Source of the DNA: Nitrospirales bacterium
GTDB lineage: Bacteria > Nitrospirota > Nitrospiria > Nitrospirales > UBA8639
DNA length: 37,915 nt
Assembly (NCBI GenBank): GCA_029261275.1
Contig: JAJDBR010000126.1
Coordinates: forward strand, 1-37,915
Direction: 5' to 3'
Both the position numbers and the translations under genes were made by a program. Position 1 is the first letter of the stretch. Each line of letters opens with the position of its first letter. The notes beneath the pieces were generated by a model. The model did no database searches. It was not told the DNA's origin and was given only the letters and a program-made list of their open reading frames with translations. Positions 1-37,915 of this stretch are shown piece after piece.

Positions 1-2022
1 GCACGTTTGTCATTCCACTTTGACCGCGAAGATTTTCGTACGGCAGCGACAAATGCCGTCCGAGCGTACGGACAACAAATTGGGCAAGTCCCGCGAGGAT
101 TCCCCAAAAGCCTGATGGTCGTCGATCTCTTACTTCGAGGCCCCATAGAATTAGCCTTGGTTGGCGGGGATGATGACAAAACCTACACACAACTCCGTGC
201 AGCCGTGAATCGCTGTTTCATTCCATATCGTATTATGGCCTATTACCCGAATTCTGCATCAGAAACTTCGCATCCCTTGTTAACGGGCAAGACACCGGTC
301 AATGGACAGGCCGCGCTATATATCTGTAAAAACTTTGCCTGCCAAGCCCCAATCACCGATCCTGAAGCCGTGCCGTCCGCGCTAAAAAACACTCATGGGA
401 GCACAACGCAAACGGAAGGAACGCGCCAAGCGTTAACCACAGATGGTCTACCAGGCCACGCCACGCCACAAGGCACGGGCACGTATGTTGCCAACATGTT
501 GGCAAGTCCTCGAACCGCACGTCCCTCTTCCCATGGCTATACGTCACTAGGGTCCACTGGATTGACGACATCCCGAATCGGTTTTGGCGGCTATCGAATT
601 AGTCTCGGAGTTGATGACCATCGAAACGCCTTGGAAAAAGCCCTACAAGAAGGCTGCAATCTTATTGATACTTCCACGAATTATGCCGATGGTCAAAGCG
701 AACGATTAGTGGGAACGGTCGTCAAAGACCTCATCGCGAAAGGATTCATTTCACGGGAAGAGGTTATCATCGTGTCCAAAATCGGATACGTGCAAGGAAA
801 CAATCTCGCGCGAGCTGAAGCCAGGGAAGAAGCAGGCAAACCGTTCCCTGAAATAGTCAAATACGGGGAAGGGATTTGGCATTGTCTTCATCCTGAGTTT
901 CTCGAAGAGCAACTTACATCATCTTTGGATCGACTCGGACTGGCAACTTTGGATGTCTGCCTTCTACACAATCCAGAATATTTCCTGTCAGATGCCAAGA
1001 CCCGCAATCTCTCAATCAACGCCATTCAGTTACATGATCTCCAACAGGAATTCTATCGTCGATTAGAACAAGCCTTTGTCTATTTCGAAAAACAGGTCGA
1101 TGCAGGACGAATGCAATATTACGGCGTCTCATCCAATACCTGCACCGCCAAACCGGACAATCCTGAAGCCACCTCGCTTTCACGGATGTTGGAGGCTGCC
1201 CAAGCCGCCGCGCAACAGGCCGGACAGGCACAACATCATTTTCGGGTACTGCAATTGCCGATGAATCTCTTTGAAGCCGGTGCCCTCCTGACACACAACA
1301 CGGGCAAGGACCATTCACACACCGTCCTAGCACTCGCACAGGAGAAAAACATCGCAGTATTAGTCAATCGTCCGCTAAACGCCATACCCGGAAAAGGTAG
1401 TGGCATGATTCGGCTTGCGGATCCGCAAGCCGAAATTTCCAATACCAACTTTGAAGCACAGCAGCCCAAAGTGGCCGCCCTTGAGAATGACTATAAACAG
1501 GTGCTCGGGCCCAACATTCCACAACCAGACAAAGGCGCGTCTCCTCTGGATTATTTCAACTGGGCGGAAGAACTCACACGCGTCCGAGCATCCGTTCAAA
1601 ACTTAGAACATTGGGATCAAATTGAATCGCAAACGATTAGTCCCCATGTGAATCGAACGTTCCAACTGCTTACCCAACATTTCAGGGGGCGAAAAGAAGA
1701 AGAACAAATTTGGCAATCTTGGCGAGACAAATATGTCCCAGAACTCGTCGCACTGTTGCAAGTCATGCGGATGGAAGCGGCACAGAAAAGCGCAAAAAAA
1801 CTCGCTGAAATAAAAGAGGTCTTTGATCCCTTACTGCCAGAAGACAAAGGCAAAGAACCCTTTTCACGGAAAGCCCTCTGGACCGTCGCCAGTGCACCCG
1901 GCGTCACGAGCGTCCTCAACGGCATGCGCCACCCCGTTTATGTCAACGATTCCCTCACCATCCTCCAATGGGAACCCCTCTCCCTCCCTCACCCGATCTT
2001 TCAAGCCTTTACAGAGTCATAA
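1..2022 (+). CDS. YyaL/SPATA20-type C-terminus fused to aldo-keto reductase (5' end outside window)
   Basis: The frame is open to the left edge, so the gene starts outside the window. Counting from the TTG at 7, residues 1-120 look like the end of a DUF255/YyaL (SPATA20-like) protein, with the typical ending YICKNFACQAPITDPEA. A low-complexity linker (about 120-178) leads into an aldo-keto reductase barrel (about 179-671). The four catalytic residues are visible: Asp221 and Tyr226 in LIDTSTNYADG, Lys258 in IVSKIGY and His321 in LLHNPE. The ending GMRHPVYVNDSL also fits the family. AKRs reduce carbonyls with NADPH; the substrate here is unknown. The reductase part is longer than the usual 300-350 residues because of an inserted helical stretch (about 470-600). 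No frameshift is visible at the junction, so it reads as one fused protein. It converges on comEC. Confidence 0.85.
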   Translation, partial: ARLSFHFDREDFRTAATNAVRAYGQQIGQVPRGFPKSLMVVDLLLRGPIELALVGGDDDKTYTQLRAAVNRCFIPYRIMAYYPNSASETSHPLLTGKTPVNGQAALYICKNFACQAPITDPEAVPSALKNTHGSTTQTEGTRQALTTDGLPGHATPQGTGTYVANMLASPRTARPSSHGYTSLGSTGLTTSRIGFGGYRISLGVDDHRNALEKALQEGCNLIDTSTNYADGQSERLVGTVVKDLIAKGFISREEVIIVSKIGYVQGNNLARAEAREEAGKPFPEIVKYGEGIWHCLHPEFLEEQLTSSLDRLGLATLDVCLLHNPEYFLSDAKTRNLSINAIQLHDLQQEFYRRLEQAFVYFEKQVDAGRMQYYGVSSNTCTAKPDNPEATSLSRMLEAAQAAAQQAGQAQHHFRVLQLPMNLFEAGALLTHNTGKDHSHTVLALAQEKNIAVLVNRPLNAIPGKGSGMIRLADPQAEISNTNFEAQQPKVAALENDYKQVLGPNIPQPDKGASPLDYFNWAEELTRVRASVQNLEHWDQIESQTISPHVNRTFQLLTQHFRGRKEEEQIWQSWRDKYVPELVALLQVMRMEAAQKSAKKLAEIKEVFDPLLPEDKGKEPFSRKALWTVASAPGVTSVLNGMRHPVYVNDSLTILQWEPLSLPHPIFQAFTES

Positions 2023-2310
2023 ACCCACTAATAGTCCTATAAAACTTGGACATAGGTGGGACGAACCTTCTCAGATATAATTGAAAATGCAGTCGACACC
2101 AATAAACACCAGTCGTCATGTCCGCAGTTGTAGGGATGTCCATCCTTAAGACCTTGTCAGTTGCTAAAAATCTCACTCAGTTTTGCAGCAATAAAGTTCG
2201 CACTAATTTTTTGTGCTACCGGGACTCGCGCCGGAATTTTTCGTTAGTTCAGCCTATTTATTGTTAATGATTTGAGAAAAGAGTAAATGCCTTGTCAAGC
2301 AACTTGGCAC

Positions 2311-4881
2311 TTAATTCCACAATCGTTGCCAATTCGCCCATTCGTATTTCCAAATATCCGGGTTGAGAGGGGCAGGAACGAGTTCTTGTTGTTTGGCAGT
2401 GAAAATGTGCATGCCAGGTGAATCAAGAGTTGCTTCGACAATAATCGCGCCATCATGATCTGTCCGATACATCGGTAGCCCTCGTTTTTCATAAGCAACT
2501 AGCACATCTGGAGCCGGATGCCCATAGCGATTATGCGACCCAACAGACACGACTATGGCTTGAGCCACTATTTGATTGACCCATCCCTGGTGAAGCGAAC
2601 TCTTGGCGCCATGATGGGGAACCTTAACCACATTCGCTGAATGCCCTTGAGGCTTATGTTGCAAGAATTCTAACGCGTTCTGTTCAGCATCGGCCGTGAA
2701 TAATAACGAATGGGGGCCACAAACTAGTCTTGTCACCAGTGACTGATTATTGAGATCTGTTCCACTGATATCCTTCGTAGACACCAGCATCAATGGATCT
2801 TCCCTCGCAATAGGACTCAACACCGACAGTGAACAAGGACCAGTCTCGATAATGTCAGACCCAGCTCCAATAACCTGTTCATCAAGTTGCGCCCTTCGCA
2901 CGGCAGCTTGTAGCCGTTTGTAAAATGCCTTTGATCGAGAAACACCATTGCTCCAATATTCTCCAATCTCGAATGTTTGCAGCACCCAGGGCAAGCCCCC
3001 AACATGGTCCCATTGCGGATGGGTGGCGACGACATGGTCAATTCGATGAATGCCTCGATTCCAGAGATACGGACCGATCACCGCCCTCCCCATATCTAAG
3101 CGGCCGTATGCTGGCCCTCCATCAATCAAGATGGTTTGCCCATCTGGCAATTCCATGAACGTGGCATCTCCCTGACCCACATCCAAAAACGTCACGCGAA
3201 GCAATCCTGGTTCCCAGTTTGTTCGGGGAGACCATGTCCACCAGACAAGAATTCCCACCAATATTGTGAGACTACCCCATCGAACTATCTGTCTATGCCT
3301 GAATAACAGCAACCCCGCCAATACACACCAGAACACAACTATCGAAGCGATATTAGGCGATGCGACATGCCACTCCGCCCCTGGGACCCAGGACAGACCA
3401 ACAACGATTTTGGCAAACGCATCAAAGATCCATTGATTGACGAACCCAAGAGGTAATGTCTGTGTTCCACTCAGCAGCACTCCAACGGCAGCCATGAGAC
3501 CAACAGGGATCACCAAAATTCCAACCAATGGAACAATGATCATATTTGTGAACAAGCCGAGCCATGGGATTTGATGAAAATAGAACGCGACTAACGGTAA
3601 GGTTGTGAGGCTAACTGCTAAAGTCATGAGCCATGCGAGTTTACTGTTTTCCCATAACCTGGTACGCCAACTCAGTGTCTTACTGGTACCCGTCACCTGT
3701 AATCCCACTACATCGGAATCTTCGGTTTTTCTGGCTAATAACACCATCCCGATCGCTGCAACAGAGAGATAGGACAATTGAAATGAAATATCATGGATGG
3801 CTTCCGGATAGGGCACCACCATTAAAAGGGCCGCCACAGCTAAGGCCGTCACGATATTCCGTTCCCGGCCCAACCAAATTCCCAGGCAACACACCACAAT
3901 CATGATCCACGACCGAACAGTTGCCATTTCGGCCCCAGCCAAGAGCATATAAAATGAAACCAGCGGTAAGGTAACGAAAACGGAAATTTGTGTGGCCGTC
4001 AAATAGAGTGAGACTCGTTCAAACCAAAACGCGGGCAAACGTCTAACACTCCATTTGACGATGGCAAAGACGACGAATGCCAGAAGTCCAAGATGCGATC
4101 CTGAGATCGACAGAATATGCACTGTTCCACTGGCCATAAAAGCATCGCGCGTTTCCTGATTAATAAAGCTTTGCTCTCCGATAATCATGCCCAAATATAG
4201 GCCCAAGGCAGGATTGGAGAGCCTGGCAGTAGCGGCTTGATGAATCGCTTGGCGCCATCGATCGATCAAGCCAAACAGGGTGTCCCACATAGCCACTTTA
4301 TGCGAATTTTGAATTTGAATGGCTTGTGGGCCATAGACGGTGGCGACGGCGTGAATACCTTTTCGCTTCAAATAATTCCCATAATGAAACCCTCCAGGGT
4401 TGAGCGTCCCGAAAGGTTCTCGTATGCGTGCGGTCAACCTTACATGATTCCCATAAATAAGAGTCGCATCGGGCTCTCGCCATGTAAGACGTATTCGTCC
4501 TTGAATCAATTGTGGCTTTCCCTGAACTTTGATCTGTTTAGCCTCAACCAGAAGAATCACGCCATCTGGCGTCTGACGAACAGGCGCGACGATGACGCCT
4601 TGAAGTATCACAGGTTGCTCCGTCTCAAAAGTTTTCTGAAAAGGATTCTCTATTTTGCTAACGGCAGCCCAATGGGCCTGACCTATGCCAATCATCACCA
4701 TCGCAAAGATGAAAATTCCTCCCCATCGAGAGAGAGAACCGCGTTGTTCAAGCCACGTCAGAAACAGACTAAAACTTAGAAGAGCCCAAAGAAGTGAGAG
4801 GGGAAACAGGGAGAGAAAGGGCCCGAGCCACAGCCCAGCCAGATGGGCAATAACACCATGAAGAATCACAAGGTACAACAC
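2311..4881 (-). CDS. comEC: ComEC/Rec2 family DNA-uptake channel protein
   Basis: This 856-residue integral membrane protein has the ComEC layout. Hydrophobic N-terminal segments come first, then a soluble OB-like region (about 90-190). The multi-span competence domain follows (about 220-540; note SGSHLGLLAFVV and the internal helices). A C-terminal metallo-beta-lactamase-like domain starts at TFLDVGQGDATFMELPDG (about 565) and includes THPQWDHVGG. The family carries single-stranded DNA across the inner membrane during transformation. The metal motif reads HPQWDH rather than the classical HxHxDH, so the second His is replaced; such variation is seen in ComEC proteins. The start is GTG at 4881, 6 bp after the glmM stop, which suggests coupled translation. 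It is the last gene of the minus-strand run. Other com genes are not in the window, so a role in competence is inferred from the family. Confidence 0.9.
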   Translation of the reverse strand: MLYLVILHGVIAHLAGLWLGPFLSLFPLSLLWALLSFSLFLTWLEQRGSLSRWGGIFIFAMVMIGIGQAHWAAVSKIENPFQKTFETEQPVILQGVIVAPVRQTPDGVILLVEAKQIKVQGKPQLIQGRIRLTWREPDATLIYGNHVRLTARIREPFGTLNPGGFHYGNYLKRKGIHAVATVYGPQAIQIQNSHKVAMWDTLFGLIDRWRQAIHQAATARLSNPALGLYLGMIIGEQSFINQETRDAFMASGTVHILSISGSHLGLLAFVVFAIVKWSVRRLPAFWFERVSLYLTATQISVFVTLPLVSFYMLLAGAEMATVRSWIMIVVCCLGIWLGRERNIVTALAVAALLMVVPYPEAIHDISFQLSYLSVAAIGMVLLARKTEDSDVVGLQVTGTSKTLSWRTRLWENSKLAWLMTLAVSLTTLPLVAFYFHQIPWLGLFTNMIIVPLVGILVIPVGLMAAVGVLLSGTQTLPLGFVNQWIFDAFAKIVVGLSWVPGAEWHVASPNIASIVVFWCVLAGLLLFRHRQIVRWGSLTILVGILVWWTWSPRTNWEPGLLRVTFLDVGQGDATFMELPDGQTILIDGGPAYGRLDMGRAVIGPYLWNRGIHRIDHVVATHPQWDHVGGLPWVLQTFEIGEYWSNGVSRSKAFYKRLQAAVRRAQLDEQVIGAGSDIIETGPCSLSVLSPIAREDPLMLVSTKDISGTDLNNQSLVTRLVCGPHSLLFTADAEQNALEFLQHKPQGHSANVVKVPHHGAKSSLHQGWVNQIVAQAIVVSVGSHNRYGHPAPDVLVAYEKRGLPMYRTDHDGAIIVEATLDSPGMHIFTAKQQELVPAPLNPDIWKYEWANWQRLWN

Positions 4882-4887
4882 ACATAG

Positions 4888-6237
4888 TTAATGAATACAC
4901 GATTTCACCACATTGACTAAATCTTCGGCAATCTCTTTGATTACAGTATCGTCTTGTCCTTCGACCATCACTCGCAGTAAGGCTTCCGTGCCAGAATATC
5001 GAACCAAAATCCTCCCATTCCCATTGAGTTGTCGTTCTTTGTCCTGAATCACTTGCTGGAGAACGGGAAGAGAATCCAGATCGGGTTTATGTGGAACGTT
5101 GACCCCCAGGAGAATTTGAGGCGTGGCCCGCATACATTGGGCAATTTCTGAAAGCGGTTTGTGTGCCCGCTTCATGAGTTTGAGCATTTGCAGACCTGAG
5201 ATCAGGCCATCCCCACTCGTATGATAATCCATAAAAATTATATGACCTGATTGCTCACCACCAAGGTTATATTGATCCGCAATCATCCGCTCAAAAATGT
5301 ATCGATCCCCTACAGCTGTGCGGATTAAGGTAATGCCGGCTTCCCGCATACAGACTTCAAACCCAAAATTACTCATGACGGTTCCCACAACCGTATCCTT
5401 CTTGAGACGACCGAGCCGCTTAAGATCTAAGGCAAAAGCAGCGAGAGCATGGTCTCCATTCACCACTTGCCCTTTTTCGCACACAAACATGGCACGATCG
5501 GCGTCGCCATCTAATGCTATCCCAATATCTGCTTTTCGATCCATAACCATTTGTTGGAGGCGTTCTGGATGAACCGTACCACAACCATCGTTGATATTGA
5601 CCCCATCGGGTTCATGACCCATTACCCACACCTTTGCGCCCAATTCACGAATAACTTTTGGAAATACGTGATACCCAGCCCCATTGGCGCAATCCAAGAC
5701 AACCTTCAAATTTTGAAAATCCATATCCCTCGGTAGTGAGCGTTTCACGAACTCAATATACCGACCCTCCGCATCATCGATCCGAAAGGCTTTGCCAATG
5801 GCCTCGGCTGTTGGGCGAATATGTTCAATTTCATTTGACAGAATGAGAGCCTCCATGCGGTGCTCCATCTCATCTGGCAATTTCATGCCATCATTTGAAA
5901 AAAACTTAATGCCGTTATCTTGATAAGGATTGTGGGAAGCGGAAATCATAATGCCAGCGTCGGCTCGCAGGCTGCGGGTTAAAAATGCAATTGCTGGAGT
6001 AGGTAGTGGCCCGACTAAGAGAACATCTACCCCCATCGAACATAACCCAGCCGTTAAGGCTGATTCCAACATATAGCCTGAAATACGCGTATCTTTTCCA
6101 ATAATGATTTGATGGCGCCCCTCACGTTTTTGAAAGACATGAGCGGCCGCTCGACCAACTTTCATCGCCATTTCACTCGTCATGGGGTCAAGGTTGGCCA
6201 CACCCCGCACGCCATCTGTCCCGAATAATCGTCCCAT
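4888..6237 (-). CDS. glmM: Phosphoglucosamine mutase
   Basis: GlmM interconverts glucosamine-6-phosphate and glucosamine-1-phosphate in the cytoplasm, on the way to UDP-GlcNAc for peptidoglycan and lipopolysaccharide. The 449-residue length is typical. The N-terminus MGRLFGTDGVRGVAN is diagnostic. The phosphoserine loop ISASHNPYQDNGIKF places the catalytic Ser at 101. The metal loop ALDGDADRAMF supplies Asp243, Asp245 and Asp247. The C-terminal phosphate-binding loop RYSGTEALLRVM is present. The gene lies 36 bp after folP and directly before comEC. The folP-glmM neighbourhood is common in bacteria. Confidence 0.97.
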   Translation of the reverse strand: MGRLFGTDGVRGVANLDPMTSEMAMKVGRAAAHVFQKREGRHQIIIGKDTRISGYMLESALTAGLCSMGVDVLLVGPLPTPAIAFLTRSLRADAGIMISASHNPYQDNGIKFFSNDGMKLPDEMEHRMEALILSNEIEHIRPTAEAIGKAFRIDDAEGRYIEFVKRSLPRDMDFQNLKVVLDCANGAGYHVFPKVIRELGAKVWVMGHEPDGVNINDGCGTVHPERLQQMVMDRKADIGIALDGDADRAMFVCEKGQVVNGDHALAAFALDLKRLGRLKKDTVVGTVMSNFGFEVCMREAGITLIRTAVGDRYIFERMIADQYNLGGEQSGHIIFMDYHTSGDGLISGLQMLKLMKRAHKPLSEIAQCMRATPQILLGVNVPHKPDLDSLPVLQQVIQDKERQLNGNGRILVRYSGTEALLRVMVEGQDDTVIKEIAEDLVNVVKSCIH

Positions 6238-6273
6238 TTAATCCTTTTATTTTATGGTTTCAATCTGTCTTTA

Positions 6274-7134
6274 TTACTTGTCGCACGAATTTCGCAAACC
6301 TTGAGCTACTCGGACAACATCTTTCATTGCTGCTACATCATGTACTCGTAAAATTTTGGCTCCCTGCCAGACCGCAATGGCAATGGCTGCCGCATTTCCC
6401 ATTTCTCGCTTTGCCACGGGTTTTCCCGTTAATTCCCCAATAAACGCCTTCCGGGAAAGTCCAATCATAAGCGGTTGTTCTAATTGAGAAAATTCACCAA
6501 TATTCGCAAGAATTTCAAGATTATGCTTGCAGGTCTTCCCAAACCCGATTCCCGGATCAATAACGATCTGATCAGATAAAATTCCACTCGATCGAGCCAT
6601 CATTAGACTTCTTGACAAAAATTCCTTTACTTCACCGACCACATCCCCATAGTACGGAGCCTTTTGCATATTCGCACTGTGTCCTTGACGATGCATGAGC
6701 ACAACACCAGCTCCGGATTCCTGGATGATTTGTGCCATACGCACATCATCCTGCAAGGCACTCACATCATTCACAATCGAGGCCCCATAATCCAACGCCA
6801 CTTGAGCAACAGAGGCCTTCCGAGTGTCTATCGATAAAGGGACATCCGTGCATTTTCCCAAAGCTTCAACAATCGGTCGGATTCGCTCTATTTCTTCCTC
6901 TTCGCTTACATATAACGCACCGGGTCTGGTCGATTCTCCACCAATGTCAATAATGTCGGCACCTTCATCCAACATTTTCTGCGCCTGGTCAACGGCAAGA
7001 GCTGGATCGAGAAACCGTCCCCCGTCAGAAAACGAATTGGGTGTCACGTTTAAAATTCCCATGATGAGAACCTTGGAACCCAATGGGATGGTTTTCTCTC
7101 GGCATCGGAACTCTGGAAAGGTCACCATAGACAT
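6274..7134 (-). CDS. folP: Dihydropteroate synthase
   Basis: FolP joins p-aminobenzoate to 6-hydroxymethyl-dihydropterin diphosphate to make dihydropteroate, the sulfonamide-sensitive step of folate synthesis. At 286 residues the length is normal. Both family signatures are clear: ILNVTPNSFSDGG (about 27-39) and DIGGESTRPGA (about 63-73). Later barrel motifs include NDVSAL, DPGIGFGK and GLSRKAFIG. ATG codons occur at 7134 and 7128, and neither has a strong ribosome binding site. The gene is 169 bp downstream of ftsH and 36 bp upstream of glmM, and is probably co-transcribed with glmM. Confidence 0.97.
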   Translation of the reverse strand: MSMVTFPEFRCREKTIPLGSKVLIMGILNVTPNSFSDGGRFLDPALAVDQAQKMLDEGADIIDIGGESTRPGALYVSEEEEIERIRPIVEALGKCTDVPLSIDTRKASVAQVALDYGASIVNDVSALQDDVRMAQIIQESGAGVVLMHRQGHSANMQKAPYYGDVVGEVKEFLSRSLMMARSSGILSDQIVIDPGIGFGKTCKHNLEILANIGEFSQLEQPLMIGLSRKAFIGELTGKPVAKREMGNAAAIAIAVWQGAKILRVHDVAAMKDVVRVAQGLRNSCDK

Positions 7135-7303
7135 AGAGATATCTCTTATTTTTTATACAAAAACGACAAAACAACCATTCAGAAGTATGAAAAATTCAAA
7201 AAACTTCTTCGGGGTGATTCCCCTTACAATAGAAGAAATTCAGTAAACGAGTATTATAGAATTGTTGTCTTTTGGGGGAGGATCAGACAGTAAAACAAAC
7301 GGG

Positions 7304-9121
7304 TCAGACTGCCGCAATATGCTCAAGTGAAGAAGATTGTTGAACGATTTGGTCTACTTCTATGCCGTCTAATACTTCTTTTTCCAACAGGGCTTCGGCA
7401 ATAGCACGCAGGGAATGGATATGTTCTGTCAGCATTCGAGTTGTTCGATCGTAAGCTTCAACAACAAGCCGTTTAACCTCTTTATCGATTTCCAAGGCAA
7501 CTTGATCACTAAAATCACGTTTGGAGCCAAAATCACGACCCAGAAAAACTTCTTCATCCTTTTTCCCAAAGGTCAATGGACCTAGCTTTTCACTCATACC
7601 CCATTCACACACCATCTTGCGAGCTAATTCAGTAGCACGCTCAATGTCGTTCCCAGCTCCGGTCGTCACGCTTTTAAAAATTAATTCTTCAGCCACACGA
7701 CCACCAAAGAGAATCGAAAGGGTATTGTACAAATAGTCCTTTGAATAACTATGTCGGTCATCAATGGGCAATTGCATGGTCATACCCAAGGCTCGTCCCC
7801 GAGGGATAATCGTGACCTTATGCACCGGGTCCGTGCCAGGCAACAATATGGCCATCAATGCATGTCCTGCTTCATGAAACGCCGTCGTTCGTTTTTCTTG
7901 TTCAGTCAGCACCATGCTTTTGCGCTCCACACCCATCAACACTTTATCTTTGGCATTTTCAAAATCAATTTGATCGACAGATTTTTTATCTAAGCGAGCC
8001 GCCCACAAAGCTGCCTCGTTAACTAAATTCTCCAAGTCCGCTCCGGAAAATCCAGGGGTACCCCTTGCAATTTTCTCCATATCTACGCCAGAAGATATCG
8101 GCACTTTTTTGGTATGCACATTTAATATTTCTGCACGCCCACGAACATCTGGCCGATTCACCACCACCTGTCGATCAAAACGACCAGGCCTCAACAAAGC
8201 AGGATCCAGCACATCAGGACGGTTAGTCGCGGCAATTAAAATGACCCCTTCTGTGGTATCAAACCCATCCATTTCAACCAATAGCTGATTGAGGGTTTGT
8301 TCCCGCTCATCATGGCCACCACCCATGCCCGCTCCTCGCAATCGCCCAACGGCATCAATTTCATCAATGAAAATGATACAAGGGGCATGTTTCTTTCCTT
8401 GCTCGAATAAATCACGAACGCGAGAGGCCCCAACACCCACAAACATTTCAACAAAGTCAGAACCACTGATACTAAAAAACGGAACTCCCGCCTCACCCGC
8501 AATAGCTTTAGCTAAGAGGGTTTTACCCGTGCCCGGCGGTCCGACAATCAAGACACCCTTAGGGATTCGGCCTCCGAGTTTTTGGAATTTTTGTGGGTCC
8601 TTAAGGAACTCAATAATTTCGACAACTTCTTGTTTCGCCTCATCAACACCAGCCACATCAGCAAATGTGATTTTTTTCTTTTCCTCCGTAAGCATCCGTG
8701 CGCGACTTTTACCAAAGGAAAGGGCTCGATTGCCTCCCATCTGCATCTGACGCATCAGGAAAAACCACAGGCCTAAGAACAGAATGAAAGGCCCCCAAGA
8801 TAGCAAGAACGTGATATACCAAGGGCCATCATCTTGTGGTTTCGCTTCTATTTGTACGGATTTTTCTCGTAAGACTTTGACAAGATCAGGGTATTCAACA
8901 GCATACGTTTGAATGCGGTTACCATCTCGTAAAATGGCACTGATGTTATTCTGCTTAATAATAACTTTTTCGACATCCCCACGTTCCAAATGGGCCATAA
9001 ACTCACTGAAAATAACAGGATCTTCTGGATGTTGATTGGGTACTGTGAACAGGTTAAACAGCAGGATCATAAAAAGGCAGACAAAAACCCAAAACAACAG
9101 ATTTTTCACACGAGAATTCAT
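7304..9121 (-). CDS. ftsH: ATP-dependent zinc metalloprotease FtsH
   Basis: FtsH is a membrane-anchored hexameric AAA+ protease that removes damaged or short-lived membrane and cytosolic proteins. Visible in order: transmembrane segment 1 (about residues 8-26), an extracytoplasmic domain, and transmembrane segment 2 (about 102-123). The AAA module has Walker A GPPGTGKT (about 194), Walker [12 protein letters not shown] and the arginine-finger region [10 protein letters not shown]. The zinc protease site is FHEAGHAL. Length is about 605 residues, as expected. I chose the ATG at 9121 because the family usually begins MNSRVKN; an in-frame TTG two codons earlier (9127) sits closer to the AAGGGAG sequence and cannot be excluded. 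It probably has its own promoter (see 9199-9228). Confidence 0.97.
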
Positions 9122-9198
9122 ATTCAAAACAACTCCCTTAGCAAGGTATCAGAGTTCGATTGTGTAACTTAATGTGAAAACACTAAGCGAACCAATTG

Positions 9199-9228
9199 AT
9201 TGTACCATGCATTTTTGAGAACTGACAA
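9199..9228 (-). promoter_or_regulatory. Predicted sigma70-type promoter of ftsH
   Basis: On the minus strand a -35 box TTGTCA (9223-9228) is followed after 18 bp by a -10 box TACAAT (9199-9204). The start of ftsH lies about 75 bp downstream. It sits in the 137-bp gap between hpt and ftsH, so ftsH can be transcribed separately from the genes upstream. No CIRCE-like heat-shock operator was seen nearby. Called from sequence match only. Confidence 0.55.
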
Positions 9229-9258
9229 CCATCCAGGTCAGAGGACACTTCTTGAACC

Positions 9259-9786
9259 TTATTTAGAATCCATTTTCGCTAAGTAAGGAAGATTTCGATA
9301 CTTTTGCTCAAAATCCAATCCATACCCCACAATATAGAGAGGTGGCACTTCAAATCCAACATATTTAACCTTCATGGCCACCTCCCGATAAGCGGGTTTA
9401 TCCAATAAAGTACAGATCTCAATGGAGACCGGCTTGTGTTTATGTAATTGAGAGACTAAGAACTTGGCGGTAAGACCTGAATCAACGATGTCTTCCACCA
9501 ACAGCACATGTTGTTTAGCAATCTTTTCGGTTAACTCCGTCCATACTTTGACCATTTTTGGCGGGCGCCCAGCTTTTTTCGTTCCCGAGGCAATCAGAAA
9601 ATCCATTTGTATGGGTAATTGAATCACGCGAACCAAATCAGCAAAAAAGATACACGCTCCTTTTAAGACCCCGATCACGACTAAATCCTTTCCCTGATAG
9701 TCATGAGAAATTTGCTGACCCAGCTCACGGATACGGGTACGCATCGCCTCTTGCGTCACATAGGGTTTCCCAAATATTTTTGCCAT
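9259..9786 (-). CDS. hpt: Hypoxanthine phosphoribosyltransferase
   Basis: This type I phosphoribosyltransferase converts hypoxanthine (and usually guanine) plus PRPP to IMP or GMP in purine salvage. The 175-residue length fits bacterial HPRT. The PRPP-binding loop VLLVEDIVDSGLTAKFL (about 95-111) is clear. The flexible-loop region around residues 65-80 reads SGTKKAGRPPK, lacking the more usual SSYG form, so loop chemistry may differ slightly. The C-terminal YIVGYGLDFEQKYRNLPYL is characteristic of the family. It lies 12 bp downstream of tilS. The tilS-hpt-ftsH order is widespread in bacteria and supports the call. Confidence 0.95.
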   Translation of the reverse strand: MAKIFGKPYVTQEAMRTRIRELGQQISHDYQGKDLVVIGVLKGACIFFADLVRVIQLPIQMDFLIASGTKKAGRPPKMVKVWTELTEKIAKQHVLLVEDIVDSGLTAKFLVSQLHKHKPVSIEICTLLDKPAYREVAMKVKYVGFEVPPLYIVGYGLDFEQKYRNLPYLAKMDSK

Positions 9787-9798
9787 GCAATCCCCTAA

Positions 9799-11217
9799 TT
9801 ACCCAGTCATCGTCGCAATGACGACGGATGTAGTACCAGACGAGACCTGAAACCGATCATCTTCTCGTAAGCCCCCTACCCAGAGAATCCCTTCCGGAGA
9901 CACGAGCAAGGGAACTTTTTCACGCTTAGAACGAGGGAATTTGATATCAGAAAAAAAGTCCTGAAGTTTCTTCTGCCGCCCCCCCAGACCTTTGGGATGG
10001 AACACATCTCCAGGCCTCCAACTCCGAATGCGTAATTCCGGAGTAAAGGTATCCGCATCTAAATGCATCTCCAAGGCATTTGGTTGGCTCACAATCTTTT
10101 TGACATGTTTTCTAGACAAAACCATGCGTTGTCCCGTCAAAGGCCAAAGCACTTCTCCTGGAATTTCCACTCCGATTTCTCGTAAAGGAGCAAGGCTCAA
10201 GTCATTGGGCCCGATTGTCATTCTTTTTAAAAAAACCAATCGATCATATTCTTGGCTAATGTCGACTGTATTAATTTGTATAGTCCATCCGGACTGACCA
10301 TTTTCTAATCGATCTAACAACCGTTGGATGATACCAAAGGAGGGGCCTTGCGTATTTCCATTCATCTGCTGGAGACCATGCCGAACAACTCGGCGGCGAA
10401 TGGCCAATGGCAAATCAAGCAAGGCAAGTCTCTCTAATTGGATTTCTCCTTCATTGTTGATCACACAAACTTCCTGAAACGCGTCAGCTGCAACCTGCTC
10501 AAGATAGACATGGTCATCACGGATTATCGCTGCCTGACGCGACAAGACATTCACAATTCCAGGAGCATATTCTTTTAATTGAGGCATTAGGTCCATTCGA
10601 AGACGATTTCGCAAATACACAGGCTGATTATTCGAAGAATCCATTCGATACGTCAATTGCCGTTCATCCAAATAGGCCACAATGTCCCTTCGTGACAGAT
10701 CAAGAAAGGGACGGACAATTCGCGCGCCGCGTTTCGGGGGGATACCACTCAACCCTCCAGTTCCGCTCCCACGAAGCATCCACATTAATACCGTTTCAGC
10801 TTGATCATCGGCCGTATGTCCCATGGCAATCTTTGTGGCGCAACGCTCCTGAAGAATATTTTCTAAAGCTTGATAACGAATGACACGTGCATAGGCTTGA
10901 AGGGACTGCTTGAAATATTGCTTCCGTAGGTTAACCTTTCGGATACTCACCGGCAGGCCAAAAAGATTACCTAATTGTTCAACAAAGGCAGCATCCTCAT
11001 CACTTTCTGCTCCGCGAAGACCGTGATTCACATGCCCAATGCTGATCTCCCAATTCCATCGTGGAGATAACGCCACTATACATGCCAACAAGGCCACGGA
11101 GTCGGGGCCACCTGACACTGCGACAACAATGCGGTCCCCTGATCGCAATAAGTCCCGGTGTGTTATCATTTGATGGACTTTTTCTTCAATTTTCAGGTTG
11201 GATATTTGCTTGCCCAT
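9799..11217 (-). CDS. tilS: tRNA(Ile)-lysidine synthase
   Basis: TilS attaches lysine to C34 of the CAU-anticodon isoleucine tRNA using ATP, which switches it from Met to Ile decoding. The N-type ATP pyrophosphatase loop VAVSGGPDSVALL is at residues 32-44. HTADDQAETVLMWMLRGSG and GLSGIPPKR follow, as in the family. The C-terminal TilS domain is recognisable from about residue 390 (RIRSWRPGDVFHPKGLGG). Length 472 is normal. The ATG at 11217 directly abuts the ribF stop codon, which suggests translational coupling. hpt follows after 12 bp. Confidence 0.96.
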   Translation of the reverse strand: MGKQISNLKIEEKVHQMITHRDLLRSGDRIVVAVSGGPDSVALLACIVALSPRWNWEISIGHVNHGLRGAESDEDAAFVEQLGNLFGLPVSIRKVNLRKQYFKQSLQAYARVIRYQALENILQERCATKIAMGHTADDQAETVLMWMLRGSGTGGLSGIPPKRGARIVRPFLDLSRRDIVAYLDERQLTYRMDSSNNQPVYLRNRLRMDLMPQLKEYAPGIVNVLSRQAAIIRDDHVYLEQVAADAFQEVCVINNEGEIQLERLALLDLPLAIRRRVVRHGLQQMNGNTQGPSFGIIQRLLDRLENGQSGWTIQINTVDISQEYDRLVFLKRMTIGPNDLSLAPLREIGVEIPGEVLWPLTGQRMVLSRKHVKKIVSQPNALEMHLDADTFTPELRIRSWRPGDVFHPKGLGGRQKKLQDFFSDIKFPRSKREKVPLLVSPEGILWVGGLREDDRFQVSSGTTSVVIATMTG

Positions 11218-12189
11218 TTACTGGTGTTCCTTATGGGCCATCACAAGATCCGAGTGGCTATCATTATATTTCGCTAAGATTTCTCTTGATTGAGTCCCAT
11301 CATGATTCATTTGCTTCAAGAGATCACCGACGCTAGAAAAGGCCATGTCTCCTCGCACCTGTTCAATAAACGACACTGAAATATCTTTACCATACAGTTG
11401 CAGCCTCTGATCAAAAACATGGACCTCTAAGAGACGTTCCCCTTCTTGAAAGGTTGGACGTTTGCCAATATAGGTGACAGATGGAAAACATTCGCGCTCT
11501 ATCTCTGTCAAAGTTGCATAGATCCCATCAGCAGGAAGCACACGATGAGGAGGAATCCGAAGATTGGCCGTTGGCCATCCCAATTGGCGCCCACGCTTTT
11601 CTCCCTCAATGACCGTGCTTGTTAACCGATAGGCCCGACCCAAGCATTCTCTCCCTTCCACAACATTACCGGTGGCCAAACATGTTCTAACTCGGGTGGA
11701 ACTCACGACCTCTCCGCCCAACATCACAGGTGCCACTGGTTGGACTTCAAAATTAGTCTGCCTCCCCAACCGCACAAGATCTTGAATGGTTCCACTGCGT
11801 CCTTTTCCGAACACAAAGTTTTCGCCAACCAACAATTGTCGAACCCCCAATCCCTCATGTAACACCTGTTGCACAAATTGATCTGGGGTCAGCGAAGCCA
11901 ACCCCTGGGTAAAGGGAAGGATAATGAGTTCGACGATCCCTTGCTGCTCAAAAAAGTCGCACTTTTCCTGAGCATCAGATAAAAATTTAGGAAGGGTACC
12001 TGGCCGCAACACTTCGATCGGATGGGGGTCGAAGGACAACACCATGGGAACACCTTTGAAGCGCTCAGCTTGTTTGATGACCGTTTTTATTAGGGCACGA
12101 TGACCGACATGCTGTCCATCGAAGTTACCTATGGTGAGAACAGGAAAAGCAGCAAGCGGAGTTGGCGGCAAACCTTTGGAAATATTCAT
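11218..12189 (-). CDS. ribF: Bifunctional riboflavin kinase / FAD synthetase
   Basis: RibF makes FMN from riboflavin and then FAD from FMN. The N-terminal nucleotidyltransferase domain (about 1-170) shows [16 protein letters not shown] near residue 21. The C-terminal flavokinase domain (about 180-305) shows [15 protein letters not shown] and the metal/substrate motif region around PADGIYATL. Length 323 is typical. The start overlaps the hemB stop by 4 bp and the end abuts tilS, so the three genes are almost certainly one transcript. No RFN riboswitch was seen upstream, which fits its internal position in the operon. Confidence 0.96.
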
Positions 12190-13169
12190 AGGACATGTTG
12201 CTTAAGAAACTGAGCCGCTTCCTTCGCAAAATAGGTGAGGATGAGATCGGCTCCAGCACGCTTAATGGAGACAAGACTTTCCATTATAACCGCTGGTTCA
12301 TCAATCCAGCCTTGCTGTGCAGCGGCTTTGATCATGCTGTATTCGCCACTCACCTGATAGGCCGCAACTGGGACTCTGGCTATCTCACGTACTTGCCTGA
12401 GAATATCCAAATAGAATAATGCGGGCTTTACCATCACGATATCGGCACCTTCCTCAAGATCTAACTCGACTTCTCGCAACGCTTCTCGAGCATTAGCCGC
12501 ATCCATCTGATACGAACGCCGATCACCGAAGGAAGGGCTAGAAACGGCGGCCTCACGAAAGGGAGCATAGAGGGAAGAGGCATATTTGGCGGAATAGGCC
12601 ATGATAGGCATTTCCGTATAGCCATGTTGGTCCAACGACTCTCGAATGGCTTTGATGCGTCCATCCATCATATCCGAGGGGGCCACCATATCCACACCTG
12701 CTTCAGCATGACTAAGTGCCATGGCCTGAAGACAATCTAAGGTTTCATCATTGATAATCCGACCGTCACGAACAATACCGCAATGCCCGTGCGACGTATA
12801 TTCATCAATGCACACATCCGTGATGACCATCAAATCAGGAAGCTTGGCTTTCAATGCTCGAACAGCTATTTGCACGACACCATTTTTTTCAAGAGCTGCA
12901 GATCCTCTTTCATCCTTCTGCTCAGGAATTCCAAAAAGAATAATTGCTGGAATCCCTAGTGCCCAAGCATTCGTAACCTCAGGGACAAGACGATCAACCG
13001 ACCAACGATATTGGCCCGGCATTGAAGCAATCGGTTCCTGCTTATTCTCTCCAAATGTGACAAACAAGGGATAAATCAAATCGGCGGGGGACAACAATGT
13101 CTCACGTACCATCCGTCTTAACGAGGCATGCTGACGGAGTCGCCGCATTCGGTGAAGAGGAAATCCCAT
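12186..13169 (-). CDS. hemB: Porphobilinogen synthase (delta-aminolevulinate dehydratase)
   Basis: HemB condenses two 5-aminolevulinate molecules into porphobilinogen. The 327-residue protein keeps both active-site lysines: Lys195 in YSAKYASS and Lys248 in [13 protein letters not shown]. The metal-site segment reads [13 protein letters not shown] (about 119-131). Cys120 and Cys130 of the zinc triad are present, but the middle position is Asp122 instead of Cys. This is an intermediate between the Cys-rich zinc type and the Asp-rich magnesium type. The start is ATG at 13169; a 117-bp gap separates it from the CBS gene. It completes, with hemA, hemC and hemD, the early tetrapyrrole pathway in this window apart from hemL. 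Confidence 0.97.
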
Positions 13170-13219
13170 ATCTGCTCCTACGAGTGGTTCAACAATTCTG
13201 CGTTGATTACATCTTGGTA

Positions 13220-13240
13220 GACCAACCCCATCACTTGGTC
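13220..13240 (-). other. Short inverted repeat between the CBS gene and hemB
   Basis: GACCAA (13220-13225) and TTGGTC (13235-13240) form a perfect 6-bp stem with a 9-nt loop, about 50 bp upstream of the hemB start. There is no T-run in the minus direction, so it is not a standard terminator. It could be an operator, an mRNA stabilising hairpin, or chance. Confidence 0.3.
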
Positions 13241-13286
13241 CTAAATTTGAAAAGTTCCTAGCTCTTAAAGCTTAAGTCTTTTGATT

Positions 13287-13679
13287 CTATTTTCGTGGAA
13301 GGTTAGTTAAAAAGACGACAAGGTCTCGGACAGAAATCATCCCAACCATATTCCCATCTTTGGTAATACCTAAATGCCGAATATGTTGTTTGGCCATTAA
13401 ATCGTTCGCATCCAACAAGGTCGCATTGCCCTCGACTGAGGCAATAGGAGCCGACATTATTTGCTCCACCGTCGTGGTGAGAGGATCGGCCCCTGCTGCG
13501 ACCACACGTCGAACCAAATCCGTGTCAGTGAGAATCCCAATAATTTCTTCTCCGCTTGTAATAAAAATACTGCCAATTCCATTGTCGCGCATCATTTCAG
13601 CTGCAGTTTTCACCAATACATCGCGGTCAACTTTGACGATTTTTTCTATGGGAACCATACACGATTTTACAGGAACCAT
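13287..13679 (-). CDS. Two-CBS-domain protein
   Basis: This 130-residue protein consists of a pair of CBS domains (about residues 5-65 and 70-127). Typical strings are VKTAAEMMRDNGIGSIFI, GILTDTDLVRRVVA and GMISVRDLVVFL. Such Bateman modules bind adenine nucleotides (AMP, ATP, SAM) and sense energy or ionic state, usually for a partner protein. No catalytic domain is attached. The ATG at 13679 has an excellent ribosome binding site, GGAGGAG, 7 nt upstream. It sits inside the heme gene run but has its own -10 sequence upstream. A link to tetrapyrrole control is only a guess from position. Confidence 0.9.
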   Translation of the reverse strand: MVPVKSCMVPIEKIVKVDRDVLVKTAAEMMRDNGIGSIFITSGEEIIGILTDTDLVRRVVAAGADPLTTTVEQIMSAPIASVEGNATLLDANDLMAKQHIRHLGITKDGNMVGMISVRDLVVFLTNLPRK

Positions 13680-13701
13680 TGCTCTACTCCTCCAATCAAT
13701 C

Positions 13702-13735
13702 GGTTAACATTATATGTCGACAGCGTCGATTTCTA
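13702..13735 (-). promoter_or_regulatory. Predicted promoter with spacer palindrome, CBS gene
   Basis: On the minus strand a perfect -10 box TATAAT lies at 13709-13714, placing the start about 22 nt upstream of the ATG at 13679. The -35 is weak. The space upstream of the -10 holds a perfect inverted repeat, TCGAC-AGC-GTCGA (13717-13729), in the position expected for a repressor operator. Evidence is sequence match only. Confidence 0.45.
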
Positions 13736-13781
13736 TGCATGAGAATGCCGACATTGAGGTTTGTCATTATTACCATTTTCA

Positions 13782-15338
13782 TCATACCCCGGCCTTGGCC
13801 TGATTGTGATTTGCATGAGCGACAATCGCATCGACCAACGCGGGTACGGTATTTTCCGAAGCCACAATATCCACAGATAACCCTTCCCCTTCAACAGTTT
13901 TGGCCGTGATCGGCCCAATACATGCCACTGTGGCATGCTGCGTCAACTCATGCATCTCCTGCCGATTAACAAATAACTGACAAAAGTTTTTCACCGTTGA
14001 TGAACTCGTGAAGGTTAAATACTGGATGTCCTGATTGCGAAAACGATCGGAAATCGGGATTTGTTCCGCTTCGGGTGGCACCGCTTGATAGCCATGAACA
14101 ACATGGACAAATGCTCCCATCTTCCTCAATTGTTCAGGAAGAATCTCCCTCGCCACTTTAGCACGAGGAATCAAAATCCGTTGTCCTTGAATATCTAAGC
14201 TTCCCAAAGCGGCCAAAATGCCTTCAGCCTGATATTCCTTGGGAACGAGGTCCGCCGCTAATCCCCAGCGGTTGGCTTCTTCTTCAGTCCGAGGACCAAT
14301 GCAACAAACCTTGGCATTCGCGAGACGACGGGCATCTTTTTTATGAAACCACAACCGCCCCATAAAAGCCTGCACTCCGTTCACGCTTGTGAAAATTACC
14401 CAATCATACGAGGAAAGCTCTTGGATGGCCTCATCGACAGGACTCCAGCTATCCGGTGGGCAAATTTCTAATGTCGGACATTCAATCGGTTCAGCCCCCT
14501 GTTCGGCTAGCAAATTTGATAAAGCAGGGGCCTGCTTTCGAGGCCTTGTTACCAATACGCGTTTCCCAAACAACGGCCGAGTTTCACACCAATTAAGACG
14601 ATCGCGTAATCGAACTACTTCTCCCACCACAATCACAGTTGGCGGACTGAAATCAGCTTTGGCCACCTTCTTCACAATATCTGAAAGGGTTCCAACAACA
14701 GTGCGTTGCCGGGCATAGGTCCCCCATCGAATGGCCGCAACGGGCGTTGTGGACGATTTCCCTTCTTGAATCAGCCGTTCAACAATACTTGGAAGATTCT
14801 TGGTGCCCATCAAAAATACAAGAGTGCCTTCGGAGGAAGCCAAACGTGGCCATTCCATGGCACTTGAGGACTTCGTAGGATCTTCATGGCCCGTGACAAA
14901 CGCTACCGTCGAGGCCAGGGTTCTGTGCGTCACAGGAATTCCGGCATAAGCTGGCACGGCAACAGCGGCTGTCACCCCAGGAATCACCGTAAATGGAATT
15001 CCAGCATCCGCCAGCGTTTCGGCTTCCTCCCCCCCTCGACCAAAAACAAAGGGATCCCCGCCCTTCAATCGCACGACACATTTTTCCTCTTGCGCCTTAC
15101 TGACGAGCAACGCGTTGATTTCCTGTTGGTCCCGATAGGACCCTCGGCCTTTCCGACCCACGTAAATCCGTTCCGCATCCCTCGGCGCATGTTTCAACAA
15201 ATCCGGATTGGCTAAATGATCGTAAAGTACAACATCAGCCATTTCCAAGCAGTCTTTCCCACCTAAAGTCAGCAATTTTGGATCACCTGGGCCAGCACCA
15301 ACAAGATACACATGCACTCTTTTTTTGAAATGTCCCAT
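13782..15338 (-). CDS. cobA-hemD: Uroporphyrinogen-III C-methyltransferase / uroporphyrinogen-III synthase fusion
   Basis: This is a bifunctional tetrapyrrole enzyme. The N-terminal SAM-dependent methyltransferase (about 6-250) shows VYLVGAGPGDPKLLTL and VRLKGGDPFVFGRGGEE, and would make precorrin-2 for siroheme, cobalamin or heme d1. The C-terminal HemD domain (about 262-518) begins LFGKRVLVTRPRKQAPAL and cyclises hydroxymethylbilane to uroporphyrinogen III. The fusion is known from clostridia and other bacteria. I place the start at ATG 15338, 4 bp past the hemC stop, because the family begins just before VYLVGAG. An upstream GTG at 15386 would add 16 residues and overlap hemC; neither start has a strong ribosome binding site. 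Confidence 0.95.
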   Translation of the reverse strand: MGHFKKRVHVYLVGAGPGDPKLLTLGGKDCLEMADVVLYDHLANPDLLKHAPRDAERIYVGRKGRGSYRDQQEINALLVSKAQEEKCVVRLKGGDPFVFGRGGEEAETLADAGIPFTVIPGVTAAVAVPAYAGIPVTHRTLASTVAFVTGHEDPTKSSSAMEWPRLASSEGTLVFLMGTKNLPSIVERLIQEGKSSTTPVAAIRWGTYARQRTVVGTLSDIVKKVAKADFSPPTVIVVGEVVRLRDRLNWCETRPLFGKRVLVTRPRKQAPALSNLLAEQGAEPIECPTLEICPPDSWSPVDEAIQELSSYDWVIFTSVNGVQAFMGRLWFHKKDARRLANAKVCCIGPRTEEEANRWGLAADLVPKEYQAEGILAALGSLDIQGQRILIPRAKVAREILPEQLRKMGAFVHVVHGYQAVPPEAEQIPISDRFRNQDIQYLTFTSSSTVKNFCQLFVNRQEMHELTQHATVACIGPITAKTVEGEGLSVDIVASENTVPALVDAIVAHANHNQAKAGV

Positions 15339-15342
15339 TTTG

Positions 15343-16290
15343 TTAGGCTGCACCGTAAATTTCCTGTAGAATTGGCTGTGCACCACGTGCTAATAATTCT
15401 TCAGCTACTTTAATACCAATGGATTCGGCCTCAAACTTCGAACCAGACAACGAATACCGCACATAGCGCTTCCCATCAAGACTGACAACTAGTCCGTCCA
15501 GCATGAGGCTCTCTCCTTCCAGGACTGCATGCCCAGCGATTGGCACCTGACATCCTCCTTCAAGTCGCTTCAAGAGTGCTCTCTCAGCCGTCACAGTCAT
15601 TCGCGTCTGGTGATGCTCCAGCTTCGCCACCAGATTCCGCACAAAGTCATCATCTTCACGACCCTCTATGCCCAAGGCCCCCTGACCAATTGCTGGGAGG
15701 CTGACATCAACAGAGAGGCATTCAGTAATATGGGCATCCCAACCTAAACGCTTTAACCCAGATGCTGCCAGCACAATGGCATCGAAGTGATTTTCTTGAA
15801 GCTTGCGGAGTCGGGTATCGACATTACCTCGTAACATCTCAATTTGAAGATCAGGACGGACATGCAAGAGTTGAGACTGCCGACGTAAACTGCTGGTTCC
15901 CACTCGTGCTCCCAAACGTAACGCATCCAGTTTTTTCCCATCAGATGTCAGTAAAGCATCCCGCGGGTCTTCGCGCTCGGGAACACAGATAATCGTTAAG
16001 CCATTTGGCAACATCGCAGGCATATCCTTCATGCTATGCACAGCCAGATCAATATCTTTTCGCAACAAAGCTTCTTCAATTTCCTTCACAAACAACCCTT
16101 TTCCCCCGACTTTGGCCAGTGGCACATCTTGAATCTTGTCCCCACTGGTCTGAATGCGCTTGAGAACAACCGTGACCTCAGGGGCCAACCGATTGAGCTG
16201 GGCTTGCACCCATTCGGCCTGCCAAATTGCCAGCTGGCTACCCCGGGTTCCAATGATGAGAGTCGAGCGGACTTGATTAGCTATACTCAC
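15343..16290 (-). CDS. hemC: Hydroxymethylbilane synthase (porphobilinogen deaminase)
   Basis: HemC links four porphobilinogens into hydroxymethylbilane on a covalent dipyrromethane cofactor. Family strings are IGTRGSQLAIWQAEWV at the start, VGGKGLFVKEIE, DLAVHSMKDMP, GTSSLRRQSQL and RGNVDTRLRKL. The cofactor-bearing Cys247 lies in RLEGGCQVPIAGHA. Length 315 is normal. It begins with GTG at 16290, overlapping the hemA stop by 4 bp (GTGA), so translation is likely coupled. Confidence 0.97.
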   Translation of the reverse strand: MSIANQVRSTLIIGTRGSQLAIWQAEWVQAQLNRLAPEVTVVLKRIQTSGDKIQDVPLAKVGGKGLFVKEIEEALLRKDIDLAVHSMKDMPAMLPNGLTIICVPEREDPRDALLTSDGKKLDALRLGARVGTSSLRRQSQLLHVRPDLQIEMLRGNVDTRLRKLQENHFDAIVLAASGLKRLGWDAHITECLSVDVSLPAIGQGALGIEGREDDDFVRNLVAKLEHHQTRMTVTAERALLKRLEGGCQVPIAGHAVLEGESLMLDGLVVSLDGKRYVRYSLSGSKFEAESIGIKVAEELLARGAQPILQEIYGAA

Positions 16291-17645
16291 TGACGATCTT
16301 TCTGTGAGAAGGATTCTTCAGATGCCTCATTACCGGCTTCGGCCTCCTCAGATTGAGACTCGAATACATGAAGATCACGTTCTTGAAGTTCGAAAAACCG
16401 TCTTGCCGCTTCAATGAACGCAAACCCATTTTGCGATTGAGCTTCCGCCTTTAAGGTGACCAAGGGGCCATGAAGCAGCTTATTCACAATAGCGGAGGCT
16501 AATCCTTCAATCGCGCCGCGATCTTTTTCAGAGAGTTCGCCTAACCGATGAAAGGCTTTTTCCAGTTCAATATTTTTAATAACTTCCGCCTTTTTTCTGA
16601 GGGCCACAATCGTCGGCGTGGCCTCCAGACCACGAACCCATGCCAGCATACTCTCAACTTCTTCTTTGACCATTTTTTCGGCCGTAGCGGCCTCTTTCAA
16701 GCGTTCATCCTGATTGTGCCCGACATGGGCTTTGAGATCATCAATATCAAAGACAAAGGCGTTGTCCACGTCCTTGACCGCAGGATCAATATTGCGAGGG
16801 ACCGTAATATCAATCAAAAAAATTGGTCGGTTCCTCCGTTGATGGACCGCCCCCTCAATATCATCCTTGGAAATTACAAAATGAGGAGCCCCGGTGGCAC
16901 AAATGACAATATCTGCTTTGGGCAAAGTACTTCGAAGCTGCTCATAGGGAACCGCCTGGCCTTGAAACCGTTCTGCAAGCACCAAAGCACGATGCTGATT
17001 CCGCGTCGTCAATAACACATCCTTAACCCCATGATTCACTAAATGTTGTGCTGCCAATTTCCCCATCTCCCCAGCACCTACTAACAACACCACCTGTTGC
17101 TCAAGATTTGAAAACACTTTTTTGGCCAATTCCACCGCGGCGTAACTGACAGACACCGCATATTCCCCAATCCGGGTATTCGTTCGGACACTCTTCCCTA
17201 CCGAAATGGCTTTTTTGACCACTTTATTGAGGATGACACCGGAAGAACGATGAGTCAGTGCCAATTCATAGGCTTGCTTCACTTGTCCCAAAATTTGCGG
17301 CTCACCCACAACCATAGAATCCAGACTCGCAGAAACTCGAAAGAGATGGGCAATGGCCTCTTCATCACTATAGCGATATAAATGCGGCAGCAAATCTTCA
17401 GACGAAAGGGAGAAATGTGTGGCAACTAAAAAGTCTTCCAGTTTACGGAATCCCCACTCCCCTTTCTCAACAACGGCATAGACTTCCACTCGGTTACATG
17501 TTCCTAAAAACATGGCTTCCTTCACACCGGGATAGGCTCTCAGCCGGCTCAGTGCTTCGCCTATTCGACTATCCGGGATCGCCAAGAGTTCACGAAGTTC
17601 CACCGGAGCGGTTCGATGATTGAGTCCTAACACAATGATATTCAT
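16287..17645 (-). CDS. hemA: Glutamyl-tRNA reductase
   Basis: HemA reduces glutamyl-tRNA to glutamate-1-semialdehyde with NADPH, the committed step of the C5 heme pathway. I set the start at ATG 17645 because the protein then begins MNIIVLGLNHRTAPVELRE as the family does; the frame stays open 165 bp further upstream, but that part lies inside ccsA. Catalytic Cys50 is in FLGTCNRVEVYAVVE, and the NADPH-binding segment VLLVGAGEMGKLAAQHL is clear. The length, 452 residues, is standard. The start overlaps the ccsA stop (ATGA), which indicates coupling. Confidence 0.97.
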   Translation of the reverse strand: MNIIVLGLNHRTAPVELRELLAIPDSRIGEALSRLRAYPGVKEAMFLGTCNRVEVYAVVEKGEWGFRKLEDFLVATHFSLSSEDLLPHLYRYSDEEAIAHLFRVSASLDSMVVGEPQILGQVKQAYELALTHRSSGVILNKVVKKAISVGKSVRTNTRIGEYAVSVSYAAVELAKKVFSNLEQQVVLLVGAGEMGKLAAQHLVNHGVKDVLLTTRNQHRALVLAERFQGQAVPYEQLRSTLPKADIVICATGAPHFVISKDDIEGAVHQRRNRPIFLIDITVPRNIDPAVKDVDNAFVFDIDDLKAHVGHNQDERLKEAATAEKMVKEEVESMLAWVRGLEATPTIVALRKKAEVIKNIELEKAFHRLGELSEKDRGAIEGLASAIVNKLLHGPLVTLKAEAQSQNGFAFIEAARRFFELQERDLHVFESQSEEAEAGNEASEESFSQKDRQ

Positions 17646-18451
17646 AGATGGGCAATAGCCTGAGGGCTTTTCATTAAAATACCAATAAATGTTAAGATGA
17701 CTCCCGCAAATCCCACGATCGTTAAATAGGCTGCCCGCTTCGCTCGCCACCCCACCGTCACTCTTCCCATAAGCACCGCAAAATAAAACACCCACGTAAT
17801 GAGCGCCCACACTTGTTCAGGATTCCAACTGAGATAGGAGCCAACTGTTAATTGGGCCGAAACAGCTCCAGTCAGAATACCTAACGTCAGAAGGGGAAAC
17901 CCAAAGAGAATGGAGCGTTGATTTAGGGTATCCAAAAAATCCAAGGGAGGAAGCTTAAAATTTAGGACATTAAATTGTTTAGACTTCAACAACCGTTCCT
18001 GCATCAGATACATCAACCCCGCCACAAAGGCTATGGCAAAGCCGATGGTTCCCAAGATGCTCAACGTCACGTGAACCCATACCGTCTGAAAAACCGGAGC
18101 AATGCCACTCGCTTCGACAGGTGCCAGCGTCGCAGACACCAAAGAGAGGAAGGCAAGCGGTAAAATAAAGGCCCCTAATACCTGTAGGCCTCGCTTTAAT
18201 CCTACGACCAAAAAAACTAAAACCAATCCCCAGGCAAAAAACGACATGGCATCCCGAAATGTCATAATCGGAACCTGTCCGGTAGCAATAATGGCCAGAC
18301 CCAACGCTGCGGTATGAGCGAGAAAACCAGCGCCAGCCACAAAAACAGCCACTTTGACCAGCACTTCCGAACGATGGAGAAGAAATGCCAGGAAGAGGAG
18401 CGTTCCTACAAAATACAGACCCAGTATCAGAAAGGACAAGGCTTCAGGCAT
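17642..18451 (-). CDS. CcsA/HemX-like cytochrome c assembly membrane protein
   Basis: A 269-residue polytopic protein with about eight transmembrane segments belonging to the CcsA/CcmC/HemX family. The family handles heme for cytochrome c maturation, or acts as HemX, which affects HemA levels. The tryptophan-rich motif near the C-terminus reads SYLSWNPEQVWALITWVFY (about 205-223), a shortened form of the classical WD-containing heme motif. His residues in the loops (for example WVHVTLS) may be axial ligands. It is the first gene of the heme run and overlaps hemA by 4 bp, so HemX is the more likely role; CcsA in system II maturation is the alternative. A strong promoter lies upstream. Confidence 0.88.
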   Translation of the reverse strand: MPEALSFLILGLYFVGTLLFLAFLLHRSEVLVKVAVFVAGAGFLAHTAALGLAIIATGQVPIMTFRDAMSFFAWGLVLVFLVVGLKRGLQVLGAFILPLAFLSLVSATLAPVEASGIAPVFQTVWVHVTLSILGTIGFAIAFVAGLMYLMQERLLKSKQFNVLNFKLPPLDFLDTLNQRSILFGFPLLTLGILTGAVSAQLTVGSYLSWNPEQVWALITWVFYFAVLMGRVTVGWRAKRAAYLTIVGFAGVILTFIGILMKSPQAIAHL

Positions 18452-18494
18452 GACTCACGTTCTTCCGTACTTGAGGTAAAAAGACCCAAATTCG

Positions 18495-18523
18495 AGTATA
18501 GATCTGTGTCCGGAGAAGGTCAA
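18495..18523 (-). promoter_or_regulatory. Predicted strong sigma70 promoter of the heme operon
   Basis: On the minus strand a -35 box TTGACC (18518-18523) and a -10 box TATACT (18495-18500) are separated by exactly 17 bp. The ccsA start at 18451 lies about 44 bp downstream of the -10. This is the best promoter match in the left half and probably drives ccsA-hemA-hemC-cobA/hemD. It lies in the 208-bp gap between the divergent ccsA and rsmI genes; I see no comparably good plus-strand promoter for rsmI. Confidence 0.65.
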
Positions 18524-18659
18524 GAAAATCAATAGGTTACTACATTCCCCTGATGACCGACAGCAAGAAAAGTCTCCTAGACAATCTTGGGCTTACTCAG
18601 TACCATTCTAGGCTTCTTTCTACCTACTTCTTTCGAACATATTACCCTAAGTCTTCCTC

Positions 18660-19424
18660 ATGAGTGGCACCCTCTATATTGCAAGCACCCCAATTGGCAA
18701 TCTAGAAGACATATCATTTCGAGCCATTCGAATTCTCAAAGAGGTATCGATCATTGCTGCAGAAGACACGCGACGAACACAAAAACTTTGTACCTACTAT
18801 CAAATCGGAACTCCTCTTACCAGCTATCATGATTTTAATAAGGAAGAAAAAACCAAGATTCTATTACGGCGACTACAAGAAGGAAGCTCTATCGCCTTAG
18901 TGTCCGACGCCGGAACCCCGCTTGTTTCGGATCCAGGCTACTATCTCGTTAATCGCGCTGTAGAGGCCAACATCCCTCTGGTGCCCATTCCAGGACCCTC
19001 TTCGGTACTAACTGCATTATGCGTATCAGGGCTCCCAACGGACCGATTTATTTTTGAAGGCTTTGTGCCTCGAAAACCAGGTGCCAGGGACAAGTTTTTT
19101 GAAAAACTGATACCAGAGATCGGAACCATCATTGTCTTTGAGACCAAGCACCGTATTCTCAAAACTCTACGGGCTATTTACAAGACCATGGGAAACCGTA
19201 AAATCGTTTTGACACGAGAACTCACAAAGCTCAATGAAGACATCATGCGTGGAAACGTGGAAGAAATGTGCCGTACCCTCGATGGGAAAATAATCAAAGG
19301 TGAAATTACCTTATTAATTCAGGGCCAACCTAAGTCGTACCACCATGTACCCCTGACTTCGGACTGCCAAGCAGACCAAGAAGGAAGCGTTGATCCATCA
19401 GCCTCACCGCCAAAGAGCGCCTAA
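18660..19424 (+). CDS. rsmI: 16S rRNA (cytidine-1402-2'-O)-methyltransferase
   Basis: RsmI is a SAM-dependent tetrapyrrole-methylase-fold enzyme that 2'-O-methylates C1402 in the ribosomal P site. Diagnostic strings are LYIASTPIGNLEDISFRA, AAEDTRRTQKL, ALVSDAGTPLVSDPGY and IPGPSSVLTALCVSGLP. At 254 residues it is slightly shorter than the usual 275-290; the short C-terminal helical extension seen in many RsmI proteins appears reduced or absent. The ATG at 18660 has no strong ribosome binding site. It is divergent from ccsA and is the last core gene before the glycan locus. Confidence 0.95.
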   Translation: MSGTLYIASTPIGNLEDISFRAIRILKEVSIIAAEDTRRTQKLCTYYQIGTPLTSYHDFNKEEKTKILLRRLQEGSSIALVSDAGTPLVSDPGYYLVNRAVEANIPLVPIPGPSSVLTALCVSGLPTDRFIFEGFVPRKPGARDKFFEKLIPEIGTIIVFETKHRILKTLRAIYKTMGNRKIVLTRELTKLNEDIMRGNVEEMCRTLDGKIIKGEITLLIQGQPKSYHHVPLTSDCQADQEGSVDPSASPPKSA

Positions 19425-19630
19425 GCTGACCGGGGATCAGAAACCTCAAGTCTTTCGCTTAGACCTTTGTCTATCGGCCAGTCCCATTCGCCATGGACAA
19501 GGTTTTGGAAACACCGCCTCAGCAATCATAGGTCTGCAACTTTTCAAAGTACTGGAAGAAGATCTAATAAAAGGCGCCATCAATTGACATTGTTTGAAAA
19601 TAGCAAAATCGAGCCATCAACAAGCTTCCC

Positions 19631-21844
19631 ATGAACCATCTCCTTATCTGTCGGGAATATCCACCTATGCGGGCAGGAGGGATCGGGACCTATGCCCTGC
19701 ACATATCCCATTTGCTTGCCGACCATGGCGAAACCGTCCATGTTATCGGACAGCAATGTCGGGAGGCCCCTATTGAGCGTGAGGTCAAGTGCGACGGTAA
19801 GTTAACCATTCATCGGATCCCATTTGAGGATTGGAAGGCCGGCTCTGGCTTCCCCCCGCATCCCAACTTAGGCTCAGAGCAGGCTCGTGGCCTTTTTTCA
19901 TCAGAATTTCATCGCCAATGTTTTTCTTGGCAGGTCGCTCTCTTAACCGAAAGGCTCATTGAACAAGAAGGAATCGATATAATTGAAGCCGAGGAATATG
20001 AAGCTCCCCTGTATTATTTTCTCCTTCGGCGGGCCTTAGGTCTGGGGCCAAAACATCATCCTCCCTGTATCGTTCATCTCCATTCCTCTACTGAATTTGT
20101 CACGAAACATAACGGCAAGGACCTGTGGCGACCGTATATTTTAACCGCCAGGCGGTTGGAAGATTACTGTGTTGGAGCAGCCGATGCACTGTTATGTCCC
20201 AGTCACTATCTGGCTGCACAGGTAAAAGCTCGCCATGGGTTATCAAATCCAAGGGTCAAAGTTATTCCATATCCGCTCGGAGACATGCCGTTGGTCCCTA
20301 GGAACCAAGCTGTCTGGAAGAACGGTTCAATCTGTTACGTGGGAAGATTAGAACCACGTAAAGGCGTGATTGATTTAATCGATGCTGCAGTATTAGTGGC
20401 ACACGAGTATCCGACAGCAAAGTTTGAGTTTGTCGGACGGAATATGTTGGGTACACGCGAACAAAATGGTGAAGAAATTATTGCTCGACGAATCCCCAAG
20501 CAATTGAAAAAACAGTTTCATTTTTTTGGTGAGAAAAAACGATCAGATATGTTGACGTTTCTGGGACAAGCACGAATAGCCGTGATCCCATCAAGATGGG
20601 ATAATTTGCCCTATACGTGTCTGGAAGCGATGGGTTCTGGGTTGCCAGTCATTACTACATGCCAAGGTGGGATGGCGGAAGTGCTTGTGGATGGAGAAAG
20701 CGGATGGCTCATGAACGACCCGGGGAGTGAAGGCCTCGCACATGCCCTAAGGCGTGCACTTCAGACACCACCACCCAAACTTTGTGAAATGGGAAAGAAG
20801 GCTGCTGCCACTATTCGAAACACATGTGGCAATCAGGCTATTTTAGAAGTCCATTTAGAATTCTGTAAGCAGATTGTGTCAGATAAGGTATCCCGGTCAT
20901 CGCAACTTCCCCTGAATTTGCCTGACTCGAAAAGATCCCTTTCAGATAAGAATCGGGGTCCATTGGCTCAGAATGGCAAGGACGAAGATGTAGCAGTTGT
21001 TATTGTCGCCAATAATTGTCGAAATGATCTTTGTGAAAGTTTGGTGTCCCTTGAGAGACAAACACGCAAACCCAAGACCGTTCTTATTGTGGTGGATAGG
21101 GATGTTGGTGAACTCCCGATTGAAGCCCTAGCCTCATACCAAGGGTCCCCCTGGAAGATGCTGGATAAGAGGAATCTTGAGCCGGCCATAGCCAAAAATG
21201 CAGCAATCGATTGGATTTTAGGCCAGCCGGATACCCCGTTGGGCATAACATTTTTGCATGCGGGAGACGTGTTGGACGATGAGTGTCTTTCTGTATGTGA
21301 ATTGATTCTCCAGCGATGCAAAAATATTGGGATCGTTTCAGGTTGGACGCGCCAAATTGGGGACTATCCGAAGCTACGGATACGCCCTTGCCCCGCTTTC
21401 CCCTATCAGTGGGTATTAAATGATGTGGCCCCTCTTAGCATATTGAGAGTAGCGGCGCTTAGAGAGGCTGGACATTTTCGTCAGGAGTTAGGTAGGGGTT
21501 ATGCGGAATGGGATCTCGCCAACGCGGTGTTGGCGGCTGGCTGGATTGGTGTGAACGCGCCAATTATTCTTGGCACAGAAGCCATTAACACTGGATTACG
21601 AACAGCCAACACTCAATTGCCCACCAGAATGCATGAAGAAATTTTGGCCCGCTTCCCAGATCTTGTATCACGTGATGCCGAAGAACTTGCCCTCATAACC
21701 AGCTCCCACCTTGCTTCAATTTTGGACAATGCGGTGACGGATGGGAAATCAACTATTTTTTCACGGCTGCGAGGAAAAGGCCTTGGGGGTCATGTATCCC
21801 AACAAATTTTTGGTCTGGTAGAAAAGTTAAAGTCCTTCTTCTGA
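19631..21844 (+). CDS. Two-domain glycosyltransferase, GT4 fused to GT2-like
   Basis: The N-terminal part (about 1-420) is a GT-B fold GT4 enzyme. It shows REYPPMRAGGIGTYALHIS at the start, CYVGRLEPRKGVIDL near 237-251 and the donor-binding E-x7-E region CLEAMGSGLPVITTCQGG near 330. The C-terminal part (about 452-737) is a GT-A fold GT2-like domain, beginning VAVVIVANNCRNDL. It has a possible metal site HAGDVLDD near 541-548 and a later acidic motif GYAEWDLA. Such proteins add sugars to a lipid-linked glycan at the cytoplasmic face; donor and acceptor cannot be read. It is the first gene of the glycan locus, 206 bp after rsmI. No good ribosome binding site precedes the ATG. Confidence 0.88.
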   Translation: MNHLLICREYPPMRAGGIGTYALHISHLLADHGETVHVIGQQCREAPIEREVKCDGKLTIHRIPFEDWKAGSGFPPHPNLGSEQARGLFSSEFHRQCFSWQVALLTERLIEQEGIDIIEAEEYEAPLYYFLLRRALGLGPKHHPPCIVHLHSSTEFVTKHNGKDLWRPYILTARRLEDYCVGAADALLCPSHYLAAQVKARHGLSNPRVKVIPYPLGDMPLVPRNQAVWKNGSICYVGRLEPRKGVIDLIDAAVLVAHEYPTAKFEFVGRNMLGTREQNGEEIIARRIPKQLKKQFHFFGEKKRSDMLTFLGQARIAVIPSRWDNLPYTCLEAMGSGLPVITTCQGGMAEVLVDGESGWLMNDPGSEGLAHALRRALQTPPPKLCEMGKKAAATIRNTCGNQAILEVHLEFCKQIVSDKVSRSSQLPLNLPDSKRSLSDKNRGPLAQNGKDEDVAVVIVANNCRNDLCESLVSLERQTRKPKTVLIVVDRDVGELPIEALASYQGSPWKMLDKRNLEPAIAKNAAIDWILGQPDTPLGITFLHAGDVLDDECLSVCELILQRCKNIGIVSGWTRQIGDYPKLRIRPCPAFPYQWVLNDVAPLSILRVAALREAGHFRQELGRGYAEWDLANAVLAAGWIGVNAPIILGTEAINTGLRTANTQLPTRMHEEILARFPDLVSRDAEELALITSSHLASILDNAVTDGKSTIFSRLRGKGLGGHVSQQIFGLVEKLKSFF

Positions 21845-22155
21845 AGTACACTTTTAGATAATTCGGTAATCTATGTAGGTCTATGGCTGATTCTGATTAC
21901 GCCCTTGCATGGAGTGGTTCTCGGATGTTTCGTGATTAATTTCCACATTTCTACTCTCAGAAACCCGTTTAGAATCTTCCTGAAATAAGAGAATTAGGCG
22001 AAAATCTTTCTGTCTGTTAATGAAAATACATGTATTACGAGCCGGATTGCATTAGGAAATAAATTTCTCGATACGTAACATTGATTTTTTCTATAGGGTT
22101 GGAGATCATCTGAACATGGATAGAATCCAATCTTCGGTTCCCTAAAAATAACCTT
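21845..22155. other. Intergenic region without a gene, upstream of GT4
   Basis: No plausible gene, RNA or terminator was recognised between the GT4-GT2 gene and the operator-like palindrome at 22156. The sequence is AT-rich with stops in all frames. Confidence 0.5.
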
Positions 22156-22195
22156 CTAGAGGGATTGACATCTCTCTAGGTGAAAACCCTATCAT
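22156..22195 (+). promoter_or_regulatory. Promoter-like sequence inside a near-perfect palindrome
   Basis: A 10-bp inverted repeat, CTAGAGGGAT (22156-22165) and ATCTCTCTAG (22170-22179), has one mismatch and a 4-nt centre. A consensus -35 TTGACA (22165-22170) sits at its centre. A -10-like TATCAT follows at 22190-22195, but with a long 19-bp spacer. The geometry suggests a repressor or activator site over the -35 box of the GT4 gene starting at 22221. Confidence 0.4.
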
Positions 22196-22220
22196 AAGGG
22201 AGCCTATTTCAAAGAAAAAA

Positions 22221-23450
22221 ATGAAGATTGCTCTTCTTTCATTTGAATATCCCACCGAAACCGGATTCGGTGGCATCGGAACCTACACGTGGCACCAGGC
22301 GCGCGGGTTGGTCAAGCTTGGTCATGACGTACACGTTCTAGCCGGGGCGCTTGCTCCGACTCAACTTCGCCTGCATGAGCATGATGGGGTAAAAATTTAT
22401 CGATTTCGTAGTGAGGGCGTCCTCATGCGACAATTCGAACGACTTGATAGATGGAAGCTTTGGTGGACCAAAAATCGTTTCCAAAATGCTGTCAGTATGT
22501 ACCTGGGATTGCAAAAACTTAGACGAAAACACCAGTACGATATTATTGAAATGCCGGAATGTGGGGCAGAGGGCGCTCTCATTAACCATTTGACAAAGGC
22601 CAATACCATCATCAAATTTCATTCCCCAAGTAAGTTTATTATGCCATTCTATGATGTGCAAAAAAAAGATATTAGCTTCTGCTCAATAACTGAGCAGCTA
22701 GGCATTCGAGGAGCCCAGTCGTATAGCTCGTGCTCGCAGTTCTTAGCTAAAGAAGTTCGTGAGAAACTTGGGGTACGGTCTCCCATTCAGGTTATTCCGA
22801 ATGGCATCGATGTGGAACTATTTGATGCAGCCAAGCAAGTAAACTTTCGCAAAAAATTTTCTCTTCCTCAGGATAAGGTGACCATTTTTTTCTCGGGTCG
22901 AATGGAACCTCGCAAGGGCATTCATCTTTGCAAAGAAATTGCCGCATCTATTCTTGAACGTTACGATGTGGCATTTGTATTTGTGGGGCAAGATCTCTTC
23001 AACTATATGTCAGACACGTTACTTCCCTCCCTCAAAACCAAGAATTTGAAGGGCTCGGTCCATTATTTGGGCAAATTAGATATGACCGAAATTCATTCTT
23101 GCCTATGCCAAGCTGATATTTTTTTACTCCCTAGTCTGTGGGAAAATTGCCCTTATTCTTGCCTGGAGGCCATGGCTGCTGGACGAGCAATTGTTAGTTG
23201 TGACCAAGGGGGAATGCCAGAACTCATCCAGAATGGTAAAAACGGATTGGTGGCCCAGACAGGGGACGCCAATTCCTTTGTGGCATGCTTAGAGCGTCTC
23301 ATTGAGGATCAACCCTTTCGAGAGCAGCTTGGACAGGCAGCTAGGAAATCCATCGAACAGTCCTACACAGACGTGCACATCGCCAGCCTTTCGACGGCTT
23401 TTTACCAAGAAAGCCTTGGAAAGGACAGATGGAAAATTATCGATGCCTAA
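22221..23450 (+). CDS. Glycosyltransferase family 4 protein
   Basis: A 409-residue GT-B fold glycosyltransferase. The N-terminus SFEYPTETGFGGIGTYTWHQ closely resembles that of the GT4 half of the protein at 19631, suggesting related enzymes. The acceptor-side domain spans about 1-190 and the nucleotide-sugar domain about 195-400. The latter shows FFSGRMEPRKGIHL (about 224-237) and the E-x7-E motif region CLEAMAAGRAIVSCDQGG near 313. It probably transfers a hexose to a growing cell-surface glycan; the donor is not predictable. Its last codons overlap the start of the next gene by 8 bp, so the two are co-translated. Confidence 0.92.
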   Translation: MKIALLSFEYPTETGFGGIGTYTWHQARGLVKLGHDVHVLAGALAPTQLRLHEHDGVKIYRFRSEGVLMRQFERLDRWKLWWTKNRFQNAVSMYLGLQKLRRKHQYDIIEMPECGAEGALINHLTKANTIIKFHSPSKFIMPFYDVQKKDISFCSITEQLGIRGAQSYSSCSQFLAKEVREKLGVRSPIQVIPNGIDVELFDAAKQVNFRKKFSLPQDKVTIFFSGRMEPRKGIHLCKEIAASILERYDVAFVFVGQDLFNYMSDTLLPSLKTKNLKGSVHYLGKLDMTEIHSCLCQADIFLLPSLWENCPYSCLEAMAAGRAIVSCDQGGMPELIQNGKNGLVAQTGDANSFVACLERLIEDQPFREQLGQAARKSIEQSYTDVHIASLSTAFYQESLGKDRWKIIDA

Positions 23451-25299
23451 TGAAGGGAGAAACGTGCAAAAAGATCGTATAAATCCGGCTGGCTCGTGGT
23501 GGGAAAGGATTCATACTCTTCCTTCCACTGGAATTGTGATCGCTGGCATTGTGCTTTCTCTTTTCCATGGACTGTTCTTTTACCATTACCCTGAGTCCGT
23601 TTTTAGCAACGTGGGAATACTGCTTGGAGTGGTGAATATCCTCCTGGCTATCCGATACTTGGTGCGATGTAACAGTGATTCTCGTTGGTTGCTTTTTGTT
23701 CTGTTGTTTGTCCAATTTGAGATCTTATGGTTTACGTATAGGGAGGGACAACCGCCATCTTCCTTGCGGCTCTTGGAGGTAGGAATTATTACGGTTTATG
23801 GCGCAACTTTCGTAGGGTGCCTGTTGGCTTGGACGAAGATTCTGAGGCCCCTCTATGCATTTCTGTTGGTTGGTTTTGTAAGCATCGGAATTTTTGCTTT
23901 TGAGATATCCCTTGAGGGGGCAATAGAGCCAAAAATGAATGTTGCAGTGGGAGACCCAGAACCGTCAATTACCGTTGAATCCCATCCCTCGCTTGGCCAT
24001 TATTTCAAACCGTATACTGTTGGTAAAACGTTTTACCCCAGTAATCCGAGAGGGTATTTCAAAGAAGATATTCAAGGAAGAGAATGGCAGTTTTATGTCC
24101 ATGAAGGTAATGACGCCACACTGACTTTCCCATCAGGGCAGCCTCAGAGTATGCGAATCGATATTACGAAAGCAGCGACGAATGAAGACTGGCATATCAA
24201 CCTTCTCCAAATAGGATTTACCTTCAAGGCGGATCAACCATATGTGCTCAAATTTCTGGCGAGAGCCGACCAAACAAGGCAGATCGATGTCGGTATTACC
24301 CAGAATTATGCCCCTTGGGATTCTGTGGGGGGGGCATGGCAAATCATTGAACTCACACCGGAATGGCAACCATTCCAGATAGAATTTGTGCCAAAAATGA
24401 ATGAAAGCCGCGCTCGCTTGGTCTTTTCCCTCGGGACAAATGAAAACTCAGTTGAGTTAACTAAAATCACCTTGAGCAACATCTTAGAGAGGACATCTGA
24501 GAAACTAACAGTTCCGAAGCGATATTACGTTAATTATCGACTCAACGGTTTGGGATGTCGGGGGCGAGACTATGAAATTCCCACTCCTGAAAGAACCTTT
24601 CGTATTGTTCTTTTGGGTGATTCCAACACATTGGGTTTTGGCGTCCATGAAGAAGATATTTTAGGAAGCCAACTTGAAAAGTTGTTGAATGAAAACCGAG
24701 GGCATTCTGGGATCGCCTACGAAGTCATTTCCTGTGGAGTGAGTGGGCATGGTACTCGGGAGAAACGAATCTTCTATCAAAATTTTGTCTCTCAATACGA
24801 ACCACATTTGGTTGTACTGCCGATGATGTGGAACAATAATGTGTCTGGGGATGACGAGGTGTATGGGAGAACCGAACTTCGCAAACCGAGAAAGTCAAAA
24901 TATTTGTTCCGAACATGGAGTCACGTTCACCAATTCTTGCTTCCGGACCCTGCTCCTGACTTCTCAGCATCTCTCCAAGAGGTCCTACAACTCCGTCATG
25001 AATTGGAGAGAGAAAATAGTCGTCTTGCAATAATGTTCTTTCGAGACCTTCCGTCTGCTGCCAACGCAACGGAGCTTGGAAAAATCTGGACGGACCTTAT
25101 CTCTACCGTGACTCAAGGTGTTGAAAAGAAGGATATCCCCGTACTGGATCTTCAAAAGTCTTTGATTAAACAACATTCCCATGAAGATTCAGTCGTAGAT
25201 AAACCACTAGATCTTCATCCCAATGAAATAGCACATGGGATTGCAGCAAGGGAACTTGCGGCTTTTTTGAAGCAGGAAAAACTTTTGCCCATGAACTAA
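23443..25299 (+). CDS. Membrane-anchored SGNH/GDSL hydrolase with beta-sandwich module
   Basis: I place the start at ATG 23443, overlapping the GT4 stop by 8 bp; the frame is open further upstream but that part lies inside the GT4 gene. About five transmembrane segments fill residues 25-170. A beta-rich module follows (about 205-345) that resembles a carbohydrate-binding, galactose-binding-like fold. The C-terminal SGNH hydrolase domain (about 375-618) has block I LLGDSNTLGFGV with Ser394, a Gly block near VSGHGTREKR, an Asn block at MMWNNNVSGDDE, and Asp590-x-His592 in DLHPNE. Such enzymes add or remove acyl groups on glycans. The number and place of membrane helices suggest the catalytic domain faces the periplasm. 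Whether it is an esterase or acts in O-acetylation is unknown. Confidence 0.8.
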   Translation: MPNEGRNVQKDRINPAGSWWERIHTLPSTGIVIAGIVLSLFHGLFFYHYPESVFSNVGILLGVVNILLAIRYLVRCNSDSRWLLFVLLFVQFEILWFTYREGQPPSSLRLLEVGIITVYGATFVGCLLAWTKILRPLYAFLLVGFVSIGIFAFEISLEGAIEPKMNVAVGDPEPSITVESHPSLGHYFKPYTVGKTFYPSNPRGYFKEDIQGREWQFYVHEGNDATLTFPSGQPQSMRIDITKAATNEDWHINLLQIGFTFKADQPYVLKFLARADQTRQIDVGITQNYAPWDSVGGAWQIIELTPEWQPFQIEFVPKMNESRARLVFSLGTNENSVELTKITLSNILERTSEKLTVPKRYYVNYRLNGLGCRGRDYEIPTPERTFRIVLLGDSNTLGFGVHEEDILGSQLEKLLNENRGHSGIAYEVISCGVSGHGTREKRIFYQNFVSQYEPHLVVLPMMWNNNVSGDDEVYGRTELRKPRKSKYLFRTWSHVHQFLLPDPAPDFSASLQEVLQLRHELERENSRLAIMFFRDLPSAANATELGKIWTDLISTVTQGVEKKDIPVLDLQKSLIKQHSHEDSVVDKPLDLHPNEIAHGIAARELAAFLKQEKLLPMN

Positions 25300-25621
25300 T
25301 ACCCCTCCAAATTGCTGACTGAATGGCCGTTCTCTGCAGGTAGAAAAAATTCTCGTCCATTAGTGAAGAGGTATGCGCATCTTGATGGCTACCTCACCTG
25401 GGATAAAAATAAAGAGCTTGCAGGTTTATGTGTTTCTGTTTTCTTAGGTGTCGCGGGAAGGTGGAGTATGTAGGACAATGGCTGACAAGAAAGACTTGTG
25501 CTAACATTAGATCTAATCGAAACAATTAAAATCGGACATATTTTGAAGCTTCACAATACGTTCTATAAGAAAGTTGTGTTGCTTTTATTTTGAGCAATTT
25601 AAAGCCCAAGATTTTCTCAAA
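25300..25621. other. Intergenic region without a gene, upstream of wzm-like gene
   Basis: AT-rich sequence with stops in all frames and no recognisable gene or RNA. It separates the SGNH gene from the ABC exporter and ends in a predicted promoter at 25622. Confidence 0.5.
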
Positions 25622-25650
25622 TTGTCATTGCTCCGGTCATAAAATAATAG
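25622..25650 (+). promoter_or_regulatory. Predicted sigma70-type promoter of the ABC exporter
   Basis: A -35 box TTGTCA (25622-25627) and a -10 box TAATAG (25645-25650) have a 17-bp spacer. The start codon at 25690 lies about 40 bp downstream, behind a GAGG ribosome binding site. It would transcribe the permease and ATPase genes together. Confidence 0.5.
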
Positions 25651-25689
25651 TAATAACTGGAGAATTACTTTTCCCTATGTGAGGCTTGC

Positions 25690-26517
25690 ATGGTTGCACG
25701 CAAAGAGAAGTCTGTTTTGGAACAGCGTAAAGGAATTGGGAATTGGTTTGCTAAACGAACCCTTGAGTATGCCTGGGACTTGGTGTGTGAATTAGTCGTT
25801 CGAGATTTCAAGACCAAATATAAACGGTCTCTCTTGGGTGTGGCCTGGGCCCTCCTTGTCCCTCTGTCCATGCTGTTCGTATTTCAATTCGTCTTCAAAG
25901 TAGTGATGAATGTTGAAACGCCACGATTCAATTCCTTTGTTTTTACTGGCCTTCTCGTGTATTCATGGTTCTCCACATCTCTAGTTCAGTCGGCCAGTGC
26001 GATTACCGGTAATGCCAATCTTATCGTGCGGCCTGGATTTCCCGTTGGTGCCTTACCGATAGTGATGGTGACAATCAACCTGATCAACTTTCTTATCGCC
26101 CTTCCCGTGCTCCTTCTGTTTCTAGTTCTTGATGATATTGCTCTTAACGACACAATAGTATTTCTTCCTGTCCTGCTGCTGCCTCAATTTCTTTTGACTC
26201 TGAGCCTGGCTTATTTAGTGGCGACCATGAATGTGTTGTTCCGAGATACAACGCACCTACTGGGTATGGTACTAAGCCTGCTGATGTTCCTGTCGCCAAT
26301 TTTCTATGAGGCGCGGCGGGTTCCGGAAGAGTATTTACTGTTCTACAACCTAAATCCACTGGTACATTTGCTGGAGGCCTATCGCCTTCTTCTCCTGGGT
26401 GGGACCATACCTGATTTAGGACCATTGTCTGTTTTAGTAGGTCTCTCGATGGGTTTGTTGGCCCTCACCTATAAACTATTTAGCCGAATGAGTCACCGTT
26501 TTATTGAGGAGTTATAG
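25690..26517 (+). CDS. Polysaccharide ABC transporter permease (Wzm-like)
   Basis: A 275-residue ABC-2 type permease with six predicted membrane segments. Before the first helix it has the amphipathic family signature VVRDFKTKYKRSLLGVAWALL (from about residue 37). Later typical strings are RDTTHLLGMVLSLLMFLSPIFY and NPLVHLLEAYRLLLL. Wzm/KpsM-type permeases form the channel that moves lipid-linked O-antigen or capsule-like polysaccharide across the inner membrane. The gene has a GAGG ribosome binding site and its stop codon is directly followed by the ATG of the ATPase gene, so the two form an operon. Confidence 0.94.
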   Translation: MVARKEKSVLEQRKGIGNWFAKRTLEYAWDLVCELVVRDFKTKYKRSLLGVAWALLVPLSMLFVFQFVFKVVMNVETPRFNSFVFTGLLVYSWFSTSLVQSASAITGNANLIVRPGFPVGALPIVMVTINLINFLIALPVLLLFLVLDDIALNDTIVFLPVLLLPQFLLTLSLAYLVATMNVLFRDTTHLLGMVLSLLMFLSPIFYEARRVPEEYLLFYNLNPLVHLLEAYRLLLLGGTIPDLGPLSVLVGLSMGLLALTYKLFSRMSHRFIEEL

Positions 26518-27762
26518 ATGCACGATGCTATTATTGTGGAACACCTTGGAAAGAAATTCCGCCGGTATCAAACGACTCAGGCTAATACTTTCAAGGGGGC
26601 CTTAGCAGATAGGGGATGGAGAAAGCGGGAGGAACCATTTTGGGCTCTTCGGAATGTCACATTCCGTATTGCCGCGGGAAAAGCACTTGGGATTATAGGA
26701 CGAAATGGAATGGGTAAGTCTACCTTACTTCGACTTCTTGGGGGAGTGGGGAAGCCTGATGAAGGAAAGATTGAGTTGAGTTCGTCTCGGATTGGGGCTC
26801 TCTTGGACCTGGGGTTTGGGTTTCATCCGGATATGACCGGACGGGAATCGGTGTTTTTTACGGGAGTGATTTCTGGCCAGACGCGTCAGGAAGTGGGGAG
26901 GCAGTTTGAATCTATCGTCGAATTTGCTGATATAGGTGAGTTCATCGATGCTCCCACCCGTACCTATAGCAGTGGCATGAAAATGCGCTTGGCCTTTGCC
27001 GTTGCCGTGCATATAGATCCTGATATTCTCCTGATCGATGAAATTTTGTCAGTCGGGGATAACACATTTACGGGAAAGTGTCTCGAACGGATTCACAGAT
27101 TCAAGGCACAGGGTGTCACTATTGTGATCGTTTCCCATTCGATGGATCCTATCTTGTATCTTTGCGATGAAGCAATTTTGCTGGACAAAGGTCACGTGGT
27201 AGCGCATGGCGATCCGAATTCTGTGGTAGAGCAATATGCAGCAATGGAACCGAAAGAAACACGGCGCCGAACCCCTGTGGCGGCGGCTGGGACCATTACC
27301 TCATCAGGAATTGAGCTCCAACCTAATATCAATCGCTTTGGCACGTTTGAGATGGAAGTCCGTTCCGTGCGGGTGCTTGATAGGCAAGGAAACCCTATCA
27401 ATGAAATCCAGAGTGGTGATGGTCTACGTTTTGAGATTGGCTATGAAGCCCATCAACAAATCGATTCTCCTATATTTTGTGTCATCATCACTCATGAAAA
27501 TGGGACCGTCTATCATTGTACGAGAACTGCAGGCGCAGGCCTTGACTTGTCGAAAGTCGAAGGGAGGGGACAGATAACCCTAGAGTATGATCGTCTCGAA
27601 TTTGCCCAGGGCCTTTATTATTTAGATGTGAGTATTTATGAGAAGGGATGGGGGTACAAATATGACTTTCATGTGCATGCCTATTCGTTTCGCATTCATG
27701 CTAGTTCTGAAGAACTCGGGATTATTCGTCCTCCACATCGATGGGCAATGAGTAATAGTTAA
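26518..27762 (+). CDS. Polysaccharide ABC transporter ATPase with Wzt-type C-terminal domain
   Basis: A 414-residue ATPase. The N-terminal nucleotide-binding domain (about 1-245) has Walker A GIIGRNGMGKSTLL near 58-71, signature TYSSGMKMRLAFA, Walker B DILLIDEILSVGD and the switch His in VIVSHS. The C-terminal beta-sandwich (about 275-405) matches the Wzt_C type that recognises the modified non-reducing end of an O-polysaccharide before export. Its presence means export here is probably coupled to a specific terminal modification. Candidates for that step among the neighbours are the SGNH hydrolase, the radical SAM protein and the PhyH-like hydroxylase. The start abuts the permease stop. Confidence 0.94.
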   Translation: MHDAIIVEHLGKKFRRYQTTQANTFKGALADRGWRKREEPFWALRNVTFRIAAGKALGIIGRNGMGKSTLLRLLGGVGKPDEGKIELSSSRIGALLDLGFGFHPDMTGRESVFFTGVISGQTRQEVGRQFESIVEFADIGEFIDAPTRTYSSGMKMRLAFAVAVHIDPDILLIDEILSVGDNTFTGKCLERIHRFKAQGVTIVIVSHSMDPILYLCDEAILLDKGHVVAHGDPNSVVEQYAAMEPKETRRRTPVAAAGTITSSGIELQPNINRFGTFEMEVRSVRVLDRQGNPINEIQSGDGLRFEIGYEAHQQIDSPIFCVIITHENGTVYHCTRTAGAGLDLSKVEGRGQITLEYDRLEFAQGLYYLDVSIYEKGWGYKYDFHVHAYSFRIHASSEELGIIRPPHRWAMSNS

Positions 27763-27797
27763 GTTTTTCTGCCAAAATTTTCTTCTTACACTCAGTG

Positions 27798-27824
27798 AAA
27801 AAAATCCCACAGATATGTGAGGGG
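27798..27824 (-). terminator. Predicted intrinsic terminator of the radical SAM gene
   Basis: Read on the minus strand, a hairpin with CACA/TGTG and flanking CC/GG (one bulged T, 4-nt loop) is followed by seven Ts. It lies about 70 bp past the stop codon of the radical SAM gene, in the 129-bp gap between that gene and the convergent ATPase gene. Confidence 0.5.
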
Positions 27825-27891
27825 TCGCATTCTCCGGGCTTCCTGAATGTTGGTTTTCGGGTCGGTGGCTACCAGGGAATTGGATAGGGTT

Positions 27892-29454
27892 CTATTGAAA
27901 GGTTGCCGTGGAGTCAAACGCTGGGAGCAAGCGTACTTTCTCTCCTAGACATTGCGCCGAGGCTTGCCAAATTTGCGGATCGAGGTTGCATATTCGCATC
28001 AGCATCTCACTCAACATTCGCGCGGCTAACTCCCCGCCAATCTGCTCAACGATGCGGGATGCCTCGTCGGCGATTTTTTTAGGGGTTTCGAAGGGCTTGA
28101 GTCCAGGACGAGGCGCAGCTAACCAGCCGTCAGTTGCCACATTCCTATTTCTGATCTCCGGTTGCCAATCTGGACCCCGTTGACACAACTCGGTCTCGCA
28201 GAGGCTGATCAAGAATTCAAATCGGGCTCGGTTGAAAAAACTATCTTGATAGTCAGCATTGAGCACACCTAGCTGGCTGCGAAAAAAGTCCAGTACATAC
28301 TCTAGTTGCATCGATGGGAGAGTGTAGAGGGTCACATTGTGCGGGTGAATACAGGTATTGATGTGTAGGTATAGGCGGTGTTGTTCTGCAAAACGAAAGA
28401 TTTCCGGCAATTCAAACCAATTCCTTCGGTGTTCTGTCACATTGAGCATAACAGTGACTCCGCGGCGCTCGCGCAATTCTAGAAAGTACGCCATATTCTT
28501 CATGAACAATTGGTTATCCAAGCCTACTCGGATATCGGCGTGAAGCTCGTCGCTGACTGCGTCCATGGAGACGGCGATGGTCTTCATGTTCAATTCCTCT
28601 AGGAATTTTCGCGCACGCGAAGTAACCGATACACCATTGGTATTGATATAGATCGTGCACTTAGACTGGGTTTCCCTAATGATGTCAAAAATCTTAACGT
28701 GATCTTGCACCAAGAAGGGTTCGCCGCCATAAAACTCTAAGTGATCGGTATGTGGAATAATCTCCCGCATATCTTTGAAGAAGTTGGGGCCATAACAAGA
28801 AGGTGGGTTGGGAAGTTTGTCACGTTCCTTGCGGATACGGGAAGAGGTGAGGCCGTCGCACATGACGCAATCCAAATTGCATGCATTATGCAGGCGAAAG
28901 ATTAGTCGTTTTGGATAAGATGGGTGGCGGTCATCGTGAGCCCATTTGTCGAACTGTTCGGTCGCAAAGACGTTGCTGCCAGAATCTCCTCGCATCTGCC
29001 GCACACAGTGCGTACAGTTTTGATCATCCAGGCAATAGTTGGAGAAATCCTTTCGGTATCTTTCGTAGGCAGGGCCACGCCAGATTTCCAGAACTGAGCG
29101 TTCGGCCGTCACCTTTTCCAATGGCCGGTGGGAGTGGTTGCACAGGCTGATCGCGCCAGTGGCGTCGAAATCCATGCTCAAAAACGGAGCGTAACACACA
29201 GCTCGAAGCTGGCGGTTGCCAAGATGCGGCCGAGCCGAATCATATTCATGGATGGATCGAGGCAGAGTCTCCCCGGCTTTCGTGGTCAGATATATAAGCC
29301 CAGTATTGGATTTTTTTTCTTCTTTGATCTTTGTAGCTGTTGTAGGCAAACTGTGCCCATTGTTGACGCGCTTCACGGTGTCCGATTCGCTCCGGCTTCC
29401 CAAGAGGTACCGTTTGATTCGAATTAGAAGTGAACGATTAGAGTATTTGGTCAT
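27892..29454 (-). CDS. Radical SAM protein with N-terminal SPASM/twitch domain
   Basis: A 520-residue protein counted from ATG 29454, chosen because AGAGAG lies about 10 nt upstream; a TTG two codons earlier is possible. Residues about 85-155 form a SPASM/twitch-like module: Cys87 (VCYAPFLSMDF), Cys105 (ISLCNHS), then SVLEIWRGPAYERYRKDF and Cys147-x2-Cys150. The radical SAM core follows (about 180-370) with the cluster motif HNACNLDCVMCD (Cys192, Cys196, Cys199) and the SAM-binding FYGGEPFL near 242. Placing the auxiliary-cluster domain before the core matches twitch-domain radical SAM proteins and is the reverse of peptide-maturase SPASM enzymes. The C-terminal 150 residues are unassigned. 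Placed next to a glycan exporter, it may oxidise or epimerise a sugar; the substrate is unknown. Confidence 0.88.
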   Translation of the reverse strand: MTKYSNRSLLIRIKRYLLGSRSESDTVKRVNNGHSLPTTATKIKEEKKSNTGLIYLTTKAGETLPRSIHEYDSARPHLGNRQLRAVCYAPFLSMDFDATGAISLCNHSHRPLEKVTAERSVLEIWRGPAYERYRKDFSNYCLDDQNCTHCVRQMRGDSGSNVFATEQFDKWAHDDRHPSYPKRLIFRLHNACNLDCVMCDGLTSSRIRKERDKLPNPPSCYGPNFFKDMREIIPHTDHLEFYGGEPFLVQDHVKIFDIIRETQSKCTIYINTNGVSVTSRARKFLEELNMKTIAVSMDAVSDELHADIRVGLDNQLFMKNMAYFLELRERRGVTVMLNVTEHRRNWFELPEIFRFAEQHRLYLHINTCIHPHNVTLYTLPSMQLEYVLDFFRSQLGVLNADYQDSFFNRARFEFLISLCETELCQRGPDWQPEIRNRNVATDGWLAAPRPGLKPFETPKKIADEASRIVEQIGGELAARMLSEMLMRICNLDPQIWQASAQCLGEKVRLLPAFDSTATFQ

Positions 29455-30423
29455 CTTCAAATTCTCTCTAATGATCCTACCGCGATGATCGGCCGCATGG
29501 TTCGCTTTACTTGAATCACCATGTTGTCCAGGTCATCCCATTCATCGTTCTGGCTCAGCTTCTCTATACTGATTGGGGATTTCTCCGTTGAAATAGATTT
29601 TTAGATGCCAGATGTATGGTCCCGTATGGCCTAGCCTTTGCATTGAGCACTCACAATAAATGTAGCTCCTCCGCGCCTTTGGAAATCTCGCTCAGGTCCC
29701 TGCATTGTCCTTGCTAAGAATTTGAAAACGGTTGAAATTAGTACCAGTTGCTATGATTTACAAGTTTTACCGAGGCCGCAAAAGTCTTTCAAATAACCGA
29801 TGCCCTTGATGGCTTTCTGCATAGAAAATCACGTCGATATGGTTCGACTTAATTTCAGATCAAATGGGCATTGCACTTAAGTTGGGGCAGATTGCGAAGT
29901 CCCCCATAATTGGAATTAGGTCCAGGGATAGTAAGGAGTATTCACCATGACAACGTTTTGGGTTAGGGTCAACCTTTTTTTAAAATGGGGAATCCAAGTC
30001 ATGATACTATCAACGTTAAGCCGTGTTAGCACAAAATTATGTATTCTGGGAATTTTCAACAATTGCTTGAAGGCCAACTCCTCCGAAAACGATTGGGGGA
30101 GCAGGAGAAGAGCCATCAAGGATCGGTGCACGAATCTGCATGTTGCCCGTCAGTCTTGGCGAATGACAGATGGGGGTATTGCAAGGGAATCCACAAAGGG
30201 TTGAAGATTCTGAAAACAACCGTGTGCGCAAACATGGCGCAGAATCATTTCAGGAGCCTGTCCGAGTTTAGCCATCGTTGCGGGGAGATGCTAGCTTGAT
30301 TCAGATTTTTCGATCGCTTGAATGGAATCGTGAGTCTGTTTAATAAAAAGGGTCGGAAAATATTTGGAAATACTGGCAACCAGAATAGATTCATCTAATA
30401 TCGGACCCTCTCCTAGTGGACAA
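29455..30423. other. Long intergenic region, no confident gene
   Basis: Almost 1 kb between the divergent radical SAM gene and the giant glycosyltransferase gene. Stops are frequent in all frames. The only reading frame with a good ribosome binding site is at 29947 (listed separately). No tRNA, CRISPR or clear riboswitch was seen. Its patchy look suggests decayed mobile or coding DNA. Confidence 0.5.
29947..30204 (+). CDS. Small hypothetical ORF of doubtful status
   Basis: An 85-residue frame starting with ATG and preceded by AAGGAG 8 nt upstream. The first 45 residues are fairly hydrophobic (MTTFWVRVNLFLKWGIQVMI); the rest is basic and polar. I recognise no family. It lies in the long gap where other frames are also open for short stretches, so it may be chance or a fragment. 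Only the ribosome binding site supports it. Confidence 0.22.
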   Translation: MTTFWVRVNLFLKWGIQVMILSTLSRVSTKLCILGIFNNCLKANSSENDWGSRRRAIKDRCTNLHVARQSWRMTDGGIARESTKG

Positions 30424-30510
30424 TGGTGCCCCCCCAAATTAGTTGGGACCCATCATGACAGGAAGAAATCAAGTGATTAAGAGGAGGAAATCGACCTACC
30501 GTTTTATTTG
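30424..30510 (+). mobile_element. Possible decayed left end of an IS3-family element
   Basis: The segment begins TGGTGCCCCCCCAAATTAGT and continues with GGGAC. This resembles IS3-family terminal repeats of the TGGTGCACCCC...GGACAC type. About 50 bp further on, GTGATTAAGAGGAGGAAA would encode VIKRRK, like the MKRRK start of IS3 OrfA proteins, but the frame stops after about 20 codons. No transposase body or right end is visible. Recognised by eye and uncertain. Confidence 0.3.
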
Positions 30511-30561
30511 CTGCCACAGAATGCCAGCGTTCTATCTTTAAAGCCCTAGGACCAGGGGCCC

Positions 30562-30589
30562 TTGCTCGACCCATGAAGCTATGTATACT
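30562..30589 (+). promoter_or_regulatory. Predicted promoter of the SPASM-GT2-GT4 gene
   Basis: A -35-like TTGCTC (30562-30567) and a -10 box TATACT (30584-30589) are spaced by 16 bp. The start codon at 30611 is about 21 bp further on, leaving a short leader with only a weak GAGAAA ribosome binding site. Confidence 0.42.
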
Positions 30590-30610
30590 TTACGATGAGA
30601 AACAGAACAA

Positions 30611-33600
30611 ATGAGTATGACACCACAACCTGACCATATTTTAATCATATTTGAGGACTCACCAAATGTTCCTCTTTCACGAGAAAACTATGACAATCAG
30701 CGTAGTGTAGATTACTCAGGCCAATCTGTATGTCATGCCCCGTTTGTATCTTTAGAACTACGTGCTTCGGGCACCGTGGCTCCCTGCCGTTTTTCCGCAA
30801 TGAATCTAGGCCGCATTCAGGAGCATTCGCTTGAGACCATTTGGACCAGTCAGGCTTTCCTGCAGTTACGTCAGCGGTTCCAAGATTACCGCATTCGTCA
30901 CAAAGAATGTGAGGCATGCGTGGGATCTTGGCTAGATGGAATACCCAGCGAAAGCCATGCCGTCGTTGAGTTTGACCAATTTCTTATGCCGAAAGATTCT
31001 GCGACTCCTCCACGAAAGGTAAGTTTGGACCTTCGTGCTCCAAATCTAGAGTCTGTCTGCCAAACCTTAACTCATTGGCTGCCCAATCTCGATTGCATAG
31101 ACATAACCACCCCCTGGCCCCCACCCGAGCCATATTTTCGAATGTTATTCGATCAAGTAATGGACTTGCCAAATGAGACCTGCCCTAAGGTTCTAATTCG
31201 GACTGAAAACGTGATACCCAACCCGGAGGATATTTGGAGGGGGGTTGCTTTAGTAGAACTCGGTTTTTCTATGGATAGTGAAGATCTTTCTTGGGAAGAA
31301 GAGAAAGCTCTTGAGGCGCTCGCCCAGGCCCTCAAAGAACAGAGAATCGACCTAAACCTTGTCGTTCTAGTGCATAATGCTAACTGGATGCATCTTCGGA
31401 CTTGGCTCGAGCGCATCAGTAAGCTAGGGGTCGTGATGGTACCACAACTCCTTCCCTCAACCCATCTAGGATCCTTGGCTCATTGTGATGGGGATAACCT
31501 CAGCTGCCTTCACGGTATTTTTCTTCAGTGGTTGAAGCAATGTTCTGCCCATTCTACCCAGGAACGGGCCATGGGACTTCAAAAAGCGTTTTTGGCTCAA
31601 ATTCGTCGCTGGCAGCGATCCCCGGCGGCACAGATTCTTCCCAGAACCCCCTTTGTCCTTCCCAGAGTCGAGCATTCAGTGGTTCAACACGAGGCGACAT
31701 TCGAATGCCTGATCGAGAGCATGTTACGAATTTACGCTAATCCTACCATTGAATCTTGGTTCATGGAAATCACACAGTCCAAGGGTTTTATCGAGAATGC
31801 GAGGAAACGCCGTTCCCTACGTCTAATTGTTTTTTGGCTTGCCTGTGTTTTTAATCGACCAGAGGCGCTTTCTTTACTATTAGAAATTTTCGGGAGCCCG
31901 GAAGAAGCGAGGCGTAAGGTGGAAGAGGATCGCCAATGTCTTGCTGGGACTTCCTGGGAGAGTTGGTTTAGATCTTGGACGGAACAAGTAGGTCTGCATG
32001 ACCTGAAATTGCGGCAGCAGTATTTCCAGATCGGAACGATCCAACCAATGGAGGATAACAAGCCCCCGTGCGTAACGATCATCATCTCCTCCCACAACCA
32101 CCAAACATTTCTTCAAAATACGGTTCTCAGCGTTTTAGGACAGACGAGAACGGATTTTAATTTGTGGGTGGTAGACGATGCCTCGGGAGATGATTCAGTA
32201 CAAGCTCTTGAAAGCATTAAAGACCGGCGACTCAAGATTATTCAAAATACACAGAATCTGGGGCTTGGACTGTCATTAGCACGTGTGCTAGAGAAGGTTG
32301 ATACCACTTATGTTGCGCTCCTTGACGGCGATGACCTGTTTCACCCGAGACGACTAGAAGCATGCCTGGCCGTCTTAGATAAAAATCCTCAATGTGATCT
32401 CGTCGCCACAGGTGTCGTGCCCGTAGATGCGAGGGGAAAAATCTATTCTGTGGGTGATTCCTCCCCCATTTTTGATGGCCGAGCAATCTGTGATTGGCTT
32501 CGCTGGTACCATCAATATCGGGTTCCATCGGAGGCTACTTCTTCCGGCCTCCTGGGCGCCCTCCTTGAGGGTAATTTCCTCATAACAACATCTAACACGG
32601 TAGCTCGAGCCGATTTTCTTCGAAAGCAGCTACCGCACTGGGAGAATCTGGAATTCTGTATAGACTGGCAACTATTTTTGGCCGCCGCGTTATCAGAAAA
32701 ATTGTACTATCTTCCTGAGGGTCTTTTAGGAAATAGGTTACATCAGGCCAACGTTCGATGGTGGACGGATGAACGAAAATGGCGATTTTATCTAGAATCT
32801 AACCAGGTAGTCGCCCGCATTCTCGATTGGCTGTTCCAGCGTGGAGAGGCCATGGAAATCGGAGGAGTTTCTGCAGTCCTCAGTGCCATGGCGAATCACT
32901 TGAATTCAAACACAACCGTGGACTGGCCGGGAGTGTTTCTTGGGGTTTTAATGGAGCGTCATAAGGTAGGTCCTCGTGACCTGGCAAGAGAGACGGTGTC
33001 TCAGCCCCTTCAAACTCTCATGACTAACCAGGAAAAATATCTTCAAGCTAAGTTTTGGATTCAGGACTTTGGAGGTAACGTTCCTGACCTCTATCGAATG
33101 CGCGGAGAGCGACCCTTTCTTCGATTTGTTCGAAATGCTCATGAAGTCCTTGAAGTCCATCATAAACGAATCCAAGGTATGTACTATAGCCTACTTTCCA
33201 AACGGGCAAGAGAAAGGATGGGAAAGCAACAACGCCTTCGTGTCTTTCTTGGTCGTGTTCGGCGGAAGGGCCAGCAGATCGGGATCACTCTGCAAAACCG
33301 CCTGAGCATTCTACAATTGACCGCCGAACGGCATTGGCAAGATTCGGTCGGCAATCGTCGTTACCGTGCATTGGCAACGGTGTGTTGGGATTTCCCCATC
33401 TACTCCCAAACGTTTGTCTATCAGGAGCTGACTCAACTCGCAAATCAGGGATTCAATTTGCGACTTATTTATTCCAACTTAGATTCGAGGAAGTATCTTC
33501 ATCCACAATTCGAACAACTTTGGAAAATCAAACGGCGGCTTATTTTGCGACGTGATATTCACGAGCAGGACTTTTCCCTATACAACACCCAGATGCCGGA

Positions 33601-34621
33601 AAAAGTCCAGGCTTTGATTCGGGTACTCTGTGAGACATCCGGCCTTTCAGCATCCGACTTGATTCGACGAGGAAATTTCCTAGAAGCCTTTTCGTTTACA
33701 AGAATGGTCGAGGCGTATCGACCGCACTACATTCACTCCTATTTTTTTTATGACCGATCGTTCATGGCCCTTGTTGCCAGCTACCTTCTTGATATTCCAC
33801 GTGGCATAAGTTGTTATGCCGATCATCTTCTGAAGGATTATGAATTCAAGTTGGTTCCACTGCATATGCAACTCTGTTCTATAGTTATTGCCACCTCTAA
33901 GCGAATCAAGACAGAACTACTCACTCTTGCTCCCAATACAGACCCTGAGCGTATCCTGGTAAAACCTAATGCCATCAATTCAAGCTGGTTTCCTTTTCAT
34001 CAACGAACTGATCCCGAGGGGAACATACCGTTTCGGCTGATATGCGTCAGTCGCATAGAGCCAAAAAAAGGCTTGCTTTACCTCATTGAGGCCGTCCACG
34101 AGTTACACCAACGTGGGTGGACCGTGGAATGTCATCTTATAGGTGAGGCGGACAACAGGATCGAGGCTAGCCAATTGTATAAAGCCAAAATCGATGCACG
34201 CCTTACAGAGCTAGACCTCTGGAGTAAGGTGCACATGGAAGGATTTCAGAATGAAGAGGGAGTCAAACAATTCCTAAATAAGGGGCATTTATTTGTGGCC
34301 CCGTTTGTCCAGACTGAGACTGGAGACCAAGATGGCATTCCGACAGCTTTATTGGAAGCAATGGCCACGGGGCTCCCAGTCGTTGTCACAGACTCAGGGT
34401 CGATTCCCGAAGTTGTGGATGAAGGCAAAAATGGAGTATTCGTGCCACAACGGAATTCTGTTGCTTTAGCAAACGCCATTGAATCGCTTATTCGTGATAC
34501 AGATCGTCGCCATCGATATGGGCAAGCAGCTGCGGAAAAAGTACGCCACTGTTTTGATGTGGCCCTCTGTGAGAAAAAGTTTCATGAACGCGTACAAGCT
34601 ATTATTGAAGGGCGTCGTTAA
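30611..34621 (+). CDS. Multidomain protein: SPASM module, cluster-less radical SAM-like region, GT2 and WcaL-like GT4
   Basis: A 1336-residue protein. Residues about 38-108 are a SPASM module with Cys41 (VCHAPFVSLEL), Cys59 (VAPCRFS), HSLETIWTSQAFLQLRQRF, and Cys100-x2-Cys103. Residues about 135-290 follow the strand order of the neighbouring radical SAM core but lack CxxxCxxC, so SAM cleavage is not expected. Residues 290-485 are helical and unassigned. A GT2 domain (about 487-720) starts VTIIISSHNHQTFLQNTVLS and has the metal motif LLDGDD (Asp572, Asp574, Asp575). After another helical stretch, a WcaL-like GT4 (about 916-1330) shows FPIYSQTFVYQELTQL, CVSRIEPKKGLLYLIEA and GIPTALLEAMATGLPVVV. 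It probably adds two sugars to a surface glycan; the N-terminal half may bind a modified sugar, a lipid carrier or the radical SAM partner. Confidence 0.85.
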   Translation: MSMTPQPDHILIIFEDSPNVPLSRENYDNQRSVDYSGQSVCHAPFVSLELRASGTVAPCRFSAMNLGRIQEHSLETIWTSQAFLQLRQRFQDYRIRHKECEACVGSWLDGIPSESHAVVEFDQFLMPKDSATPPRKVSLDLRAPNLESVCQTLTHWLPNLDCIDITTPWPPPEPYFRMLFDQVMDLPNETCPKVLIRTENVIPNPEDIWRGVALVELGFSMDSEDLSWEEEKALEALAQALKEQRIDLNLVVLVHNANWMHLRTWLERISKLGVVMVPQLLPSTHLGSLAHCDGDNLSCLHGIFLQWLKQCSAHSTQERAMGLQKAFLAQIRRWQRSPAAQILPRTPFVLPRVEHSVVQHEATFECLIESMLRIYANPTIESWFMEITQSKGFIENARKRRSLRLIVFWLACVFNRPEALSLLLEIFGSPEEARRKVEEDRQCLAGTSWESWFRSWTEQVGLHDLKLRQQYFQIGTIQPMEDNKPPCVTIIISSHNHQTFLQNTVLSVLGQTRTDFNLWVVDDASGDDSVQALESIKDRRLKIIQNTQNLGLGLSLARVLEKVDTTYVALLDGDDLFHPRRLEACLAVLDKNPQCDLVATGVVPVDARGKIYSVGDSSPIFDGRAICDWLRWYHQYRVPSEATSSGLLGALLEGNFLITTSNTVARADFLRKQLPHWENLEFCIDWQLFLAAALSEKLYYLPEGLLGNRLHQANVRWWTDERKWRFYLESNQVVARILDWLFQRGEAMEIGGVSAVLSAMANHLNSNTTVDWPGVFLGVLMERHKVGPRDLARETVSQPLQTLMTNQEKYLQAKFWIQDFGGNVPDLYRMRGERPFLRFVRNAHEVLEVHHKRIQGMYYSLLSKRARERMGKQQRLRVFLGRVRRKGQQIGITLQNRLSILQLTAERHWQDSVGNRRYRALATVCWDFPIYSQTFVYQELTQLANQGFNLRLIYSNLDSRKYLHPQFEQLWKIKRRLILRRDIHEQDFSLYNTQMPEKVQALIRVLCETSGLSASDLIRRGNFLEAFSFTRMVEAYRPHYIHSYFFYDRSFMALVASYLLDIPRGISCYADHLLKDYEFKLVPLHMQLCSIVIATSKRIKTELLTLAPNTDPERILVKPNAINSSWFPFHQRTDPEGNIPFRLICVSRIEPKKGLLYLIEAVHELHQRGWTVECHLIGEADNRIEASQLYKAKIDARLTELDLWSKVHMEGFQNEEGVKQFLNKGHLFVAPFVQTETGDQDGIPTALLEAMATGLPVVVTDSGSIPEVVDEGKNGVFVPQRNSVALANAIESLIRDTDRRHRYGQAAAEKVRHCFDVALCEKKFHERVQAIIEGRR

Positions 34622-35496
34622 GTATAGGAGAAACAATTCCAATGTGACATAATGATGTTTGACATTGACCAATCCAGAAAAGAAGCTGCTGTTTTAGACT
34701 TCTTGGAATAGGAATATTAAAAGGCTCTATTGAGCAACAAAAAAGTTCCAAAGAGCCCTTTGAAGGTCAATCTCCCGACTGCTCTGACATTACCAGGGCC
34801 TGTGGTTTATGTAGCGTAGGTAGATGGCTTTCGCAAAAATGTGCTCTAAGCCTTGGGGCAATTGATCGTCATTCAATCAAGATTTGATAGAAATACCATC
34901 ACCGATCAATTCGACAACGATTGAAGCTCCCCGCTTAAGCTCTTTGGAAGGTAAGGCAATTGAATTAGGCTATTCAAAGGTATACAATATTTCTGTTCCC
35001 GTATACATTTGTCGAGCAGCTATCCTGAGGATTCAACATATGCTGGGTAGATCAGGATCGATTGAACTGTCGCCTGGAGTCGAAGTACATTTAAATTGGA
35101 TAAAAACTCCAGAATAAGATGCTCTTAGCGCCAATGGAGGTAGCCTGCGTGTTACTTAGGATAGGATTAAATCGAAGATATAATGGTGGTCCTAAGGTGA
35201 TGGGCCTGATGGGCCTTCAAACCTGGAAATAAAACGGGGTGGATCGAGTTGTTATGTTTGGCGACGGAATGGAATGGTAGAGATAGTTGGCTATGCGGCC
35301 CAGATTGGTACGCAAAATAAAGTTGGTGGAAATTTTTGATTTCGCTACAATTTCCGTCGAAGTCAATTTGTTACCATCAGTGAACCGCAGGTTCGATTGT
35401 TCTCCATCGATAATGATAATTCGTACAAGCAGATTACAACCTCCGTAGGTAACAATGGGTATATTATATAATTTACCCACTTAACAGGAGTTGCTA
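34622..35496. other. Intergenic region with fragments, upstream of the hydroxylase gene
   Basis: About 870 bp with no confident gene. An imperfect inverted repeat (GGCTCT near 34725 and AGAGCC near 34755, long loop) follows the giant gene but has no T-run, so it is a poor terminator. A TATAAT sequence lies about 25 bp upstream of the hydroxylase start, without a convincing -35. One doubtful frame at 34884 is listed separately. Short open stretches on both strands (for example minus 35217-35480) look like chance or decay. Confidence 0.45.
34884..35117 (+). CDS. Small hypothetical ORF, start uncertain
   Basis: A 77-residue frame from a TTG, without a visible ribosome binding site. The composition looks protein-like: an N-terminal polar stretch, then GKAIELGYSKVYNISVPVYI and a short C-terminal part. 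No ATG exists upstream before a stop at about 34864. No family recognised. It may be the remains of a longer gene. Confidence 0.22.
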   Translation: MIEIPSPINSTTIEAPRLSSLEGKAIELGYSKVYNISVPVYICRAAILRIQHMLGRSGSIELSPGVEVHLNWIKTPE

Positions 35497-36741
35497 TTGT
35501 CCATTTTCAATCACCCCGAAAAACCCCCGCAAGTCCACCATTTCCTGCCCAATCCTGCTAATAGCAATTCGGCAATGGTCCGCATCGATTTTCATTTAAA
35601 AATTCCCGCGTTCTCTAATGAAACAGAGGATGCGAAATTGCGTATTCATGCGGTTGATACAGATCTGTCAACTGTGTCCGTTCCCTTGCATATTGATGCG
35701 CAAGAATTGAAATTTTGGATTGTAGTCAATTCTCATTATTTACCAAACGGAAAAAATTCTATTCAATTTGAGATGCATGACGATCAGGGCGAATCATTTT
35801 ATACGGGAAAGGTTGAGCTAAACATCCAAAACTCTGGATCCCTTGCCCAAGCAGTTGCAGCTAGCTTAAAAGAGCACAATACCCCGTGGGCTTTCAACGG
35901 GGTATGTGACGCAAGGGACTTCGATTATTCTAACCGATCGTTGTTTCCCTGGTTCAATCTTGAGAATGCGAGTCTTCACCTGGATGAACAATTTGATCAA
36001 GACAAAATAAATCACGAGGAACGAGAAAGTCTACAATATTTCGTTGAACACGGTTATATCATTCTCCCACATCCAATCGAAGATTCGCTTCTTGAAAGTA
36101 TAGACAAAGACTTGGACCAAGCGGTGGCAGAGGGCTATCAAGGCTATGAATACGGCTCAAGTCAACGCTTGGAAGGACTTCACCAACGTAGCGATGCAAT
36201 CCGGAGCCTCTGGACTCATCCTATGATTATTCACTATCTGAGCCTTATTTTTGGGGTTCCTGTGCGGCCCTGCCAAACGTTAACTTACATTTTTGGAAGT
36301 CAGCAAGATTATCATCAGGATACTGTTCATTTGACGCCATTCCCCGCAGGTTATATGTGCGGAGTCTGGGTGGCGATTGAAGATGTCAAGCCCGGTTCTG
36401 GAGAGCTCAGTGTTGTGCCTGGCAGTCATCGATTTCCAGCTATCTACAACCACACGGTTGACTGCGCAAAGATGGAAAATGGAGACTTTTCAGAATTCGG
36501 GATCAAGGTGGTGGGACGATGGCAAGAAATGCTAGAAGAATCAAAACTCGAAGAAGTTCCCTATATAGCCAAGCGCGGACAAGTGCTAATTTGGCATGAA
36601 AATCTTCTACATTGTGGCAAACCGAGAACTGAACACTCTCAATCAAGAAGGTCTATCGTAAGTCACTACTTTGCAGACGGCGCCATTGCCTACTACGACT
36701 CCACGGGATTACCTGGCGTTTTATCTGATCGTGTACAATGA
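35497..36741 (+). CDS. Phytanoyl-CoA dioxygenase (PhyH)-like Fe(II)/2-oxoglutarate oxygenase
   Basis: I place the start at TTG 35497, because AGGAG lies 6 nt upstream; a TTG at 35491 touches the AGGAG and is less likely. Of 414 residues, about 1-115 look like a beta-sandwich accessory domain. The C-terminal part (about 170-410) is a PhyH-type jelly roll. Iron ligands are His273-x-Asp275 in DYHQDTVHL and a distal His near 372 in NLLHCGKP. A basic pair near 384 in QSRRSIVSH should bind 2-oxoglutarate. The strings GVWVAIEDVKPGSGELSVVP and GSHRF are typical. The family hydroxylates small molecules, lipids or sugars. In this locus a glycan or glycolipid substrate is inferred only from position. 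All metal ligands are present, so it should be active. Confidence 0.87.
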   Translation: MSIFNHPEKPPQVHHFLPNPANSNSAMVRIDFHLKIPAFSNETEDAKLRIHAVDTDLSTVSVPLHIDAQELKFWIVVNSHYLPNGKNSIQFEMHDDQGESFYTGKVELNIQNSGSLAQAVAASLKEHNTPWAFNGVCDARDFDYSNRSLFPWFNLENASLHLDEQFDQDKINHEERESLQYFVEHGYIILPHPIEDSLLESIDKDLDQAVAEGYQGYEYGSSQRLEGLHQRSDAIRSLWTHPMIIHYLSLIFGVPVRPCQTLTYIFGSQQDYHQDTVHLTPFPAGYMCGVWVAIEDVKPGSGELSVVPGSHRFPAIYNHTVDCAKMENGDFSEFGIKVVGRWQEMLEESKLEEVPYIAKRGQVLIWHENLLHCGKPRTEHSQSRRSIVSHYFADGAIAYYDSTGLPGVLSDRVQ

Positions 36742-37635
36742 GGACATCCCTCACCTCCCACAGCAAGCAAAAAAAATTCCTTATCCTAGTCAGCTATCGC
36801 CCACTAAAGCCTTGTAAAGTCTACCGTTAAAATACCGGGCGCATTCAGAGTATGATAAATCAAGAGAGGGACTGATCAGACTGTTCATGCATGTTTTCTA
36901 GGCTCGAAGGAATATATGGGCTTGCACAATTAGGCTAATATTCTGCCATTTATCAAGGATCACATAAAAGCGCCTGAGTTTAATCCTGACATTCTCATTT
37001 GTGAATTGCCGAGTGAATGTTTCCTGCAGCTTGTTCCTGCGAATCGACTACCCTTCTATTTTGGCATTTGTTTCGGCCATCGTGTTGAGGCATCTGTCGA
37101 AGCATTGCTTAATACGCATGTTCAATGCAATTTCAACCAACCCCCGTGCTTGGGGGTAAACATGAATCCAAACCAGTCCTTTAGGGGTTTGCCTAGGGAT
37201 TAAAGACTCCATAGAGGGCTCTAGGGCTATGGGTAGTATTAAGATTTTCTAGCAGGGGCTCGTCAGCCACAGATAGATCGCACACTCCACCTCATTCGTA
37301 GTCATGGCGCACCGTGGCTCCAGCATATGTCCGCCACGCGGGCCAGGTAGCCCGAACAAGTTGCCAAAGCAGTTCGTCCCTGCACATCACCGGATATGAG
37401 ACAATGTGCGAGCGTTTGGACTCATCCAGAACTCGTTCCAGAGTTATATTTGAAAGTAATGTCTGCGAACTATTTGGTCTTGGTAGGGCCTTAGCAACAG
37501 AATACCCATTTTCCCGTCGGTAACAGGCCCACGGGGACTATTGCTGTAAGTAAAGACACTAGAAGTTTTCATCAGTAAAACGTTGCGACTCGGATGTCAC
37601 CTTAGAATTTGTAAAGATTCGGTCTTGCACATGTA
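36742..37635. other. Region without a confident gene at the right end
   Basis: About 890 bp with no convincing gene. A frame open from about 36934 to 37203 (plus) contains a protein-like stretch, PEFNPDILICELPSECF, but has no start codon before 37006 and no ribosome binding site. A second stretch, about 37314-37523, is open and then breaks near a possible frame change. Both may be pseudogene remnants. No RNA genes seen. Confidence 0.4.
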
Positions 37636-37899
37636 TTAGATTGCACTAATTTCTTTATCATACCATTCACCGTATCCACCTTGAGAAGAATCATATGGGT
37701 CAGGAAACGCTGCCTTAAGGTCATCACGACGACGATAAAGTTCGCGAGCAGCCTTTGGAATAGGCTCACCATTGCTGTATTTTCCATAGAACCACCAACC
37801 TTTTGGAATGGCAGGATCTGTGTTCTTAACGATTTGGTGTTTGTACCATGTCCAAAGCTCATAGACTTCCACGTTTTCGCCCGCATATCGGCGCGTCAT
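37636..37899 (-). CDS. Short ORF with a glycosyltransferase-associated linker domain (possibly 5'-truncated by window edge)
   Basis: An 87-residue frame whose sequence includes KGWWFYGKYSNGEPIPKAAR, LYRRRDDLKAAFPDPYD and GGYGEWYD. I recognise this pattern from a segment that usually sits beside GT domains in large glycosyltransferases (the GWW-YGR-NG-IP...LYR...FPDPF type). Here it stops directly after the pattern. AGGAG lies 5 nt before the ATG at 37899, which supports a true start. However the frame is also open upstream to the window edge, so it may be the tail of a bigger protein. Function unknown; likely tied to glycan synthesis. Confidence 0.55.
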   Translation of the reverse strand: MTRRYAGENVEVYELWTWYKHQIVKNTDPAIPKGWWFYGKYSNGEPIPKAARELYRRRDDLKAAFPDPYDSSQGGYGEWYDKEISAI

Positions 37900-37915
37900 C
37901 TCATCTCCTATCGGG

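Follow-up and report, generated by a model that had tools for sequence, protein, structure and literature searches.

A GT2-GT4 glycosyltransferase fusion with a radical SAM-like N-terminal module that lacks the SAM cluster site and keeps the auxiliary-cluster cysteines

Introduction

What is a radical SAM-like module without a site for the SAM-binding cluster doing in front of two glycosyltransferase domains? The question is raised by a gene at positions 30611..34621 (+ strand) of a 37,915-nucleotide stretch of DNA from a Nitrospirales bacterium, referred to here as the window. An earlier note on this DNA described the product as a SPASM module, a barrel-like segment, a GT2 and a GT4 in one chain, and interpreted the segment as a "cluster-less" pseudo-radical-SAM core.

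Results

Domain organization and locus

The gene is a single uninterrupted open reading frame of 1336 amino acids with the domain order twitch/SPASM, pseudo-radical-SAM barrel, helical linker, GT2 and GT4, and homologues exhibit the same order. The frame, the Pfam assignments and the presence of the four cysteines named previously confirm the one-chain layout, and the SPASM, GT2 and GT4 matches each exceed their own Pfam cut-offs, which settles the anatomy of the protein. The N-terminal twitch/SPASM domain (residues 41-103; 30731..30919, +; PF13186, E 2e-10) comprises Cys41, Cys59, Cys100 and Cys103, with codons at 30731-30733, 30785-30787, 30908-30910 and 30917-30919, and meets the criteria for this domain type (profile match above the cut-off plus four cysteines, without metal data). 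The segment behind these cysteines gave no Pfam radical SAM match, even up to E 10. It contains the partial barrel (residues ~134-280; 31010..31450, +) that was delimited by hhalign comparison with 18 intact cores and by AlphaFold2 strands.

The helical linker (residues 378-480; 31742..32050, +) is conserved together with GT2; it shows 40% identity to the homologue of genome G421 from residue 378 onward (BLASTP), and W383, R404 and L423 are invariant in 23 members. The GT2 domain extends from residue 489 to ~780 (32075..32950, +), with PF00535 matching residues 489-594 (E 4e-23, 82.7 bits against a cut-off of 23.3), BLASTP similarity reaching residue 782, and an acidic DxD-type motif, DGDD at 572, that reads NSDD in six other aligned members. 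The GT4 domain (residues ~915-1332; 33353..34606, +) is 40-57% identical to six homologues, matches PF00534 over residues 1142-1309 (E 3e-31, 109 bits against 26.4) and carries the C-terminal Glu motif DGIPTALLE at 1241. At the level of motifs the criteria for both families are met, by cut-off and motif in each case; glycosyl transfer by the fusion is inferred from these motifs. Calling the GT4 "WcaL-like" was fair (TIGR04005, E 2e-28, though far below the cut-off); EpsE (NF041876) scores better, at E 7e-42, also below its cut-off.

The window locus further encodes a Wzm/Wzt-type polysaccharide ABC exporter (25690..27762, +; Pfam ABC2_membrane, ABC_tran and Wzt_C), two GT4 proteins, a CBM protein that also matches GDSL weakly and, downstream of the fusion, a PhyH-family dioxygenase (35491..36741, +). 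One GT4 protein has a weak GT2-like part (19631..21844, +). The other (22221..23450, +) matches the GT4 beside the fusion in five Planctomycetota loci, sharing 60-63% identity with the gene that immediately precedes the fusion in four and 50% with a gene ~1.5 kb downstream in the fifth; its score on TIGR04157 is weak (65.8 bits against 400). Two other fusion loci contain GT4, GT2 and sulfatase genes, L151 with an ABC transporter in addition to these and L152 without one.

Distribution of the fusion family

The search that the earlier note had proposed for other single chains of SPASM and GT2/GT4 uncovered a family rather than one odd protein. The fusion architecture occurs in at least 6 of 343 Planctomycetota genomes sampled, and at least 31 of 154 genomes of one class match, 29 of them running into GT2. 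The domain order is identical in all seven full open reading frames by alignment (Pfam was run on two). A one-off gene-prediction or assembly artefact is rejected because at least 33 other genomes (6 plus 27 more) also have matches that reach GT2. From the 154-genome class 20 loci were taken, two of which repeat earlier members, and 11 matching genomes contribute no locus.

Among the groups searched, the family is found outside the window mainly in Planctomycetota. Within the phylum of the window itself, searches of 97 and 395 genomes (query residues 1-480) listed nothing past residue 120 outside the window's own genome, which gives two matches, its own paralogue reaching residue 154. An initial scan of genome contigs found no match. 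In the phylum of a Polyangiaceae MAG, which we take to be Myxococcota, five of 188 genomes have matches, all short and none exceeding 114 profile positions, and a plasmid search returned a single match, to residues 41-111, in a SPASM-annotated protein. Since only some first-look candidates were scored per genome (at most four in the own phylum and the 343 Planctomycetota, eight in the 188-genome phylum and ten in the 154-genome class), the presence counts are lower bounds and the absences are soft.

No radical SAM-glycosyltransferase fusion with an intact core, the missing link, was seen among the sequences examined. A 1210-residue open frame in G590 was rejected as such a link; by eye, it is an intact N-twitch radical SAM protein with a TPR-like C-terminus and an unrelated open stretch ahead. 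In a tree of the GT2 region, built from 22 of the 25 rows (L179, L192 and L195 were left out as the cutting motif was not found), the window protein stands beside L152 (99/94). Little weight is put on this placement because the branch is very long and the composition odd.

Kinship of the barrel with radical SAM cores

The fusion barrel is homologous to the partial-barrel (β/α) core of radical SAM enzymes, a conclusion supported above all by profile-profile comparison. A 24-member barrel profile without SPASM (L196, on a cut contig that lacks the N-terminus, was excluded) matched 18 intact N-twitch cores, picked by CxxxCxxC followed by GGE or GGD, with a score of 62.4, a probability of 96% and P 2.2e-9 over 146 columns (hhalign). 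The best of 200 column shuffles scored 19.5, and 16 control proteins or domains from the window, three of them TIM barrels, scored at most 17.2. The result does not depend on the window protein, as the 23 remaining members gave 59.8 (P 6.4e-9). Smaller inputs are weaker: the window barrel by itself scored 22.1 against 12 cores (P 0.01), with a GT2 control at 21.0, and four close members without the window protein reached only 31.1, spanning 49 columns. A 7-member alignment, used as a profile to search PDB sequences, retrieved no radical SAM chain at E 1 or better; its matches to human MGMT chains and tags, at profile positions 321-393, were taken as chance.

Fold models agree with the profile match. 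AlphaFold2 without any alignment predicts alternating strands and helices for residues 136-277; four of the strands have at least three residues and two are shorter, and the model is poor (mean pLDDT 45.5). With nine intact radical SAM rows the model has six strands, intervening helices and a mean pLDDT of ~75, and is biased toward the radical SAM fold because it was built with those rows. Foldseek gave EpeE, a radical SAM protein, the highest probability (0.99) among the 50 matches listed for the alignment-free model, and for the model with radical SAM rows BlsE, also radical SAM, tied with an O-GlcNAcase chain at the top (1.00). Many other TIM barrels were returned with both models, and neither gave a match at E ≤ 0.001. 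The fold searches are thus consistent with a radical SAM core and not significant alone. Two outcomes had been set in advance as refuting the pseudo-radical-SAM reading, a fold of residues 130-300 other than a partial barrel and the absence of a significant profile match; both tests were passed, the profile test more firmly.

The strand pairs proposed by eye with the radical SAM protein encoded at 27892 fared unevenly. FSMD/VSMD is in exact register in the profile-profile alignment, PKVLIRT/CTIYINT matches exactly after realignment and is displaced by two residues without it, and RKVSLDL/KRLIFRL agrees with BLASTP, a one-residue gap following, but the pair beginning NW is off by two.

Loss of the SAM site and retention of the twitch cysteines

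The CxxxCxxC loop reported missing is indeed absent from the window protein, and the pattern occurs in none of the 24 members whose sequence spans the loop (L196 falls short of it; other cysteine spacings lie outside the pattern search). The best cysteine column of residues 104-377 is filled in 15 of 25 members. The GGE motif is lost as well, TTPWPPPEP standing at the position of the GGEP strand in the window protein. Thus, of the features of a radical SAM enzyme, the homologous partial barrel is present, and CxxxCxxC and GGE are not.

Of 25 members, two lack the twitch region and the remaining 23 have all four of its cysteines; Trp259 (codon 31385-31387) is present in all 25. Across residues 1-377 only these five positions are invariant in the 23 members with a complete N-terminus (L192 and L196 omitted); they are under selection, and nothing in the N-terminal region is better conserved than the auxiliary-cluster cysteines. 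"Cluster-less" therefore holds for the SAM-binding cluster site and fails for the auxiliary-cluster cysteines. Pfam SPASM is detected in only two of seven members at E 0.01, and L192 has no twitch domain, which is therefore dispensable in that member. Twitch domains bind a single auxiliary cluster, which in BtrN is held by four cysteines (PMC9012708). In the fusion the four cysteines probably bind a [4Fe-4S] cluster, an inference made without any metal having been seen.

The four cysteines could also hold zinc. That they hold zinc or another structural metal, the N-terminus being merely a folding module, is the rival that survives best, though we regard it as unlikely. It is compatible with four invariant cysteines in a region where no other cysteine column passes 15 of 25, and with the divergence of residues 121-377 to 10-26% identity between the window protein and six homologues. 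Against it, the SPASM profile covers these cysteines, and they line up with all four twitch cysteines of the intact protein at 27892.

The intact paralogue at 27892

The fusion gene has as its divergent neighbour a gene for an intact N-twitch radical SAM protein of 522 residues (27892..29460, -; N-terminal SPASM plus Radical_SAM by Pfam), which scores 146.6 bits on NF033640, below the cut-off of 170. BLASTP aligns the two over residues 10-154 (E 3e-12), that is, over SPASM, the first strand and into the eroded loop, where C-N-L-D-C-V-M-C of the paralogue faces P-N-L-E-S-V-gap-C of the fusion. The third loop cysteine is kept as C150 in the window protein, whereas the other six sequences of the 7-member alignment all lack it. 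Cores of the 27892 type (Wr, L112 and L130) fit the 24-member family profile best among the 18 single intact cores.

This fit and the divergent arrangement are what would be expected if the fusion module were the inactive half of a pair. In this scheme it would dock an N-twitch radical SAM protein that is still intact, 27892 for instance, which would radically modify a sugar or acceptor before its transfer. Co-occurrence points the same way: among the 343 Planctomycetota genomes the fusion is found in 6, a 27892-like protein (E 1e-12) in 6 and both in 5 (hypergeometric 9e-10), and within the order of G544 (14 genomes) the two occur in the same four (1e-3). These P values are too small, however, because relatedness among the genomes violates independence, and in the 343 genomes no more than four first-look candidates each were scored; in the order of G544 all were. 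Moreover, the two genes lie on different contigs in all five genomes with both, no 27892-like gene was found in the fetched flanks of the fusion in the Planctomycetota loci, and the partner proteins are only 29-34% identical to 27892 except in G421, whose two radical SAM genes lie among metabolic genes. At E 1e-12, G479 has only the fusion and G441 only the partner. Docking is thus an improbable account.

Discussion

We consider it probable that the fusion is a bifunctional surface-polysaccharide glycosyltransferase (GT2 + GT4) carrying a retired N-twitch radical SAM module as a non-catalytic platform. Residues 1-377 would be the former enzyme, with the SAM-binding [4Fe-4S] site and GGE gone and the twitch domain still carrying the four cysteines, which in relatives would hold an auxiliary cluster. 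No SAM cleavage is expected, since both site and motif are missing. The platform may either recognise the acceptor or let the transferase respond to iron or redox state. Its role, which is inferred, most likely lies in recognition, stability or a redox response; we think a structural or recognition use likelier than redox sensing.

That the N-terminus is a functionless decaying relic would suit its rapid divergence and the absence of the twitch part from L192, but is very unlikely given that precisely the four cysteines and Trp259 are invariant across 23 divergent members and that residue 378 lines up with residue 378 of the G421 homologue. Least tenable, and already largely refuted, is a generic β/α domain in residues 130-300 with only a chance likeness to radical SAM; weak single-sequence matches and the other TIM barrels from Foldseek speak for it, and it is rejected by the 24-member profile score and the failure of the TIM-barrel controls, the barrel also following an N-twitch domain directly, just as it does in intact relatives.

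The individual parts of this glycosyltransferase with its retired module are known; the combination is new. Bifunctional GT2-GT4 polysaccharide glycosyltransferases are an existing class, likewise with both catalytic folds and the usual motifs in one chain and in an export locus, and the fusion differs by the ex-radical-SAM module in front. Its GT4 part is like EpsE and WcaL, unlike them in scoring below the family cut-offs. TIGR04157 describes glycosyltransferase/radical SAM cassettes of Bacteroidetes, in which the two activities are likewise linked but encoded by separate genes, whereas the fusion is one chain with a dead core. N-twitch radical SAM proteins (NF033640, N_Twi_rSAM) share the N-terminal twitch followed by a (β/α) core; the fusion matches only positions 2-79 of that 398-position model (E 2e-8, 33.5 bits against a cut-off of 170), lacks CxxxCxxC and GGE, and has GT2 and GT4 behind. 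The twitch/SPASM enzymes BtrN, MoaA, EpeE and BlsE, the last two of which rank highest by Foldseek probability among radical SAM structures, also combine an auxiliary-cluster domain with a partial barrel; unlike them, the fusion has its twitch at the N-terminus and no SAM cluster site, and the likeness has no significant E-value. No published description of this architecture was recognised by title or abstract, most subscription journals lying outside the search.

A bolder reading, put forward only tentatively, is a glycosyltransferase lineage whose dead radical SAM barrel bears an orphaned auxiliary [4Fe-4S] cluster, used for sensing redox state or iron or for docking a live N-twitch partner. 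If true, it would couple surface-polysaccharide assembly to Fe-S chemistry. Direct functional evidence for the auxiliary clusters of twitch/SPASM enzymes has long been elusive (PMC9012708). Across the whole family the SAM cluster seems to have been removed and the auxiliary site kept, which makes a role of that site without SAM chemistry directly testable. As far as the literature was searched, the protein would be an undescribed case on two counts, as a polysaccharide glycosyltransferase with a probable Fe-S domain and as a pseudoenzyme in the radical SAM superfamily.

Architecture and relatives of the fusion protein

The open reading frame at 30611-34621 (forward strand) is one uninterrupted frame of 1336 codons, in which Pfam places, each above its cut-off, SPASM at residues 41-103, GT2 at residues 489-594 and GT4 at residues 1142-1309. 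The divergent neighbouring gene (27892-29460) encodes a protein that Pfam matches to SPASM at its N-terminus and that has its Radical_SAM core intact; its nearest model is the N-twitch radical SAM family NF033640 (E 1e-42), although its 146.6 bits do not reach the cut-off of 170. BLASTP aligns the two proteins over fusion residues 10-154 (E 3e-12), and the alignment extends beyond SPASM and across the first barrel strand to the CxxxCxxC site, where CNLDCVMC of the 27892 protein stands opposite PNLESV-C of the fusion.

Scanning of genomes with an N-twitch protein alignment yielded five loci, one of which, in the Planctomycetota MAG G421, encodes a protein 55% identical to the 27892 protein. Searching G421 with fusion residues 1-480 revealed a 1767-codon open frame whose product is 40% identical to the fusion across residues 378-782 and 864-1332; its first 377 residues match the fusion in length and have diverged beyond BLAST detection. 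A two-row profile matched at least 16 of 343 Planctomycetota genomes, at least six of which encode the fusion architecture. Matches in the remaining ten were short, restricted to the twitch region and in shorter frames; only the one in genome G559 was read in detail. A seven-row profile matched at least 31 of 154 genomes from the class of G421, with at least 29 matches extending into the start of GT2. All these counts are lower bounds, since scoring covered just part of the candidates in each genome. Proteins joining a SPASM-type N-terminus to GT2 and GT4 in one chain do occur elsewhere, and the order N-terminus, GT2, GT4 holds in all seven full ORFs aligned, the only ones in which GT4 is established behind GT2. 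The six Planctomycetota members carry a long charged repeat-rich segment between GT2 and GT4, absent from the window protein, which we read as a coiled coil.

Homology of the barrel to radical SAM cores

An earlier note had proposed that a radical SAM core without its cluster loop follows the SPASM module. Profile-profile comparison bore this out, using a barrel profile of residues 126-312 (SPASM left out) and intact cores selected for a CxxxCxxC motif with GGE or GGD behind it. The seven-member profile scored 37.9 against 12 intact cores (P 3.5e-5), which none of 300 column shuffles reached (maximum 19.5), and 24 members against 18 cores scored 62.4 over 146 columns (probability 96.2%, P 2.2e-9; best of 200 shuffles, 19.5). 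Without the window protein the 24-member profile still scored 59.8 (P 6.4e-9), the seven-member profile fell to 24.7 over 40 columns, and four close members gave 31.1 across 49 columns. Against the 24-member profile, 16 control proteins or domains from the window, including three TIM barrels, reached at most 17.2; single 27892-type cores scored 38.7, 55.1 and 48.4, and six of the 18 intact cores taken singly remained at control level (≤17.9). Single members were unmatched by themselves, the window barrel alone scoring 22.1 versus 21.0 for a GT2 control. The GGEP strand of intact cores falls opposite TTPWPPPEP in the window protein, and the NW motif common to many of them lines up with Trp259. 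A profile search of PDB sequences matched no radical SAM chain. Positions 321-393 of one profile (A5) match human MGMT/SNAP-tag chains (E down to 6.5e-5), probably by chance.

Structure prediction, suggested earlier as a check, gave a strand/helix alternation and no significant structural match. The AlphaFold2 model built without an alignment was poor (mean pLDDT 45.5), with alternation over residues 136-277 comprising four strands of at least three residues and two shorter ones. Foldseek found no PDB match at E ≤0.001; TIM barrels predominated among the 50 matches listed, with the highest probabilities (up to 0.99) for chains of the radical SAM protein EpeE. Including nine intact radical SAM rows, which bias the model towards that fold, produced a model of residues 120-380 with pLDDT ~75 in the barrel, pTM 0.53 and six strands in order. 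Foldseek again returned nothing at E ≤0.001, with probabilities of 1.00 for BlsE and for an O-GlcNAcase chain (82 columns), 0.99 for EpeE, and numerous other TIM barrels. The predictions are consistent with the profile test but insufficient to carry the homology alone.

Conserved residues and the putative metal site

The CxxxCxxC motif is absent from all 24 members covering the loop, as the earlier note had claimed for the window protein. Its term "cluster-less" is valid for the SAM site only, because the residues that stay invariant across window positions 1-377 in 23 members are Cys41, Cys59, Cys100, Cys103 and Trp259 alone. All four twitch cysteines are present in 23 of the 25 N-terminal sequences aligned (7 + 18); the exceptions are truncated by a contig edge (L196) or lack the twitch region (L192). 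None of seven further cysteines in this part of the window protein is kept in the six other full members. The column of window residue 269 holds Cys in 15 of 25 members and not in the window protein. The twitch [4Fe-4S] cluster is described as ligated by four cysteines in BtrN and by three in MoaA (PMC9012708). A cluster at this site is only inferred for the fusion family.

Polysaccharide context and origin of the locus

Left of ~19.4 kb the contig carries mainly housekeeping genes by Pfam (ComEC-like, phosphoglucomutase, pterin-binding, FtsH, TilS, RibF, haem and cytochrome c assembly), with an aldo/keto reductase gene at its left end. Besides the radical SAM protein and the fusion, the polysaccharide cluster that starts at 19.6 kb encodes two GT4 proteins, Wzm and Wzt (25690-27762), a PhyH dioxygenase and a CBM protein that matches GDSL weakly. 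Composition revealed no island boundary (GC 43-48% in the cluster versus 45-51% leftward). No full counterpart of the fusion was found among 97 relatives and 395 phylum genomes sampled, nor of the 27892 protein in 295 genomes of the phylum (E 1e-12); we therefore infer that the locus appears to have been acquired. None of the genomes shown in the Planctomycetota draws belonged to this phylum. Relatives of the window genome (L042, L045, L046) contain radical SAM frames of 843-891 aa whose C-terminal half appears, by eye, arsenite-methyltransferase-type.

The polysaccharide setting recurs in Planctomycetota, where five of six fusion loci have a nearby counterpart of the GT4 gene at 22221-23450. 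In L150-L153 this counterpart lies immediately upstream of the fusion (60-63% identity); in L149 it is on the opposite strand ~1.5 kb downstream (50% identity). In L129, which starts near the fusion start, no counterpart lies that close. Both L151 and L152 have a GT2 and a sulfatase near the fusion; L151 adds another GT4 and an ABC exporter. These sulfatase-family genes (L151 9745-11463; L152 13863-16784) hint at a glycan that is sulfated or otherwise decorated.

A working partnership of the fusion with the 27892-type radical SAM protein is unlikely, even though five of the six fusion-bearing Planctomycetota genomes also encode a 27892-like protein (E 1e-12), present in at least six of all 343 genomes, and the same four genomes of a 14-genome order contain both. 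The genomes sharing them are related, the 27892-like proteins outside G421 are merely 29-34% identical, and the two genes sit on separate contigs, which keeps our confidence low. In G421 a small ORF separates one 27892-type radical SAM gene from a nearby FGE-sulfatase (formylglycine-generating enzyme-like) gene (L130 5834-9144). The C-terminal part of the 27892-like proteins in L172 and L174 looks TPR-like by eye. N-twitch radical SAM-like genes are clustered in groups of two to four at L070 4298-7937, L100 about 7670-12944 and L114 about 2537-8160, two of these on viral-classed contigs.

Implications

The separate parts are of known kinds, and a literature search recognised no description of an ex-radical-SAM module ahead of a GT2-GT4 enzyme; such a module, with its auxiliary site retained, appears to be a new combination. 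On the most likely reading, the fusion is a bifunctional polysaccharide glycosyltransferase carrying a non-catalytic ex-radical-SAM platform that keeps its auxiliary metal site. The data establish the domain architecture, the homology to radical SAM cores, the disappearance of the SAM motifs, the keeping of four cysteines and one Trp, and the polysaccharide setting. Transferase activity and Fe-S occupancy are inferred, as is a role of the platform in recognition, stability or redox response. Residues 121-377 diverge fast (10-26% identity to the window protein in six homologues) next to a metal site that stays unchanged, a pattern that would fit a recognition surface carried by a constant scaffold.
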